Source of the DNA: Intrasporangium flavum
GTDB lineage: Bacteria > Actinomycetota > Actinomycetes > Actinomycetales > Dermatophilaceae
DNA length: 64,000 nt
Reading direction: 5' to 3'
NCBI RefSeq assembly: GCF_001956915.1
Contig: NZ_MLJO01000027.1
Location: 1-64,000 of the forward strand
The notes under the pieces were generated by a model that had not been told where the DNA came from, made no database searches, and worked only from the letters and a program-made list of their open reading frames with translations. Both the position numbers and the translations under genes were made by a program. Below are positions 1 to 64,000 of this stretch, piece after piece. The stretch's first letter is position 1. The number at the start of each line of letters is the position of its first letter.

Positions 1-853
1 ACGCGGCGAGCGCCTTCTCGAGGTTGGGGGCCGATACCCACGTCTCGAGGCAGCCGACCTTGCCGCAGCGGCACCGGGCGCCGCCGTCGGTGCCGACGGT
101 GACGTGCCCGATCTCGCCCGCGGCGAAGTGGGCGCCGCGCACCCGCTGGCCGCCGACGATGAGGCCGCCACCGACACCGCGGCCGATCTTGACGAGGACG
201 AGGTCGTCGCCGCCGTCGCCGAGCGTGTAGTCGGCGTGGACCGCGGCGTCTGCGTCGTTGACGACGAAGACGGGCAGGTCGGTGGCCTCGGCGACGACGT
301 CGCGCAGCGGCACGTCGGTCCAGCCGAGGTTGGGGGCGGTGTCGACGACGCCGCCGGGCCCGACGATGCCGGGGGTGCCGACGCCGATGCCGAGCAGGGG
401 CGCCGTGGCCGCGCCGACGAGCTCGTGGACGAGGTCGAGGACGGTGTCGACGACGGCCTGGCCCGAGGCGTCCCCGATCGGCCGCTCGGCCCGGACGAGG
501 ATGTTGCCGTCGAGGTCGAGGACCGCGCCCCGGAGCACCTCGTGGGCGGCGAGGTCGAGGCCGATGGCCTGCAGGCCGGTGCGGTTGACGTCGACGAGCG
601 TGGCCGGCTTGCCGGGGCGCACCTCGTCGGAGGGGCCGAGCTCGACGGCGTGCCCGGTGTCGATGAGCTCGGCGACGAGGTCGGAGACCGTCACCTTGCT
701 CATCCCGAGGCGCCGCGCGAGGTCGGCGCGGCTCATGGCGCCGACGGAGTAGAGCAGCTGGAGCACGAGCGAGAGGTTGTGCCGTCGGCCGTGGGCGGGC
801 AGCACCGCGGTGCGCGGCGAGACGCGTCGGGCGCGGGACAGGGCGGTGGTCAC
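1..853 (-). CDS. ROK-family transcriptional regulator / sugar kinase homologue, C-terminus cut by window edge
   Basis: The protein starts at a GTG (851-853) and reads leftward off the window, so the C-terminus is missing. Residues about 20-70 form a winged helix (…YSVGAMSRADLARRLGMSKVTVSDLV…), followed by a ROK/actin-like fold. The DxGG-type glycine-rich segment and the ROK zinc motif CRCGKVGCLE are both visible near the cut end. Such proteins bind DNA and release it on binding a sugar or sugar phosphate; the ligand cannot be told from sequence. No good Shine-Dalgarno precedes the GTG, and a perfect palindrome lies 4 bp upstream of it, so the gene is probably leaderless and autoregulated. Family assignment is secure; the regulon is unknown. 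Confidence 0.9.
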   Translation of the reverse strand, partial: MTTALSRARRVSPRTAVLPAHGRRHNLSLVLQLLYSVGAMSRADLARRLGMSKVTVSDLVAELIDTGHAVELGPSDEVRPGKPATLVDVNRTGLQAIGLDLAAHEVLRGAVLDLDGNILVRAERPIGDASGQAVVDTVLDLVHELVGAATAPLLGIGVGTPGIVGPGGVVDTAPNLGWTDVPLRDVVAEATDLPVFVVNDADAAVHADYTLGDGGDDLVLVKIGRGVGGGLIVGGQRVRGAHFAAGEIGHVTVGTDGGARCRCGKVGCLETWVSAPNLEKALAA

Positions 854-857
854 GAGG

Positions 858-876
858 GTTAGTAAAGTTTACTAAC
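858..876. promoter_or_regulatory. Perfect 19-bp palindromic operator in front of the ROK gene
   Basis: GTTAGTAAAGTTTACTAAC has 9-bp perfect arms around a central G. It is AT-rich in a very GC-rich background and sits directly upstream of the ROK start codon. TTAGTAAA/TTTACTAA half-sites are typical of ROK repressor operators in actinobacteria (known). Autoregulation is inferred from position. Confidence 0.8.
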
Positions 877-910
877 TTCCAACCGTCAAGACTTTCCGCA
901 GAACACGACA

Positions 911-940
911 CGGCCCCGGGTCCAGCAGGACCCGGGGCCG
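911..940 (-). terminator. Strong hairpin between the small-peptide gene and the ROK gene
   Basis: A 13-bp perfect GC-rich stem (911-923 with 928-940) closes a 4-nt loop (AGCA). It lies 21 bp past the stop of the secreted-peptide gene on the minus strand. There is no clear U-run, as is common for actinobacterial terminators. Confidence 0.7.
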
Positions 941-960
941 CGTCGTCGGGACTGGGCCGT

Positions 961-1098
961 TCAGCCGCCCACGACGCAGAAGGACTTGCCGGCGCACATG
1001 TTCGAGGGGCCGTCGGCCGCCATGGCGCCGGAGGCCCCGACGAGCCCGACGGCCGCCGCGATCGCGAGGCCGAGCATGTAACGACGTGCAGTGCGCAT
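961..1098 (-). CDS. Very small secreted peptide with a cysteine pair (45 aa)
   Basis: The start ATG at 1098 is preceded by AAGGAG five bases upstream, which supports translation. The N-terminus is a classic Sec signal (MRTARRY, hydrophobic core, cleavage after …AMA), leaving a mature peptide of only about 18 residues, ADGPSNMCAGKSFCVVGG. Its two cysteines are six residues apart (CAGKSFC) and could form a disulfide loop. The gene is followed by its own hairpin terminator. I recognise no family; a signalling or antimicrobial peptide is possible but unproven. It is too short for many gene callers. Confidence 0.65.
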   Translation of the reverse strand: MRTARRYMLGLAIAAAVGLVGASGAMAADGPSNMCAGKSFCVVGG

Positions 1099-1332
1099 GG
1101 TGACTCCTTGTGTGAGTTGTCCGGCCGGACCGGGTCCGGGCCGGGTCGCGCCGACGCAGTGGCGCCGGCCGCGGCGGGGGTCTCCCGTGCGCCCATACAA
1201 ACCACGCCCTCGCCCTCCCGCGCGGTGAGTGCAGGTTCTCGCAGGAGGGGTTGACACGAGCAGACCCGGGCGACTCGCACGTCGGACCGCGCGCAGACCC
1301 ACGAGGTCGGCGGGGCGACATACGGTTGGGGC

Positions 1333-1608
1333 ATGTGCCGCAACATCCGACAGCTCCACAACTTCGAGCCCGCCGCGACGTCCGAGGAGGTGCGTGCGGC
1401 CGCCCTCCAGTACGTCCGCAAGGTCAGCGGCAGCACGAAGCCGAGCCAGGCCAACCAGCACGCCTTCGACGAGGCCGTCGAGGCGATCGCCCACGCCACC
1501 CAGCACCTGCTCGACCACCTCACCACGAGCGCGCCGCCCAAGGACCGCGAGGTCGAGCGGCAGAAGGCCCGCGAGCGCAACGCCGTCCGCTTCGGCACGC
1601 CCGCCTGA
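1333..1608 (+). CDS. DUF2277 family small protein (91 aa)
   Basis: The N-terminus MCRNIRQLHNFEPAATSEEV followed by RAAALQYVRKVSG is the DUF2277 signature. Length (91 aa) matches the family, which is widespread in actinobacteria and has no established function. The protein is soluble, charged and largely helical. It is the first of three co-directional genes (to 3502) that are not tightly coupled. Confidence 0.85.
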   Translation: MCRNIRQLHNFEPAATSEEVRAAALQYVRKVSGSTKPSQANQHAFDEAVEAIAHATQHLLDHLTTSAPPKDREVERQKARERNAVRFGTPA

Positions 1609-1671
1609 CCGGCCCGGCACCCGCACCGGCCCCGCGCCCGTTCGCCGACCCGCGCCCCCCGCCTGCCTCCC

Positions 1672-2799
1672 GTGTCGATCTTCGTCGCCGTCCTCGCGGC
1701 GCTCCTCGCGCTGCTCACCCTCGCCCTGCACCGTCGCCTCGCCGTCGCCCCCGGCTGGCCCCGGGGCGTGCGACTCGCCTCCGCCACCGTCCTCGGGCTG
1801 ACCTGGCTGCTCACCCTCACCGCGTTCGCCATGCAGTCGGGCGCGCTCGACCCCCGGCGCGGCCGGTGGCTGGCGTGGGCCGGCATGACGTGGCTCGTCG
1901 TCGCGTGGTACCTCCTGCTCGGGGTCGCGATACTCGGGATCGCCTGTCTCGCAGTGCGTCTCGCTCGTCGCCCCGGCCTCCGCCGCCCCCTGCTGCGGGT
2001 CGGCACCCCGCTCGTCGTCGTCGCGGCACTCGGCGCCACGGGCTACGGGGTGTCCGAGGCGTCGCAGCCGTCGGTCACCCCGGTCACCGTCACCGACGCC
2101 GACCTCCCCGAAGGCCTCGACGGGCTGCGCGTGGCGCTCGTCACCGACCTGCACGCCGGACCGATCCGTGACGCGTCGTTCACCCGACGCGTCGTCGACC
2201 TCGTCAACGCCCAGCGCCCCGACGTCGTCGTCCTCGGCGGCGACCTCGTCGACGGACGCGTCACGCAGGTCGGCGACACCCTGGCCCCGCTGGCCGACCT
2301 CCGCGCCCCGCTCGGCGTCTACGCGGTCAGCGGCAACCACGAGTTCATCTCGCAGGAGGCGGACGCCTGGCTGGGCCACTGGGAGACCCTCGGCATCCGG
2401 GTCCTGCGCAACGAGCACGTCGGGATCGAGCGGGGCGGGGCGAGCCTGACCCTGGCCGGCGTCCACGACCTCACCGGACGCGGCACCGACGCCAGCGACG
2501 CCGCCCGCGCGCTGTCCGGCGTCGACCCGTCGTCGTTCACGGTCTTCGTCGCCCACCAGCCGAAGGCCGCCGAGAACGTGCAGGGGCGCGGCGTCGACCT
2601 GCAGCTGTCCGGCCACACGCACGGCGGGCAGGTGTGGCCGTTCCGCTACCTCGTCCCGCTCCAGCAGCCGGTGCTCGACGGTCTCGCGACCGTCGGCGAC
2701 GTGCCGGTCCTGACGAGCCGGGGCGCCGGCGCGTGGGGGCCGCCGGTCCGCGTGCTCGCCCCGCCCGAGGTCCCGGTCGTCACGCTGCGCCGCGGCTGA
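1672..2799 (+). CDS. Membrane-anchored metallophosphoesterase (375 aa)
   Basis: The first ~140 residues contain four hydrophobic segments, so the catalytic domain is tethered to the membrane. The calcineurin-like phosphoesterase motifs follow in order: DLHAG, GGDLVDG, GNHE, a histidine in VAHQPK and the final SGHTHGGQ. This order matches the YkuE/YaeI-type family (COG1408), which binds two metals. The start is a GTG at 1672. The exact substrate (a phospholipid or nucleotide) cannot be told. Confidence 0.88.
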   Translation: MSIFVAVLAALLALLTLALHRRLAVAPGWPRGVRLASATVLGLTWLLTLTAFAMQSGALDPRRGRWLAWAGMTWLVVAWYLLLGVAILGIACLAVRLARRPGLRRPLLRVGTPLVVVAALGATGYGVSEASQPSVTPVTVTDADLPEGLDGLRVALVTDLHAGPIRDASFTRRVVDLVNAQRPDVVVLGGDLVDGRVTQVGDTLAPLADLRAPLGVYAVSGNHEFISQEADAWLGHWETLGIRVLRNEHVGIERGGASLTLAGVHDLTGRGTDASDAARALSGVDPSSFTVFVAHQPKAAENVQGRGVDLQLSGHTHGGQVWPFRYLVPLQQPVLDGLATVGDVPVLTSRGAGAWGPPVRVLAPPEVPVVTLRRG

Positions 2800-2881
2800 G
2801 CGCTGTCCGGCCGGCCGGCTGGCCGGACGCGCTGGCGCCGGAGCGCTGCGCCGGACGCCGCCCGCGCCTACGCTCGGGCCC

Positions 2882-3502
2882 ATGGGCTTCTGGGCGAGGC
2901 AGGTGACGCCGCGGCTCGTGGCCGGCAACGAGAGCGACGCGATCGTCGACCTGCGCCGGCGGGCCTGCGCCGGCCTGCGCGGCGAGGTCGTCGAGCTGGG
3001 CTTCGGCAGCGGCAACAACGTCGGCCTCTACCCGCCCGAGGTCACCCGGGTCGTCGCCGTCGAGCCGTCGGACGTCGGCTGGGGCCTGGGCGAGAAGCGC
3101 CGCGCGAGCAGCACGGTCCCCGTCGTGCGCGGGGGTCTCGACGGCCAGCACCTCGACCTGCCCGACGACAGCGCCGACGCCGTGCTCTCCACGTTCACCC
3201 TCTGCACGATCCCCGACGTCGCGGCCGCGCTCGCCGAGGTGCGGCGGGTGCTGAGGCCCGGCGGCGCCCTGCACTTCCTCGAGCACGGCATCGCGCCCGA
3301 CGAAAGCATCCGCCGCTGGCAGCGACGGCTCGAGCCGCTGCAGAAGCGCGCCTTCGACGGCTGCCACCTGACCCGCCCGATCGACCGCATCGTGGCGGAG
3401 TCCGGGCTCGAGGTCGTCGACGTCGACCGGGCCTACGCGCCCATGCCGCGGCTCATGCGGCCGTGGGCCTTCGGCTACCTCGGCCGGGCCGTCAAGCGCT
3501 GA
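2882..3502 (+). CDS. Class I SAM-dependent methyltransferase (206 aa)
   Basis: Motif I is VVELGFGSGNNVGLY, the acidic residue ending beta-2 is in VVAVEPS, and the later motif VLRPGGALHFLEHG is present. This is the UbiE/Methyltransf_11 type. C-terminal residues (CHLTRPIDRIVAESGLEV) resemble small-molecule methyltransferases of this group. The ATG start lies 82 bp after the phosphoesterase. Substrate unknown. Confidence 0.87.
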   Translation: MGFWARQVTPRLVAGNESDAIVDLRRRACAGLRGEVVELGFGSGNNVGLYPPEVTRVVAVEPSDVGWGLGEKRRASSTVPVVRGGLDGQHLDLPDDSADAVLSTFTLCTIPDVAAALAEVRRVLRPGGALHFLEHGIAPDESIRRWQRRLEPLQKRAFDGCHLTRPIDRIVAESGLEVVDVDRAYAPMPRLMRPWAFGYLGRAVKR

Positions 3503-3588
3503 GCGCCGGACAACTCCGAGCCGCTCCACGGCGCCAGGCGTCGCTGCACGGGCGAGTGGGCACGTCGTCCCGCCGAGTGGGCGGTTGG

Positions 3589-4161
3589 TCAGGCGGGCCC
3601 GAGGAGCCGGCCGGCGACCCACGCGACGTCGTCGGCGACCTGGGCGGGTGGGCCCCCGGGCCGCACGACGTGGCTGAGCACGACCCGGACGACGACGTCG
3701 ACGGCGGCCCGCCGGCGGCGCGGCTCGAGCCCGACGTCGTACCCCTCGAGCCGGCCGAGGACCATGCCGGACGCGGCGTCGACGAGCACGTCCGAGCGCG
3801 TCGTCAGCAGCGGCATCAGCTCGGTGTCGCCGCCGTGCGTGAAGGTCGCGAGCGCCCGGAGCAACGCACTGTCGGCCGCGAGGTCGAGCACCCCGCGCAC
3901 GGCGGCCCGCACCGCGGCGTCGAGGTCACGCGGGTGGGCGTCGAACGCGTCGGCGACGACGCCGAGGAACCGGTCGAGCTCGCGCAGCACCATGGCCTCA
4001 CCGAGGGCGGGCTTGGACCCGAGCTCGTTGTAGACGGTCTGGCGCGACACCCCGACCCGGGCGGCCAGCGCTCCCATCGTCACGGCGGCCCAGCCGACCT
4101 CCGAGGTCAGGGTCGCCGCCTCCGCGACGATCCGCTCGCGCAGGGTCGGCGTCGTCGTCAT
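3589..4161 (-). CDS. TetR-family regulator downstream of alkB (190 aa)
   Basis: The N-terminal helix-turn-helix reads WAAVTMGALAARVGVSRQTVYNELGSK, and the C-terminal ligand domain is of the kind found beside alkane hydroxylase genes. The stop of the AlkB–rubredoxin gene is only 41 bp upstream, so it can be co-transcribed with it. A TACGAT -10-like hexamer ends 7 bp before the ATG at 4161, which would also allow a leaderless transcript; an in-frame ATG at 4170 is the alternative start. In other actinobacteria such regulators repress alkB until alkanes or fatty acids are present (known); here that role is inferred. Confidence 0.85.
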   Translation of the reverse strand: MTTTPTLRERIVAEAATLTSEVGWAAVTMGALAARVGVSRQTVYNELGSKPALGEAMVLRELDRFLGVVADAFDAHPRDLDAAVRAAVRGVLDLAADSALLRALATFTHGGDTELMPLLTTRSDVLVDAASGMVLGRLEGYDVGLEPRRRRAAVDVVVRVVLSHVVRPGGPPAQVADDVAWVAGRLLGPA

Positions 4162-4202
4162 GACGGTCATCGTAGGCAGCCCGGCCGGAGCGACCGGGCC
4201 CC

Positions 4203-5642
4203 TCACGTCGGCACGGCTGCGACGAAGTCGACCTTCTCGCGCACGCCGCAGTCGGGGCAGCACCAGTCGTCGGGCACGTCCGCCCACGCGGTGCCGGCCG
4301 GAAAGCCCTGTCGCACATCGCCGTCCACCTCGTCGTAGACGTACTCACAGCCGGGGCACGCGTGCCGCCGACCCGCTCCGCGCTCACGCGTCCGGGGTCC
4401 CGACGCGTCGGGTCCTGCGGCGTCGGCACCGACGCCACCCGGCGCCTCGGGCACGCCCGGCGCCGCCGGGGGCGGGTAGGCGGCCAGCACGCGCGCGCGT
4501 CGGGAGGGCTGGACGTTGGCGAGGCGCACGTCCCCGCCGTAGTGCGCGAGCACGCGCGGGTCCATGACGCGTCGCCACAGCGGCGGGACGAGCGCGAGCA
4601 CGATCATCCCGGCGTAGCCGGTCGGCAGCACCGGCGACTCGGCGTAGTCGCGCAGGGTCTGGTAGCGCCGCGTCGGGTTGGCGTGGTGGTCGCTGTGGCG
4701 CTGGAGGTGGTAGAGCAGGACGTTGGTCGCGATGTTGTTGCTGTTCCAGGAGTGGCTCGGGTCGACGCGCTCGTACCGCTGCCGACCCGGCTGCCCGACG
4801 ACCTGGCGCAGCATCCCGTAGTGCTCCATGTAGTTGACGACCTCGAGCAGCGAGAGCCCGACGAACGCCTGGATGAGCAGGTAGGGCAGCACGCCGACGC
4901 CGAGCCAGGCCACGAGCGCGCCCCAGAGCACTGCCGACATCAGCCAGCCGCTCACGACGTCGTTCGACAGCCGCCACGGGTGCAGGCGCCGTCGGGCCAG
5001 GCGTCGCTTCTCGAGGCGCCACGCGCTGCGCAGCGACCCGACGACCGTTCGTGGCCAGAAGGCGTAGAGGCTCTCCCCGAGGCGACTGCTCGCGGGGTCG
5101 GCGGGCGTGGCGACCCGGACGTGGTGGCCCCGGTTGTGCTCGATGTAGAAGTGGCCGTAGAAGCTCTGCGCCAGCGCGACCTTGGCCAGCCACCGCTCGT
5201 GGCTCTCCTTCTTGTGGCCGAGCTCGTGGGCGGTGTTGATGCCGATGCCGCCGACGCAGCCGATCGACACGGCCAGGCCCACCTTGTCGAGCGTCGTCAG
5301 GCTGCCGTGGGTGATGACCCACAGGGCGAGGACGAGGCCGACGTACTGGATCGGCAGGAACCAGTAGGTGATCCAGCGGTAGTAGCGGTCGTTCTCGAGG
5401 GCCTCGATGAGCTCGTCGGGCGGGTTGCTGCGGTCGAGGCCGGCGACGAGGTCGACGAGCGGGACGATGCCGAGGACGACGATCGGGCCGATCCAGAACC
5501 AGATGCCCCAGGCGGTGACCGCGTGCAGGCCGAGGCCGACGAAGGCGAGCGAAGGCACGACGAGGCCGATGAGCCAGAGGTGGCGCTTGGGGTCGCGCCA
5601 CTGCTCGGTGGTGCCGGTCGGGACCGTTCCTGCTGCCGTCAT
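4203..5642 (-). CDS. alkB: Alkane 1-monooxygenase fused to rubredoxin (479 aa)
   Basis: This integral-membrane di-iron enzyme hydroxylates n-alkanes at the terminal carbon. The N-terminal ~390 residues carry several transmembrane helices and the AlkB histidine boxes: HELGHK, EHNRGHH, NYMEHYG and LQRHSDHH. The last ~55 residues are a complete rubredoxin with two metal knuckles, CPGCEY and CCPDCG, joined by an Ala/Pro/Gly linker. Rubredoxin normally is a separate electron carrier; AlkB–rubredoxin fusions are known in actinobacteria (Dietzia and Prauserella types). GGAGG precedes the ATG. Rubredoxin reductase is not in the window. Confidence 0.95.
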   Translation of the reverse strand: MTAAGTVPTGTTEQWRDPKRHLWLIGLVVPSLAFVGLGLHAVTAWGIWFWIGPIVVLGIVPLVDLVAGLDRSNPPDELIEALENDRYYRWITYWFLPIQYVGLVLALWVITHGSLTTLDKVGLAVSIGCVGGIGINTAHELGHKKESHERWLAKVALAQSFYGHFYIEHNRGHHVRVATPADPASSRLGESLYAFWPRTVVGSLRSAWRLEKRRLARRRLHPWRLSNDVVSGWLMSAVLWGALVAWLGVGVLPYLLIQAFVGLSLLEVVNYMEHYGMLRQVVGQPGRQRYERVDPSHSWNSNNIATNVLLYHLQRHSDHHANPTRRYQTLRDYAESPVLPTGYAGMIVLALVPPLWRRVMDPRVLAHYGGDVRLANVQPSRRARVLAAYPPPAAPGVPEAPGGVGADAAGPDASGPRTRERGAGRRHACPGCEYVYDEVDGDVRQGFPAGTAWADVPDDWCCPDCGVREKVDFVAAVPT

Positions 5643-5663
5643 GGGGGCCTCCACGTCTCGGGG

Positions 5664-5719
5664 TTTACACGACCATGACAGATGTAAAGTGATTTGACAA
5701 GTAGTGCGGAAGTGTAAAG
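5664..5719. promoter_or_regulatory. TTTACA/TGTAAA repeats in the alkB promoter region
   Basis: TTTACA (5664-5669) and TGTAAA (5683-5688) form an inverted repeat with a 13-bp gap. A third TGTAAAG lies at 5713-5719, exactly 30 bp (about three helical turns) from the second. These AT-rich elements sit between alkB and the divergent AlkD gene and are candidate sites for the TetR protein encoded after alkB. Confidence 0.55.
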
Positions 5720-5780
5720 CGCCCGGCCCGCGCCGCGGTCGGCTCCACGCGGCGTCGGGGGCGGCGGCTACCTTGACCCC

Positions 5781-6521
5781 ATGACGACCGACGCGCACCC
5801 CGACCTCGCGTCGGAGGTGCGGGCCGCGCTCGTCGCCGGCGCCGACCCCGAGCGGGCCGCCGGCCAGCAGCGGTACATGAAGTCGGCGATGCCGTACTTC
5901 GGCCTCACCTCGCCGCAGCTCAAGGCGGCGCTCACCCCGCTGCTGCGCGACCCCGGCCTGGCGATGCGCTCGCGCGACGAGTGGGTCGCCACCATCGAGC
6001 AGCTGTGGAGCACCGCCACCCACCGCGAGCAGTGGTATGCCGCCATCGCGCTCGCTCGCCACCGCGCCTACCGGGCCTGGGTCGACAGCGATGCGATGCC
6101 GCTGTGGGAGAAGCTGATCCGCGACGGAGCATGGTGGGACGTCGTCGACGACATCGCCACGCACCTCGTGCGCGACACCCTGCTCGCGGCGCCGACCGTC
6201 GAGGGCCTGCGGATGCGCGACTGGTCGGGCAGCGACTCTCTCTGGGTCCGGCGCGCCTCGATCATCAGCCAGGTCGGCGCCGGCGCGCGGCTCGACCAGG
6301 ACCTGCTCACCGACGTCGTCGAGCCGAACACCGACGACGCCGACTTCTTCATCCGCAAGGCCATCGGCTGGGCGCTGCGCGACCACGCCCGCCACGACCC
6401 CGAGTGGGTCCGCGCCTTCGTCGCCGACCACCCCGGCCTGTCCGGGCTGTCCCGACGCGAGGCGCTCAAGCACCTCGGAGCGTCGGCTCCGGTACGGGCC
6501 ATGCCGGGAGCGCCGTCATGA
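5781..6521 (+). CDS. alkD: AlkD-type DNA alkylation repair glycosylase (246 aa)
   Basis: This HEAT-like-repeat protein belongs to the AlkC/AlkD family that excises N3- and N7-alkylated purines. Family landmarks are YMKSAMPYFGLTSPQLK near the N-terminus, WWDVVDDIATHLV (the region of the catalytic Asp/Trp), SLWVRRASIISQ, and DADFFIRKAIGWALRDHA. Length is normal for the family. Its stop overlaps the ATG of the MATE gene by 4 bases, so the two are translationally coupled, although no shared function is obvious. Confidence 0.92.
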   Translation: MTTDAHPDLASEVRAALVAGADPERAAGQQRYMKSAMPYFGLTSPQLKAALTPLLRDPGLAMRSRDEWVATIEQLWSTATHREQWYAAIALARHRAYRAWVDSDAMPLWEKLIRDGAWWDVVDDIATHLVRDTLLAAPTVEGLRMRDWSGSDSLWVRRASIISQVGAGARLDQDLLTDVVEPNTDDADFFIRKAIGWALRDHARHDPEWVRAFVADHPGLSGLSRREALKHLGASAPVRAMPGAPS

Positions 6522-7864
6522 GCGCGCCCACGAGCACGTCCGCACCCACGGCCCACCGCCGCGACATCCTGCGCCTCGCCGTCCCGGCCTTCCTCGCCCT
6601 CATCGCCGAGCCGCTCTTCCTGCTCGCCGACTCCGCCATCGTCGGCCACCTCGGCACGGCCCAGCTGGCCGGGCTCGGCGTCGCCAGCGGCGCGCTCGTC
6701 ACCGCCGCCGGCATCTTCGTCTTCCTCGCCTACGGCACGACCAGCGTCGTGGCCCGCCACCTCGGTGCCGGGGACGACCGCGCCGCGATCGGGGCCGGCA
6801 TCGACGGGCTGTGGCTCGCGCTCGGCCTCGGCGCCGTCACTGCCACAGTCACCGCCGTCGCCGCCCGGCCGATCTGTGCCGCGTTCGGCGCCTCGCCGGA
6901 CGCCCTCGAGCAGGCCACCACCTACCTGCGGATCTCGGCCCTCGGCCTGCCGGCGATGCTCGTGATCCTCGCCGTCACCGGCGTGCTGCGCGGCCTCCAG
7001 GACACCACGACGCCGCTCGTCGCGTCGGTCGCCGGCTTCGGCGCCAACATCGCCCTCAACGTGGCGTTCGTCTACGGGCTGCACTGGGGCATCGCGGGAT
7101 CCGCGTGGGGCACCGTCATCGCCCAGACCGGCATGGCGGCCGGCCTGGTCGCGGTCCTGCTCATCAAGGCCCGTGCCCGGCACGCGCGTCTGCGGCCCCA
7201 CCCTGCGCGCGTGCTCGTCGCCGCGCGCACCGGTGTCCCCCTGCTGGTGCGCACGCTCGCCCTGCGGGCGACGCTCCTCGTCACGACGTGGGTGGCGGCG
7301 TCGCTGGGCGACGTGCCGCTCGCCGCGCACCAGGTGGCGATGACGATGTGGTCCTTCCTCGCCTTCGCCCTCGACGCCCTCGCCATCGCGGCGCAGGCCA
7401 TCACCGGCCGGGCCCTCGGCGCCGGCGACCGAGAGGGCGTTCGGCTCGCGATGGGCACGATGGTGCGCTGGGGCGTGTGGGGCGGACTGGCGATGGGGCT
7501 CGTCGTCGCCGCGCTGCACAGCGTGCTGCCCGCCCTCTTCACGAACGACCCGGCCGTGCGTGAGGCCCTCGGCGCGGCGCTCGTCGTCGTCGGCCTGGGC
7601 CAGGCGGTGGCCGGCTACGTGTTCGTCCTCGACGGCGTGCTCATCGGTGCCGGCGACGGACGCTGGCTGGCCTGGGGCATGGTCCTGACCTTCGTCGCCT
7701 ACCTGCCCGTCGTCCTCGCCGTGCGCGCGACAGGCCCGAGCGGCTCGGCGGCGCGCGACGTCGTCGTGCTCTGGCTGGCGTTCACGGTCTTCATGGTGAT
7801 CCGCGGCGCCGGTCTGTGGTGGCGGGCCCGCCGCGACGAGTGGATGGTGGTCGGCGCCCGCTGA
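6518..7864 (+). CDS. MATE family efflux transporter, DinF-like (448 aa)
   Basis: About twelve hydrophobic helices arranged in two halves identify a MatE transporter. The first helix region reads LAVPAFLALIAEPLFLLADSAIVGHLG, characteristic of DinF-type members. These antiport drugs or cationic metabolites against H+ or Na+. The start ATG overlaps the AlkD stop (ATGA). Substrate unknown. Confidence 0.9.
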   Translation: MSAPTSTSAPTAHRRDILRLAVPAFLALIAEPLFLLADSAIVGHLGTAQLAGLGVASGALVTAAGIFVFLAYGTTSVVARHLGAGDDRAAIGAGIDGLWLALGLGAVTATVTAVAARPICAAFGASPDALEQATTYLRISALGLPAMLVILAVTGVLRGLQDTTTPLVASVAGFGANIALNVAFVYGLHWGIAGSAWGTVIAQTGMAAGLVAVLLIKARARHARLRPHPARVLVAARTGVPLLVRTLALRATLLVTTWVAASLGDVPLAAHQVAMTMWSFLAFALDALAIAAQAITGRALGAGDREGVRLAMGTMVRWGVWGGLAMGLVVAALHSVLPALFTNDPAVREALGAALVVVGLGQAVAGYVFVLDGVLIGAGDGRWLAWGMVLTFVAYLPVVLAVRATGPSGSAARDVVVLWLAFTVFMVIRGAGLWWRARRDEWMVVGAR

Positions 7865-7942
7865 CGGGGCGCGGCGGCGAGTCCGAGCCAACTGCTACGG
7901 CCTTTTCAGGGTTCTTTAAGGTCGGCCGTTCATAGTCGTTCT

Positions 7943-8057
7943 CGTGAGTTGCTCCTGTGCGACTCGGTGACCTCCTCCCCCTGTCGGGTCACCGCGTCAA
8001 GGGCACCCGCCCCCGCTGGTCGAGTTCGGCGACGTGACCAGCGGGGGCGGGTTTTTC
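7943..8057 (+). ncRNA. Candidate small RNA with a C-rich loop, 6C-like
   Basis: The 268-bp gap after the MATE gene has no credible reading frame but holds a compact RNA-like unit. A CATAGT -10-like box lies at 7931-7936. Next comes an 8-bp perfect stem (7965-7972 with 7987-7994) whose 14-nt loop contains CCTCCCCC, and then a long terminator hairpin with a T-run. A cytosine-rich loop followed by a second stem is the layout of the actinobacterial 6C RNA (Rfam), but I cannot confirm the match and the genomic context differs from what I remember for 6C. The 5' end is inferred from the -10 box. Confidence 0.45.
8005..8057 (+). terminator. Rho-independent terminator (17-bp stem, T-run)
   Basis: Perfect 17-bp arms (8005-8021 with 8036-8052) enclose a 14-nt loop, and the T residues at 8052-8056 follow directly. 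It ends the candidate small RNA and can also stop transcripts from the AlkD/MATE pair. Confidence 0.85.
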
Positions 8058-8132
8058 TCTGTCACCGGCAGCACCTCGCCCTGAGCGCTCGTGCTGGCGC
8101 TCGCCCCTGGTGCCCGCCCTGCGGACCCCGCC

Positions 8133-9137
8133 TCAGCCGGCCCACTCGGCCACGGCGACGTCGGACAGCAGCGCACTGACCTCCGCCGTCGTCGGCATCG
8201 CCGTCGAGCACTCGAGCCGCCCGGCCACGATCGCGCCGGCGACGCTCGCGAAGTGCACGACCCGCTCGAGGTCCCACCCGGCGAGCAGCCCGTGCACGAG
8301 CGCGCCGCCGAAGGCATCGCCGGCCCCGAGACCGTTGACGACCTGCACCGGGAACGGCGCCACGCGCACCGTCGCCTCCGGCGTCACGGCGAGGACGCCG
8401 CGCGGACCGAGCTTGACGACCGCGAGCTCGAGACCCGCGTCGAGCAGCGCCGCCGCGGCCCGCTCGGGGTCGCGCTCGCCGGTCGCGACCTCGCACTCGT
8501 CGACGTTGCCGACGGCGATGGTGACGTGCTCGAGAGCGCGCCGGACGAGCCCGGGCGCCTCCTCCGGCCGGGGCCAGAGCGTCGGCCGGTGGTCGAGGTC
8601 GAGGATCGTGAGCGGGCGACGCCCCCGTTCGCGCCAGGCCGTGAAGTGCGCCTCGCGGCTCGGCTCCTGGCTCAGGCCGGTCACCGTGGCCCAGTAGACC
8701 TCGGTCTCTCGGATCGCTTGCAGCGGAATGGATTCGGCCGTGATGAGCAGGTCGGGCGCGATGGGGTAGCGGTAGAACCAGATCGGGAAGTGGTCGGGAG
8801 GGAACACCTCGCAGAAGGTGACCGGCGTCGGTGGGCCGCCGACGACGGTCTGCACGTACGCGTCGTCGACGCCGAGCTGCAGCAGCTCACGGTGCACGTA
8901 CCGGCCGAACGCGTCGTCGGCGGTGGCGCTGACGAGCGCGCAGCGTCGTCCGTGCCGGGCCGCGGCGACGGCGACGTTGGCCGCGCTGCCCCCGAGGAAC
9001 TTCTCGAAGCTGCGCACCTCGTCGAGCGTCACGCCGTGCTGGAGCGGGTAGAGGTCGACGCCGACGCGACCGATGGCCACGAGGTCGTGACTCGCGCGGC
9101 GGGCGCCCTCGCCCCGGGCCTCGTGCGACGGTCCCAT
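8133..9137 (-). CDS. iolC: 5-dehydro-2-deoxygluconokinase-type PfkB kinase (334 aa)
   Basis: This PfkB/ribokinase-family sugar kinase shows the N-terminal IolC pattern DLYPLQHG…SFEKFLGGSAANVAVAAARHG and the C-terminal signature VVNGLGAGDAFGGALVHGLL containing the catalytic Asp. IolC phosphorylates 5-dehydro-2-deoxygluconate in myo-inositol catabolism (known). No other iol gene is in the window, so either the pathway genes are elsewhere or the substrate differs. Confidence 0.82.
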   Translation of the reverse strand: MGPSHEARGEGARRASHDLVAIGRVGVDLYPLQHGVTLDEVRSFEKFLGGSAANVAVAAARHGRRCALVSATADDAFGRYVHRELLQLGVDDAYVQTVVGGPPTPVTFCEVFPPDHFPIWFYRYPIAPDLLITAESIPLQAIRETEVYWATVTGLSQEPSREAHFTAWRERGRRPLTILDLDHRPTLWPRPEEAPGLVRRALEHVTIAVGNVDECEVATGERDPERAAAALLDAGLELAVVKLGPRGVLAVTPEATVRVAPFPVQVVNGLGAGDAFGGALVHGLLAGWDLERVVHFASVAGAIVAGRLECSTAMPTTAEVSALLSDVAVAEWAG

Positions 9138-9276
9138 GGGACCACGCTAGACGCGTCGTGGCGGCTGGGCACCCCGGTTGCCGGGTTCGTTCCGGCCGGC
9201 GGCGGTCGGGCAGCGGACGCGGTCACGGAATGGTCACGGGTCTTGACCGATGCCCCCTTCCCCCGTCATCCTCTGG

Positions 9277-9324
9277 CGTGAGAGCGCTCTCACGGTCGAG
9301 CTTCACGCACGGAGAGCGCTCCCA
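9277..9324. promoter_or_regulatory. LacI/CebR-type operators upstream of the ceb-like operon
   Basis: CGTGAGAGCGCTCTCACG (9277-9294) is a perfect 18-bp palindrome. A second, imperfect copy, GGAGAGCGCTCCC, starts at 9311. Their AGCGCT cores are 34 bp apart. The core resembles the Streptomyces CebR box (TGGGAGCGCTCCCA, known). Both lie just before the solute-binding protein gene. TTGACC at 9243-9248 is a possible -35 element. Repression by the LacI protein encoded at the operon end is inferred. Confidence 0.85.
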
Positions 9325-9359
9325 CACCCCCACTGGGCAGAGACCGAAGGAGCTCTCCG

Positions 9360-10679
9360 ATGACAGCCCGCACCACCCGTACCGGCACCCGCCTGACGCG
9401 TCCCCGGAACGTCGCGCTCGCCACCCTCACCGTCGGACTGCTGGCGCTCTCGGCGTGCAGCTCGGGCAGCGCCGACAACGGTCCCTCGACCCAGGCCGGC
9501 GCCGCCGGCGGCAAGGTCACCCTCACCCTCGCGACCTTCAACCAGTTCGGCTACGAGGACCTCATCCCCGAGTTCGAGAAGACCCACCCGAACATCACCG
9601 TCACCCACAAGAAGGCCGCAACCTCCAACGAGGCCCGCGACACCTTCTTCACCCGCCTCTCGGCCGGCAGCGGCATGGCCGACGTCGAGGCCGTCGAGGT
9701 CGACTGGCTGCCCGAGATGCTCCAGTATTCCGACAAGTTCACCGACCTCAAGAGCGCGAGCACCGACGGTCGCTGGCTCGACTGGAAGGCCAAGGCGGCC
9801 ACCGACGCCGACGGCCACCTCATCGGCTACGGCACCGACTCCGGCCCCGAGGCCATCTGCTACCGCAGCGACCTCTTCAAGAAGGCCGGCCTGCCGAGCG
9901 ACCGCGCGTCCGTCGCCAAGCTCTTCGGGAACACCTGGGAGAGCTACTTCGCCGCCGGCAAGCAGTTCGCCGCCAAGTCCAAGGTGCCCTTCTTCGACAG
10001 CATCGGCGCCACCTACCAGGGCATGGTCAACCAGGTCCAGGCCGCCTACGAGAACCCGGCCGACGACAGCATCACCGCCACCGACAACGCCGACGTCAAG
10101 AGGCTCTACGACCAGGTCGTCCAGGCCGGCATCACCGACGGCCTCTCGGCCAAGCTCCAGCAGTGGGGCGACGACTGGACCGCGTCCTTCCAGAAGGACG
10201 GCTTCGCCACCATGCTCTGCCCCGGCTGGATGGTCGGCGTCATCGAAGGCAACGCCAAGGGCGTCAAGGGCTGGGACGTCGCCAACACCTTCCCCGGCGG
10301 CGGCGGCAACTGGGGCGGCAGCTACCTCGTCGTGCCCAAGCAGAGCGCCCACCCCAAGGAGGCCCAGGAGCTCGCCGACTGGCTGACCGCCCCGGAGCAG
10401 CAGGTCAAGGCCTTCAAGAAGGTCGGAGCGTTCCCGAGCCAGCAGGCCGCGCTCACCAACCCCGAGCTCCTCGCGTTCAAGGTCGCCTCGTTCAACAACG
10501 CCCCCACCGGGCAGATCTTCGCCGAGCGCGCCAAGGCCGTGACCGTCTCGCCGTACAAGGGCACGCACTACTTCGCCATCAACGACGCCATGCAGCAGGC
10601 CCTGACCCGCGTCGAGCAGGGCACCTCGCCGCAGGAGTCGTGGGACAAGTGGGTGGCCGACGTCAAGGCCCTCGGCTGA
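9360..10679 (+). CDS. cebE: Cellobiose-type ABC importer, lipoprotein solute-binding subunit (439 aa)
   Basis: The signal peptide ends in a lipobox, LLALSAC, so the mature protein is a lipid-anchored extracellular binding protein (family 1, CUT1). GAAGGAG precedes the ATG. It is the first gene of a five-gene run with two permeases, a GH1 beta-glucosidase and a LacI regulator, and CebR-like operators lie immediately upstream. This organisation matches the cebEFG–bglC system of streptomycetes. Cellobiose or short cello-oligosaccharides are the inferred ligands; other beta-glucosides are possible. The ATPase (MsiK type) is not in the window. Confidence 0.8.
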   Translation: MTARTTRTGTRLTRPRNVALATLTVGLLALSACSSGSADNGPSTQAGAAGGKVTLTLATFNQFGYEDLIPEFEKTHPNITVTHKKAATSNEARDTFFTRLSAGSGMADVEAVEVDWLPEMLQYSDKFTDLKSASTDGRWLDWKAKAATDADGHLIGYGTDSGPEAICYRSDLFKKAGLPSDRASVAKLFGNTWESYFAAGKQFAAKSKVPFFDSIGATYQGMVNQVQAAYENPADDSITATDNADVKRLYDQVVQAGITDGLSAKLQQWGDDWTASFQKDGFATMLCPGWMVGVIEGNAKGVKGWDVANTFPGGGGNWGGSYLVVPKQSAHPKEAQELADWLTAPEQQVKAFKKVGAFPSQQAALTNPELLAFKVASFNNAPTGQIFAERAKAVTVSPYKGTHYFAINDAMQQALTRVEQGTSPQESWDKWVADVKALG

Positions 10680-10696
10680 CCGCCCCACGCTGAACC

Positions 10697-10736
10697 GTGG
10701 GCGGCCCGGCGCCACCGCCGGCACCGGGCCGCCCAC
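10697..10736 (+). other. Intercistronic hairpin after the binding-protein gene
   Basis: A 13-bp perfect stem (10697-10709 with 10724-10736) lies 17 bp past the cebE-like stop and 20 bp before the first permease start. Hairpins at this place often stabilise the upstream binding-protein mRNA or partly terminate transcription, so that the binding protein outnumbers the permeases (known in other ABC operons, inferred here). Confidence 0.6.
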
Positions 10737-10756
10737 CCCGACGAGCGGACGACCGC

Positions 10757-11752
10757 ATGAGCATCCAGTCCCCCTCCCGCACGACGAGCACGCCCGGCAC
10801 CCCGGCACCCGCGCCCGTCCACCGCTCCCCCATCGCGCCCCGGGCCGGCTGGCGCCGCCGACTGACGAAGGTCGATGAGAAAGCCTCGCCGTACGCCTAC
10901 GTCAGCCCGTTCTTCATCCTCTTCGGCGTCGTCGGCCTCTTCCCGCTGCTCTACACGGCGTACGTCTCGCTGCACAAGTGGAGCCTCATCGGTGGCCAGG
11001 GCGAGTTCGTCGGCCTCAAGAACTACACCGACGTGCTCGCCCAGCCCTACTTCTGGAACGCGCTGAAGAACACGATCAGCATCTTCCTGCTCTCCAGCGT
11101 CCCCCAGGTCATCGCCGCCCTGCTCATCGCCGCAGCGCTCGACAGCGGCCTCCGCGCCCGGACCTTCTGGCGGATGGGCGTGCTGCTGCCCTACGTCGTG
11201 GCCCCGGTCGCCGTCGCCCTCATCTTCAGCGACCTCTTCGGTGACAAGTTCGGCCTCGTCAACCACCTGCTCGGCCTCGTCGGCATCGACCCGGTCCAGT
11301 GGCACAAGGAGGTGCTGCCGAGCCACCTGGCCATCGCGACGATGGTCAACTTCCGCTGGACCGGCTACAACGCCCTGATCTTCCTCGCCGCGATGCAGGC
11401 GATCCCCCGCGACTACTACGAGGCCGCGATGATCGACGGAGCGGGACGCGTCCGCACCTTCTTCTCGATCACGATCCCGCAGCTGCGGGCGACGATCATC
11501 TTCGTCGTCATCACCTCGACGATCGGCGGCCTGCAGATCTTCGACGAGCCGCGCATGTACGACCAGTACGGCCTCGGCGGCGCCGACCGGCAGTGGCAGA
11601 CCCTGACGCTCTACCTCTACCAGCTCGGCTGGACGCAGAAGAACTTCGGCCGTGCGGCCGCGGTGGCCTGGATGCTCTTCCTCGTCGTCGTCCTCTTCGC
11701 GCTGCTCAACTTCCTCGTCACCCGCCGGATCGCCTCGAAGGGACAGCGATGA
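10757..11752 (+). CDS. cebF: Sugar ABC transporter permease, MalF/CebF type (331 aa)
   Basis: There are six predicted membrane helices, the first at VSPFFILFGVVGLFPLLY. The cytoplasmic EAA loop that contacts the ATPase reads EAAMIDGAGRVRTFFSITIP. Length fits CUT1 permeases. The ATG at 10757 follows the intercistronic hairpin, and the stop overlaps the next permease start (ATGA), indicating coupled translation and a 1:1 permease heterodimer. Confidence 0.87.
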   Translation: MSIQSPSRTTSTPGTPAPAPVHRSPIAPRAGWRRRLTKVDEKASPYAYVSPFFILFGVVGLFPLLYTAYVSLHKWSLIGGQGEFVGLKNYTDVLAQPYFWNALKNTISIFLLSSVPQVIAALLIAAALDSGLRARTFWRMGVLLPYVVAPVAVALIFSDLFGDKFGLVNHLLGLVGIDPVQWHKEVLPSHLAIATMVNFRWTGYNALIFLAAMQAIPRDYYEAAMIDGAGRVRTFFSITIPQLRATIIFVVITSTIGGLQIFDEPRMYDQYGLGGADRQWQTLTLYLYQLGWTQKNFGRAAAVAWMLFLVVVLFALLNFLVTRRIASKGQR

Positions 11753-12642
11753 GCACCGCGACGACCACCCCGACCGCCACCGCGCCCCTCCCCGGACGCG
11801 CCGGCCGCGGCACGCGCCTCGTGCGCCGCACCCAGGCCAGCCCGATGGCCTACGCCGTCCTGATCGTCGTGCTGCTCGGGTCGGCCTTCCCGCTCTGGTG
11901 GTCCTTCGTCATCGGCAGCAAGGACTCCGCGGCGATCGTCCAGGACCCCTACTCCCTCGTCCCGGGCGGGCACTTCCTGCAGAACGCGAGCACGGTCGTC
12001 ACGACGATCCCGTTCTGGAAGGCCCTCGGCAACAGCGTCCTCGTCAGCACGACGGTCGCCCTCCTCGTCGTGCTCTTCTCGGCGCTGGCGGGCTTCGCCT
12101 TCGCCAAGCTCCGCTTCCGCGGGCGAAACGGGCTGCTCGTCTTCGTCATCGCGACGATGGCGGTGCCGACGCAGCTCGGGATCGTGCCCCTCTTCATCGT
12201 CATGAGCAAGCTCGGCTGGATCGGCAGCCTGTGGGCCGTCATCCTGCCGAGCGCCGTCAGCGCCTTCGGGGTCTTCTGGATGACGCAGTACCTGCAGGAG
12301 GCCCTGCCCGACGAGCTCATCGAGGCGGCCCGCGTCGACGGCGCCTCGACGCTGCGGACCTTCTGGTCGGTCGCCCTGCCCGCCGCACGCCCCGGCGCCG
12401 CGATGCTCGGCCTGTTCACCTTCATCGCCACGTGGACGAACTTCTTCTGGCCGTTCATCATCCTCGACCCGGGCAACCCGACCCTGCCGGTCGCGCTCCA
12501 GCAGCTGCAGGCCGCCTACTTCGTCGACTACTCGCTCGTCCTGGCCGGCGTCGTGCTCATGGCCCTGCCCCTCATCGTCCTGTTCGTCTTCGCCGGAAAG
12601 CAGCTCGTGTCCGGCATCATGCAAGGAGCAGTCAAGGGATGA
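11749..12642 (+). CDS. cebG: Sugar ABC transporter permease, MalG/CebG type (297 aa)
   Basis: This is the second CUT1 permease, with six helices and the EAA loop EAARVDGASTLRTFWSVALP. It overlaps the preceding permease by 4 bases and its own stop overlaps the beta-glucosidase start by 4 bases, so importer and hydrolase are made together. Confidence 0.87.
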   Translation: MSTATTTPTATAPLPGRAGRGTRLVRRTQASPMAYAVLIVVLLGSAFPLWWSFVIGSKDSAAIVQDPYSLVPGGHFLQNASTVVTTIPFWKALGNSVLVSTTVALLVVLFSALAGFAFAKLRFRGRNGLLVFVIATMAVPTQLGIVPLFIVMSKLGWIGSLWAVILPSAVSAFGVFWMTQYLQEALPDELIEAARVDGASTLRTFWSVALPAARPGAAMLGLFTFIATWTNFFWPFIILDPGNPTLPVALQQLQAAYFVDYSLVLAGVVLMALPLIVLFVFAGKQLVSGIMQGAVKG

Positions 12643-14207
12643 ACGTCCCCACCACCACGACCACGTCCGGCCCCGCCGCCCCGCCCGCCTCCGAGGCCGT
12701 CACCGACCGCTTCGAGGTCGCCGATCTCGTTGCGCCACAGGGTCGCCCGCTGCCGACCGGCTTCGTCATCGGCGCCGCCACAGCCGCCTACCAGATCGAG
12801 GGGGCCCGCCACGCGGACGGCCGGCTCGACTCGATCTGGGACACCTTCTCGCACACGCCCGGCGCGGTCGTCGACGGCGACACCGGCGACGTCGCGTGCG
12901 ATCACTACCACCGGTTCGCTGACGACGTCGCCCTGATGCGCCGCCTCGGGCTGCAGTCCTACCGCTTCTCGACGTCGTGGTCGCGCGTCGTGCCCGACGG
13001 GCGCACCGTGAACGCCGCCGGCCTCGACTTCTACGAGCGGCTCGTCGACGAGCTGCTCGGCGCGGGCATCTCGCCGTGGCTGACGCTCTACCACTGGGAC
13101 CTCCCCCAGGCCCTCGAGGACCGCGGCGGGTGGACCGTGCGCGACACGACCGACCGGTTCGTCGAGTACGCCGGAGCCGTGCACGACCGCCTCGGCGACC
13201 GCGTCCGCACGTGGACGACGCTCAACGAGCCGTGGTGCTCGGCCTTCCTCGGCTACACCGCCGGCATGCACGCGCCGGGCCGCACGTCCGTCGCCGACGG
13301 CCTCGCCGCCGCCCACCACCTGCTCCTCGGGCACGGACGCGTCGTGCAGGAGCTGCGCGCGCGGGACGCGTCGCTCGAGCTCGGCCTGACCCTGAACTTC
13401 ACCGTCGCCGACCCGCTCGACCCGGCCGACCCCCGCGACGTCGACGCCGCCCGACGCGTCGACGGCCAGATGAACCGCATCTTCCTCGACCCGGTGTTCC
13501 GCGGCGCCTACCCGGCCGACCTGCTCGAGGACGTCCACGGGCTGGGACTGACCGACCACGTCATGGACGGCGACCTCGAGGTCATCTCGTCCCCGATCGA
13601 CGTGCTGGGCGTCAACTACTACAACGGCGAGGCCATCGCGCACTGGCAGCCCGAGGTCACCCTCGACGACAGCGTCAACGGCGGCCGCGTCACCCGCTCG
13701 CCGTTCCCGGCCGCCGACTCCTCCTTCCGCCACCCGCGCGGCCTGCCCGTCACGGCGATGGACTGGGAGATCCAGCCCGACGGCCTGACCCGGCTGCTGC
13801 ACCGGCTGCACGAGGAGTACACCGGCCCGGCCGGCGTGCCACTGCACGTCACCGAGAACGGCGCCGCCTTCGACGACGTCCCCGACGCCGACGGCTTCGT
13901 CGACGACGCCGACCGCGTCGCGTACGTGCGGTCCCACCTCGGCGCGGTGCTCGACGCCGCCGAGGCCGGCGTGCCGGTCCGCGGCTACTTCTACTGGTCG
14001 CTGCTCGACAACTTCGAATGGGCGTGGGGCTACGCCAAGCGCTTCGGTATCGTCCGAGTCGACTACGACACCCAGGAGCGCACGCCGAAGGCGAGTGCCC
14101 TCGACCTCGCCCGGGTCATCGCGACCCGGGTGCTGCCGACCGGCCACCCGTCCACCGACGCCGCCGCAGCCGGGGCCGACGAACGAGCAGGAGAGCGCGA
14201 GGCATGA
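12639..14207 (+). CDS. bglC: GH1 beta-glucosidase, cytoplasmic (522 aa)
   Basis: This retaining glycosidase hydrolyses imported cellobiose-type beta-glucosides to glucose. The acid/base glutamate is in TLNEPW (about E197) and the nucleophile in VTENGA (about E406). The GH1 N-terminal signature FVIGAATAAYQIEGA is also present. There is no signal peptide, consistent with acting on sugar brought in by the upstream importer. A Thr/Pro-rich tail of about 35 residues precedes the barrel. Length is slightly above the usual ~450-480. It is coupled by ATGA overlaps on both sides. Confidence 0.93.
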   Translation: MNVPTTTTTSGPAAPPASEAVTDRFEVADLVAPQGRPLPTGFVIGAATAAYQIEGARHADGRLDSIWDTFSHTPGAVVDGDTGDVACDHYHRFADDVALMRRLGLQSYRFSTSWSRVVPDGRTVNAAGLDFYERLVDELLGAGISPWLTLYHWDLPQALEDRGGWTVRDTTDRFVEYAGAVHDRLGDRVRTWTTLNEPWCSAFLGYTAGMHAPGRTSVADGLAAAHHLLLGHGRVVQELRARDASLELGLTLNFTVADPLDPADPRDVDAARRVDGQMNRIFLDPVFRGAYPADLLEDVHGLGLTDHVMDGDLEVISSPIDVLGVNYYNGEAIAHWQPEVTLDDSVNGGRVTRSPFPAADSSFRHPRGLPVTAMDWEIQPDGLTRLLHRLHEEYTGPAGVPLHVTENGAAFDDVPDADGFVDDADRVAYVRSHLGAVLDAAEAGVPVRGYFYWSLLDNFEWAWGYAKRFGIVRVDYDTQERTPKASALDLARVIATRVLPTGHPSTDAAAAGADERAGEREA

Positions 14208-15259
14208 TCGAGGGCACGCCGGCCACCTCGCCGACCACCGACGCGGACGCCGCACCCGGGCGCCCGACGCTCGAGGCGGTCGCGCGCGTGGCCGGCGTGT
14301 CCCGCGCGACGGTCTCGCGCGTCATCAACGGTTCACCGCGGGTCAGCCCTGACGTCCTGGCCGTCGTCGAGCAGGCGATCGCCGAGCTGAACTACGTGCC
14401 CAACCGGGCGGCCCGCTCGCTCGTGGCCCGCGCGACGATGTCGATCGCGCTCGTCGTGCCGGAGGACGCCCACCGCTTCTTCGGCGACCCGTACTTCGCC
14501 GACGTCGTCCAGGGGATCAGCGACCGGCTCGACGAGAGCGACTACGTCCTCAACCTCCAGCTGACCCACCCGAGCTCGCCGTCGGAGAAGACGCGCCGGT
14601 ACCTGCTCGGCGGCAACGTCGACGGCGCGCTCGTCGTCTCGCACCACTCGGGCGACCACTTCCTCGCCTCGCTCGGCCGCTCGCTGCCGGTGGTGTTCGG
14701 TGGCCGGCCGCTCGGCGAGCTCGCCCACCCCGGCGACTACTACGTCGACGTCGACAACCGGAGCGGGGCCCGGCACGGCGTCGAGCACCTGGTCGCGCGC
14801 GGACGCCGCGCCATCGCGACCATCACCGGACCGGCCGACATGCCGGCCTCCGTCGACCGCGAGCTCGGCTGGCGCGACGCCCTCGCCGCCGCCGGCCTGT
14901 CCGACCACCGGCTCGCCCGGGGCGACTTCACGGAGGCGGGCGGCATCCGCGCCGCCCTGGCCCTCGTCGACGAGCACCCCGAGCTCGACGCGATCTTCGT
15001 CGCCAGCGACCTCATGGCGAGCGGCGTGCTGCTGGCCCTCGAGGAGCGCGGCCTCTCGGTGCCGGGCGACGTCGCCGTGGTCGGCTTCGACGACAGCCCG
15101 TACGCGACGCGCGGCAAGGTCGGACTGACGACGGTCGCCCAGCCCGCGCAGGAGATGGGCGTCGTCATGGCCGACACGCTGCTGCGCCTGCTCGGCGGCG
15201 AGACCCCGCCGCGGGTCACGACCCTGGACACGCACCTCGTCGTCCGCGACTCCGCCTGA
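14204..15259 (+). CDS. cebR: LacI-family repressor, CebR-like (351 aa)
   Basis: The helix-turn-helix and hinge are clear: PTLEAVARVAGVSRATVSRVINGS, then LNYVPNRAARSLV. A periplasmic-binding-protein-like ligand domain follows. The gene starts in an ATGA overlap with the beta-glucosidase, so the repressor is the last gene of the operon it probably controls. In streptomycetes cebR is a separately transcribed gene beside cebE (known). Inclusion in the operon would give negative feedback. The predicted target is the pair of AGCGCT-centred palindromes at 9277-9324. Confidence 0.87.
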   Translation: MIEGTPATSPTTDADAAPGRPTLEAVARVAGVSRATVSRVINGSPRVSPDVLAVVEQAIAELNYVPNRAARSLVARATMSIALVVPEDAHRFFGDPYFADVVQGISDRLDESDYVLNLQLTHPSSPSEKTRRYLLGGNVDGALVVSHHSGDHFLASLGRSLPVVFGGRPLGELAHPGDYYVDVDNRSGARHGVEHLVARGRRAIATITGPADMPASVDRELGWRDALAAAGLSDHRLARGDFTEAGGIRAALALVDEHPELDAIFVASDLMASGVLLALEERGLSVPGDVAVVGFDDSPYATRGKVGLTTVAQPAQEMGVVMADTLLRLLGGETPPRVTTLDTHLVVRDSA

Positions 15260-15286
15260 CGCGTCCCACTCCGTCCCACCAACGAC

Positions 15287-15436
15287 AGTCGAGTGGGCAC
15301 CTTCCCGTGCCCCGTTCGACTCGAGTGGGCACTTTCCCACGCCTCTCCAGTCGAGTGGGCACTTTCCCACGCCTCTCCAGTCGAGTGGGCACTTTCCCGA
15401 GCTACGTTGAGTCGAATGGGCACTTCCTCACCCACG
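15287..15436 (+). repeat. Five tandem copies of a TCGAGTGGGCACTT-type unit
   Basis: TCGAGTGGGCAC (last copy TCGAATGGGCAC) recurs at 15289, 15321, 15351, 15381 and 15412, a period of 30-32 bp; copies two to four are nearly identical over the whole unit. It fills the gap between the LacI gene and the AbiEi-like gene. Inverted relatives lie at 17107-17190, and a looser relative (GCGAGTGGGCAC) near 3551. Confidence 0.85.
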
Positions 15437-15444
15437 AGGGCGAG

Positions 15445-16488
15445 TCAGGACGCCCGGCGATCCCGACGAATGAGGTCCCGCTGCATCGCGAGCTCCATCG
15501 TCTGGGTCGAGAAGAACCGGGGCTCGACGCGGGAGAGGTCGAGGTCGCAGCGTGGGATGCCAAGCGCGGCGGCGAAGCGCAGCACGCACGCTCGACGCGC
15601 CTCCGGCGAGCTGAGGTCTTCGTTCCATATCTCCTCGACGACAAACTCTCCCTGGTGTTCGAAACCCTTGCGTCTTTCCCCATCAGCGACGCGTTGCTCG
15701 TCGCTCCCGTGGAACGCCTCGCCTTGGTACTCGCCCACGACACCGTGCTCTTCCCAGTACAGGTCGGCCACACCGAGAAAGCGACCAGCCACATCGATCA
15801 CCGCTTGACCGAGCTCGGGCTCGGGCAGACCGCAGCGCACCAACATCAGTCGGGTGACCGTTTCGCGGGGCGATGCGGCTCCGAGCCGGATCTCAGACAG
15901 TGCCTCCAGGAGAATGACCTTGCCCCGGGGCCTCACGCGAGAGGCAAGGGCGCGATGCAGAGGGTGAATGGCGTTGAGGTCGAATGCCACCGCATCGCCA
16001 AGAACGATCAGGTCATCGAGGCCCGCCGGCTTGCCGCGCCCGACCAACTCACCGAAGTCCACCCACGTGTCGGCGGGAGCGACCACGGGGAGGCCGTGCG
16101 CGGATGTCGTGCCGCGGGCGTGCCTGACACGGTGCGCCACCACGCCGGGTCTGCGCATCCGGCGTGTGTCAAGCGGTCCGGTGACGTGAACGCGCTGGTC
16201 CTCGGCGATCGCGTAGGACAGGGGCAGCGCCAAGAGCTCCGCCGCCGTGACATGCGAGAAGACGGCGTCTGCGGGGAGGAGTGGGCGCAGAGCACGTGCC
16301 CGCTCGACGGCGGTTGTCGGCACACAGACCGATCGAACTCCCCGTGCCGGCCGGTGAAGGTCGGGACTGTCGAGTGCCCGGTCAGGGACGGCCACGCGGC
16401 GGAGCGGACCTGTGAGGAAGGCGCCGGACTCGAGCGCCGACGGCCATCCATCGCGAAGGTCAGCAACCGCAGTCGCACGAGCCGGCAC
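15445..16488 (-). CDS. AbiEi-like / DUF559-type protein of unknown function (347 aa)
   Basis: The layout fits the actinobacterial proteins annotated as AbiEi-like antitoxin domain proteins. A short N-terminal segment contains HPDLHRP-like DLHRPARGVRS. The middle reads FSHVTAAELLALPL and VVAPADTWVDFGELV. The C-terminal domain resembles DUF559/Vsr-like nucleases (ETVTRLMLVRCGLPEPE, GRFLGVADLYWEEHGVVGEYQG). No partner toxin gene is adjacent. I chose the GTG at 16488, which overlaps the end of the upstream gene by 29 bases; a GTG at 16395 is a shorter option. Base composition looks less GC-rich than its neighbours. Toxin-antitoxin function is not shown. Confidence 0.7.
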   Translation of the reverse strand: MPARATAVADLRDGWPSALESGAFLTGPLRRVAVPDRALDSPDLHRPARGVRSVCVPTTAVERARALRPLLPADAVFSHVTAAELLALPLSYAIAEDQRVHVTGPLDTRRMRRPGVVAHRVRHARGTTSAHGLPVVAPADTWVDFGELVGRGKPAGLDDLIVLGDAVAFDLNAIHPLHRALASRVRPRGKVILLEALSEIRLGAASPRETVTRLMLVRCGLPEPELGQAVIDVAGRFLGVADLYWEEHGVVGEYQGEAFHGSDEQRVADGERRKGFEHQGEFVVEEIWNEDLSSPEARRACVLRFAAALGIPRCDLDLSRVEPRFFSTQTMELAMQRDLIRRDRRAS

Positions 16489-16984
16489 CGTCGACCTCCA
16501 CCCTGGCGCTGAAGGTGCCGGGCCGCGGCTGCCGGTGCGCAGGGTAGGGGTAACCAGCCTCCCAGGGAAAGGCACCGCCGACAGACCACGTGAGCTGCAG
16601 GACCGGGACGGAGACCTCTGACGGCCGACGGTAGTGCCGGTTCGCGCCGAACACGATGTCGCCAGGGTTCGGGACCTCCTCGACGAGGTACCGCTCTTCA
16701 TGGTCCGGAAACCTCAGCTCTTCGCCGGGCACGAGATCACGGCCCTTGACGACCATGGTGTACAGGTGGTTCAGGAAGCCTGAGGCGCTCCCTTGGTCCA
16801 GACCGAAGACCAGTAGCTCCGGGTGCCCGAGCCCGAAGAGGCCGATGGTGTAGCAGAACGGCGTCGATGTGCCGTCGCCGTTGCACGGCATCACGTACTC
16901 GAGCGAGCACCCGTACCGCCGGATGTACTCACTGACGCGACGGTCCTCCTGATCGAGCCACTGGCTCACCCTGACGTCGTCCAC
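16460..16984 (-). CDS. DUF4262 domain protein (174 aa)
   Basis: The sequence reads FCYTIGLFGLGHPELLVFGL and later GDIVFGANRHY, typical of DUF4262, a small family of unknown function. The C-terminus ends in CDCGC. A GTG at 16984 preceded by GAGGAGG with good spacing is the best start. It runs into the AbiEi-like gene and both lie within the repeat-bracketed cassette. Confidence 0.82.
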   Translation of the reverse strand: MDDVRVSQWLDQEDRRVSEYIRRYGCSLEYVMPCNGDGTSTPFCYTIGLFGLGHPELLVFGLDQGSASGFLNHLYTMVVKGRDLVPGEELRFPDHEERYLVEEVPNPGDIVFGANRHYRRPSEVSVPVLQLTWSVGGAFPWEAGYPYPAHRQPRPGTFSARVEVDGAGSCDCGC

Positions 16985-17106
16985 GGGTTCCCTCCTCGTT
17001 GCGCGGGTTTGGAGGGCCAACTTTGCTGGTGAGCGGCTCTGCGCGCCGCAGCCTCGGAGCGCGCTGTGGACACCGACGCAAGGGCTCAGGCAGATGTGGA
17101 ACTACG

Positions 17107-17190
17107 AGTCCAAGTGCCCACTCGACGGGGAGGAGCGCCGGGAATCGGCGCGAAGGGTTAGTTGGTCCAAGGGCCCACTCGAGGGGGAGG
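17107..17190 (-). repeat. Two inverted members of the TCGAGTGGGC repeat family
   Basis: On the minus strand two 27-bp units (at 17107-17133 and 17164-17190) share the core TCGAGTGGGC(A/C)CTTGGAC. Their orientation is opposite to the tandem array at 15287-15436, so the two sets bracket the AbiEi-like and DUF4262 genes as inverted flanks. Confidence 0.75.
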
Positions 17191-17227
17191 CGGGACTGGC
17201 CGGCAGGCCGGGCCGGCAGGGACGGCG

Positions 17228-17266
17228 AAGGGGCCGGGACCCGCGTGGTGCGGGTCCCGGCCCCTT
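17228..17266 (-). terminator. Terminator of the rpsF–rplI operon
   Basis: A 17-bp perfect stem (17228-17244 with 17250-17266) closes a 5-nt loop, starting 21 bp after the rplI stop; on the minus strand it is flanked by AAGG/CCTT ends. It is also palindromic for the other strand. Confidence 0.85.
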
Positions 17267-17287
17267 CGGCCGTGCTGGCGTCGGCTC

Positions 17288-17734
17288 TCAGGCGGAGACG
17301 ACGTCGAACTTCAGCGTCGCGAGGACGTCCGGGTGCAGGCGGACGGTGGCCTCGTAGGAGCCCGTCGTCTTGATGGCCTGCTTGACCTCGATCTTGCGCT
17401 TGTCGAGCTCGGGACCGCCGGCGGCCTTGACCGCGTCGGCGATGTCGCCGTTGCTGACGGCGCCGAAGAGGCGACCCGACTGGCCGGCGCGGGCCTCGAC
17501 CTTGACGGTCGTGGCCTCGAGCTGGCCCTTGACACCCTTGGCGGTGTCGAGGTCCTTGATCGAGCGGACCTCGCGGCCCTTCGTCAGGGCGTCGACCTGC
17601 TTCTGCCCGCCCTTGGTCCACGGGGTCGCGAGACCGCGCGGGAGCAGGAAGTTGCGGCCGTAGCCGTCCTTGACCTCGACGATGTCACCGGCAGCACCGA
17701 GGCCGGAGACCTCGTGCGTGAGGATGAGCTTCAT
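17288..17734 (-). CDS. rplI: Ribosomal protein bL9 (148 aa)
   Basis: The N-terminal domain [30 protein letters not shown] is the L9 signature, followed by the long connecting helix and a C-terminal domain. It binds 23S rRNA at the base of the L1 stalk. It is the last gene of the rpsF–ssb–rpsR–rplI operon, conserved across bacteria, and is followed by a strong terminator. Confidence 0.98.
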
Positions 17735-17763
17735 ATCAGTTCTCCTGGTTCTCGAGGCCGGGC

Positions 17764-18000
17764 TCAGCGAGCCGAGCTCGAGTAGGGCAGCAGGGCCATC
17801 TCACGGGCGTTCTTGACGGCCGTGGCGATGAGACGCTGCTCCTGGACGGACACACCGGTCACGCGACGCGCGCGGATCTTGCCGCGGTCGGAGATGAACT
17901 TGCGCAGGAGCGCGGTGTCCTTGTAGTCGATGTTCTCGACCTTCGCCGCCTTGAGCGGGTTGGCCTTCTTCTTGGGCTTGCGCACAACGGGCTTTGCCAT
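17764..18000 (-). CDS. rpsR: Ribosomal protein bS18 (78 aa)
   Basis: [20 protein letters not shown], then [28 protein letters not shown] is the S18 signature. There is no cysteine-rich (C+) zinc ribbon, so this is the zinc-independent form. It partners S6 in the 30S platform and lies between ssb and rplI. Confidence 0.98.
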
Positions 18001-18148
18001 CGTGGTGCTCTCCTTCGTGATGAGAGCCCGGGGTTCTGCGCCCCGGGATGGGTCTGGATCTAGGTGTGCCGCGCGAGGCGGCGGTTGCCGGTCGGGGCCG
18101 GCGTGTCGATCAGCGCCTGATCAGGACGGGTCGATCAGGACGGGTCGA

Positions 18149-18754
18149 TCAGAACGGGGGCTCGTCGTAGCTCGGGGCCTGGCCCCAGCCGCCGCCCTGG
18201 TTGCCGCCACCCTGCTGGCCGCCCTGGCCACCGGCGGGAGCACCCCAGCCGCCGCCCTGGCTGCCGCCACCCTGCTGGGCGGCCTGGCCACCGCCGGTCG
18301 CCCAGGGGTCCTCGCCCTGGCCGCCGCCCTGGCCGCTCCAGCCGCCACCCTGCTGGCCGCCGCCGAAGCCGCCGCCACCACCGCCGCCGCGCTGGGTCTT
18401 GTTGACCTTGGCCGTGGCCGAGCGCAGCGAGGGACCGATCTCGTCGACATCCATCTCGACGACGGTGCGCTTCTCGCCCTCCTTGGTCTCGTAGGACCGG
18501 GACTTGAGGCGACCGGAGGCGATCACACGCATGCCGCGCTGGAGCGACTCGGCGACGTTCTCCGCCGCGTCGCGCCAGACCGAGCAGCGCATGAACAGCG
18601 TCTCGCCGTCCTTCCACTCGTTGCTCTGGCGGTCGAACATCCGGGGCGTCGAGGCCACCGTGAAGTTCGCGACCGCGGCACCGGACGGCGTGAAACGCAG
18701 CTCGGGGTCGGCGGTCAGGTTGCCGATGATGGTGATGACGGTGTCGCCTGCCAT
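18149..18754 (-). CDS. ssb: Single-stranded DNA-binding protein (201 aa)
   Basis: Residues 1-115 form the OB fold ([42 protein letters not shown]). A long Gly/Gln-rich disordered linker follows, and the acidic partner-binding tail ends in DEPPF. The linker is encoded by imperfect short tandem repeats, a likely site of length variation. It is second in the S6–SSB–S18–L9 operon. Just after the stop, TGATCGACCCGTCC is repeated in tandem. Confidence 0.97.
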
Positions 18755-18856
18755 GGATCAGTCCTTCGCTGGGTGATCGGAGCGAACGCTCGGGTGGTGA
18801 TCGCGCTGGCGAGCCAGCGGGTGATCAGGGTCGATCAGGTGCTGATCGGTGCGTGA

Positions 18857-19144
18857 TCAGGCGCCGGGGCGGAGCAGCTTGGTGCGCATGATCGACTCGC
18901 TGAGGTTCAGCTGACGATCGAGCTCCTGGGCCACGGCCGGCTCGGCGGTGAAGTTGACGACGGTGTAGATGCCCTCGGACTTCTTCTTGATGTCGTAGGC
19001 GAGGCGACGACGGCCCCAGATGTCGACGTTGTCGACGGTGCCGCCACCGTTCTTCACGACGGCCAGGAAGCGGTCCATCGTCGTGCCGACGGTGCGCTCC
19101 TCGGTCTCGGGGTCGAGGATGACCATGAGTTCGTACTGACGCAT
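18857..19144 (-). CDS. rpsF: Ribosomal protein bS6 (95 aa)
   Basis: [19 protein letters not shown] and the later [20 protein letters not shown] are S6 signatures. The ATG at 19144 gives the usual 95-96 residues; an upstream in-frame GTG (19156) overlaps the Shine-Dalgarno and is unlikely. First gene of the operon. Its leader can fold so as to hide AGGAGG. Confidence 0.97.
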
Positions 19145-19206
19145 GCTTCTACCCACCTCCTCTGGTCTCGGCGGTCACGGGTCTCTCCCGTGACAGGAGG
19201 GTTGCA
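19145..19206 (-). promoter_or_regulatory. Candidate S6:S18-type autoregulatory leader of rpsF
   Basis: Read on the minus strand, CCUCCU (19200-19195) can pair with the Shine-Dalgarno AGGAGG (19161-19156). Inside is a second perfect hairpin (19187-19194 with 19174-19181, GUCACGGG…CCCGUGAC), followed by an unpaired stretch containing CCG. This is the general plan of the S6:S18-binding mRNA motif (known in several phyla): excess S6–S18 would stabilise the closed form and block translation. Match by eye only. Confidence 0.5.
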
Positions 19207-19365
19207 AACGTCCCGCCGTGGGCCACGGGTCACAGCCAACCAGATCGGACTGACAGGTGTCGGTCTTCTCCACAGGCCACCGGGCGCACGGCGAACCCGG
19301 CAAGAGTACCGGTCGGGCCCACCCGCGGCGAAATCGAGCGGAGCACGCGACCCCGGCCCGACGCG

Positions 19366-20766
19366 TCAGGCGAAGCGGACGATGAGACGGTCCTCGGCAC
19401 CGGTCATCGGCCCGGCGAGGTCGTCCTGCTCGGGAGCGGGATCCTCGGGCGTGCCGCGCCGCCCCCAGCGGTCCCGGGCCCGCAGCCACGCGACGGCGAC
19501 GAGCCACAGCACCGCCACGACGCGGAGCATCGAGAAGAAGGCGTACCAGGCCGGCGGCAGGCCGCGGTCGGGCACGGTGGTGGCTGCGATCGTCAGCCAG
19601 ACGGCGACGAAGTTGAGCGCCTCGGCGCCGGCCCACAGCAGGTGCTCGCGCCACTGGAGCGCGCACCACGCGATGAGCGGCAGCAGCCACAGCGAGCTCT
19701 GCACCGTGAACGACTTGCCGGTGACGAGGACGATGCCGACCATGACGAGCGACACCTCGGCCACGGTGGGCCGGCGCGCGGACGCGAGGGCGAGCACCGC
19801 CCCGGCCAGCAGGGCCAGCAGCCAGCCGACGGCGGCGAGCGCGGTGACGACGCCGTCGGGCATCGCGTGCCCGGCCAGCTGCGGCAGCAGCCACGGCGAG
19901 CCGTAGCCGGCGGGAGCCGAGGACCAGCCGAGGTAGGCCGACGCGGCCGCGGCCGGGTTGAGGAAGGAGACGGCCGACAGGATCGCGCCGAAGGACAGGA
20001 ACGTGTAGAGCGCGAGCCGGCCGAAGGCGCGCATCCGGCCGGAGCGCAGGCAGAGCAGCCCGATCGCGAGGACGAGGAGCACGGGGTAGCTGCGCGCGGC
20101 GATCGCCGCACCCAGGAGCACCCCGGCGAGCGTCGGGCGGCGCCGCGACCACGCCCAGAGGCCGGCGCTGGCGAGCGCGACGCCGAGCAGGTCGGCCGAG
20201 ACGAAGCCGACGAGGGCCGCGACCGGCGACAGGGCGACGTGCGCCGCCGACCAGGCCGAGAAGGCCGAGGAGGCCACGCACCACACGACGACGAGCAGCA
20301 GGAGGGTGAGCAGCACCGACCAGAGCGCGAAGTACCAGGCCGCGCGGGTGCGCAGCGACCCGTCGTCGGGCACGAGGCTCGCGACGGCCGTCAGCGCCAG
20401 GCCGGTCAGCGGCGGCTGGCCGGTGGTCGGGGCCCCCGACCCGCCCTGGAGGAACGCGGCGAGCCCCGCCTTGACGTTGCCGTCGCGGTAGGCGTTGGGC
20501 AGGTCGGCGTAGCAGGCGCTCCAGAACTGGGTGTCGCCGGTGAACCCGGTACGCAGGCAGGGCGCCCGCAGCAGGATGCCGAGCCCCGCTGTGACCGCGG
20601 TGAGCGCCGACAGGATGGCGGCCGTGAGGACCCAGGGCAGCTCGCGGCCCGTGGCGTAGCGGCCGCGCGGCCCGCCGATGACCTCAGAGGCCGCCGTGAC
20701 GACCGGGTCGTCACGGCGGGCGGGGACGCGCGTCACCGGGTCCTCGAGGTCCGCACCCGACGTCAC
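19366..20766 (-). CDS. GT87-type membrane glycosyltransferase (466 aa)
   Basis: This polytopic membrane protein has about ten helices and lies between ponA and rpsF, the position of Rv0051 in mycobacteria. The family (GT87/DUF2029) contains polyprenyl-phosphate-mannose-dependent mannosyltransferases. FTGDTQFWSACYADLPNAYRDG in the first extracytoplasmic loop includes acidic residues expected for a GT-C enzyme. It starts at a GTG overlapping the PBP stop (GTGA), so translation is coupled. Acceptor unknown; cell-envelope glycan is likely. Confidence 0.8.
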   Translation of the reverse strand: MTSGADLEDPVTRVPARRDDPVVTAASEVIGGPRGRYATGRELPWVLTAAILSALTAVTAGLGILLRAPCLRTGFTGDTQFWSACYADLPNAYRDGNVKAGLAAFLQGGSGAPTTGQPPLTGLALTAVASLVPDDGSLRTRAAWYFALWSVLLTLLLLVVVWCVASSAFSAWSAAHVALSPVAALVGFVSADLLGVALASAGLWAWSRRRPTLAGVLLGAAIAARSYPVLLVLAIGLLCLRSGRMRAFGRLALYTFLSFGAILSAVSFLNPAAAASAYLGWSSAPAGYGSPWLLPQLAGHAMPDGVVTALAAVGWLLALLAGAVLALASARRPTVAEVSLVMVGIVLVTGKSFTVQSSLWLLPLIAWCALQWREHLLWAGAEALNFVAVWLTIAATTVPDRGLPPAWYAFFSMLRVVAVLWLVAVAWLRARDRWGRRGTPEDPAPEQDDLAGPMTGAEDRLIVRFA

Positions 20767-22988
20767 CCGCCGGCGCCGGCACCACCGCCGCCTCCACCGC
20801 CGCCGCCCCCACCGCCGGGGCCGGGGCCCGTCGACGTGGGAGACGGGAAGGGCAGGGTGAAGGTGCCGGTGGCGGTCGGCGAGTCGGTGGGCGTCGGCTT
20901 GCCGGTGCCCTTCGTCTTCGTCGGCGTCGGCGTCTCGGTCGTCGTCGTCGGGGCCTGCGTGGTCGTCTCGGACGTCGTCGTCGGGGTCGGCGTGAACGTC
21001 GTCGTCGGCGTCGGGACCTTGTCGTCGCCGATGCCGGCGCGCTTCGGGAAGTCCTGCACGGGCACGCCGTCCATGACGATCTTCATGAAGTCGTAGAAGA
21101 CGTCGGCCGGGACGGTGCCACCGGTGAGGTTGGTGTCCTCGGCGCTCGTCAGCTGCTGCGGGTTGCCGTTCGCGTCGGGCTTGTACATGCCGATCGAGAC
21201 GGCCAGCTGCGGCACGAAGCCGGAGAACCAGATCGACTTGGCGTAGGACGACGTACCGGTCTTGCCGGCGACCGGGCGGTCGAGCCGCTGCAGCTTCGTG
21301 GCCGTGCCGCCGTCCTTGACGGTGTAGGTCATGGCGTCGGTGACGTCGGCCGTGACGTCCTTGTCGAAGGCCCGACGCGTCTCCGGCTTGGCCTGGTAGC
21401 TGAAGTCGCTCGTCGTCGAGGTGACCTTCTTGACGAAGTACGGCTTGGACCGCACGCCCTGGCCGGCGATCGTCGAGTAGGCCGTGGCCATGTCGATGAC
21501 GTGCGGCGAGGCGGTGCCGAGGACGTTGGTCAGCGTGTTGTCGAGGCCCGGCGTCCGCTCGGGGATGCCGGCGTCGATGGCCGCCTGACGCGTCAGCTTC
21601 GGGGTGATCGTGTTGTTGAGGTTGACGAAGGCCGTGTTGATCGAGCGACCGATCATCCGGCGCATGTCGACCATGCCGTAGGAGCGGTCACCGAAGTTCG
21701 TGATCGTCGTGCCGGCGATGTCCTGGGGCTGGTCGCCGTCGAACTTCGTCTTCGTCGAGACGCCGTCGCGGACCGCGGCGAGCACGGCGAACGGCTTGAA
21801 GTTCGAGGCGCCCTGCATGATCGCCTGGGTGGCCGAGTTGAACTGGCTCTTGCGGTAGTCCTCGCCGCCGTACATCGCGATGACCGCGCCGTCGCCGGGC
21901 TTGATCGCCACGAGGCCGCCCTGGACCTTCTTGGGCAGGTTGTCCTGCATCGCCTGGATCGCGGCGCCCTGGGCCTTCTTGTCGATCGTCGTGGTGATGC
22001 GCAGGCCGCCCTGGTCGATGTCCTGCTCGGTCAGGCCCTTGCTGATGAGCTCGCGCTTGACCTGGGCGGTGATGAAGCCGTTCGGGCCCGCGGAGAACTG
22101 GTTCGGCTTGTACGGCAGGATCTTCGGCAGCTCGCTGTACTTCGCGCGCTCGGCCTGGCTGAGCCAGCCCTCGGTGACCATGCCGTCGAGGACGTAGCCG
22201 ACGCGCTGCTCGAGGTTGGCCTTGGCCTTCGGGCCGTTGGCCGGGTCGTAGAGCGACGGCGCGTTGATGACGGACGCGAGCACCGCGCCCTCGGCGACGT
22301 TGAGCTTGCCGACGTCCTTGCCGAAGTAGGCCTTGGCGCCGGACTGGATGCCGTACGCGCCGCGACCGTAGTAGATGGTGTTGAGGTAGTCCTCGAGGAT
22401 CTGGGACTTGCTGCGCTGGCCGTCGATCTTGATGGCGAGGAGGATCTCGCGGGCCTTGCGGCTGATCGTGCGGTCCTGGGTCAGGAAGTAGTTCTTGACG
22501 TACTGCTGGGTGATCGTGGAGCCACCCACCTGGGCCTCGCCGGTGACGCTCGTCTTGACGGCGCGGAGGATGCCGCCGACGGAGATGCCGTTGTTGGCGT
22601 AGAAGGTGCGGTCCTCGGCGGCGATGTGCGCCTCCTGGACGAACTTCGGCACCTGGGCCAGCTTGACCGACTCGCGGTTGCCGTCCTGGGAGGAGATGCG
22701 GTCCATCTCGGTCTTGCCGTCGCTGTAGTAGACGATCGAGACCTGCCGGTTGGCGATCTCGTTCGCCGCCGGGATGGTGATCTTGTTGTAGGCGATGAAG
22801 ACGCCGATCACCCCGAGCACGAACAGCACGGCGCCGGCGATCGAGCCCCACTTCAGGGTCCCGAGCACCCACTTCTTCCAGCCGGTGCGTCCGCCGTCAG
22901 CGCCGCTGCCCCGACCGTCGCCGCCGCGCGGGCCGGCCTTGGTGGCCGCCAGCTGGGCGGCACGGACCTCGTGCCTGCTCTGACTCAC
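20763..22988 (-). CDS. ponA: Bifunctional class A penicillin-binding protein (741 aa)
   Basis: A cytoplasmic tail and one helix (about 48-67) precede a GT51 glycosyltransferase domain with the catalytic Glu in AAEDRTFYANNG (about E125), then a transpeptidase domain with SNFK (about S395), SIN (about 449-451) and KTG (about 576-578). It polymerises and cross-links peptidoglycan outside the membrane. The C-terminal ~110 residues are Thr/Pro-rich and end in an uninterrupted glycine run, as in extended mycobacterial PonA1-type proteins. Starts at GTG 22988 after GGAG. Next gene downstream is the coupled GT87 protein. Confidence 0.95.
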   Translation of the reverse strand: MSQSRHEVRAAQLAATKAGPRGGDGRGSGADGGRTGWKKWVLGTLKWGSIAGAVLFVLGVIGVFIAYNKITIPAANEIANRQVSIVYYSDGKTEMDRISSQDGNRESVKLAQVPKFVQEAHIAAEDRTFYANNGISVGGILRAVKTSVTGEAQVGGSTITQQYVKNYFLTQDRTISRKAREILLAIKIDGQRSKSQILEDYLNTIYYGRGAYGIQSGAKAYFGKDVGKLNVAEGAVLASVINAPSLYDPANGPKAKANLEQRVGYVLDGMVTEGWLSQAERAKYSELPKILPYKPNQFSAGPNGFITAQVKRELISKGLTEQDIDQGGLRITTTIDKKAQGAAIQAMQDNLPKKVQGGLVAIKPGDGAVIAMYGGEDYRKSQFNSATQAIMQGASNFKPFAVLAAVRDGVSTKTKFDGDQPQDIAGTTITNFGDRSYGMVDMRRMIGRSINTAFVNLNNTITPKLTRQAAIDAGIPERTPGLDNTLTNVLGTASPHVIDMATAYSTIAGQGVRSKPYFVKKVTSTTSDFSYQAKPETRRAFDKDVTADVTDAMTYTVKDGGTATKLQRLDRPVAGKTGTSSYAKSIWFSGFVPQLAVSIGMYKPDANGNPQQLTSAEDTNLTGGTVPADVFYDFMKIVMDGVPVQDFPKRAGIGDDKVPTPTTTFTPTPTTTSETTTQAPTTTTETPTPTKTKGTGKPTPTDSPTATGTFTLPFPSPTSTGPGPGGGGGGGGGGGGAGAGG

Positions 22989-23395
22989 TCATCCACTCCG
23001 TTTCAGCGATGTGGCCCGGACTTCCGCCCCGGGCCGCACATCAGTATGACGCGACGCGGTGCCGGACACCCAAACGAGAGGACGAGCCTCACAGAGGCTG
23101 CACAGGCTGTCCACCGGTGCTCCCGAGGTCCCTGCACGGACGTACCCGTCCGTGCGCGCCCACCGTCGCGCCCACCGTCGCGCACGCCACGGGCCCGCCT
23201 CACCTGACGGGTTCCTGACGGCGGCGTGAGGCGTCGCTGACCCCGACCTGACGCGTCGCGACGCCTGCGCTGACGCCCGGGTGACACCGCCCACACGGAT
23301 CTCTGACGGCCCGCCGGGTTCCGGTCCGGGCCGCCTGCACCCGGGGGTGACATGGCCCAAGGCGAGCGCCCGGGGCGGGTGCTCGGAGGGCAGAG
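22989..23395. promoter_or_regulatory. 407-bp divergent intergenic region between ponA and the giant secreted-protein gene
   Basis: There is no credible gene here. It must hold the ponA promoter (left part) and the promoter of the copper-oxidase run (right part). Visible structure: an 8-bp hairpin at 23134-23155 (GCACGGAC/GTCCGTGC), a tandem repeat of CCCACCGTCGCG-like sequence around 23158-23182, and the phased CTGAC array at 23204-23313. No obvious -10 box is recognisable. Confidence 0.6.
23204..23313 (+). promoter_or_regulatory. Array of CTGAC-type boxes with exact 11-bp period
   Basis: CTGAC begins at 23204, 23215, 23237, 23248, 23270 and 23303; GTGAG at 23226 and GTGAC at 23281 fall in the same register. 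Eight of ten consecutive 11-bp slots are thus occupied, all on one face of the helix. OmpR/PhoB-family regulators (MtrA, GlnR, PhoP, SARPs) bind direct repeats with 11-bp spacing (known). The array ends about 80 bp before the giant gene. Confidence 0.7.
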
Positions 23396-26300
23396 GTGAG
23401 TCGGATGGACGAACACGGCCAGGTTGCGACCATCGGCACGCAGGGGACGGGCGGCACGACGCCGACGCCCCTGCGGGCCCGGACCGCCGGCGCGCGCGCC
23501 CGGCACGAGCACACGGCCGGACGCCGACGCGTCCGGCGGCGTGCCCGGGGCGGGCCGGGCGGCCTGCGTGGTGGCCCGGCCCGACGCGTGGTGTCGGCCG
23601 TGGGTGCGATGGCACTCGCGGTCGGCACGCTCGTGTCCGTGCCCCTGCTCGCGGCGGTCCCCGCCCAGGCGGCCACGAGCGCCGTCCACGTGCAGCTGCA
23701 CGCCGCCCGGACCGAGGCGCACGCGAACCCGCCCGTCACCGAGGGCGACCCGGTCACCGACTTCCGCTACATGATCAACGTCGACAACTCCGGCAAGAGC
23801 GACCCGGCCGGCGGCCCGCAGCCGGGCTCCGGCTGCTCCGCCGAGGACCCCGGCTACCCGGCGAGCTGCACGTGGCCCTCGATCCTCGAGGACCCGGGGG
23901 CGGCCCCGATCTACCGCCAGGGCACGAGCGCCGACTTCGCGAACGGCGCGACGCTGACGCTGCCCGACGGCAACTACCTCGTCACGGTGCTCGCCGACGG
24001 CTACAAGATCGACGGCGCGCACTTCTCGGTGCCGAGCGCCGACGGCACCGTCGACGTCGGCGTGCAGCCGGACCCGCTGCCGGACGCCACGCTGCGCGCG
24101 TACGTCTTCCAGGACGAGGCGTCGACGAACGGCGCCATCGACAACGGCGAGGACGGCCTCGCCGGCTTCCAGGGCCACATCAACGACACCCTCGGCGAGG
24201 TCACGACCGACGTCTACGGCAACCCGCTGTGCACGACGTACGTCGGCGAGGACCCCGACACCCACATGATCCCGTGGACCGCCGCGTCACGCGACGCCGA
24301 CGGCCTGCCGGTCGTCGACACGGTCGGCGGCAAGTGCTTCAGCGACGCCACCGGCATGGTCGCCATCCCGCACCTCGGCACCAACCGGTACACGACGACG
24401 ATCACCCCGCCCGACGGCACCGACTGGATCCAGACGACGACCCTCGAGGGCAACCACGACTTCGACACGTGGCTCATGGAGGGCGCGACCGGCTACGACA
24501 CCGAGTTCACGGTGGCCGGCGAGCCCGTCCCGACGCCGCAGTTCGGCTTCGTGCACCCGCACAACAGCCTCGGCACCACGGCGTCCGGCTCGATCAGCGG
24601 CGTCGTCGTCGCGGCGAAGCAGTACTACCCGCCCGTCGGTGGCAGCTTCAACCTCTACAACGGGATGACCGGCAGCAAGCTCGACACGCCGATCGCCGAC
24701 CCGGTGCTCTCCCTCAACGACCTCGACAACGGCGACCAGGCCGTCTGGGTCGGGCGCGGCGCCGCGGACGGCAGCTTCACGATCCCGCACGTGCCCGATG
24801 GCACCTACCAGCTGACGTGGTGGGACGAGCCGCAGGACTACATCCTCATGCTCGTCAACGTCACCGTGTCCGGCGGCCGGGCCGTCGACATGAAGCAGCT
24901 GCCGATGAACGGCTGGTGGACCGAGGTCACCGGCCACGTCTTCCTCGACGACAACAAGAACGGCAAGCGCGACCCCGGCGAGCAGGGCGTGGCCCAGTTC
25001 CCGCTGACGCTGCGCAAGAAGGACAACTCGCTCATGGACCGCGGCTCGAACGCCGTGTCGACCGACAGCGCCGGCTACTACCGCTTCGAGAGCGGCTACC
25101 CGCTGGCCGAGTGGTTCGTCCTCGAGGCCTACTCCGACGCCTTCTACACGACCGGCGTCACCTACCAGGCCGACAACCAGCCCACCCCGACGACCGTGCT
25201 CGGCTCGGGTGTCGATGTCAGCCTGCTGCCGATCATCGGCCTGTCCGGCACCGTCGACTGGGGCGTGCAGAAGTACGACGCGGCCGGCACCAAGGGCGGC
25301 CCGCGCAACGGCGGCATCGTCGGGTCGGTCAGCTACGACACGACCCGCAACGAGCTCGACCCGCAGTACGCGGCCTCCGAGGACTGGCAGCCCGGCGTCC
25401 CGAACGTCCCGGTCAAGCTCTACGACACCGTGGACTGCCCGGCCGACGGCTCGCTGCCGTGCGACCCGAGCGACACCTACGCCCTCGCCCCCGACGGCTC
25501 CTACAAGCAGGGCAAGCTGCTCAACACCTACGTCTCCGAGTCGTGGGGCCGGCCCACCGGCTGCGTCGCCCGCGACGCCGACGGCAAGCCGTTCGCGCAC
25601 CCGGCCGACGAGGACGTCCTCGTGCCGGACCAGGCGACCGGCGGCGAGTGCCTCGCGGCCCTCGTCCAGGGCGTCCAGGTGGGCCCGTACGCCACCGACC
25701 AGGGCACGCCCGACGCGAACTTCGGCGCCGCGGTCGACGGCAACTACGGCTTCGGCGACGGCTGCTTCACCGGCACGCTCGACGCGTCCGACCCCGCCAA
25801 CCCGACGTGCACCGACGGGTCCGGCAACGACGCCTTCACGAGCCTGCCCGGCGGGCACAGCTACCTCGTGCACATCGACCTGCCCGACGACCAGAGCGGC
25901 AACCCGATGTACTCGGTGACCTCCGAGGAGGACATCAACATCGCCCGCGGCGACACGATCGTGCCGCAGGTCCCGCCGCCGGCGTGCGCCGGCGCCCTGC
26001 ACACCGTCGACGTCGCCGGTGCCGGCACCGACGACTACCCGGCCAAGGCCGGCGACGGCACCAACGGCCTGCCGACCGGCGTCACCGTCCCGGCGTCCTC
26101 GCCGGTGTCGAACGCGCCGTTCGTCGACATGGGCGGCTCGCCCTACGAGGGCGCGGTCAAGCCGCGCTGCGACACCAAGCTCGTCGACCTCAACAACGGC
26201 AAGTCGATCGTGCCGATGTTCAACGTCTTCACCGACGTGCCGCTCCCCTCGCGCATGCGCGGGCTCCTCGTCGACGACCTCAACTTCTCCGTCGACAAGC

Positions 26301-29300
26301 GGACGACCGGCTTCGGCGACAAGGCCGGCGTGGCCTACGCGCCGGTCGGCATCTACGACTTCACCAACCGGCTCGTCTACACGGCGCACTCCGACTTCAA
26401 CGGCATCTACGACGTGCTGATGCCCTCGACCGACCACATCTCCTGCCCGACGCCGTCCGGTGTCTGCACAGGCATGTACCGGTTCGTCGGCAACGACCCC
26501 GGCGTCCCGGGAGCGCTCAACCAGGACTACAACCCGCGCTTCCGCACCATCGCGACCGAGTTCGAGGCCATGCCCGGGGTGACCATCCCGACCGACCTCG
26601 CCCCGACGCAGGTGGGCGTCAGCGTCGGCACGCCGGGCACGAGCCCGACGACCGTGACCTGCCCGATCGACGCAGTGCAGCCGCAGCTGTTCTCGGTGTC
26701 CAAGCCGTTCGTGCGCAGCACGGACACGGGCACGGCCCGCAACGTCACGGTCAACGGCCTCGGCTTCGGGGCGACCCGGGGCACCGGGACCGTCACCCTC
26801 GACGGCGTCGCCCTGCCGACGAGCGCCTACCAGTCGTGGAACGACACGACGATCCAGCTGGCGATCCCGGCCGTGGGCACCAACCCGGCCACGAGCGTCG
26901 CGGCCGGCCCGCACAGCCTCGTCATCACCGCCTCGAACGGGATGAGGACGGTCAACGGGATCACCTTCCACGTGCTGGGCACGGGGTACAGCCCGAACGT
27001 CTACACCGTCGGCCCGGGTGCCCTCGCCTCGAACGCGCGCTACAACCCGGCGAGCACGGCGAGCCAGACCGGCACCGCCGGCGTCAGCCACGCCATCCAG
27101 AACGCGCTCGACGACGCCCGCACCAGCGCCGGTACCGACCTCGTGGTGGTGTACCCGAACACCGCTGTGCCCGTGACGAACCCGCGTGGCGCGTACTACG
27201 AGAACCTCGTCGTGTCGGCTCCGGTCAAGCTCCAGGGCATCGGTGCCGGCGGGTTCCAGGGATCCACGCCGACGAGCCCGCACATCCAGGGCACGATCAT
27301 CGACGGCAGCGCGTTCGGTGGCGACACCGACCTCGCCACCGACTGGTTCACCCGCGTCGCCGCCATGACGTGGGCCGGCAACCAGGCCGTCAACGACGGC
27401 GCCGTCGTCTACCTGCTCGCCCAGGCGAACACGTTCCCCGACAGCAGCTCGGCCTTCAAGCCGGCCGTCGACGGGTTCGACATCCGGGGCGGTGACCAGC
27501 AGGGCTTCCCGGGCAACCTCAACGACCTGACCGGGCAGCTGACCAACCTGCCGCCGAACATCGTGACGCAGGGCGGGGCGATCTTCGCCAACGCCTACGT
27601 GCGCCAGCTGCAGGTGACCAACAACGTCGTCGAGAACAACGGCGGCGGCTACGGCACCATCCGCATAGGCACCCCCGACCTGGCGGCGCCGGACACCAAC
27701 CAGCACAACGAGCACGTGCGGATCGCGAACAACCGCATCGTGCAGAACGCCGGCACCAACCTCGCCGGGGCCATCGGGCTCTTCGCCGGCTCGGACGGCT
27801 ACGAGGTGTCCGGCAACGACCTCTGCGGCAACTTCAGCCTCGAGTACGGAGCCGGGCTCAGCGTCTACGGCTACAGCCCGGGCGGTTCGGTGCACCACAA
27901 CCGGATCACGCTCAACAACTCCAACGACGAGGGTGCCGGCATCATGATCGCCGGTCAGCTGCCCGCCGACCCGACGACGCTCTCGCCGGGGTCCGGCGCG
28001 GTCGACATCCACGACAACCAGATCCAGGCCAACCTCGCCAACGACGACGGCGGCGGCATCCGGTTCCTCATGTCGGGCAACTTCCCGATGAACGTCTACA
28101 ACAACGTCATCGCGAACAACGTCTCGACCCACGAGGGCGGCGGCATCGCCATCGACGACGCGCCGAACGTGCGGATCTACGGCAACACGGTCATGGGCAA
28201 CATCACGACGGCCACCGCCGTGACGTCCAACGGGCTGCCGGCCCCGGCCGGGGTCTCGACGGCGACCAACAGCGACCAGCTGCAGGCGACGCTGCCCGCC
28301 GGCTCGCCCGTCTTCAGCCGGCCGCTGATGTTCGACAACATCCTCTGGGACAACCGTGCCGGCACCCGTGCGGGCACGACCGTCACGGGCATCGGCCTGG
28401 CCGGTGACTCCTCGCCCGTCGACGAGTGGGCGGTCGGCAACGCCGACGGCACCGGCCTGCTCGCGCCGACGAGCTCGGTGATCCAGCAGGACGCGTCGCA
28501 CCCGTACACGACGAGCGCGACGAACCGGATGACCGACCCGCAGGTCGTGCGCCCGTACGCCCTGTCGGTGTCGTTCGCGACGTGGCGCCAGAACCCGGCG
28601 TTCGTCGACGCGAACGTCGTCACGGTGGAGCAGCCGCCCGACCTCATGGGCAACTACCACCTGGCCTCGTGCGCGACCGGCTCGGCCTCCCCGGCCTGCA
28701 ACCTCGGAGCGGCCTCGGCCGGAGGCGTCTCGATGCCGACGACCGACATCGACGGCGACGGACGTCCGTCCAACGGTGGCTACGAGGCCGGCGCGGACGA
28801 GTCGTCGGGCGGGACCGTGACGCCGCCGCCGACGTCCCCGGCGTTCTACTTCTCGACGACCGGCAACGCCAACCCGCCGGGGGTCGCGGGGACCGCCGAC
28901 GACGCCGACGTCTACGCGTGGAACACGCCGTCGAACACCTTCAGCCGGAGCATCGACGTGACCGCGGCACCGTACGGCGTGCCGGCCGCGGCCAACCTCG
29001 ACGGCCTGTCGATGGTCGACGCGACGCACTTCTACGCCTCGTTCAGCAACGACACGACCCTCCCGGGACTCGGGGCGGTCCAGGACGAGGACGTCGTCTA
29101 CTGGAACGGCAGCGCCTGGTCGGTGTGGTTCGACGGCACGACCCGCGGCCTGACCTCGACGGCGCTCGACGTCGACTCCATCACCGTCCGCGGCGGCGTC
29201 CTCTACTTCGGCACCGCCGGGGCACAGCGTCCGCCGGGCGTCGGCGGCACGACCGACCAGAACGACCTCTACAGCTGGAACGGCACCGCGTTCGCACGGG

Positions 29301-29650
29301 TCTGGGACGCGTCGGTGCACGGCGTGCTGCCCCTGACCCACGTCGACGCGGCGACGTACGTGGACGCCACGCACGTGTACCTGTCGTTCGACGGCACGAA
29401 CAACCTCATCCTCACGGGCGGGCTCAGCTCGCTGACCGTCCAGGACGAGGACGTCGTGTACTGGCAGAGCACGAGCGCCACCTCCCTCGGCTCGTGGTCC
29501 GTCTTCTTCGACGGCACGGCCCGCGGGCTGACCGCCACCGACCACGACATCGACGCGTTCTCGCTGCCGACCGGGGCGACCGCGCCCGCGGCGGCCGCGG
29601 TCCGTGCCGGTGCCCGCGTGGCTCCCGGGATCGGGGGGCCGGTCCGATGA
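23396..29650 (+). CDS. Giant secreted multi-domain beta-helix protein, first gene of the copper-oxidase cluster (2,084 aa)
   Basis: An unusually long Arg-rich N-region (about 65 residues) precedes a Sec signal core ending in VPAQA. SdrD B-like beta-sandwich segments follow (about 230-290, DEASTNGAIDNGEDGLAGF; about 509-585, VFLDDNKNGKRDPGEQGVAQ). Then come a TIG/IPT-like domain (about 1095-1195) and a right-handed parallel beta-helix (about 1200-1600, repeated NNxIxxN-like turns). The C-terminus holds two copies of a ~115-residue repeat (about 1817-2070) with NPPGVAGTADDADVY and VQDEDVVYWNG. That repeat recurs at the end of the third cupredoxin protein. No LPXTG or membrane anchor is visible. 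GTG 23396 lies 6 bp after GGAGG; ATG 23405 is an alternative. Scaffold or adhesin role inferred. Confidence 0.85.
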   Translation: MSRMDEHGQVATIGTQGTGGTTPTPLRARTAGARARHEHTAGRRRVRRRARGGPGGLRGGPARRVVSAVGAMALAVGTLVSVPLLAAVPAQAATSAVHVQLHAARTEAHANPPVTEGDPVTDFRYMINVDNSGKSDPAGGPQPGSGCSAEDPGYPASCTWPSILEDPGAAPIYRQGTSADFANGATLTLPDGNYLVTVLADGYKIDGAHFSVPSADGTVDVGVQPDPLPDATLRAYVFQDEASTNGAIDNGEDGLAGFQGHINDTLGEVTTDVYGNPLCTTYVGEDPDTHMIPWTAASRDADGLPVVDTVGGKCFSDATGMVAIPHLGTNRYTTTITPPDGTDWIQTTTLEGNHDFDTWLMEGATGYDTEFTVAGEPVPTPQFGFVHPHNSLGTTASGSISGVVVAAKQYYPPVGGSFNLYNGMTGSKLDTPIADPVLSLNDLDNGDQAVWVGRGAADGSFTIPHVPDGTYQLTWWDEPQDYILMLVNVTVSGGRAVDMKQLPMNGWWTEVTGHVFLDDNKNGKRDPGEQGVAQFPLTLRKKDNSLMDRGSNAVSTDSAGYYRFESGYPLAEWFVLEAYSDAFYTTGVTYQADNQPTPTTVLGSGVDVSLLPIIGLSGTVDWGVQKYDAAGTKGGPRNGGIVGSVSYDTTRNELDPQYAASEDWQPGVPNVPVKLYDTVDCPADGSLPCDPSDTYALAPDGSYKQGKLLNTYVSESWGRPTGCVARDADGKPFAHPADEDVLVPDQATGGECLAALVQGVQVGPYATDQGTPDANFGAAVDGNYGFGDGCFTGTLDASDPANPTCTDGSGNDAFTSLPGGHSYLVHIDLPDDQSGNPMYSVTSEEDINIARGDTIVPQVPPPACAGALHTVDVAGAGTDDYPAKAGDGTNGLPTGVTVPASSPVSNAPFVDMGGSPYEGAVKPRCDTKLVDLNNGKSIVPMFNVFTDVPLPSRMRGLLVDDLNFSVDKRTTGFGDKAGVAYAPVGIYDFTNRLVYTAHSDFNGIYDVLMPSTDHISCPTPSGVCTGMYRFVGNDPGVPGALNQDYNPRFRTIATEFEAMPGVTIPTDLAPTQVGVSVGTPGTSPTTVTCPIDAVQPQLFSVSKPFVRSTDTGTARNVTVNGLGFGATRGTGTVTLDGVALPTSAYQSWNDTTIQLAIPAVGTNPATSVAAGPHSLVITASNGMRTVNGITFHVLGTGYSPNVYTVGPGALASNARYNPASTASQTGTAGVSHAIQNALDDARTSAGTDLVVVYPNTAVPVTNPRGAYYENLVVSAPVKLQGIGAGGFQGSTPTSPHIQGTIIDGSAFGGDTDLATDWFTRVAAMTWAGNQAVNDGAVVYLLAQANTFPDSSSAFKPAVDGFDIRGGDQQGFPGNLNDLTGQLTNLPPNIVTQGGAIFANAYVRQLQVTNNVVENNGGGYGTIRIGTPDLAAPDTNQHNEHVRIANNRIVQNAGTNLAGAIGLFAGSDGYEVSGNDLCGNFSLEYGAGLSVYGYSPGGSVHHNRITLNNSNDEGAGIMIAGQLPADPTTLSPGSGAVDIHDNQIQANLANDDGGGIRFLMSGNFPMNVYNNVIANNVSTHEGGGIAIDDAPNVRIYGNTVMGNITTATAVTSNGLPAPAGVSTATNSDQLQATLPAGSPVFSRPLMFDNILWDNRAGTRAGTTVTGIGLAGDSSPVDEWAVGNADGTGLLAPTSSVIQQDASHPYTTSATNRMTDPQVVRPYALSVSFATWRQNPAFVDANVVTVEQPPDLMGNYHLASCATGSASPACNLGAASAGGVSMPTTDIDGDGRPSNGGYEAGADESSGGTVTPPPTSPAFYFSTTGNANPPGVAGTADDADVYAWNTPSNTFSRSIDVTAAPYGVPAAANLDGLSMVDATHFYASFSNDTTLPGLGAVQDEDVVYWNGSAWSVWFDGTTRGLTSTALDVDSITVRGGVLYFGTAGAQRPPGVGGTTDQNDLYSWNGTAFARVWDASVHGVLPLTHVDAATYVDATHVYLSFDGTNNLILTGGLSSLTVQDEDVVYWQSTSATSLGSWSVFFDGTARGLTATDHDIDAFSLPTGATAPAAAAVRAGARVAPGIGGPVR

Positions 29651-29712
29651 CCGGCCGCCCCGGCCCCGCGCCGCACCTCCAGCCCACCGCTCCTGCACGA
29701 CAAGGGGACACC

Positions 29713-31071
29713 ATGGACACGCTCCACCCGACCGAGCCGGGCGGCGTCAGCCGGCGCCGGTTCCTCGGCCTCGCCGGCGGCGCGGCCCTCGTGGCCGGCG
29801 TCGGCACCTGGAGCGGGCGCGTGCTCGCGCCCGAGCAGGTGGCCTCCGCGGCGGACGCGCCGGCGAACCTCTACCTCGCCGGCACCGACGGCTGGATCCA
29901 CCTGCCGCCGACGCCGGCGATCCCGCCGTTCCACCCGGACAACCTCGCGCCTCCGGGCCTGACGACCTACGTCTTCGGGTTCCGCAACGTCACCGGGATG
30001 ACGACGACCCAGCGGCTCGCGCAGAAGAACAAGGCGCAGCACTCGGCGCCGCTCTTCTGGGTCGACCAGTACGACCCCAACGCGCACAACGAGTTCCGCG
30101 TGCAGCTGACGAACCTGGGCCTGGCGCTGCGGCCCGACCTCTTCGACGCGCACACCCTGCACTGGCACGGCTTCCGCAACGTCATCCCGTTCTTCGACGG
30201 GGAGCCGACGGGGTCGGTGTCGGTGCCGGCCGGGCGGGAGTTCACCTACGTCTACCGGCCGCGGGACCCGGGCACCTACATGTTCCACTGCCACGTCGAG
30301 GACGTCGAGCACGTGCACATGGGCATGACGGGCCTCGTGTTCGTCCGGCCCCTGCAGGACGGCCAGAGCAAGACCCACGACGGCCGCACCTACACGAAGT
30401 TCCTCTACAACGACGGCGACGGCTCGACCGGCCACGACCGCGAGTTCGCGATGTTCCTGTCGGAGGTGTGGGCCGAGGCCCACTGGGCCGACGCGCACAT
30501 CCAGCTGCCGGAGTGGAGCGACTACCGGGCCGACTTCGCCCTCCTCAACGGACGCGTCTACCCCGACACCATCGAGCCGAACGGGCCGTCGGTCAACGCG
30601 TTCCACACCGAGTCCGGCGTGACGTTCGACGCGACCGGCGACCTCATCGCCCCGGCCGGGCGACCGGACCTGCAGTACCAGCCGAACTCCTCACTCGTGC
30701 GGTGCAACTCGGGTGAGCGGGTGGCGCTGAGGTTCGCCAACCTCGGGTTCCGCGAGGCGGCCATGACGACGAGCGGCATCCGGATGCGCGTCGTCGGCCG
30801 GGACGCCACCCCGATGCGCGGGCGCGACGGCACCGACACCTCGTACGAGACCGAGACGCTCAACATCGGCCCGGGCGAGAGCTACGACGTCGTGTTCACG
30901 GCCCCGGCCAAGACGGGGTCGGGCGCCTACGACACCTACTACCTCTACAACCGCGCGTTCAACCGCTCGAACAACCTCGCCCCGGGCGGGTTCGGCGGCC
31001 AGGCGACCGAGATCCGGGTGTACGCGAGCGGCGTCGGGCCGCAGGCCTACCCGAACGACTGGGGGAACTGA
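29713..31071 (+). CDS. Two-domain multicopper oxidase subunit carrying type 1 copper and half of the trinuclear ligands (MCO-A, 452 aa)
   Basis: A twin-arginine signal (SRRRFLGLAGG) suggests export in folded form. Domain 1 has HTLHWHG (H147, H150, H152) and HCHVEDVEHVHMGM (H192, C193, H194, H200, M205). Together these supply His/Cys/His/Met for type 1 copper and two HxH pairs for the trinuclear site. Domain 2 is still cupredoxin-like but has no histidine pairs: where HxxHxH is expected it reads MTTSGIRMRVVG. By itself the protein therefore cannot complete a trinuclear cluster. It starts 62 bp after the giant gene, and the next gene begins 3 bp after its stop. Substrate unknown; phenol, Mn(II), Fe(II) or Cu(I) are possible. 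Confidence 0.85.
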   Translation: MDTLHPTEPGGVSRRRFLGLAGGAALVAGVGTWSGRVLAPEQVASAADAPANLYLAGTDGWIHLPPTPAIPPFHPDNLAPPGLTTYVFGFRNVTGMTTTQRLAQKNKAQHSAPLFWVDQYDPNAHNEFRVQLTNLGLALRPDLFDAHTLHWHGFRNVIPFFDGEPTGSVSVPAGREFTYVYRPRDPGTYMFHCHVEDVEHVHMGMTGLVFVRPLQDGQSKTHDGRTYTKFLYNDGDGSTGHDREFAMFLSEVWAEAHWADAHIQLPEWSDYRADFALLNGRVYPDTIEPNGPSVNAFHTESGVTFDATGDLIAPAGRPDLQYQPNSSLVRCNSGERVALRFANLGFREAAMTTSGIRMRVVGRDATPMRGRDGTDTSYETETLNIGPGESYDVVFTAPAKTGSGAYDTYYLYNRAFNRSNNLAPGGFGGQATEIRVYASGVGPQAYPNDWGN

Positions 31072-31074
31072 GCC

Positions 31075-32397
31075 ATGAGCCTCACACCACGTCTCCGGCG
31101 TCGCGGGTCATCCCTGCGACGCGTGCTGGCCGCCGCCACGGTCACCGCGCTCGGCGCGGTCGGTGCGGCGGTCGTCCAGGGCGCACCGGCCACGGCCGAC
31201 GCGCCGCCGCGCAACGGGATCGTCTGCACCTCAGGCGGATCCGCGCCCGGCAACCCGGTCTTCGACCTGACGACGCGCACCGGCTACATCGACCTGCCGG
31301 ACGGCAACACCGCGTACATGTGGGGCTACTCGAGCGGGTTCGACCCGTTCCAGCACCCCGGACCGGTGCTCTGCGTCCACGAGGGCGACACCGTCACCGT
31401 CATCCTCCACAACACCCTCGAGGACCCGACCTCGATCGTCTTCCCGGGCATGGACGACGTCCGCGCCGACGGGGTGGCCTCGCAGCCGCAGGTCGACGGC
31501 ACCGGGCTGGTGACGAGCCTCGCGCCCGGCGCCGCCGCCCTGACGGGCACGACGACGTACACGTTCACCGCGTCCCGCCCGGGCACCTACCTCTACGAGT
31601 CGGGCACCAACCCCGAGAAGCAGGTGCGGATGGGCCTGTTCGGCGCGCTGGTCGTGCGGCCGACGCTCGGCGACGACTACGCCTACGACTCCGCCGACAG
31701 CCGGTTCAACCCGACCGAGGAGTTCATGGTCCTCCTCTCGGAGATCGACCCCTACCAGCACCAGGCGGCCGAGGCCCACAAGAGCTTCAACCTCAACAAC
31801 TACAAGGCTCGGTACTGGCTCATCAACGGCCGCGGCTACCCGGACAGCATCGCCGACAACGGCGCGTCGTGGCTGCCCAACCAGCCGTACGGGTCGCTCG
31901 CCACGGTCAAGCCCTACGACCCGGTGACCCACCCGCTCAACGGCCTGGCCCGCTACCTCAGCGTCGGCAGCGAGGACTACCCGTTCCACCCGCACGGCAA
32001 CAACGGGCTCGTCGTCGGCCGCGACGGCCACCCGCTCAAGAGCCCCGCCGGCGGCGACCTGTCGATGGAGAAGTTCGCCATCAACATCGGCCCCGGGCAG
32101 ACGTGGGACGTGCTCTTCAAGTGGTACGACGCCGAGGGCTACAGCCCGAGCAACCCGGTGACCGTGACCGTCCCGAGCCTGGCCAACCAGGTGGTCGGCA
32201 CGTTCTACAGCGGCAGCCCGTACCTCGGCTCGACGCAGGCCCTGCCGCCGGGGGTGCAGACCCTCAACCAGTGCGGCGAGTACTACATCATCAGCCACAA
32301 CCACGCGCTGTACCAGATCACCTCGTGGGGCGTGACGATGACCGGTCCCATCACGTACATGCGGATCGAACCGCCGGCCCCGAACACGTGCGGTTGA
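31075..32397 (+). CDS. Two-domain multicopper oxidase subunit carrying the other half of the trinuclear ligands (MCO-B, 440 aa)
   Basis: A Sec-type signal peptide ends near VQGAPATADA. Domain 1 has lost copper ligands: the HxHG site reads SIVFPG and the HCH…HxxM site reads YESGTNPEKQVRMGL. Domain 2 keeps two HxH pairs, PFHPHG (H305, H307) and SHNHALY (H408, H410), but the type 1 positions are changed (Y302 where the first His of HxxHxH belongs, N409 where Cys belongs). The retained ligands are precisely those missing from the preceding protein. I infer that the two form one oxidase with the cluster at their interface. Not a decayed gene: intact, coupled and signal-bearing. Confidence 0.85.
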   Translation: MSLTPRLRRRGSSLRRVLAAATVTALGAVGAAVVQGAPATADAPPRNGIVCTSGGSAPGNPVFDLTTRTGYIDLPDGNTAYMWGYSSGFDPFQHPGPVLCVHEGDTVTVILHNTLEDPTSIVFPGMDDVRADGVASQPQVDGTGLVTSLAPGAAALTGTTTYTFTASRPGTYLYESGTNPEKQVRMGLFGALVVRPTLGDDYAYDSADSRFNPTEEFMVLLSEIDPYQHQAAEAHKSFNLNNYKARYWLINGRGYPDSIADNGASWLPNQPYGSLATVKPYDPVTHPLNGLARYLSVGSEDYPFHPHGNNGLVVGRDGHPLKSPAGGDLSMEKFAINIGPGQTWDVLFKWYDAEGYSPSNPVTVTVPSLANQVVGTFYSGSPYLGSTQALPPGVQTLNQCGEYYIISHNHALYQITSWGVTMTGPITYMRIEPPAPNTCG

Positions 32398-32413
32398 GGA
32401 AGAGGTGGATCCG

Positions 32414-35368
32414 ATGACGACACGCACCCGCGCACCGCGCGTCCTGGCCCGGTCGCTCGCGACCGGAGGCCTGCTCACGGCGGCCTGGCTGCTGCTGGGC
32501 CCGGCCGGCTCGGCGCACGCCGCCGACCGCTCGATCGACCTGTGGGCGGTCAGCGGCTCGACGAGCCTCCCCGGGCTCGCCTCCCCGCTGCCCGTCTGGG
32601 GCTACACGTCCGACGGCTCGGCGCCGACCGCCCCCGGCGGTCCGGTGCTCACCGTCGACGAGGGCGACCAGGTGACGATCACCCTGCACAACTCGCTGGC
32701 CGAGAACACGGCGCTGCACGTCGGCGGCCAGTCGCTCGTGCCCGACACGACCGGGGCCGCGGCGAGCGGCACCCGCACGTACACCTTCACCGCGAGCCGT
32801 CCCGGCACCTACCTCTACGAGGCGGGCCTCACCGCGAACAGCGAGCACCAGGTGGCGATGGGCCTCTACGGCGCCCTCGTCGTGCGGGCGACCGACCCGG
32901 CGCAGGCCTACGACGACGCCGGCACGGCGTTCGACGTGTCGGCCCCGGTGGTCCTCGGCGAGATCGACCCGGCACTCAACGCGAGCGCCAACCCGGCCGG
33001 CTTCGACCTGCGCACCTTCAAGCCGCGCTACTTCACCGTCAACGGCAAGGTGCACCCGCAGAACGCACCGATCACCGCGGCGTCGGGGCAGAAGCTCCTG
33101 CTGCGTTACGTCAACGCCGGGCTCTCCTACCGCTCGATGGGCGTCCTCGGCGCCTCGCAGCGGCTCGTCGGCGTCGACGGCAGCCCGCTGCGCAACGGCA
33201 CCACCGACATCTCGCGCAGCTACGTCGCCGAGACGTTCGGACCCGGCCAGACCGCGGACGCCCTCGTCACCCTGCCGGCGACCGCGACCGACCGTCGCCT
33301 CGCCGTCTACGACGCGAGCCTGACGCTGCACAACTCGAACACGGCCGGCGCGGGCGGCATGCTCGCCGTCGTCGCCGTGGCCGGTTCGGGCGTCGCCTCC
33401 CCCGACACGGCGGGTCCGGCCACGACCGGCGTCGCCTGGGCGTCAGGCACGCTGACCGCCACGGTCAGCGACGTCGCGACGGGCAACAGCGCCGTCACCG
33501 CGGCCGAGTACCGGCTCGACTCGGTGGCCGCCCCGCCGACCGCGATGAGCGGGTCCTTCGGCGCGCCGACGGCCACCGTCACGGCACCCGTCGCCATCGC
33601 GTCCGGCCAACACGTCGTCTACGTGCGCGGCCGCGACGCCGGCGGCAGCTGGGGCCCGTGGAGCTCGGTCCTCGTCACCGGCAACGACGTCGTCGGGCCC
33701 ACGACGAGCGGCGTCGTGCTCGCCCCCGACCGGACCAACGGCTCGGTGGCCGTGGCCGTCAGCGCCACCGGCAACGACTCCGCCTCCGGCGGGCACGCCA
33801 TCGCGGCGGCCGAGCTGTCGGTCGACGGCGGCTCGCCCATCGCCATGACCGTCGCGACCTCCGGCCCGGTGGCGAGCGTCACCGGCTCGATCCCGGCCGC
33901 CACGGTGGGCGCCCTCGCCGAGGGCAGCCACACGGTGTCGGTCCGCACGCAGGACTCCGTCGGCAACTGGGGCGACCCGTCCACGGCGACGTTCGTCGTC
34001 GACAAGACCGGTCCCGCGGCATCCGCCGTCAGCGTCGTGCCCGACCCGAACAACGGCCTCCAGCCGGTCAACGGTGCGACGCCGTCGGTGCGCCTGTCGG
34101 CCACCCTGACCGACAACCCGTCGGCCGTGGGCGCCGCCCAGAGCACGGTCGCGGCCGCCGAGGCGTTCGTGGACACGCTCGGGTCGCCGGGCTCCGGCAT
34201 CCCGCTCGAGGCCTCGGACGGGGCCTGGTCCGGACCCGTCGAGAACGCCTACCTCGACATCCCGCTCGCCACGGTGCGGCAGATGACCGAGGGCTCGCAC
34301 ACGCTGTGGGTCCGCGGACGCGACGCCGCCGGCAACTGGGGTGCGGCGGGCCAGGTCGTGCTGCACGTCGACAAGACGGCCCCGGCGATCACGGCCCTGA
34401 CGGCGACGCCGAACGCGGCCACGAGCACCATCACGGTGTCCGGCACCGCGACCGACGCGCTGTCGGCCCTGACGAACGTCGAGTGGTTCCGTGGCGCCGA
34501 CCCCGGCGCCGGCAACGGCACCGCGCTCACCGTCACGGCGGGCGGCGCCATCAGCGGCACCATCGACACGCACGCCTTCGCCGACGCCTCGACGACCTTG
34601 TCCTTCCGGGTCCGCGACGCGGCCGGCAACTGGAGCGCCGTCGTGAACCGAACGCTCACCGTCACCCACCAGCTGCGCTACTCCACCGCGGGCAACACCA
34701 ACCCGCCCGGGGTGGCCGGCACGGCGGACGACGCGGACATCTACCTGTTCAACGGCACCGCCCACTCGCGGCTGCACGACCTGAGCACGATGGGTGTCCC
34801 GACGAGCGCCAACGTCGACGGGTACAGCCGCGAGGACGACACGCACTTCTACGTCTCGTTCGCCGGCACGACGACCGTCACCGGCCTCGGCACCGTCCAG
34901 GACGAGGACGTGCTCTACCGCAACGGCACCACGTGGGAGCTGTACTACGACGGCTCCACGCACGGCGTCACCGCCAACGTCGACGCGATCAGCGTCGTCG
35001 GCACCGGCACCGGGCGCGTCCTCTACCTCTCCCTCGCGACGAACACGACGCCGCCGGGAGTCACGGGGGCGGCCGGTGACGACGCGGACGTCTACCGGTG
35101 GACGAGCGGCAGCACGTACACGCGGGTCCTCGACGCGACGACGGCCGGCATCCCGGCCACCGCCAACGTCGACGGCCTCACCTGGGTCGGCACGACGGAC
35201 TACTACCTGTCCTTCAGCGCCGACGCCACCGTCACCGGCCTCGGCACCGCGGCCGACGAGGACGTCATCCACCGCAGCGGCACCGCGTGGAGCACGTACT
35301 TCGACGGCTCGCTGCACGGCCTGTCCACGAGCAGCAACCTGGACGTCGACGCGTTCGACATCCGCTGA
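32414..35368 (+). CDS. Copper-site-less cupredoxin paralogue with Ig-like repeats and shared C-terminal module (MCO-C, 984 aa)
   Basis: AGAGGTGG supports the ATG at 32414. A Sec signal ends in GSAHA. Residues about 40-330 align with the two-domain fold of the previous protein (same RTYTFTASRPGTYLYEAG segment) but lack almost all ligands: ALHVGGQ, then SEHQVAMGL, and domain 2 reads GLSYRSMGVLG. Residues about 340-750 hold four Ig/Fn3-like repeats marked by SHTVSVRTQDSVGNWG-type strands. The end (about 752-984) has two ~115-residue repeats shared with the giant protein (NPPGVAGTADDADIY, VQDEDVLY). It looks like a structural third subunit and tether rather than an enzyme. Confidence 0.82.
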   Translation: MTTRTRAPRVLARSLATGGLLTAAWLLLGPAGSAHAADRSIDLWAVSGSTSLPGLASPLPVWGYTSDGSAPTAPGGPVLTVDEGDQVTITLHNSLAENTALHVGGQSLVPDTTGAAASGTRTYTFTASRPGTYLYEAGLTANSEHQVAMGLYGALVVRATDPAQAYDDAGTAFDVSAPVVLGEIDPALNASANPAGFDLRTFKPRYFTVNGKVHPQNAPITAASGQKLLLRYVNAGLSYRSMGVLGASQRLVGVDGSPLRNGTTDISRSYVAETFGPGQTADALVTLPATATDRRLAVYDASLTLHNSNTAGAGGMLAVVAVAGSGVASPDTAGPATTGVAWASGTLTATVSDVATGNSAVTAAEYRLDSVAAPPTAMSGSFGAPTATVTAPVAIASGQHVVYVRGRDAGGSWGPWSSVLVTGNDVVGPTTSGVVLAPDRTNGSVAVAVSATGNDSASGGHAIAAAELSVDGGSPIAMTVATSGPVASVTGSIPAATVGALAEGSHTVSVRTQDSVGNWGDPSTATFVVDKTGPAASAVSVVPDPNNGLQPVNGATPSVRLSATLTDNPSAVGAAQSTVAAAEAFVDTLGSPGSGIPLEASDGAWSGPVENAYLDIPLATVRQMTEGSHTLWVRGRDAAGNWGAAGQVVLHVDKTAPAITALTATPNAATSTITVSGTATDALSALTNVEWFRGADPGAGNGTALTVTAGGAISGTIDTHAFADASTTLSFRVRDAAGNWSAVVNRTLTVTHQLRYSTAGNTNPPGVAGTADDADIYLFNGTAHSRLHDLSTMGVPTSANVDGYSREDDTHFYVSFAGTTTVTGLGTVQDEDVLYRNGTTWELYYDGSTHGVTANVDAISVVGTGTGRVLYLSLATNTTPPGVTGAAGDDADVYRWTSGSTYTRVLDATTAGIPATANVDGLTWVGTTDYYLSFSADATVTGLGTAADEDVIHRSGTAWSTYFDGSLHGLSTSSNLDVDAFDIR

Positions 35369-35423
35369 CCCGAGACGGGCGCCGGCCTCCCCGGGCCGGC
35401 GCCCCGTCGGAAGGAGCGAGGCG

Positions 35424-35948
35424 ATGACCGCCCCCACCCTCACCGCACCGGACCCGCGCGACTCCGCCGACCCCGGTCGGGCCCGCCCTCCCCGACGGGC
35501 CCGGGCGGTCATCGTCCTCGTTGTCGTGGCGCTGCTCGCGATCGGCATCGGCGTGGCCACCCGGACCGCCGTCAACGCCGCCAACGACGTGCGCTCCGGC
35601 ACCCGGGCCGTCAGCGCCCAGGAGTTCGCGGCGGCCACGGGGGTCCAGCTCTCGCTCCTCGGGGTCACGGCGCAGGGCGGCATGATCGAGTTCCGCTACC
35701 AGGTCGTCGACCCCGACAAGGCGAGCCTGCTGCTGCACCAGGACGACCGGCGCCCGATCCTCGTCGCCGAGGACACCGGCGCGACGCTCGTCATGCTGTC
35801 GCGGCCGCACAACCACAAGGCCGACCTCAAGCTCGGCGGCACGTACTTCTTCATGATGGCCAACACGCAGAACGCGGTGCGTGACGGTACGAAGGTCACC
35901 GTCATCGTCGGCGACGTCCGCCTCGAGCACGTCGTGGCCCGCGCATGA
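35424..35948 (+). CDS. Small membrane-anchored extracytoplasmic protein in the copper cluster (174 aa)
   Basis: A Pro/Arg-rich cytoplasmic tail precedes one hydrophobic helix (VIVLVVVALLAIGIGVAT), and a ~110-residue extracytoplasmic domain follows. It contains LSRPHNHKADLKLGGTYFFMM, with an HNH and methionines that could handle copper, and ends in a beta-rich KVTVIVGDVRLEHVV. I do not recognise the family. It is placed directly before CopC–CopD with an ATGA overlap, so a metallochaperone or assembly factor for the oxidase is a reasonable but untested idea. Confidence 0.7.
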   Translation: MTAPTLTAPDPRDSADPGRARPPRRARAVIVLVVVALLAIGIGVATRTAVNAANDVRSGTRAVSAQEFAAATGVQLSLLGVTAQGGMIEFRYQVVDPDKASLLLHQDDRRPILVAEDTGATLVMLSRPHNHKADLKLGGTYFFMMANTQNAVRDGTKVTVIVGDVRLEHVVARA

Positions 35949-37915
35949 CCGCCGCGGCCCGCCGTGTGCCCGCTGCCCGGCGGGCCGCGCGCCCGACCCT
36001 CCCGCTGCTCGTCGCCGCCCTGCTGGCGTTCGCCGCGCTGCTCGCCGGCGCGGGCGCGGCCTCGGCCCACAGCGCCCTCGAGCGCTCCGACCCCCCGAAC
36101 GGCGGCATGGTCGCCACCGGCCGGACCAGCCTGACGCTGTGGTTCGGCGAGCCCGTGTCCGCGACCGGCAGCACCTTCACCGTGCGGCCGAGCGACGCGT
36201 CGGCCCCGCCGGTCCCGACGACCGCCACGCTCGACGCGTCGGGCGACGTCGTCCACCTGCGCACGGCGCCGCTCGAGCGGGGCACGTACACGATCGCCTG
36301 GTCGGTCGTGGCGACCGATGGCCACCCGACGCGCGGCACCGTCGTCTTCGGCGCCGGCTTCCGTCCCGACGGCGTGCCGGCGGGGGGCTCCGGGGCCGCG
36401 CCCGACGCGGGCCAGGTCCTCGCGCGGCTCGGCGACCTCGGCGGCACCCTGCTCGCGCTCGGCGCCCTGACCGTCGCCGGCCGGGTCCTCTCGGCGCTCG
36501 GGGCCACCGGGGCGCGGCTGCGTCGACGGGTGCTGCGCCTCGGGGCGATCGGGGCGGGGATGTCCCTCGTGGCCGCGGCGGCCGTGCCGGTGCTCACCGC
36601 GCAGGCCGGCCTCGACGCGCCGGCGTCGAGCGGGCCGGGGGCTCGCCTCTGGGCCGCGGTCGGCGAGGTCCTCCTCAGCAGCACGTGGGGCGTCCTGTGG
36701 CTGCTGCGGCTCCTCGCCCTCGCGGTCGGGCTCGTCGGCCTCGTCGTCGCGACCCGCCGGTCGGGGGACGGCGGGTCCGAGGCGGGCAGCCTTGCGCCGC
36801 AAGGCTGGACGCGCCCCGCCCGGCTGGCCCTTGGAGCACTCGTCGTCGCCGCGTCGCTCGACGGCTTCGCCGGTCACGCGTCGACGCTCCCGGCCCGGTC
36901 GGTGCCGGCCGCGGTCGCCGCGACACTGCACGTGCTCGCGGCGGGGGTGTGGGCCGGCGGTCTGCTCGTCCTCGTCGTCACCGTCGTGCCGCTGATGCGC
37001 CTGGACGCCGCGACCCGGCGCTCGGTGTCGCCGCGGGCCTGGCGGGCCTTCAGCCCGGTCGCCGCGGCATCGACCGTCGTGCTCGTCGGGACCGGCCTCT
37101 ACGAGGCGGGGCGGCACGTCGGGTCGCTCGCGACGGCAACCAGCAGCGTCTACGGCACCGGGGTGCTCGCCAAGCTGCTCCTCGTCGCCGTGGCCCTCGT
37201 CCTCGCGGGCTACAACACGGTGCTCGTCAACCCGGCGGTGTCCGCCCGGGTGGGCGACGTGCTGCGCCTCGGGCCCGGCTGGCGCCCGCGTCGGCACCGT
37301 CTCGCCACCACGGTGACCGTCGAGGCCTGCGTGCTCGCCGGGGCGGTCGCGGTGGCCGCCCTCATGACGTCGGTGCCGACGGCGCGCGAGGTGCAGGCCG
37401 CCTCGGCGGTCACCGCGCCGCACAGTGCCACCGTCGACGGCCTCTTCGTCACGTTCGAGGCCGTGCCGACCGGCGAGCAGCTGCGCCTCGTCGTGCGCAC
37501 CGAGGCCGTCGTCCGGCCGCTGCCCACGCCACCCTCGGGTGTCGAGGTGGGGCTCGCCCCCGCCGGCAGCATCACCCTGCGGGCCGTCGAGCCCGGACGC
37601 TGGGAGGCCTCCGCGCCCGTGCCGGAGAGCGCCGACTGGACCGCCGCCGTCGTCGTGCACCGGTCCGGGCGCCCCGACTCCGTCGTCCTCGTCCCGGGGT
37701 CCACGGCCACGGCCGGGGCCGCCACCCCGCTCGAGCTGGTCACGAGCGGCCTTGCCGTCGCGATGCTCCTCGGCCTCGCGACCGTCGTCGCCGTGCGGCG
37801 CCGACACCGCGCCACCGACTCCCCCTCCCACTGGTCACCCCCCGCGGGAGTCGGTGGCGCGGAACCCGGCCCGGGCACCGGGGACGAGCACCTCGAGAAG
37901 GCGATGACCCCATGA
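35945..37915 (+). CDS. copCD: CopC–CopD fusion, copper transport protein (656 aa)
   Basis: After the signal peptide the mature protein begins AHSALERSDPPNGG, whose N-terminal His is the CopC Cu(II) ligand. WSVVATDGHPTRG gives the other CopC ligands. About eight membrane helices of CopD follow, with conserved HASTLPA and HVLAAGVWAGG. The last ~170 residues are an extra extracytoplasmic beta-rich domain and a final helix. CopC–CopD fusions are common in actinobacteria and import copper or deliver it to exported cuproproteins (known). Overlaps its neighbours by 4 bases on both sides, tying copper handling to the oxidase genes. Confidence 0.92.
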   Translation: MTAAARRVPAARRAARPTLPLLVAALLAFAALLAGAGAASAHSALERSDPPNGGMVATGRTSLTLWFGEPVSATGSTFTVRPSDASAPPVPTTATLDASGDVVHLRTAPLERGTYTIAWSVVATDGHPTRGTVVFGAGFRPDGVPAGGSGAAPDAGQVLARLGDLGGTLLALGALTVAGRVLSALGATGARLRRRVLRLGAIGAGMSLVAAAAVPVLTAQAGLDAPASSGPGARLWAAVGEVLLSSTWGVLWLLRLLALAVGLVGLVVATRRSGDGGSEAGSLAPQGWTRPARLALGALVVAASLDGFAGHASTLPARSVPAAVAATLHVLAAGVWAGGLLVLVVTVVPLMRLDAATRRSVSPRAWRAFSPVAAASTVVLVGTGLYEAGRHVGSLATATSSVYGTGVLAKLLLVAVALVLAGYNTVLVNPAVSARVGDVLRLGPGWRPRRHRLATTVTVEACVLAGAVAVAALMTSVPTAREVQAASAVTAPHSATVDGLFVTFEAVPTGEQLRLVVRTEAVVRPLPTPPSGVEVGLAPAGSITLRAVEPGRWEASAPVPESADWTAAVVVHRSGRPDSVVLVPGSTATAGAATPLELVTSGLAVAMLLGLATVVAVRRRHRATDSPSHWSPPAGVGGAEPGPGTGDEHLEKAMTP

Positions 37916-39951
37916 CCTCCACCCACCGAACCCAGCGCACCCAGCGCACCCAGCGCACCCGCCGGTCCGCCGCCCTCGCCGCGCTCGGGGCCGTCACCCT
38001 CGGCGGCGCGCTCCTCGTGGCCCCGACGACCGCGGGAGCCGCGAGTCCCGTTGGCTCCCAGGGCGGCTCCCGGGTCGGTTCCCAGAGCGGATCCCAAAGC
38101 GTCACGGCATCGGGGCACGTCCGCGTCCTCGTCACGCTGCGCGCCCGCACCGACCTCTCGACGCTGCCCGCTCCCGGCCGCGCCGGACGCCTCGCCCTGG
38201 TCCTACGGCGACTGCAGGCCGACGCGGCGACGTACCAGGCCCCGCTGCTCACCCGGCTGCGCCAGCTCGCCGCGACCGGTGACGTCGCGGACGTGACGCC
38301 GCTCTGGGTCACCGACGCCGTCGCCGTCACGGCGTCACCGGGTGCGCTGCGCGAGCTCGCCGCACGGCCGGACGTCGCCTCCGTGACCCCGGACGCCGTC
38401 ACCGTCACTCCCGTCGCGGCGCCGGCGGAGCCGAACCTCACCGCCGTCGGGGCACCGACGCTGTGGGGCGCCGGCCAAACCGGCCAGGGCGTCGTCGTCG
38501 CGACCCTCGACAGCGGCGTCGACACGAGCAACCCCGACCTCGCGGCCCGGTGGCGCGGCGGCACGAACAGCTGGTTCGACCCGTACGGCCAGCACTCGAC
38601 GCCCGCCGACCTCAGCGGGCACGGCACCGCGACGACCGGCCTCGTCGTCGGCGGCGACGGCGCCGGCACGTCGTACGGCACGGCCCCCGGGGCGTCGTGG
38701 ATCGCGGCGCGGGTCTTCGACGACCGCGGTGCCGCGAGCGCCACCGCGATCCACCAGGCCTTCCAGTGGGTCCTCGACCCGGACCACGACCCGTCGACGG
38801 CCGACGCGCCGCGCGTCGTCAACGCCTCGTGGGTCCTCGGCGCCGGGCCGGGGTGCGACCTGTCGTTGCAGCCGGACGTCCGCGCCCTGCGCGCCGCCGG
38901 GATCGTGCCGGTCTTCGCGGCGGGCAACTTCGGCCCGTCCGCGTCGACGAGCGCCAGCCCCGCCAACTACCCCGAGTCGCTGTCGGTCGGCGCGGTGTCG
39001 ACCACCGACGCCATCTGGTCGGGCTCGAGCTCGGGCCCGTCGACGTGCGGCGGCCGCACCCGCGTGTTCCCCGACGTCGTCGCCCCGGGCGTCTCGGTGC
39101 TCGTCGCCGACCGCTACGACTCCTACACGTACGCGTCGGGCACGTCGGTCGCCGCGCCGCACGTGACGGGCGCGCTGGCCCTGCTGCTCGGCGCGCACCC
39201 GGGCCTGCCCGGCTCGACGCTCGAGCAGGGCCTCCTCGCGACCGCGCACGACCTCGGCACCGCGGGAGCCGACGACCGCTACGGCGCCGGGCGCGTCGAC
39301 GTACCCGCGGCCGACGCGTGGGCCGCCGCCGCTCCGGCACCGACGCCGGACCTCGCCCTGGCGCTCAGCCCCGCCTCGACCACGACGCGAGCCGGCGGCG
39401 GCGTGGCCTTCAGCGTGACGGCGACGCCCACGGGCGGGTTCGCGGCGGCGACGTCGCTGTCGGTCGCCGGCCTGCCCGGCGGCGCGACCGGCACCTTCTC
39501 CCCTGCCGTGCTCGGCCCGGGAGCCTGGGGCTCGACGCTGTCGGTCGCCACGGGCACCGGAACCGTGCCGGGCACCTACCCGCTCACCGTCACGGCCTCC
39601 GGCGGCGGGCTGACGCGCACCGCCACCGCGACCCTCGTCGTGACCGCGGTGCCCGACTTCACGCTGACGGCCGCGCCCACCTCGCGGACCGTCAAGCGTG
39701 GCCAGACGGCGAGCTACCCCCTCAGCGTCGGCTCGGTCGGCGGGTTCACCGGCGGCGTCACCCTGTCGCGGTCGCTGCTGCCGGCGGGCGCGACGTCCGC
39801 GTGGACCGTCAACCCGGTCACGGCGCCGGGCACCTCGCGCCTCGACGTCAGGCCGTCGACGACGACGCGGCGCGGCACGTACACGGTCACCGTGACCGGC
39901 ACCGGCGGTGGCGCCAGCCACAGCGTCGTGCTGACGCTCGTCGTGCAGTAG
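37912..39951 (+). CDS. Secreted subtilisin-like serine protease, S8 family (679 aa)
   Basis: The signal peptide follows a THRTQRTQRTQRT tandem repeat at the N-terminus. An I9-like propeptide spans about 65-165. The catalytic triad is D200 (ATLDSGVD), H237 (SGHGTA) and S412 (GTSVAAPH), with the oxyanion Asn in AAGNFGP (about N339). Two C-terminal Ig-like domains (about 480-679) follow. There is no C-terminal membrane helix, so it is not a mycosin. Last gene of the run, coupled to CopCD by ATGA. It may process the giant or cupredoxin proteins, or be a general exoprotease. Confidence 0.9.
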   Translation: MTSTHRTQRTQRTQRTRRSAALAALGAVTLGGALLVAPTTAGAASPVGSQGGSRVGSQSGSQSVTASGHVRVLVTLRARTDLSTLPAPGRAGRLALVLRRLQADAATYQAPLLTRLRQLAATGDVADVTPLWVTDAVAVTASPGALRELAARPDVASVTPDAVTVTPVAAPAEPNLTAVGAPTLWGAGQTGQGVVVATLDSGVDTSNPDLAARWRGGTNSWFDPYGQHSTPADLSGHGTATTGLVVGGDGAGTSYGTAPGASWIAARVFDDRGAASATAIHQAFQWVLDPDHDPSTADAPRVVNASWVLGAGPGCDLSLQPDVRALRAAGIVPVFAAGNFGPSASTSASPANYPESLSVGAVSTTDAIWSGSSSGPSTCGGRTRVFPDVVAPGVSVLVADRYDSYTYASGTSVAAPHVTGALALLLGAHPGLPGSTLEQGLLATAHDLGTAGADDRYGAGRVDVPAADAWAAAAPAPTPDLALALSPASTTTRAGGGVAFSVTATPTGGFAAATSLSVAGLPGGATGTFSPAVLGPGAWGSTLSVATGTGTVPGTYPLTVTASGGGLTRTATATLVVTAVPDFTLTAAPTSRTVKRGQTASYPLSVGSVGGFTGGVTLSRSLLPAGATSAWTVNPVTAPGTSRLDVRPSTTTRRGTYTVTVTGTGGGASHSVVLTLVVQ

Positions 39952-40029
39952 GCGCGGGGTCGGGGTCCGCCAGGTCTCGGACGGGTCACGGTCGCCGGCC
40001 GGGCCTTGACCCGTCGCGCCACGAACCCC

Positions 40030-40066
40030 TTGACTGCTAACCACTGGAATGCGATTGAGTGGTTAG
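40030..40066 (+). promoter_or_regulatory. Promoter with a 9-bp inverted repeat before the small secreted-protein gene
   Basis: TTGACT (40030-40035) is a fair -35 element. It is followed by an inverted repeat, CTAACCACT (40037-40045) and AGTGGTTAG (40058-40066), with a 12-bp gap. The repeat occupies the -10 region, suiting a repressor, and the ATG is only 9 bp downstream. Confidence 0.55.
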
Positions 40067-40074
40067 GAGATCCG

Positions 40075-40686
40075 ATGCACCGCCGCACGACCACCCCCAC
40101 CCGCCCCCGTACCGCCGGCCGCGCCCCGTCGCGGCACCCCGTCGCAACGACCGTCGCAACGACCGTCGCAGCGGCCACCGCAGCAGCCACCGCCCTCTCC
40201 GCCGCGGCCGTCGTCGCCTCGGCGGGCACGGCGAGCGCCGACACCCCGTGGACGCCGTACGTCGAGGAGAGCAGCTTCGTCGTCCCGGCGGCACGCTCCA
40301 CGTGCGGCTTCGACGTCCGCGAGGACGTCGTGAGCCAGGCCGAGGAGTACCGCACCACGGCAACCTGGCCCGACGGATCGCCGCGCGAGCAGGTGTGGCG
40401 CGGCGACCTGACGATCCGCTTCACCAACCTCACCTCGGGCGCGTCCGTCGTGCGCGACCTCGGCGGCACCGGCACCTACGTCTTCGCCGCCGACGGGTCA
40501 CCGCTCTCGCTCACCTCCCAGCACGGCCCGTTCGCCGCGACGATGCCGCCCGGCAGCACGCCCGGCACCGGCATCTACGTCCTGTCCGGCCACGGCACCG
40601 GCGTCACGTTCCACGCCGACGGCACGCGCTCGTTCACCCTCGGGCCGGCGGGCAGCGCCGAGAACCTCTGCACCACCCTGGCCTGA
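40075..40686 (+). CDS. Small secreted protein of unknown function (203 aa)
   Basis: AGGAG precedes the ATG. The Arg/Thr-rich N-region, Ala-rich core and ASAGTASA cleavage site give a mature protein of about 150 residues beginning DTPWTPYVEESS. It is beta-rich, with two cysteines (STCGF near the start, NLCTTLA at the end) that could form a disulfide. No membrane anchor. I recognise no named family. It has its own promoter and a following hairpin, so it is separate from the copper run. Confidence 0.75.
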   Translation: MHRRTTTPTRPRTAGRAPSRHPVATTVATTVAAATAAATALSAAAVVASAGTASADTPWTPYVEESSFVVPAARSTCGFDVREDVVSQAEEYRTTATWPDGSPREQVWRGDLTIRFTNLTSGASVVRDLGGTGTYVFAADGSPLSLTSQHGPFAATMPPGSTPGTGIYVLSGHGTGVTFHADGTRSFTLGPAGSAENLCTTLA

Positions 40687-40714
40687 CCCCACCGCCCCAC
40701 CCGACACCCGAACC

Positions 40715-40760
40715 GGAGGGCGCGCGCCGGGGAGCACCGCACAGGCGGCGCGCGCCCTCC
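40715..40760 (+). terminator. GC-rich hairpin terminator
   Basis: A 14-bp perfect stem (40715-40728 with 40747-40760) encloses an 18-nt loop, 28 bp after the secreted-protein stop. No U-run follows. Confidence 0.65.
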
Positions 40761-40794
40761 TCGCGTGCGCGTCGAGGAAACGCGCAGATCGCGT

Positions 40795-40822
40795 GCAACC
40801 TCCCGGCGGGTCCAGCCGGTCA
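40795..40822 (+). promoter_or_regulatory. Putative ECF-type promoter overlapping the sigma gene start
   Basis: GCAACC (40795-40800), a 16-bp spacer and CGGTCA (40817-40822) resemble -35/-10 elements of SigE-family ECF promoters. The expected start point falls at about 40829-40831, which would make GTG 40831 a leaderless start. Autoregulation is inferred. Confidence 0.5.
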
Positions 40823-41421
40823 TGGCAGGTGTGACGACCACACTGGACCTCGCAGGCGGGCCCGACGCCGTCCCGCCGCGACTCACGAGCCGTGCAGGGG
40901 GCGCCGTGGACCGGCAGGAGTTCGACGCCTTCGTCGAGGCGCGGTCGAGCGCGCTGCTGCGCACCGCCTACCTGCTGACCCACGACCGCGGCCTCGCCGA
41001 GGACCTCGTGCAGGCCTCCCTCACCAAGGCGTGGTTCGCCTGGGCCCGCATCGAGACCCGACCCGAGGCGTACGTGCGCCGGATCATGGTCAACACCTAC
41101 TCGAGCTGGTGGCGGCGCCGCTGGAACGGCGAGCAGGCGACGGCCGACCTGCCCGAGAGCTCCGGAAACCAGGACCCCCGACGCGGCGAGAGCGTCCGCG
41201 TCGATGACCGGACCGACCTGTGGCGGGCGCTGGAGCGGCTGCCCAAGCGGCAGCGCGCCGTCGTCGTGCTCCGCTTCTACGAGGACCTCTCCGAGGCCGA
41301 GACCGCCGAGATCATGCAGTGCTCGGTCGGCACCGTGAAGAGCCAGGCGAGCCGAGCGCTCGCCAAGCTGCGCATCGACCCCAGCCTGCGAACCGACTCC
41401 GCCGAGGAGAGTGCCCGATGA
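40822..41421 (+). CDS. SigE-family RNA polymerase sigma factor (199 aa from this ATG)
   Basis: Region 2 reads ALLRTAYLLTHDRGLAEDLVQASLTKAWFAW and region 4 reads LPKRQRAVVVLRFYEDLSEAETAEIMQCSVGTVKSQASRALAKL; there is no region 1 or 3. This is the actinobacterial SigE-like (SACE/ECF) subfamily. The start could be ATG 40822, GTG 40831 (favoured if the overlapping promoter is real) or GTG 40906. It is coupled by ATGA to a membrane protein that is probably its anti-sigma partner. Confidence 0.9.
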   Translation: MAGVTTTLDLAGGPDAVPPRLTSRAGGAVDRQEFDAFVEARSSALLRTAYLLTHDRGLAEDLVQASLTKAWFAWARIETRPEAYVRRIMVNTYSSWWRRRWNGEQATADLPESSGNQDPRRGESVRVDDRTDLWRALERLPKRQRAVVVLRFYEDLSEAETAEIMQCSVGTVKSQASRALAKLRIDPSLRTDSAEESAR

Positions 41422-42500
41422 ACCTCACCGACCTCCGCGACGAGCTGGCCCAGCACGCCGACGACCTCGGGCCCGCGCCCGACTTCCGCGCCGGCGTCGC
41501 CACCCGGGTCCGCCGCACGAAGCGCCGCCGCGCGGCCACCGGCGCCGCGGCCACCCTCGCCGTCGCGGCCCTGGCCGTCGGCGTCGCGACCGACCTCGGA
41601 CGCCCGGCCCCGACCGTCCCTGCGGGTCCCTCGGCGAGCGCGACGAGCACCGCGCCCATGATCGGCTCGGACGGCCTGCCCTACCGCACCGTCCCGGACG
41701 GCCCGGGCGACGTCGTCAAGAACGGCCTGCGCTACCGGGCCCGGGTCGGCGACGACACGCTCAGCGCCGGGTTCATCGGCGACGTCGGGCAGGGGCAGTT
41801 CACGCTCGCCTGGGACCCCACGACCACCCACGTGGCGATCGGCTCGGAGTGCTTCCTGCCGGGCCTGACCCACGATCAGGCCGGGGCCTACATGGTCACC
41901 GTGGGCCTCGAGGGCACGCCCGGCTTCTTCGGCACCCAGTGCCAGGGTGAGCTGCCGTCGGAGCGCGACCTGCCCGCGGGCGGCGCCATCCCGGGCGAGG
42001 CCGGACAGGGCTGGTCCGACCTGAGCGTGGGCCGGGCCGCCAGCCTGCGGGTCCAGCTCGTCGATGCGCGGACCAAGAAGCCGGCGACCGTCGAGGGAGC
42101 GCAGCTGACCGGGGCCGTGTACTCGCTCGGCGACCAGGTGCCGGTCGTCGACGCATCCGGTCACGCCGTGGCCTCGCTGCCCGGGGTGCTGGAGCACCAG
42201 GGTTACCGCTACCGCCTCGCCGACACGGCATCGGGGCCGGCTGCCGCCGCACGGCTGCCCCGCCTGTCGACGCCCGCGGGCGTGCCCTTCCTCGTGACGG
42301 CGGGGTCGACCAGCTGGGACGCCTCGTCCGACCCGGGAACCGTCTACGTGACGGGGCTCGACCAGCAGGCCGGAGCCACGGCCGGGGGCCTGCAGACGAT
42401 CCCGCAGGGAGCACGGCCCGCAGGCAGCGTGGGCCTGCGGATCGAGGGCCGGTCCCCGGCCGGCACGGCCCTGCTCGCCCTCTACCTCCCGGAGCGCTGA
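41418..42500 (+). CDS. Putative anti-sigma or sigma-associated membrane protein (360 aa)
   Basis: The N-terminal ~45 residues are cytoplasmic (MNLTDLRDELAQHADDLGPAPDFRAG…RVRRTKRRR), in the manner of the small N-terminal domains beside SigE-type factors. One helix follows (about 46-62), and the ~290-residue remainder is extracytoplasmic with two cysteines. No zinc-binding HxxxCxxC motif is visible. The ATGA overlap with the sigma gene supports a functional pair. Anti-sigma activity is inferred from context only. Confidence 0.7.
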   Translation: MNLTDLRDELAQHADDLGPAPDFRAGVATRVRRTKRRRAATGAAATLAVAALAVGVATDLGRPAPTVPAGPSASATSTAPMIGSDGLPYRTVPDGPGDVVKNGLRYRARVGDDTLSAGFIGDVGQGQFTLAWDPTTTHVAIGSECFLPGLTHDQAGAYMVTVGLEGTPGFFGTQCQGELPSERDLPAGGAIPGEAGQGWSDLSVGRAASLRVQLVDARTKKPATVEGAQLTGAVYSLGDQVPVVDASGHAVASLPGVLEHQGYRYRLADTASGPAAAARLPRLSTPAGVPFLVTAGSTSWDASSDPGTVYVTGLDQQAGATAGGLQTIPQGARPAGSVGLRIEGRSPAGTALLALYLPER

Positions 42501-42550
42501 CCCGGCCCTGACCCGGCGTCGACGGTTAGGTGTCGCGATGATGCGTCGCG

Positions 42551-42575
42551 CAGATGTATCGCGCCGATATATCTG
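42551..42575. promoter_or_regulatory. PadR-type operator
   Basis: CAGATGTAT (42551-42559) and ATATATCTG (42567-42575) are 9-bp inverted arms, one mismatch, around a 7-bp gap. The AT-rich site lies just before TACAGT (42581-42586), a -10-like box. Binding by the PadR protein encoded next is inferred. Confidence 0.65.
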
Positions 42576-42593
42576 CGGTGTACAGTGGCGCTC

Positions 42594-43280
42594 GTGCCGA
42601 AGTCCTCGCGTCCGACGAGCCGCCGAGCCGCGCTGCTCGAGTTCGCCGTGCTCGGGCTCCTGCACGACGGCCCGTTGCACGGCTACGAGCTGCGCAAGCG
42701 CCTGACCACGGCGCTCGGCATCTTCCGGGCGCTGTCCTACGGCTCGCTCTACCCGGCCCTGCGCCACCTCGTCGAGTCCGGCTGGATCCACGAGACCGAG
42801 GAGCCCGCGTCCGGCTCCGGCCGCCGCCCGCGCATCACCTACGAGCTGACGGCCGACGGCAAGGAGCACTTCCAGGACCTCGTCGCCGCCTCCGGCCCCG
42901 ACGCCTGGGACGACGACGACTTCGACGTGCGGTTCGCCTTCTTCTCCCGCACCGAGGCCCAGGTGCGCCTGCGCATCCTCGAGGGCCGGCGCTCCCGGCT
43001 CGAGGAGCGGCTCGCCAACGTGCGCGACGCGTCCGCCCGCAACCGCGAGCGGATGGACAGCTACACCCTCGCCCTGCAGCAGCACGGCGAGGAGCGGGCC
43101 GAGCGCGAGGTCCGCTGGCTCGAGGAGCTCATCGTCGCTGAACGGCGCGCGGCCCTCGACCCCGGCCCGTCGGCGTTCGACGACCCGCAGGCCACCCCCG
43201 ACTCCACCAGCACCACCCCCAGCACCACCACGAGCACCACCCCGAGCTCAACCCCGAGCACCACCGACAACAAGGAGTGA
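42594..43280 (+). CDS. PadR-family transcriptional regulator (228 aa)
   Basis: The winged helix reads ALLEFAVLGLLHDGPLHGYELRKRL, then LSYGSLYPALRHLVESGWI, followed by the long PadR_C helical dimerisation arm. The C-terminus is a low-complexity Ser/Thr/Pro tail. I use GTG 42594, 7 bases after a -10-like TACAGT (leaderless); GTG 42585 is in frame upstream. It sits 3 bp before ino1, the same pairing as Rv0047c/Rv0046c in mycobacteria, so control of inositol synthesis is likely. Confidence 0.9.
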   Translation: MPKSSRPTSRRAALLEFAVLGLLHDGPLHGYELRKRLTTALGIFRALSYGSLYPALRHLVESGWIHETEEPASGSGRRPRITYELTADGKEHFQDLVAASGPDAWDDDDFDVRFAFFSRTEAQVRLRILEGRRSRLEERLANVRDASARNRERMDSYTLALQQHGEERAEREVRWLEELIVAERRAALDPGPSAFDDPQATPDSTSTTPSTTTSTTPSSTPSTTDNKE

Positions 43281-43283
43281 TCC

Positions 43284-44375
43284 ATGGGATCCGTACGCGT
43301 CGCCATCGTCGGCGTCGGCAACTGCGCGAGCTCGCTCGTGCAGGGCGTCGAGTACTACAAGGACGCTGACGCCACCGGCACCGTCCCCGGCCTCATGCAC
43401 GTGCAGTTCGGCGAGTACCACGTCAAGGACGTCGAGTTCGTCGCTGCCTTCGACGTCGACGACAAGAAGGTCGGCAAGGACCTCTCCGAGGCCATCAACG
43501 CCTCCGAGAACAACACCATCAAGATCGCCGACGTGCCCACCACGGGCGTCACGGTCCAGCGCGGCCACACCCTCGACGGTCTCGGCAAGTACTACAAGCT
43601 GACGATCGACGAGTCGGGCGCCGAGCCGGTCGACGTCGTCGCGGCCCTCAAGGACGCGAAGGTCGACGTGCTCGTCTCCTACCTCCCGGTGGGCTCGGAG
43701 CAGGCCGACAAGTTCTACGCGCAGTGCGCCATCGACGCGGGCGTCGCCTTCGTCAACGCCCTGCCGGTCTTCATCGCCTCCGACCCCGAGTGGGCCGCGA
43801 AGTTCGAGGCCGCCGGCGTGCCGATCATCGGTGACGACATCAAGAGCCAGGTCGGCGCGACGATCACGCACCGCGTCATGGCCAAGCTCTTCGAGGACCG
43901 CGGCGTCGTGCTCGACCGCACGTACCAGCTCAACGTCGGCGGCAACATGGACTTCAAGAACATGCTCGAGCGCGAGCGTCTCGAGTCCAAGAAGGTCTCC
44001 AAGACCCAGGCCGTCACGAGCAACCTCACCGGCCCGCTCGCCGGCAAGAAGGACGACCGCAACGTCCACATCGGCCCGTCGGACTACGTCGCGTGGCTCG
44101 ACGACCGCAAGTGGGCCTACGTCCGCCTCGAGGGTCGCGCCTTCGGCGACGTGCCGCTGAACCTCGAGTACAAGCTCGAGGTGTGGGACTCCCCCAACTC
44201 GGCCGGCATCATCATCGACGCCATCCGCGCGGCGAAGATCGCCAAGGACCGCGGCATCGGCGGCGCCCTCCTGTCGGCGTCGTCCTACCTCATGAAGTCC
44301 CCGCCGGAGCAGCGCGAGGACACGATCGGCCGCCAGAAGCTCGAGGCGTTCATCCGCGGCGAGGAGCCCCGCTGA
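43284..44375 (+). CDS. ino1: Inositol-3-phosphate synthase (363 aa)
   Basis: This enzyme converts glucose 6-phosphate to 1L-myo-inositol 1-phosphate with catalytic NAD, the first step toward mycothiol and phosphatidylinositol. The N-terminal Rossmann motif is [20 protein letters not shown]. Family blocks [24 protein letters not shown] and [17 protein letters not shown] are present. Length (363) matches actinobacterial Ino1. It follows PadR by 3 bp and ends at a perfect hairpin terminator. Confidence 0.97.
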
Positions 44376-44412
44376 CCCAGCGACTCTGCCCCCCGCGCCC
44401 GACGCGTGAACG

Positions 44413-44445
44413 ACGAGGCCCCCTCCCACCGGGAGGGGGCCTCGT
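44413..44445. terminator. Bidirectional terminator after ino1
   Basis: A 15-bp perfect stem (44413-44427 with 44431-44445) with a 3-nt loop stands between the converging ino1 and DUF4190 genes, so it can serve both strands. Confidence 0.85.
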
Positions 44446-44459
44446 GCCGTCATGCCGTG

Positions 44460-45284
44460 TCAGGCCGGGTTGAGGACCGAGTGGGTCAGGTGGCCGCCGT
44501 CGGGGTCGACGAGCACGCACATCGCGCTCCGGCTCTGCCTCCACTGGGACGGGGTGCTCGGGTAGACGTACACCAGGCTGACCCGGTCGATGTCGGCGAC
44601 CTGCACGCGCGACCGGATCGAGGTGCTGCACATCGACTCGGCGCGCAGGGCCGCGTCCTCGCGACCGGGCCACGGTCCCTCGGGCAGCGTGACCGAGGCG
44701 ACCACCTGGGCCTCGTGCGGCTGGTCGCAGGAGGCGCTGGTCACCTCCGACAGCTGGGCGTCGTCGATGGTGGGCAGGCCGTCGAAGCAGTCACCCGGCA
44801 CCAGGTCGGACAGGCCGACCTGCTGGTCGGGGTTCAGGGCACCCGTCGACGCGTCGCGGTCCGGGGTGCTGGCCACGGCGAAGACGATGAAGGCGAGGAT
44901 GCCGAGGATCCACAGCGACCCGAGCACGATGCCGGCGATCGCCATCCCCCGCCCGGCCTGCACGACGCGTCGCAGCTGGCTGAGCGCCACGATCCCGAGG
45001 GCGACCGCCACGAAGGACGCGAACGGCACGAAGCCGGCGATGCCGCAGCACAGTGCCGCGATGGCCAGACCGTTGGTCCCGGGCCGGTGCTCGCGGTCGT
45101 CGAGGCCGGGCGGCGGGGTGGGCGCGGCGGGGTAGCCCACGTCGTACGGCGGGGCCGCGGGCGGCGGGTAGGACGGGGGTGCCACGGGTGCGGGCACGCC
45201 GAAGCCGTCGGAGGCAGGTGGTGGCGGCAGCTGGAAGGACCGGGAGGCGTTCGAGTCCTCCCCGTTCGGCGACGAAGGGCTCAC
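44460..45284 (-). CDS. DUF4190 membrane protein, second of a tandem pair (274 aa)
   Basis: A Pro-rich cytoplasmic tail leads to HRPGTNGLAIAALCCGIAGFV, the DUF4190 signature, with two membrane helices. A ~130-residue extracytoplasmic domain follows (LVPGDCFDGLP, SASCDQPHEAQVV), resembling the septum-formation (Septum_form) type domain. I chose GTG 45284: it lies 8 bases after an ATGCT -10-like motif also present before its twin. Function unknown; envelope-associated. Confidence 0.8.
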   Translation of the reverse strand: MSPSSPNGEDSNASRSFQLPPPPASDGFGVPAPVAPPSYPPPAAPPYDVGYPAAPTPPPGLDDREHRPGTNGLAIAALCCGIAGFVPFASFVAVALGIVALSQLRRVVQAGRGMAIAGIVLGSLWILGILAFIVFAVASTPDRDASTGALNPDQQVGLSDLVPGDCFDGLPTIDDAQLSEVTSASCDQPHEAQVVASVTLPEGPWPGREDAALRAESMCSTSIRSRVQVADIDRVSLVYVYPSTPSQWRQSRSAMCVLVDPDGGHLTHSVLNPA

Positions 45285-45345
45285 GAGCCGGGAGCATGGC
45301 ACACGAGGCGCCCCGCCGGGCCGGTTCGCGGGCCCTGTACCGCGA

Positions 45346-46311
45346 CTACTTCAGGACGCTGCCGGTGACCTTGCCCGACGTGGCGTCGGCCGTGCACTGG
45401 ATGGCCCGGCTGTGCGCCCAGGTCCACGCGTCCGACGGGTAGATGTAGTACGGCTCGACCTGCGTCATGCGGTCCTCGCGCACGAGGGGGTCGGCCTTCT
45501 CCGAACAGCCCTTCTCGGCAGCGGCGACCACCTTGTCCTCGCCCGGGTAGCGGCCCGCGGGCAGCTCGAAGACGGTGATGACCTGGCTCGTGTGCGGGCT
45601 CGTGCACGGCACCACGGTGACGTCGCCGACGTCGTGGCTGTCGACGATGGCGCCGCCGTCGAAGCAGTCGCCCGCCCTGAGCTCGTCGATCGTCGCGACG
45701 TGAGCCGCGGGCGCCGTCGGGGTCGAGCTCTTCGAGCTGCCAGAGGCGGTCGAGTCGCCAGAGTCGGTGGCGATGCCGATCGCGATGAGGGCCCCGAAAC
45801 CGACGATCCACAGGGATCCGAGGACGATGCCCGCGACCGCCATGCCCCGGCCGTCCTGCACGACCTTCTTGAGCTGGTTGAGCGCCACGATGCCGAGCAC
45901 GATGGCGACGATTGAGGCGAAGGGCACGAAGCCGGCGATGCCGCAGCAGAGCGCGGCGATGGCCAGGCCGTTCGTACCGGGGCGGTGCTCGCGCTGGTCG
46001 TGGCCCGCGCCGCCCGGAACCGGCCCTGCGTACGGCCCGGCGTACGACCCCGCGTACGACCCCGCGTAGGTCACGGGAGAGGACGCCGTGGGCGGCTCGG
46101 GGAAGGACGCGTAGGCGTCCGGCGACCCCGACGCGTCGACGGCCGTGGTGCCGGGGAGCGAGTGGCCGCTCCACGACGCGTCCGGCCCCGGACCGGGGGC
46201 CGTGAACGGCGACCCGGCGGGAGCCGGCGGGACCTGGGGGCCGCTCGCGTCGTGCGGCGGCTGGGAGGGCGAGGAGGGCGGCGTGTCCTCGCCGTTCGGG
46301 GAAGGGCTCAC
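45346..46311 (-). CDS. DUF4190 membrane protein, first of a tandem pair (321 aa)
   Basis: Paralogue of the next gene: REHRPGTNGLAIAALCCGIAGFVPFAS is nearly identical, and the extracytoplasmic part keeps LRAGDCFDGG and VPCTSPHTSQV. The N-terminal tail is longer and contains repeated YAGS/YAGP units (GSYAGSYAGPYAGP), encoded by short DNA repeats. GTG 46311 is preceded by the same ATGCTC…CGTG arrangement as the twin, suggesting leaderless mRNAs from copied promoters. Function unknown. Confidence 0.8.
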   Translation of the reverse strand: MSPSPNGEDTPPSSPSQPPHDASGPQVPPAPAGSPFTAPGPGPDASWSGHSLPGTTAVDASGSPDAYASFPEPPTASSPVTYAGSYAGSYAGPYAGPVPGGAGHDQREHRPGTNGLAIAALCCGIAGFVPFASIVAIVLGIVALNQLKKVVQDGRGMAVAGIVLGSLWIVGFGALIAIGIATDSGDSTASGSSKSSTPTAPAAHVATIDELRAGDCFDGGAIVDSHDVGDVTVVPCTSPHTSQVITVFELPAGRYPGEDKVVAAAEKGCSEKADPLVREDRMTQVEPYYIYPSDAWTWAHSRAIQCTADATSGKVTGSVLK

Positions 46312-46403
46312 GGGGCGTGAGCATCCCACACCGCTGGGTCCGCCGGTGACCCTCGCCCCGGGCGGCGCTGTCGGGAAGCGGCGCCGTGGGGCAGGATCGG
46401 ACG

Positions 46404-47159
46404 ATGCGCGTCATGACGTGGAACCTCCGCACCGAGAACGCCCTCGAGCCGCCGCACTGGCCCGACCGGCTCGCGGGGGTCGTGTCGGTCATCGAGGAGC
46501 AGGCGCCGCACCTGCTCGGCACGCAGGAGGCCTCGGCCCACATGCTCGACGACCTCGCCTCGCACCTGCCGAGCCGGTACGCCTGGCTCGGCGAGGGCCG
46601 GCTCGGGGCGCGCAACGACGAGTTCACCGCGGTCGTCTACGACACGGCGCGGTTCGACCTGCTGTCGTGGCGCACGTGGTGGCTCTCGGAGCGCCCCGAC
46701 GTGCCGGGCTCGACGGCCTGGGGCGCGGCGTTCCCGCGGACGGCGACGACGGTCCGGCTGCGCGACGCCGGCGACGGCACCGCGTACACGTTCGTCAACG
46801 CCCACCTCGACCACGTCAGCGAGCAGGCCCGCCTCGAGGGGGCGCGCCTGCTCGGCGGCAGCCTCGGCCACGACCCGAGCGTGGTCCTGGGCGACTTCAA
46901 CGCGCCGGCCCGCGCGTCGGAGCCCTACACCGCCCTGGCCCAGGCCGGGCTCGTCGACGCCGTCGCACCGCACGTCACCGACGCGACGCCCGGCACGTTC
47001 AGCGGCCTCGGGCCCGCACAGCCCGGCGGCCCGCACATCGACTGGGTGCTGACGACGCCCGACCTCACCTCGACCGGCGCCCAGGTCGTCGACGTGACCG
47101 GGCTCGAGCCGGTGCCCTCGGACCACCTGCCCGTCGTCGTCGACCTCGAGCACCACTGA
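46404..47159 (+). CDS. Endonuclease/exonuclease/phosphatase family hydrolase (251 aa)
   Basis: EEP-fold motifs appear in order: MTWNLRTEN, LLGTQEAS (metal-binding Glu), FVNAHLDH, VVLGDFNA and the final VPSDHLPVVVDL. There is no signal peptide. The ATG at 46404 fits the conserved beta-strand start better than the GTG 18 bp upstream. The family includes phosphodiesterases, sphingomyelinase-like enzymes and nucleases; the substrate cannot be told. Confidence 0.88.
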   Translation: MRVMTWNLRTENALEPPHWPDRLAGVVSVIEEQAPHLLGTQEASAHMLDDLASHLPSRYAWLGEGRLGARNDEFTAVVYDTARFDLLSWRTWWLSERPDVPGSTAWGAAFPRTATTVRLRDAGDGTAYTFVNAHLDHVSEQARLEGARLLGGSLGHDPSVVLGDFNAPARASEPYTALAQAGLVDAVAPHVTDATPGTFSGLGPAQPGGPHIDWVLTTPDLTSTGAQVVDVTGLEPVPSDHLPVVVDLEHH

Positions 47160-47292
47160 CGCGCGACCCGCGACCCGCCATCCCCCCTGCGCGTCACAAC
47201 ATTTGGACACCCATAACGTCACGCATGGTTTCGTGCACACAATGGCTCGCAATCCGGGGCGTGGAGTGCGCCCGACCGCGAGAGGACGAGCC

Positions 47293-47931
47293 ATGGCATC
47301 ACCGCGACTGGGCGACGTCGCCCCCGACTTCACCGCCGACACGACCGAGGGCCCGATCAGCTTCCACGACTGGAAGGACGGCAGCTGGGCCGTCCTCTTC
47401 AGCCACCCGGCCGACTTCACACCCGTGTGCACCACCGAGCTCGGCCGCGTCGCCGCGCTCGAGGAGGAGTGGTCCCGGCGCAACGTCAAGGTGCTCGCCG
47501 TGTCGGTCGACCCGACCGACAGGCACGACGAGTGGAAGGGCGACATCGAGGAGGTCGGCGGCGCGTCCGTGGCCTACCCGATCATCGGCGACGAGGACCG
47601 CACCGTCTCCGAGCTCTACGGCATGATCCACCCCGGCGAGGGCGACACCTCGAGCGTCCGCTCGGTCTTCGTCGTCGACCCGGCGAACAAGGTGCGCCTC
47701 AGCCTCACCTACCCCAAGAGCGTCGGGCGCAACTTCGACGAGATCGTCCGCGCCGTCGACGCGCTCCAGCTCACCGACAGCGGCCCCTTCTCGACGCCGG
47801 CCGACTGGCGCGAGGGCCAGCGGGTCATCGTCGCCCCGACGCTGTCGACCGCCGACGCCCGTGAGCGCTTCGGTGCCGACGCCGTCGAGGAGGTCCGGCC
47901 CTACCTGCGGTACACGACCGCCCCGGCCTGA
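47293..47931 (+). CDS. 1-Cys peroxiredoxin, Prx6 type (212 aa)
   Basis: The peroxidatic cysteine is in HPADFTPVCTTELG. The C-terminal arm (FSTPADWREGQRVIVAPTLS) and length of ~212 place it in the Prx6/1-Cys group. It reduces H2O2 and organic peroxides. The start ATG 47293 follows AGAGGAC. Preceded by a 133-bp promoter region and followed by a strong terminator, so it is monocistronic. Confidence 0.93.
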   Translation: MASPRLGDVAPDFTADTTEGPISFHDWKDGSWAVLFSHPADFTPVCTTELGRVAALEEEWSRRNVKVLAVSVDPTDRHDEWKGDIEEVGGASVAYPIIGDEDRTVSELYGMIHPGEGDTSSVRSVFVVDPANKVRLSLTYPKSVGRNFDEIVRAVDALQLTDSGPFSTPADWREGQRVIVAPTLSTADARERFGADAVEEVRPYLRYTTAPA

Positions 47932-47963
47932 CCGCCGACGGACCAGGGCCCGAAACGACTGCA

Positions 47964-48005
47964 CGACAAGGGTGGCCACCCCGCTGGGGGTGGCCACCCT
48001 TGTCG
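47964..48005 (+). terminator. Terminator after the peroxiredoxin gene
   Basis: A 19-bp perfect stem (47964-47982 with 47987-48005) closes a 4-nt loop. It stands between converging genes and may act on both strands. Confidence 0.85.
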
Positions 48006-48023
48006 CGTTGCCGGTCGCCGGAG

Positions 48024-48701
48024 TCAGGCGCGTTGGGCGAGCACCGCGGCCTGGTCGTCGCGCTCGGTGGCCGTGGCACGTCGCACGAGCCGCGCCACCT
48101 CGGCGGCGCCGGCCGCCGCGAGCCCATCGGCGAGGTCGTCGGCCGTGTGCAGGTGGCGCTCGAGGACGATGTCGTGGCCGAAGCGGCGGTAGCTGGGAGC
48201 GACGTCGCGCACGCCGAGGCCCGACTGGCTGGCGACGAGCAGGTGGCCACCGGGACGGCACACGCGGACCGCCTCGGCGAGCAACCGGTGCAGGCCCGAG
48301 GGCGGCGTGTGGATGACCGAGTACCAGAGCAGGACGCCGTCGACCGACGCGTCGGCCAGCGGGAGCGCGTCGAGCGAGGCGACGCCGAACGCAAGGTCCG
48401 GGTGGTCCCGGCGGGCCATCGCCACCATGCCGGGCGACAGGTCGAGGCCCCGCGGTCGCAGGCCCCGGTCGGCGAGGTAGCGGCTCATCCGACCGGCGCC
48501 GCACCCGGCGTCGAGCACCTCGGCGCCCTCGCCCACCGCCGCGACGAAGGCGTCGACCATGGCGAGGTCGAGGGAGGTCTCGGCCCACGTGTCCGGGAAG
48601 TACGCGGCGTAGTCGCCGGCGACGGTGTCGTAGGCGTCGCGCACCGACGCGTACCCGCCGGGGATGTCGTGGTCCGCCGCTGCCGCGCGCCCCTGGTTCA
48701 T
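48024..48701 (-). CDS. Class I SAM-dependent methyltransferase (225 aa)
   Basis: The sequence AYDTVAGDYAAYFP near the N-terminus and motif I EVLDAGCGAGRMSRYLADRG are typical Methyltransf_11/25. Motif II-like LRPRGLDLSPGMVAMAR and VCRPGGHLLVASQ follow. Separate from the threonine aldolase by 38 bp. Substrate unknown. Confidence 0.9.
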   Translation of the reverse strand: MNQGRAAAADHDIPGGYASVRDAYDTVAGDYAAYFPDTWAETSLDLAMVDAFVAAVGEGAEVLDAGCGAGRMSRYLADRGLRPRGLDLSPGMVAMARRDHPDLAFGVASLDALPLADASVDGVLLWYSVIHTPPSGLHRLLAEAVRVCRPGGHLLVASQSGLGVRDVAPSYRRFGHDIVLERHLHTADDLADGLAAAGAAEVARLVRRATATERDDQAAVLAQRA

Positions 48702-48739
48702 GGGCGCAGCCTCCCAGACGCCGGTGTCAGGCGCCCGTG

Positions 48740-49801
48740 TCAGCCGCGGAGCAGTCGGGTCAGCTCGGCGATGAACTCGTCGACGTCGGCCTCGGTCGTG
48801 TCCCACGAGCACATCCAGCGCACCTCGCCGGTGGCCGGGTCCCAGTCGTAGAACCGGAACCGCTCGCGCAGGGCGTTCGCGACGTCGCGGTCGAGCACCG
48901 CGAACACGGCGTTGGCCTCCACCGGCCGCTGGATCGCGACGCCCCCGAGCGGCTCGACGCCGGCGGCCAGGCGCGTGGCCATGGCGTTGGCGTGCGAGGC
49001 CGAGCGCTGCCACAGGTCGCCGTCGTAGAGGGCGAGCAGCTGCGCCGATACGAAGCGCATCTTCGAGGCGAGCTGCATCGACAGCTTGCGCACGTGGATC
49101 AGGCCGAGGCGCGGGTCGGCCGCGAGCTCGGGGTCCACGACGACGACGGCCTCGGCCGCGAGCGCGCCGTTCTTCGTGCCGCCGAGGCTGAGCACGTCGA
49201 CGCCGGCGTCGCCGGTGAAGGCGGACAGGTCGGTGCCGAGCGTGGCCGCGGCGTTGGCGATGCGGGCACCGTCGAGGTGGACGCGCATGCCGAGCGAGTG
49301 GGCGTGCTCGGTGATGGCCCGCACCTCCTCGGGCGTGTAGCACGTGCCCAGCTCGGTGGTCTGGGTGATCGAGACGACGAGCGGCTGGGCGCGGTGCTCG
49401 TCGCCGAAACCCCACGCCTGCCGGTCGATGAGCTCGGGCGTCAGCTTGCCGTCCGGCGTCGGCACGGTGAGCAGCTTGATGCCGCCCATCCGCTCTGGCG
49501 CGCCGTTCTCGTCGGTGTTGATGTGCGCGGTCTCGGCGCACACGACGGCGCCCCACCGCGGCAGCAGCGCCTGCAGCGCCACGACGTTGGCGCCGGTGCC
49601 GTTGAAGACCGGCCACGTCGTGGCGGCCGTGCCGACGTGCCCGGCGACGACCTCCTGGAGGCGTGCGGTGTACGCGTCCTCGCCGTAGGCGATCTCGTGG
49701 CCGCCGTTCGCGGCGGCGAGCGCGGCGAGCACCTCGGGGTGCAGGCCGGCGTAGTTGTCCGAGGCGAAGCCGCGCTTCGCAGTGTCGTGCAGGGTGGTCA
49801 C
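48740..49801 (-). CDS. ltaE: Low-specificity threonine aldolase-type PLP enzyme (353 aa)
   Basis: This fold-type I aminotransferase-like enzyme of the beta-eliminating lyase family cleaves L-(allo-)threonine to glycine and acetaldehyde. The PLP lysine is in SLGGTKNGA, and HLDGARIANAA provides the conserved Asp/Arg. N-terminal FASDNYAGLHPEV is typical. It is followed upstream on the same strand by SDR and DUF6421 genes; I recall this trio as recurring in actinobacteria. Confidence 0.88.
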   Translation of the reverse strand: MTTLHDTAKRGFASDNYAGLHPEVLAALAAANGGHEIAYGEDAYTARLQEVVAGHVGTAATTWPVFNGTGANVVALQALLPRWGAVVCAETAHINTDENGAPERMGGIKLLTVPTPDGKLTPELIDRQAWGFGDEHRAQPLVVSITQTTELGTCYTPEEVRAITEHAHSLGMRVHLDGARIANAAATLGTDLSAFTGDAGVDVLSLGGTKNGALAAEAVVVVDPELAADPRLGLIHVRKLSMQLASKMRFVSAQLLALYDGDLWQRSASHANAMATRLAAGVEPLGGVAIQRPVEANAVFAVLDRDVANALRERFRFYDWDPATGEVRWMCSWDTTEADVDEFIAELTRLLRG

Positions 49802-49856
49802 GCGGTCCTCTTCGTCACTCGGTCAGGTGGGTGGACGGGGCGGGGAACCCGGCGGC

Positions 49857-50567
49857 TCAGGCCCGCTCGGCGCCCGGCCACAGCTCGGCGCGCGCCCCGT
49901 TGAGGGCGGTCGCCTCGCGGTCGAGCAGGCTCACGAGCCAGTCCGCCAGCTCGGCGGGCCTCGTGGCCGTCTTGCCGTCGCCGATCCACTTCACCACACC
50001 GACGGTCGCCGCCGAACCGGGGGTCACGTCGTCCGACGCGAACGAGTCGGCGAGCGAGGCGATCCACGTCTCGGCTGCCGCCTTCGCCGCCGCGTAGGCG
50101 GCGTTGCCCGCGGTCGGCGTCGACGCGGCGGCCGCGCTGACGATGGCCACGCGTCCGCGGCCGGAGGCGGCCAGCGCGTCGTGCAGCGCCAGCGTCGTGT
50201 GGCGCAGGGTGTCGACGAGGTTGCCCGAGAGCCAGGCCCAGTCGTCGTCGGTGGACTCGGTGAAGGCCTTGCCGCCGCGCCAGCCACCGACGAGGTGGAA
50301 GAGCGCGTCGACGCCGCCGTACGTCTCGACGAGGTCGGCAGCGAGCGACCGCACGGCGTCACCGTCGAGCAGGTCGCAGACGCGCGTGGCGAGCAGGTCC
50401 GACCCGACCTCGGCCGCCAGCGAGGCGAGCGAGGCGTCGTCGCGACCGACCGCGACGACGCGCTCGCCCCGCTCGGCCAGCGCGACGCACGTCGCGCGGC
50501 CGGTCCCCCCGGTGGCTCCGGTGACGACGACGACCCGGTGCCCCTCGCGGGGCCCGTCGCTCGTCAC
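49857..50567 (-). CDS. Short-chain dehydrogenase/reductase (236 aa)
   Basis: The NAD(P)-binding TGATGGTG motif lies near the N-terminus. The catalytic Ser is in VAIVSAAAAS and the Tyr/Lys pair in NAAYAAAKAAAE. Starts at a GTG overlapping the DUF6421 stop (GTGA), so the two are co-translated. Substrate unknown. Confidence 0.88.
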   Translation of the reverse strand: MTSDGPREGHRVVVVTGATGGTGRATCVALAERGERVVAVGRDDASLASLAAEVGSDLLATRVCDLLDGDAVRSLAADLVETYGGVDALFHLVGGWRGGKAFTESTDDDWAWLSGNLVDTLRHTTLALHDALAASGRGRVAIVSAAAASTPTAGNAAYAAAKAAAETWIASLADSFASDDVTPGSAATVGVVKWIGDGKTATRPAELADWLVSLLDREATALNGARAELWPGAERA

Positions 50568-52465
50568 GCGCTCGCCCCGGTGATGCCGGACGTCGACTCG
50601 ACGACGCCCTTCATCTTCTTGGCGAGCGCCTCGTAGAACATCGACAGCGGGAACTCGTCGGGCAGCACCTGGTCGGTGAGGCCCTTCGGCGGCCCGTCGA
50701 GCGGGAGCGCCGCTAGGTCGCCGTCGCGGTGGCGCGCCCACGCCGAGAGCGGGTGCGGCGTCAGCACCGACGCGACGAGGTCGTAGGCGGCGATCCAGTG
50801 CGCGACCTTGGGCCGGTCGATCGACTTCCAGTAGAGCTCCTCGACCGCCCGCCCGAGCTCGAGCACCGGCTCGGCGACGTTCTCCCACTCCACGGTGAGG
50901 CGGTTGTCGGTCCAGTGCAGGACGCCGTTCTGGTGCAGCCACGCGAAGAGCAGCTGGCCGCCGAGGCCGTCGTAGTTGCGGGTGCGGTCGCCGGTGATGG
51001 CGAAGCGGAAGATCCGGTCGAAGAGCACCGCGTACTGCACGAGGCGCGCGTACGGGTGGCCCTGGGCCTCGAGCGCGACGGCCTCGCGGAACGCGGTGAG
51101 GTCGCAGCGCAGCTCCTCGAGCGAGTAGAGGAAGTACGGCATCCGCTGCTTGATCATGAAGGGGTCGAACGGCAGGTCGCCGTGCATGTGGGTGCGGTCG
51201 TGGATGAGGTCCCACATGACGAAGGTGTGCTCGGCCAGCTGCTGGTCGGCGAGCAGGCGCGCGGCGTCCGGCGGCAGCGACAGGCGGGTCACCGACGCGG
51301 CCTCGGAGATGACGCGGCGGAAGCGGGCCGCCTCGCGGTCGGCGAAGATGCCGCCCCACGTGAAGGCCGGCACCTCGCGCATCGCGACGGTCTCGGGGAA
51401 GAGCACCGCCGAGTTCGTGTCATAGCCCTCGGTGAAGTCGAGGAAGCGGATCGGCAGGAAGAGCGCGTTGGAGTAGTCGCCGCCCTCGAGGTCGGCGACG
51501 AAGTCGGGCCAGATCACCTCGAGCAGGACGGCCTCGACCTGGCGGTGCGGGTTGCCGTTCTGGGTGTACATCGGGAAGACGACGAGGTGCGGCAGGCCGT
51601 CCTGGCGGTGCTGCGCCGGGGCGAACGCGACGAGCGAGTCGTAGAAGTCGGGCACCTCGAAGCCACCGTCGGCCCAGCGGCCGAAGTCCTTGACGAGCGC
51701 CTCGAGGTAGTCGGCGTCGTGCGGCAGGTGCGGCGCCAGGCCCTGGATGCCGGTGACGACGCGGCCGACGTGCGCGGCGGCCGCGGCGTGGTCGGCGGTG
51801 TCGGGCACCGAGCCGTCGGAGGCCTGCAGCGCGCGCAGGTCGGTGACGGCGGCCTTGAGGCCGGCCCAGGCGTCGGTCTCGACGAGCGGGTGCTTCGCGA
51901 CGGCGGCGCGACGCTCGGGGCGCGGCGCGACGTGCGACACGGCGTTGTGGACGAGGTCGGCCAGCGCCCGCTCCCCCGCCTCGGCGGAGGCGGCGGACGC
52001 GTCGACGGCGAGAACGACGAGGCGACCCCCGGCGTCGGCGTCGGTGCGCACGGCGGCGACCGGCAGGCCACCGGCGAGCAGCAGCGGGCGCGCCGGGGCC
52101 TCGAGGTCGAGGGCGCCGGTGACGGCCAGGGCCGAGAGGTCGACGCGGGCCAGGAGGTCCTCGCCCACCTCGGTGTCGCGCTCGACGCGGATCGCGGAGA
52201 CGACCGGGCCCGTGGGGGTCGCCGATGCATGGGGCGCGACGCCGGCCACGGCGCCGGCAGCGGGGGCTCCGAGGACGACGACACCGCGGCCGGCGGCGAG
52301 CGCGTCGGCCACGGACGCGTCGGCGGCGCGGGCGGCGTCGACGACGAGGACGTCGGCAGCCTCGGGGGCCGCCACGGGGCAGCCGCGGTGCGTCAGGCCC
52401 GACGTGAGGGCGTCGGTGAGGGCGGGCCGGTCGGCGACGACGGCCACGGAGGGGAACAGGCTCAC
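50564..52465 (-). CDS. DUF6421 family protein (633 aa)
   Basis: The C-terminal two thirds contain strongly conserved-looking blocks: VVFPMYTQNGNPHRQVEAVLLE, LFLPIRFLDFTEGYDTNSAV, LAEHTFVMWDLIHDRTHMHGDLPFD and FAWLHQNGVLHWTDNRL, which I associate with DUF6421. His/Asp-rich HDRTHMHGD suggests a metal site. The N-terminal ~200 residues are Ala-rich and more variable. GTG 52465 is 7 bp after GGAGG. Function unknown; tight coupling to the SDR gene suggests a shared reaction. Confidence 0.82.
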   Translation of the reverse strand: MSLFPSVAVVADRPALTDALTSGLTHRGCPVAAPEAADVLVVDAARAADASVADALAAGRGVVVLGAPAAGAVAGVAPHASATPTGPVVSAIRVERDTEVGEDLLARVDLSALAVTGALDLEAPARPLLLAGGLPVAAVRTDADAGGRLVVLAVDASAASAEAGERALADLVHNAVSHVAPRPERRAAVAKHPLVETDAWAGLKAAVTDLRALQASDGSVPDTADHAAAAAHVGRVVTGIQGLAPHLPHDADYLEALVKDFGRWADGGFEVPDFYDSLVAFAPAQHRQDGLPHLVVFPMYTQNGNPHRQVEAVLLEVIWPDFVADLEGGDYSNALFLPIRFLDFTEGYDTNSAVLFPETVAMREVPAFTWGGIFADREAARFRRVISEAASVTRLSLPPDAARLLADQQLAEHTFVMWDLIHDRTHMHGDLPFDPFMIKQRMPYFLYSLEELRCDLTAFREAVALEAQGHPYARLVQYAVLFDRIFRFAITGDRTRNYDGLGGQLLFAWLHQNGVLHWTDNRLTVEWENVAEPVLELGRAVEELYWKSIDRPKVAHWIAAYDLVASVLTPHPLSAWARHRDGDLAALPLDGPPKGLTDQVLPDEFPLSMFYEALAKKMKGVVESTSGITGASA

Positions 52466-52621
52466 AGAGGGGCCTCCTGTCCGGAGAAACTTCGGCGTTG
52501 ATGCTTTCTTGACGAAGAATCTACGGGCTGGGGCCACCAGAACACCAATTCGTGCCGCCCGGACGTGAGACGGCCCACATCCCTGCAGCCCGGTCGCGAC
52601 CGGCGGCGGGCCCCGGACACG

Positions 52622-52666
52622 CCGAAGGGCGGCCGTCCCTCCCCTGAAAGGACGACCACCCTTCGG
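52622..52666 (-). terminator. Terminator of the type VII/WXG100 operon
   Basis: A 17-bp stem with two mismatches (52622-52638 with 52650-52666; ends CCGAAGGG/CCCTTCGG) lies about 45 bp past the last WXG100 stop. Confidence 0.7.
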
Positions 52667-52711
52667 TGGATCGTGGTGCCGACGGACGTCAGGACGCCCG
52701 CCGGTGCCGGC

Positions 52712-52987
52712 TCACTTGGCCGACGTGCTCTTCTGCGACTCGGCGTTGGTCTTGCACTTCTTGCCCATCGCGTCGAGCTTGTCGCCGGCGGCCGAGACGA
52801 CCTGGCGCTGGCCGTGCCAGTCGCTCTGGAAGCGGTCGGCGTCCGAGCCGCCCCAGTTGCTCTTGATCTGCGAGACGGCGCTGTTGACGGCCTCGACGAT
52901 GCCGTCGAGCTCGCCCTTGTAGCCGACGAGCTTGTCACCGGACGCGGACACCGCGTCGGCGTTCATACCCTTCTTGTAAACAGCCAT
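52712..52987 (-). CDS. WXG100-family (Esx-like) protein, second copy (91 aa)
   Basis: Length about 91, helical hairpin with the turn motif WGG in IKSNWGGSDADRFQSDW, no signal peptide. These small proteins are secreted as dimers by type VII systems (known). It follows the other WXG100 gene by 48 bp and likely forms a heterodimer with it. No YxxxD/E tail is evident at the C-terminus (ends ESQKSTSAK). Confidence 0.88.
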   Translation of the reverse strand: MAVYKKGMNADAVSASGDKLVGYKGELDGIVEAVNSAVSQIKSNWGGSDADRFQSDWHGQRQVVSAAGDKLDAMGKKCKTNAESQKSTSAK

Positions 52988-53035
52988 GTCAGTTCCCCTT
53001 CAGAAGTCTGCGTTGCGTGGATGAGTGGTGGGCGA

Positions 53036-53311
53036 TCAGTACTGCGACGAGGTCTGGCGCTGCTGCTGGACCTCGTGGTCGATCGTCGTCTTCATCTCGG
53101 TGAGCAGCTTCTGAGCCTTCTGGAGCTCGGGACGGTGCGTGCCCGTCCACTCCTGCTCGAACTGCTTGGAGTCGTCGCCCTGCCAGTTCTGCTTGAGGGA
53201 CTCGACCTCCTGGTCGACCTTCGTGATGAGCTTCTGGATGGCCTCAGCCTGCTGCTGCAGGACGTTGCCCTGGGCGTTGACCTCATCGTCGTTCATTCCG
53301 AGCCAAGCCAT
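53036..53311 (-). CDS. WXG100-family (Esx-like) protein, first copy (91 aa)
   Basis: The turn motif is WQG in LKQNWQGDDSKQFEQEW, flanked by two amphipathic helices. AAGGAGAAGG precedes the ATG. With the next gene it forms the Esx pair of this locus. The C-terminus ends RQTSSQY, without a clear YxxxD signal. Confidence 0.9.
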   Translation of the reverse strand: MAWLGMNDDEVNAQGNVLQQQAEAIQKLITKVDQEVESLKQNWQGDDSKQFEQEWTGTHRPELQKAQKLLTEMKTTIDHEVQQQRQTSSQY

Positions 53312-53485
53312 GACCTTCTCCTTTGCCGTGTTCCCCCGAGTACGTCGGGAAGTCTCTGCTTCTCAGGCCACCCCTGTCGGCCGGCCCTGTACCTCTCGTG
53401 ACGTTCGCGGTGCTTCGGGGGTTTCCACCCGCGTCGCACCGTTCGTCGACATGCATGAACCTATGGCAGCACCTCCCCCACGTCG

Positions 53486-53503
53486 ATGGGGAGGACTCCC
53501 CAT
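53486..53503. promoter_or_regulatory. Palindrome upstream of the WXG100 pair
   Basis: ATGGGGAG and CTCCCCAT form 8-bp perfect arms around a 2-bp centre in the 283-bp gap between the EssC-like gene and the WXG100 genes. A CATAGG -10-like hexamer (minus strand, about 53463) lies just downstream, so the Esx pair may have its own regulated promoter. The rest of the gap shows no gene. Confidence 0.4.
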
Positions 53504-53594
53504 GACCGCGGAAGCTCTTCGACGCCGGGCGCGACCATCGGCTCGGACCCGCGAGTTCGCTTGTCCGACAGCATGATTCGAACCCAGCTCGACA

Positions 53595-56500
53595 TCATGG
53601 CAGCGCCACCTGCAGCAGCTCGAACTTGCCCTTCTCGACGATGAAGCCGCGCCCCTCGGGCAGCTCTGCCCGGTTGAGGGCGGGCAGGTTCGCCTTGAAG
53701 ACCGACAGCCCCTCGTTGCCGTCGGGGTGCAGCGCGAGGCCCGACCGCGACGTCTTGAGCAGCGCCTGGAGGCCGAAGTTGCTGCTGAAGAACGCGGCCT
53801 CACCCTCGGCGACGACGAGCTGGTCGTTGTCGACGCACGCCTTGACGAGCGTCGTCAGCGCGTTCTCGGCGCCCGAGGGCGCGAGGTCGTCGACGCGCTC
53901 GATGAACACCGCCACCGGACGCGTGATGCGCCCCTCCTCGATGTCGGCCGCGAGGCGCGTGGCGAGCTTGGAGGTGGCCTCGCCGCCGAAGGCCGTCTCG
54001 GCCCAGATGCCGAGGTCGAGCAGCTCGGAGCTGCGCCGCGGCGTCATGAGGTAGAGGGCCGACTGCGAGCTGAACCGGTAGAGGCCGGCCGCGGTCGCCG
54101 CCACCGCCGTGGTGCGGCCCGAGCCTGACGGGCCGGTGATGACGAAGGTGCCCTTGGGGTCGAAGCCGTGCGGCTCGAGCGAGGACGACGCGACCCCGAC
54201 GACGGGGCGGCCGCCGTGCTCCGAGGGCAGGTCGCCGATCGGGATGAGCTCGGCCAGCGACTCGATGGGTGGGGCCTGCGAGACCCCGGCCTTGCGCGTC
54301 GCGTCGGCGAAGGCCTCGACCGCCGCGGCCTGGACCGTGACGTCGGAGGAACCGCCGAGCACCCCGACCTGCACCTCGGCGCCGTTCATGAGGCCGCGGC
54401 CCGCCGGCGACGCCATGGTCAGCACGTCGCCGGGCACGCCGAACACCGAGTAGTCGTCGGTGTTGCTCATGCGCAGGATGATCCGGCCCTGCACGGCCGC
54501 CGCGAGGTTCGTCGGCAGGCCGGTGCGCTGGTCGGAGGCGATGATGAAGTGGACGCCGACCGGTCGGCCGTCGGCGGCGAGGCCCGCGAGCATGTCGAGC
54601 CACTGGAAGCGCCCACCCACCTCGTAGGCCTGCCGGAAGGCGGTCATGCCGTCGATGAGCACGATGATGCGCGGCTCGTCGGCGCGGCCCGAGAGGCGTC
54701 GGTAGTCGGTGATCGTCGCGGCGCTCACGGCCGAGTAGCGCGAGGCCCGCTCGTCGATCGTCGCGCGGAGCATCCGGATGAGGCGCGTGACGCGCTCGTG
54801 GTCGCCGCCCGGGACGATCGAGCCGACGTGCGGCAGGGTCTCGAGCATCGCGAGGCCGCGGTTGCCGAAGTCGAGCCCGTACACGTGGCACGGGCCGCCG
54901 CGGACCGTGTAGCCGGCCGCGATGGCGATGGTGCGCAGGAACACCGACTTGCCCGAGCCCGACGTGCCGTAGACGGCGATGTTGCCCTCGCGGTCGGGCC
55001 GGAACGCGACCTCCGGCTGGGCCTGGTTGTCGGGGTCGTCGGCGATGCCGAAGACGAGCTCGTCGTCGCGGCGCTGGGTCGGCAGCGTCGCGAGGTCGTA
55101 GACCGCGCGCATGTCGGGCAGCCACGGCTTGCGCGGCCGGGGCAGCTCGGCGCGTCGGGCGGCGCGCCCGAGCGTGCCGACGAGGCGCTGGATGTCGGTG
55201 GGGCCGAGGTCGGCGTTGTCGTCGCCGTCGTCGCGGCGCGGCGGCTCCCACTCGGTGCCCGCGCCGAACGTCAGCGTCTCGACCTTCATGTCCGGCGGCG
55301 GCGGCACGTCGGAGGTCCAGCCGCCGGCGTAGCCGGTCTGGAAGGGCACGAGGCGCCCCGGGCCGGTCTTGCTGACGGCGCGGCCGGGCAGGGCCGGGTC
55401 GAAGAACGCGGCCTCCTTGCTGCCGAGCACGTCGTCGGAGTCGTTCTCGTCGGCCATGCGCAACGCCATGCGCAGGTTGGTGTTGGCGCGCAGGTTGTCC
55501 TTGATGACGCCGGCCGGACGCTGGGTGGCCAGGATGAGGTGCAGGCCGAGGGAGCGACCGCGCTGGGCGACGTTGACGACGCCGTCGACGAACTCCGGCA
55601 CCTCCTGGACGAGGGCGGCGAACTCGTCGACGACGATGATGAGCGAGGGCGGTGCCTCGACCTCGCCGCGGCGCTCGAGCTCGACGAGGTCCTTGGCCTT
55701 GAACCGGGCCAGCAGGTGCTCGCGGTAGTGCAGCTCGGCCGCGAGCGAGGCGAGCGCGCGGCGCACGAGGTGCGGCGAGAGGTCGGTGACCAGGCCGACC
55801 GTGTGCGGCAGCTTGACGCAGTCGCGGAAGGCCGAGCCGCCCTTGTAGTCGACGAGCAGGAAGGTGACCCGCTGCGGCGAGTGGGCCGCGGCCATGCCGA
55901 GGATCCACGCCTGGAGCAGCTCGGACTTGCCGGCACCGGTGGTGCCGCCGACGAGGGCGTGCGGGCCGTCGGAGCGGATGTCGACCGAGAAGGTGCCCTG
56001 GCTCGACTGGCCGACGACGGCGCGGAGGTTGCCGGGCTTGCGGGGCAGCACGGCCGGGGCGTACGGGCCGGTGAGGATCGAGCGCGACTCGCCCCACTTC
56101 TCGATGACCGCCTCCTCGGCGCTGGCCAGCTCGGTGCCGGCGAGCGTCAGCAACGACACCGCGCGGGGCAGGTCGCTGGCGTCGTCGACCGGGACACCGG
56201 CGTCGACGACCGGCGACAGGGCCCGGGCGCAGGCCATCGCCTCGTCGTAGCCGATGCGGTCGACGGCGACGGGCTGCACCTCCTCGCCCTCGTGGACGTA
56301 GCCGGCGAGGGACCGCTCGTCGCCCTCGACGACGAGGAAGGTGTGGCAGGCGGCCGGCAGCAGCTGCTGGGTCTCGGCGACCCAGACGACGATGATGCCG
56401 TGGGCGTGGCCGCGCTCGGCGATGGCGACGAGCCGGCTGCGGTCGATCGGGGCGTCGCTCTCGACGAGGACGAGCACCGACGGGCGGCCGGCACCCGCCT

Positions 56501-58007
56501 CCGCCTGCTCGGAGGGCGTGCCCTTGGCACTCCCCTTGGCACTGATGAGGTCCTCGAGGGCGTCGGCGAGGGCCGAGCACGCGGGGGCGCTGCCGGCCAG
56601 GTGGCCGACCTCGATCGGGCTGTGCGGCGAGCTCGTGTGCGGCAGCCACTTGAGGAAGTCCCAGTCGCGGGCCGAGCTGCCCGAGGCGAACGAGCACACG
56701 GCGAGCTCGGCCGGCGAGTGCAGCGCCACGGCCTGGACGACGAGCGAGCGGGCCGCGCCGAGGGCGTTCTGCCGCGAGCCGGCGACTCCGACGGCACCCG
56801 AGACGAGCGGTGCCGCGACGACGGGGACGTCGTGGACGACCTCGAGGCCCGAGAGCTGCTCGGAGACCTCGAGCCACGCCTCGGCCTTGGACCGGCCGAC
56901 CGCGGGCATCTTGATCGGCGAGCGGGACGGCCGCGTGCCGAGGCCGAGCCGCAGCTCGCCGAACCCGTTGCCGTCGCGGCGCCGGGTCCAGAGCAGCGCG
57001 CTGCGGTCGCGGACGGCGACGAGGCACTCGGTGCCGCTCGGCTGCTCGCCGCGGCGCACGTGGCCCTCGCGATCGAGGGAGGCGCGGATGCGGTCGGAGA
57101 GCAGGGCGAGGTCCTCCTTGAAGTCCTTCATCGCCTGCTCGAAGTCCTTGCGCTGCTGGCGCCGGGACTCGTAATACGTGCCCGCCATCATCATCGGCAT
57201 CATCAGCATGAAGATGATCGAGAAGGCGCTGCGGGTGATGAGGTACATGACGACGCCCATGAGCAGCGGCACGACCATGGCCACCAGCGGCATCGGGTTG
57301 GTCTTGCCGCGCTCGGGCAGGTCGGGGACCTGGAACTCCTGGCCCGGGAAGAGCGGGGCGACGCGGGGGGACCGCGAGAACTGCACGGTGCCGGCGTCGC
57401 CGGACAGCACGCCACTGCCCGGACGCGCCACGGCGCCGTCGCCCGTCAGGTGCACCTCGAGCTCGGTGTCGCCGAGGCGGATGACGTCGCCGCTCTTGAG
57501 GTGGGCGCGGGTCACCTGCTGGCCACCCGCCGTGATGCCGTTGGCCGAGCCGAGGTCGACGACCTCGACGACCTCCTGCACGACGAGCTTGGCGTGCTGT
57601 CGCGACACCGACTCGTCGGCCAGCTGCACCTCGCAGCCGCGGCCGCGGCCGACGTACGCGGTGCCGCGCGAGAGCGGGAACTCGCGGCCGGCGTCGGGGC
57701 CCGAGCGGATGACGGCGACGGCCGCGGGACGGCCGCGGTCGACGAACCCCTCGCCGGCGCGCGTCACCGTGACCCGCATGCCCGACTGCAGACCGCTCTC
57801 GGCGACCGTGGCGCGCGGGTCGAGCCCGCGCATCTCCTGGTCGACGAGCGCGAGCGTCATCGCGGCGTCGACCCCGAGCACGCTGCTGCGGTTCGGGTCG
57901 GCGGCCGCGAGGTAGCCGGCGAGGTCGCCGACGGTCGTGGCCGAGTCGGTCGTCGCGACGAGGTCGGTCTCCCGGTCACCGGACCGGAGGACGAACTTCA
58001 GCTTCAC
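53595..58007 (-). CDS. essC: EssC-like type VII secretion ATPase with N-terminal FHA domain (1,470 aa)
   Basis: Residues about 1-85 are ubiquitin-like (YukD type). About 115-170 form an FHA domain (GRGRGCEVQL, SVSRQHAK, DLGSANGI). About 238-275 hold two membrane helices. Three FtsK/SpoIIIE ATPase domains follow, with P-loops GGTTGAGKS (about 687), GTSGSGKS (about 1014) and GPSGSGRT (about 1292; Lys replaced by Arg). Walker B in the first is IIVVDEFA. This order is that of firmicute EssC rather than mycobacterial EccC, which lacks FHA. It starts at GTG 58007 in a GTGA overlap with the transglutaminase-like gene. It should drive export of the two WXG100 proteins encoded next. Confidence 0.92.
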   Translation of the reverse strand: MKLKFVLRSGDRETDLVATTDSATTVGDLAGYLAAADPNRSSVLGVDAAMTLALVDQEMRGLDPRATVAESGLQSGMRVTVTRAGEGFVDRGRPAAVAVIRSGPDAGREFPLSRGTAYVGRGRGCEVQLADESVSRQHAKLVVQEVVEVVDLGSANGITAGGQQVTRAHLKSGDVIRLGDTELEVHLTGDGAVARPGSGVLSGDAGTVQFSRSPRVAPLFPGQEFQVPDLPERGKTNPMPLVAMVVPLLMGVVMYLITRSAFSIIFMLMMPMMMAGTYYESRRQQRKDFEQAMKDFKEDLALLSDRIRASLDREGHVRRGEQPSGTECLVAVRDRSALLWTRRRDGNGFGELRLGLGTRPSRSPIKMPAVGRSKAEAWLEVSEQLSGLEVVHDVPVVAAPLVSGAVGVAGSRQNALGAARSLVVQAVALHSPAELAVCSFASGSSARDWDFLKWLPHTSSPHSPIEVGHLAGSAPACSALADALEDLISAKGSAKGTPSEQAEAGAGRPSVLVLVESDAPIDRSRLVAIAERGHAHGIIVVWVAETQQLLPAACHTFLVVEGDERSLAGYVHEGEEVQPVAVDRIGYDEAMACARALSPVVDAGVPVDDASDLPRAVSLLTLAGTELASAEEAVIEKWGESRSILTGPYAPAVLPRKPGNLRAVVGQSSQGTFSVDIRSDGPHALVGGTTGAGKSELLQAWILGMAAAHSPQRVTFLLVDYKGGSAFRDCVKLPHTVGLVTDLSPHLVRRALASLAAELHYREHLLARFKAKDLVELERRGEVEAPPSLIIVVDEFAALVQEVPEFVDGVVNVAQRGRSLGLHLILATQRPAGVIKDNLRANTNLRMALRMADENDSDDVLGSKEAAFFDPALPGRAVSKTGPGRLVPFQTGYAGGWTSDVPPPPDMKVETLTFGAGTEWEPPRRDDGDDNADLGPTDIQRLVGTLGRAARRAELPRPRKPWLPDMRAVYDLATLPTQRRDDELVFGIADDPDNQAQPEVAFRPDREGNIAVYGTSGSGKSVFLRTIAIAAGYTVRGGPCHVYGLDFGNRGLAMLETLPHVGSIVPGGDHERVTRLIRMLRATIDERASRYSAVSAATITDYRRLSGRADEPRIIVLIDGMTAFRQAYEVGGRFQWLDMLAGLAADGRPVGVHFIIASDQRTGLPTNLAAAVQGRIILRMSNTDDYSVFGVPGDVLTMASPAGRGLMNGAEVQVGVLGGSSDVTVQAAAVEAFADATRKAGVSQAPPIESLAELIPIGDLPSEHGGRPVVGVASSSLEPHGFDPKGTFVITGPSGSGRTTAVAATAAGLYRFSSQSALYLMTPRRSSELLDLGIWAETAFGGEATSKLATRLAADIEEGRITRPVAVFIERVDDLAPSGAENALTTLVKACVDNDQLVVAEGEAAFFSSNFGLQALLKTSRSGLALHPDGNEGLSVFKANLPALNRAELPEGRGFIVEKGKFELLQVALP

Positions 58008-60772
58008 GCGTCACCCTTCGTGCTCTCGTTCTTCGTGTTCTTCGGTGCCCTGCGGGAGCCGCGGTCGCCGCGCCCCGGGCGGTCGGCGTCGGCGGCGCGT
58101 CCTGATCGACCCGACGGGCCGCGCCGGCCCGCCCGGGTGTCCGGGGCCGCCGTGCCGATGCCGGCCTTGGAGGCCGACGAGCGGCCCCGTCGCGGCGTCG
58201 CCGGCCCCGAGCGCGACGTGCGACGCGCCGCCGGGGCCAGGCCGGAGCCGGTGGGCAGGTGGTCGCGGAAGGTGCGCAGCGAGACGTCGGCGCGCAGCCG
58301 CTGCCAGAACGACTGGCCCGAGCGGAGCCGGCGTCGGGCCCGGTCCACCCCGGTCCAGAAGTCGGCGACGGCCTCGTGGCTCGGCTCGTCGACGTCGAAG
58401 ACGTGCCCGTTGGCGGCCGCGGCCAGCGGCACGAGCGCGAGTGGCTCGCGGCTGCCCGGGGGCGCGGGCGGCGGCGCGGGCACGGTGCGTCCCGGGTCGG
58501 TCTGCTCGGGCGCCGCGGTGCCGGAGGGGACGCTGGGCAGCGGGGCACCCATGAGCGCACCGTCGACGACGACGCTCGGCTTCGGCGGCGGCGGGCCATC
58601 GACGTGCAGTTCCAGCGCACGCGCCTGCTCGAGGCGGGTGCCCTTGGCGGGCAGGGGCATCCGCAGGTCGCGCGCGGTGTCGATGACCTCGCGCCACCCG
58701 CCGGTGACGCGCGCGGCGGTCGGCCCCGTGGTGCGGCGCCGACGCCGGCGCAGCCACTTCGCGCCCCGGATCGCCCCGTAGACCGCGAGCAGGACGGCGA
58801 GCGGCAGCAGCACGTAGAAGACGAGCCAGCGCAGCCAGTCCGGCCAGTTGTCGGGGTTGAGGGGGTTGTCGTCCTTCGGCGGGTTGCGCAGCTGGGTCGC
58901 GTTCTGGGCCTGGTCCGGGCCCTGCAGGACGCTCGGCGGGTTGTTCGCCGCGGGCGGCGGCACCTGGGCGCCGGTCTTCTTCTCCTCGGACTTGCGGATC
59001 AGCTGCTGCGGCTTCTTGTTGCGGTCCGGCACGAACTGCGTGGCCAGGATCGGCAGCCACGTGTCGTCGGCCAGCTTGACCTCGACCCACGCCCGGACGT
59101 CCTTGCCCTTGACGACACCGCCCGCCTCGGGGATCGCGCCCATGACGACGCGCGCCGGGACGCCGAGCCGGTTGGCGACGAGGGCGTAGGCGGCCGCGTA
59201 CTGCTCGTCGTTGCCTGCCAGCTGCGTCGACTTCATGAACTGGCTCATCCGCAGCAGGCTGTGGCCGGGCAGGAAGACGTTCTGGTAGTCGCCGGGCGTG
59301 CCGCCATCGGTGTACGCGCCGTCCTGGAGGGCCTTGGCGACGGCCGCGACCTTCTCCCACTGGCCGTCGACGCGGTCGGTCCACGGGGTGACCTTGTCGT
59401 CGAGGAAGCCGAGGGACGACACGTCGACGGTCGAGCCGTCGGCGACGTCCGCCGTCTTCGGCAGCTCCTTGCCCGGCGTCTGGACGTAGGCGGTCACCGT
59501 GTACTGGTCGCCCGCGGCGAGCTTCTCGGGCAGGACGCCGGTGTTGGTGTCGACGTTGAAGCGCAGGTCGTCGGAGAGCCGGTCGCCGCGACCGCCCGTG
59601 AAGTCGAGACCGGTGACGGTGCCGAACGTCGGCAGCCAGACGTCGCTGTACCCGCCGGCCGGCACGCCGACCGTGGCCGTGACCTCCTGGCCCGGACCCT
59701 CGGCGGCGATGTGGGTGCCGACCTTGCGGAAGCTGGTGCCGTCGGCGTCGGGCCCGTCGCCGAGGTTGGCGAGGTTGCCTGCGCCCCAGACGAACCCGTC
59801 GTAGGAGTCGAGCGCGGCGAACCGCAGCGGCACGCCGGCCGGCAGGCCCTTGACGGTCAGGAGCGTCTTGTCGAACTGCTGCGCGGCGTTCGGCTCGGTG
59901 TACTGACGGAAGCCGGCGAGCGGCGAGGCGAACTGCGTGACGTCGAACGGCGGCACGAGCGAGGACCGGAACACGGTGCGGCTGTGGTCGGCCCCGGGCA
60001 GCATCGGCCCGACGAAGAACCCTCCGACGGTGGCGACGGCGAGCAGGCCGGCCGTGGTGACGGCGCGCGTCGTGCGACCGGCGCCGTTCTGCAGAGCCGG
60101 CCGGTTGCGGTTGCTGCGCAGCGCCGTCCAGCCGATGGCCACGAGCGCGAACACGGCGCCCTGGACGAGCACGGCGGCCGGGGTCTGCGTGCCCAGGACG
60201 ATCGAGGCCACGAGGAGCGCCACCGGTGCGACGAGCGCGAGGACCGCGCCCGGCCAGCGTCGGGCGACGCCGTAGGTCAGGGCCGCGCCGGCCAGGCCGA
60301 AGAGGAACGGCAGCGCCATGTACGGGCCCTCGGAGTCGACCGGCGGCAGCGCCGTCAGCAGCTCCTTCCAGCCGGGGACCGCCATGTGCACGAGGGTGCC
60401 GAACGTCGACCCCGACGGAAGGAACCCGGCGATGAGGTCCTCGCGGACGGCGATCGGGCCGCCGAGGAGGAGGTAGGCGGCCGCGGCCGCGAGCAGCGTC
60501 ACGACGCCGAGGGCGCGGAACGCGGCACCGGCGTAGGACACGAGCAGCCCGACGAGCAGGCCCGCGAGACCGACCCACAGCCAGCCGAGGCCGAAGAACG
60601 TCGTGCGGAAGCCGACGAGCGCGATGCCGACGAGCGCGACGGTGAAGCCGGCGTCGACGAGCTGCGGCGCCGTCGGGCGCAGCTTCGCCAGCTGCGTGCC
60701 GACGCGTTCGCGCGCGCTCGGCGGCTGCACGAGCGCGCTCGGCGGCGGGGCGGAGATACCGGTCTGGCTCAT
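58004..60772 (-). CDS. Transglutaminase-like (TgpA-type) membrane protein without catalytic triad (922 aa)
   Basis: About six N-terminal membrane helices, a long extracytoplasmic region with a transglutaminase-like core (about 515-575), a final helix (about 640) and a basic Pro-rich cytoplasmic tail match the TgpA/DUF3488 layout. The core keeps YALVANRLGVPARVVMG and AWVEVKL. But the catalytic Cys position is D522 (GNDEQY), the His position is R560 (DVRAWVEV) and the Asp of the usual FDPTP is replaced (LPILATQ). So it is probably non-enzymatic, a structural or binding domain. Coupled by ATGA to DUF58 and by GTGA to EssC. Confidence 0.88.
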   Translation of the reverse strand: MSQTGISAPPPSALVQPPSARERVGTQLAKLRPTAPQLVDAGFTVALVGIALVGFRTTFFGLGWLWVGLAGLLVGLLVSYAGAAFRALGVVTLLAAAAAYLLLGGPIAVREDLIAGFLPSGSTFGTLVHMAVPGWKELLTALPPVDSEGPYMALPFLFGLAGAALTYGVARRWPGAVLALVAPVALLVASIVLGTQTPAAVLVQGAVFALVAIGWTALRSNRNRPALQNGAGRTTRAVTTAGLLAVATVGGFFVGPMLPGADHSRTVFRSSLVPPFDVTQFASPLAGFRQYTEPNAAQQFDKTLLTVKGLPAGVPLRFAALDSYDGFVWGAGNLANLGDGPDADGTSFRKVGTHIAAEGPGQEVTATVGVPAGGYSDVWLPTFGTVTGLDFTGGRGDRLSDDLRFNVDTNTGVLPEKLAAGDQYTVTAYVQTPGKELPKTADVADGSTVDVSSLGFLDDKVTPWTDRVDGQWEKVAAVAKALQDGAYTDGGTPGDYQNVFLPGHSLLRMSQFMKSTQLAGNDEQYAAAYALVANRLGVPARVVMGAIPEAGGVVKGKDVRAWVEVKLADDTWLPILATQFVPDRNKKPQQLIRKSEEKKTGAQVPPPAANNPPSVLQGPDQAQNATQLRNPPKDDNPLNPDNWPDWLRWLVFYVLLPLAVLLAVYGAIRGAKWLRRRRRRTTGPTAARVTGGWREVIDTARDLRMPLPAKGTRLEQARALELHVDGPPPPKPSVVVDGALMGAPLPSVPSGTAAPEQTDPGRTVPAPPPAPPGSREPLALVPLAAAANGHVFDVDEPSHEAVADFWTGVDRARRRLRSGQSFWQRLRADVSLRTFRDHLPTGSGLAPAARRTSRSGPATPRRGRSSASKAGIGTAAPDTRAGRRGPSGRSGRAADADRPGRGDRGSRRAPKNTKNESTKGDA

Positions 60773-62229
60773 CGGGCGACTCCGGTGAACAGGAGGGAAC
60801 GGAGGTCCTCGAGCGCGCTCAGCGTCAGGATCGTCAGGCCGCCGCCGCGGCGGATGCCGTGCTCGGCCGCCGGGTCGACGACGACGATGACCCGGGTCAC
60901 CTCGGGCGGGAACTGCCCGGCCGCGCGCTGCAGCTCGATGAAGGGGCGGTGCGGCCCGGTGACGATGAAGACCGTCGAGGTGTCGGGCGCGAGGTCGGTG
61001 GCATCGAGGCTCACCGAGAAGAGGTCGATCGGGCCGGGCTCGACCCGGGCCATGGCGTCGAGGCCGACCTGCGGCACCGACCGGCTCACCTTCTGCTCGC
61101 CGCACACCATGGTGCAGTCCTGCTCGTCGAGCATGACGCGCACCATGATCGAGGCGCCGACCGAGATCGCCGTCTCGACGTCGGCCTGGATCGCCGTGGG
61201 GGCGTTGGCCGCCATGACGTCGCGCTCGACGTCGCGCTCGGTGCGGCCGGTCCTGCCGTGCCCGGAGCGGTACTGCTCCGGGTCGGGGTCGACGACGACC
61301 GTCACGTGCGAGCGCCGGGTGTCGAGGAACTGGCGCACGAGGAGCCGGCCGGCCTTGGCCGAGCTGCGCCAGTGGATGTAGCGCCGGTCGTCGCCCGGCT
61401 GGTACTCGCGCAGGGCGTGGAAGGCGAGGTCGCTCATCGAGACGTCCTCGGTGGTGCTGCCCTCGAGGTCGCGCAGCAGGCCGGCGCCGAGCGACTCGAG
61501 CGCGACGGTGCGCGGGTGGACGAACAGCTCGGTGCGCTCGGTCCACGTCAGGGTGCGGCGCATGAGGCCGAGCGGGTCACCCTGCACGGTCGTGGCCGGG
61601 CCCACCTGGATGACGCCGCGGCGCGAGGTGGGCACGACGAAGAGCTCCTCGTGGGCGTGGCCCGGCGTCAGTGCCGGCAGGACGAAGCGCGCCGCGGACA
61701 GGCCGACGGGCAGCTCGACGAGGATCGGCAGCATCGGCGCCCGCGCCTCGTTCGTCACGACGATGCGGCCGGTGGCCGGCTCGCCGACGACGACGCGTCG
61801 GGGGTCGACCTCGGCGACGACGCGCACCTTGGTGCGCCCCAGCGCGAGCACGAAGCACACGAGGAAGAGCACGAGGGCGGCCGCAGCCACCATGAGCAGC
61901 TCGGTCCAGCCCCAGCGGGCGCCGACGAACCACGTGACGAGGCCGAGCGCGAGGATCGTCCACCCCAACGGCGAGACCCAGTGCAGGACGCCGGCGACCG
62001 GCCGCCACACGCCCTCCGTGCGCTGGGCGACGCGTCCGGTGGCGTGCCCGATCGTCTGCGTGATCGGCTGCGTCACGTGCCGGATGCCGCGGCTCGTCGA
62101 GCCGCGCGCGGAACGCGCGGCCCCACGCCCTGACGCACCCGCCGAGCCGCCGGCGGGTGCCGGCGCGCCGGGTGCTGCCTTCGCAGGGGCGCCCTGCGAC
62201 GCGTCCCGCTCCTTGACCTGTTCGGCCAT
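60769..62229 (-). CDS. DUF58 domain membrane protein (486 aa)
   Basis: Two membrane helices (about 88-125) precede a beta-sandwich and a von Willebrand A-like domain. The DUF58 signature is REYQPGDDRRYIHWRSSAKAGRLLVRQF. DUF58 proteins are almost always encoded with a MoxR ATPase, as here (known). Together they are thought to act as a chaperone pair for a partner complex, which in this operon would be the type VII machinery. Confidence 0.93.
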   Translation of the reverse strand: MAEQVKERDASQGAPAKAAPGAPAPAGGSAGASGRGAARSARGSTSRGIRHVTQPITQTIGHATGRVAQRTEGVWRPVAGVLHWVSPLGWTILALGLVTWFVGARWGWTELLMVAAAALVLFLVCFVLALGRTKVRVVAEVDPRRVVVGEPATGRIVVTNEARAPMLPILVELPVGLSAARFVLPALTPGHAHEELFVVPTSRRGVIQVGPATTVQGDPLGLMRRTLTWTERTELFVHPRTVALESLGAGLLRDLEGSTTEDVSMSDLAFHALREYQPGDDRRYIHWRSSAKAGRLLVRQFLDTRRSHVTVVVDPDPEQYRSGHGRTGRTERDVERDVMAANAPTAIQADVETAISVGASIMVRVMLDEQDCTMVCGEQKVSRSVPQVGLDAMARVEPGPIDLFSVSLDATDLAPDTSTVFIVTGPHRPFIELQRAAGQFPPEVTRVIVVVDPAAEHGIRRGGGLTILTLSALEDLRSLLFTGVAR

Positions 62230-62293
62230 CCCTACCCCTCGTCGTGGCCTTCGTTCAGCCCTGTGCCGTCGTGTTCGGTGGTGCGCGGGCCGC

Positions 62294-63265
62294 TCAGGCG
62301 GAGGCGCGCTCCGCCGGCGGGGCGATGTCCCCGAGGATCTGGTCGATGCACTGCTCGACCGTCGTGCCGGCGAACTGGGCCTCGGCGTTGAGCAGGAGGC
62401 GGTGGCTCAGCACCGGCTCGGCGAGGATCTTGATGTCGTCCGGCACGACGTAGGTGCGGCCCTGGCTCGCCGCCCACGTCTTGGCGCACCGCACGTAGGC
62501 GAGGCAGCCACGCACCGAGAGGCCGAGCTTGAGGCTCGGGTGGCGGCGCGACTCCTCGGCGATGCGGCTGACGTAGCCGAGGATCGCCGGGTCGACGTGG
62601 ATCTCGTCGGCCAGGCGCGACATGTCGACGATGACGTTGCTCGCGATGAGCGGCTGCAGCGTCTTGGCGCGGTCACGCGTCTTGGCGTCGGCGAGCACCG
62701 CGATGGTCGCCTCGTGGTCGGGGTAGCCGACGCTCGCCTTCATGAGGAAGCGGTCGAGCTGGGCCTCGGGCAGGCGGTAGGTACCGGCCTGCTCGATGGG
62801 GTTCTGCGTCGCGATGACCATGAACGGCTCGCCGACCGAGTGCGGCTTGCCGTCGATGGTGACGCGGCCCTCCTCCATGACCTCGAGCAGCGCCGACTGG
62901 GTCTTCGGCGAGGCGCGGTTGATCTCGTCGGCGAGCACGATGGTCGCGAAGATCGGGCCCGGGTGGAACTCGAAGGCCTGCTTCGTCGGCTCGTAGATCG
63001 TCACGCCGGTGACGTCGGACGGCAGCAGGTCAGGCGTGAACTGGATGCGGCTGTGCGTGCCCTGCACCGTGGCCGACAGGGCCCGCGCCAGCTGGGTCTT
63101 GCCGGTGCCCGGGAAGTCCTCGAGGAGCATGTGGCCCTCGGACAGCAGGCACGTCAGCGCGAGGCGCGTCACGTGCTGCTTGCCGAGCACGGCCTTCTCG
63201 ATGTTGCCGACGAGCTGGTCGAAGGTGTGGGCGAACCAGGTCACCTGGTCCTGCGTGACGCTCAT
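62294..63265 (-). CDS. MoxR-family AAA+ ATPase (323 aa)
   Basis: Walker A is EDFPGTGKTQLA, Walker B is IVLADEINRA, sensor 1 is VIATQNPIEQAGTYRLPEAQLDRF. Length (323) is standard for MoxR. It lies 64 bp upstream of DUF58 and follows the Fn3 protein. A chaperone-like role in assembling the neighbouring membrane complex is inferred. Confidence 0.95.
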   Translation of the reverse strand: MSVTQDQVTWFAHTFDQLVGNIEKAVLGKQHVTRLALTCLLSEGHMLLEDFPGTGKTQLARALSATVQGTHSRIQFTPDLLPSDVTGVTIYEPTKQAFEFHPGPIFATIVLADEINRASPKTQSALLEVMEEGRVTIDGKPHSVGEPFMVIATQNPIEQAGTYRLPEAQLDRFLMKASVGYPDHEATIAVLADAKTRDRAKTLQPLIASNVIVDMSRLADEIHVDPAILGYVSRIAEESRRHPSLKLGLSVRGCLAYVRCAKTWAASQGRTYVVPDDIKILAEPVLSHRLLLNAEAQFAGTTVEQCIDQILGDIAPPAERASA

Positions 63266-63341
63266 GGGTTTCCTTCTCGTGAAAGTGGTCTCGTGCGAAG
63301 AGGTGGTCGGTTCGGTGCGGGGCCGCCGCGCGCTGCGCGGC

Positions 63342-64000
63342 TCAGCCCCACGGGTTCTTGGTCGCCGAGTCGCGCCCGTTGGACCCGGTGCAGGTCACGG
63401 TCACCGACTGGTTCGGGTAGCCGAGGAACTTGCCGGAGTTGTTGCGTCCGTTCGTCGGCGTGTGCGTGCCCGCGGTTCCGTCGTCCGGGTTGGACCAGCC
63501 GCTGATCGAGCAGCTGATGCGCCCCTCGAAGTTCTGCAGCTCGTAGCCGATGTGGTTGCAGTTCGTGCCGCACTGCTTGCCCTGGTAGGGGTCGTAGCAG
63601 TTGGTCGGGCTGCACGCCGTGCCCTTGTAGACGCTGAGCACCTTCGGGTTCGGCTTGGCATTCGTCGTGCCGGTGACGTAGGCCGTCCACGGTCCCGGAC
63701 CCGAGTCCTGGGCGATGGCCCGGACGCGGATCTTGCGCGAGGTCGAGTAGCCGAGCCCGCTGAACGTCGTCGAGTGCGTGCCCGCCCCGACGGTCGTGTT
63801 GCGGTCGCCGTCGATCTCGTAACCGGTGATCGGGCGGCCCTCGCTCGGCGCGGTGCCCCACGTGAAGGTGATGCTGTTGTTGTCGTGGGTCTCGCGCAGG
63901 CCGGGGACGCCGTTCGTCGGGCCGTACGGGTGGAAGGTGACGCTGTTGCTCCACGGCGAGCAGAGCCCGGCGACGTTGCACGCCTGGACCTGCATGCTCT
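63342..64000 (-). CDS. Fibronectin type III domain protein, N-terminus beyond window edge (partial)
   Basis: Only the C-terminal ~219 residues are present. They contain the end of one Fn3 domain (CNVAGLCSPWSNSVTF), a second Fn3 domain (SITFTWGTAPSEGRPITGYEIDG, then KIRVRAIAQDSG) and a cysteine-rich terminal domain (CSPTNCYDPYQGKQCGTNC). The cysteines imply an extracytoplasmic location. It is the upstream gene of the MoxR–DUF58–transglutaminase–EssC–WXG100 operon, and I recall large Fn3 proteins in that position in other actinobacteria. Confidence 0.82.
   Translation of the reverse strand, partial: SMQVQACNVAGLCSPWSNSVTFHPYGPTNGVPGLRETHDNNSITFTWGTAPSEGRPITGYEIDGDRNTTVGAGTHSTTFSGLGYSTSRKIRVRAIAQDSGPGPWTAYVTGTTNAKPNPKVLSVYKGTACSPTNCYDPYQGKQCGTNCNHIGYELQNFEGRISCSISGWSNPDDGTAGTHTPTNGRNNSGKFLGYPNQSVTVTCTGSNGRDSATKNPWG

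Follow-up and report, generated by a model that had tools for sequence, protein, structure and literature searches.

We found that two adjacent genes of Intrasporangium flavum, here called A and B, carry one multicopper oxidase ligand set in complementary halves, a reading that the comparison of homologous sequences confirmed. The conserved split halves, the co-occurrence of the two genes, their order A-B-C with a third paralogue, C, and a predicted structure of A+B+C together lead us to infer an A:B:C heterotrimer. This assembly probably evolved from a type C homotrimer and would have a single active site between A-domain 1 and B-domain 2. With more reserve, although still leaning in its favour, we propose that the heterotrimer is obligate and widespread, that the gene of a homotrimer was duplicated and half-sites were then lost in a complementary manner, that such loss happened independently at least twice, and that C is catalytically dead.

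The genes described here lie in a stretch of 64,000 nucleotides, the window. Gene A (29713-31071, +) encodes a two-domain cupredoxin protein of 452 aa with a Tat-type signal, and its TGA stop codon is separated by three bases from the ATG of gene B (31075-32397, +), which encodes a two-domain cupredoxin protein of 440 aa. Domain 1 of A has a type 1 copper site and one half of a trinuclear cluster (TNC), and its domain 2 is without a ligand set; domain 1 of B is free of ligands, and the remaining half of the TNC lies in its domain 2, which lacks a type 1 site. In C (32414-35368, +; 984 aa), residues ~40-330 are another two-domain cupredoxin unit that is paralogous to A and B and lacks a copper site; according to Pfam, an Ig-like part (Big_13) comes next, and then tail repeats. 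Upstream of A lies U (~23396-29650, +; start codon uncertain), a secreted or surface protein of 2084 aa with SdrD_B, TIG-like, and beta-helix domains (Pfam) and with tail repeats that it has in common with C. At least 77 loci, and the relatives too, have a homologue of U upstream of A. The common C-terminal repeat, located at residues ~1813-2058 of U and ~757-987 of C, has ~120 residues ('NPPGVAGTADDADVY...') and no Pfam match.

Downstream of C, gene D (35424-35948, +) encodes 174 aa with one apparent membrane segment, for which Pfam gives weak aspartyl-protease-like matches alone; a small gene occupies the place of D in 45 other loci, the likeness being one of place. It is followed by a CopC-CopD fusion gene, presumably for copper handling (35945-37915, +), and a family of like size and place was found in 24 loci. 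A gene downstream of the copper genes (37900-39951 of the window) encodes, by its sequence, a subtilisin-like serine protease. Genes for a response regulator and a histidine kinase are located 7-8 kb upstream of A in the loci L044, L045, and L083 and in other Chloroflexi loci.

We assigned each histidine to a type 1 site or to the TNC by comparison with the established arrangement of multicopper oxidase motifs. In A-domain 1, motif 1, HTLHWHG (residues 147-153; 30151-30171, +), provides H147, H150, and H152, and motif 2, HCHVEDVEHVHMGM (residues 192-205; 30286-30327, +), provides H192, C193, H194, H200, and M205 and includes the conserved acid E196. The type 1 site is complete with H147, C193, H200, and M205, and the four TNC histidines are H150, H152, H192, and H194. 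The corresponding motifs of B-domain 1, SIVFPG (residues 120-125) and YESGTNPEKQVRMGL (residues 174-188), lack ligands. B-domain 2 has H305 and H307 (codons at 31987-31995) in motif 3, YPFHPHG (residues 302-308; 31978-31998, +), where Tyr302 occupies the position of the type 1 histidine, and H408 and H410 (codons at 32296-32304) in motif 4, SHNHALY (residues 407-413; 32293-32313, +), where Asn409 occupies the position of the type 1 cysteine. Both cupredoxin domains of C lack a copper site. The general multicopper oxidase set of one type 1 site and eight TNC histidines is complete in A and B jointly only.

A scan of ~85,000 species, each represented by one genome, with a profile of A yielded 344 relatives. 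The best 80 of these 344 were combined with the window and with the loci of related genomes, which gave alignments of 89 A, 87 B, and 81 C sequences. H147, H150, H152, C193, H194, H200, and M205 of A were present in 89/89 sequences and H192 in 88/89; two acidic residues beside the site, D162 and E196, were likewise found in 89/89. All four histidines of B-domain 2 were fully conserved (H305 and H307 in 87/87, H408 and H410 in 86/86). None of the 86-89 sequences examined per protein had a ligand set at the equivalent positions of A-domain 2 or B-domain 1, and none of the 81 C sequences had a copper site at the equivalent positions. Lone relic histidines occur: residue 349 of A is histidine in 25/89 sequences, and C-domain 2 has one at the old type 1 position in 69/81. 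Mean identity was 58% for A, 55% for B, and 46% for C, which evolves fastest, and the pairwise distances of A and B were correlated (0.92). The invariance of the A and B ligands across 86-89 sequences means that their pattern goes beyond chance. The carriers comprise Actinobacteria, many Chloroflexi, Methylobacter and other Methylococcaceae, one Oxalobacteraceae, and one Deltaproteobacteria genome; part of these genomes are metagenome bins. Humibacillus xanthopallidus DSM 21776 and Methylobacter tundripaludum SV96 are examples of carriers in culture.

These alignments agree with most of the original prediction, which had been made from the letters of the window. It had located the ligands of A in domain 1 (HTLHWHG and HCHVEDVEHVHMGM) with none in domain 2, and had described B as having lost those of domain 1 and kept PFHPHG and SHNHALY in domain 2; both sets of motifs are in the translations, and the ligands within them are present in 88-89 of 89 A sequences and in all 86-87 B sequences. 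The claim that the two sets are complementary, with one type 1 site and eight TNC histidines in total, held in every locus with both genes. The exchange of the type 1 histidine and cysteine of B for tyrosine and asparagine is correct for the window, but these two residues are not fixed in the family: position 302 is Y in 62 sequences, F in 11, H in 4, and other residues in the rest, and position 409 is N in 57 and S in 24, with no Cys among the residues counted. The prediction had missed C, the third paralogue, as well as U, which is conserved upstream of A.

That A and B always occur together had been set beforehand as a check, and lone homologues of either in many genomes, with oxidase activity, had been named as counter-evidence. 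Within the phylum of the host, the same 4 of 396 genomes had A and B and the rest had neither. Among 350 Chloroflexota genomes, both genes were present in the same 8, and a ninth, G859, had a weak B-like match alone. We rejected G859 as a genome with B alone, since its match belongs to an independently split pair described below. Overall, the two genes co-occurred in 12/12 genomes among the 746 searched, as predicted. B always adjoined A in loci found with the A query, save at two contig ends (L059 and L094), and a search of six whole carrier genomes with a B profile gave as further matches the neighbouring A and C genes only. The order A-B-C on a single strand was kept in nearly all loci, with C behind B in ~80. 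Apart from contig ends, L081 is the one exception for C: no C-like cupredoxin was present in the 3 kb past B. The gene next after B in this locus (8300-10300, +) encodes a repeat protein. Two A-B(-C) sets per genome were seen in Oscillochloris sp. ZM17-4 (L085 and L090, on one contig), G784 (contig C98), and G339; in the first two, the sets are near each other on one contig.

Because the two halves occur together almost without exception, the enzyme looks as if it works only as a mixed assembly. A Tat-type motif was found at the N-terminus of 85/89 A, 9/87 B, and 2/81 C sequences; its presence in A and rarity in B and C suggest that the proteins are probably exported by separate routes and meet outside the cytoplasm. 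Covariation between the proteins, analysed in 79 loci, gave no signal, and an intra-chain control was equally without signal.

A, B, and C share one reading frame in some loci, and we folded the read-through fusion of one of these, L045 from Chloroflexi, as a proxy for the complex. AlphaFold predicted the A+B+C fusion with a pLDDT of 87 and a pTM of 0.89, and only two linkers were below 50. The three-domain laccases 6vow (Z 28.5, 3.3 Å, 381/409 residues) and 6w2k (Z 27.4, 3.2 Å, 384 residues) fitted this model from residue 3/4, in A-domain 1, to residue 822, in B-domain 2. The TNC of laccases sits between domains 1 and 3, and the fit would thus place A-domain 1 and B-domain 2 in the relation of laccase domains 1 and 3. 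Ceruloplasmin superimposed in sequence order did not fit (TM 0.21, rmsd 33 Å). This misfit argues against a ring in the order A-B-C and leaves the order with B-domain 2 beside A-domain 1; it would follow from a ring in the order A, C, B.

A model of A and B from the window without C was predicted with a pTM of 0.86 and matched successive units of factor VIII, ceruloplasmin, and MnxG (4bdv_A, TM 0.62, 8.3 Å; consecutive units of ceruloplasmin, TM 0.47), and it fitted laccase 6vow poorly (17 Å). The pair therefore appears to use a contact of A-domain 2 with B-domain 1 instead, and the laccase-like relation of A-domain 1 to B-domain 2 is seen only in the model that includes C. The best fold matches of both models include 2zwn and 3g5w. 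Structure prediction, which the original prediction had proposed as a check, thus agreed with it for A+B+C but not for A+B. We gave the three-part model more weight, since a closed ring restricts the order of the units and since the result opposes the order that the linkers would favour; this is a judgement. The claim that A and B are obligate partners forming one site is supported by their co-occurrence, the split ligands, and the A+B+C model once C is added; we amend its pair-only form, C being most likely the third subunit.

A tree built from the two-domain cores resolved A, B, and C as one clade each, all fully supported, and we conclude from these sequences that they are three diverged copies of one ancestral gene. 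The closest solved relatives of A by sequence are the type C two-domain oxidases 3g5w (E 1.4e-24) and 2zwn (6.6e-22), whose motifs, matched to A, place the type 1 copper in domain 1; this location is the mark of a type C two-domain oxidase as defined in PMC13151041. Two-domain oxidases are trimers in which the residues of the TNC come from two protomers (PMC13151041).

The B-like match of G859 is one member of the adjacent gene pair X1/X2 in Ktedonobacteria (L109:3762-6041, -), and the pair is also present in a second Ktedonobacteria genome, G866 (L124:3408-5720, -). X2 kept the ligands of domain 1 (HTIHLHG and HCHQSTPEHIQMGM) and lost the HxxHxH motif of domain 2, and X1 kept domain 2 (HMMHTHGHH and FHDH) and lost the ligands of domain 1. 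The loss in X2 is less complete, as its motif 4 still reads HEH. No third paralogue was seen at either locus. A single gene that retains all four motifs is found in three related genomes (L125, L126, and L127), and the tree placed X1 and X2, with full support, together with such intact genes and outside the A, B, and C clades. Hence, complementary loss appears to have happened at least twice.

Type C oxidases, such as the metagenome laccase 2zwn and the blue copper oxidase 3g5w of Nitrosomonas europaea, resemble A in having two cupredoxin domains per chain, as seen here by Pfam and in the fold matches, the motifs HTIHWHG and HCH...EH...GM, and type 1 copper in domain 1; in our family, only A has type 1 ligands there, and a type 1 site is absent from B and C. 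In a type C oxidase, one gene provides both TNC halves and the homotrimer has three sites, whereas here the halves are on A and B and C has none, and no locus with A and B had both halves on one product. Type B laccases such as SLAC and CjMCO likewise form the TNC between adjacent subunits of a trimer (PMC13151041), but their trimers consist of identical subunits and bind type 1 copper in domain 2. Six-domain oxidases such as ceruloplasmin and MnxG of the Mnx complex (9bxa) also combine six cupredoxin domains with one TNC and have lost the sites at the other interfaces. They are one chain, whereas A, B, and C are three genes with their own stop codons and signal sequences. Bacterial six-domain oxidases hold type 1 copper in domain 2 and form the TNC between domains 2 and 3 (PMC3600357); here, type 1 copper would sit in the N-terminal half of a two-domain unit, and there are three chains. 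We found no split or heteromeric multicopper oxidase like A/B in the literature, where coverage of subscription journals was thin, nor such a split among the solved structures searched. The heterodimeric fungal laccase POXA3 has all its known copper ligands in the large subunit, and its small subunit is not known to be a cupredoxin half-site. This Pleurotus enzyme acts with a second small protein (PMC3129051).

The stoichiometry of the assembly could differ from A:B:C. A and B might share the site in a trimer of the type A2B or AB2, with C as a separate anchor or adhesin that contains a relic cupredoxin. This arrangement would suit the Ktedonobacteria pair, which shows complementary losses with no third paralogue at the locus, as well as the lack of a C-like cupredoxin within 3 kb of B in L081 and the fast evolution of C (46% mean identity compared with 55-58% for B and A). 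We consider it unlikely, as C lies behind B in ~80 loci, A+B+C was predicted as one confident assembly, and the laccase-like relation of A-domain 1 to B-domain 2 was obtained only with C in the model.

Even less probable is that no TNC forms at all and that A is a type 1 copper electron-transfer protein with B as a structural or copper-binding partner. A alone bears only 4/8 TNC histidines, and the A+B model, with no contact between A-domain 1 and B-domain 2, could be read in this way. However, in 86-89 loci the TNC histidines, four in A and four in B, are no more variable than the type 1 ligands, and D162 and E196 beside them are equally conserved, which is hard to explain without a TNC. Each protein taken singly resembles a degenerate oxidase, and the locus could in principle be a decaying laccase locus in which all copies are losing function; decay, however, would leave no exactly complementary invariant sets, and the ligands, the gene order, and the partnership have been kept across phyla at 46-58% mean identity. 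Decay is thus contradicted, and we give it practically no weight. The A:B:C heterotrimer with one site is the reading we prefer.

For this heterotrimer, we envisage as ancestor a type C homotrimer with a TNC where domain 1 of each subunit meets domain 2 of its neighbour. Judging from their signal sequences, A would be exported by the Tat system and B and C by Sec, and, once outside the cytoplasm, the three would form a six-domain cupredoxin ring that keeps only one of its three potential interface sites. A-domain 1 would give the type 1 copper and four TNC histidines, and B-domain 2 would give H305, H307, H408, and H410. A reductant would pass electrons to the type 1 copper, and Cys193 with the histidines on either side of it would relay them to the TNC, which would reduce O2 to water. 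D162 and E196 of A are presumably comparable to D94 and E487 of Fet3p, acids needed for O2 chemistry. C would close the ring without copper and bear the Ig-like tail; this tail and U, probably a surface partner, may anchor the enzyme at the surface, and CopC/CopD would handle copper. The acidic residues and the nearby copper genes led us to a metal ion as substrate, which is only a guess. A role connected with manganese, considered because one carrier bin is named MnB_9, had no support in the literature searched.

Multicopper oxidases are usually annotated from complete ligand sets within a protein, and by this practice A, B, and C look broken singly and are sensible jointly. They would represent a clear natural case of a homomer that became an obligate heteromer via complementary loss. 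As relatives of the two Ktedonobacteria with the independent pair keep an unsplit gene, the steps of such a split can be rebuilt and tested. In Chloroflexi, Actinobacteria, and methanotrophs, A/B/C may be an oxidase that has so far been overlooked.
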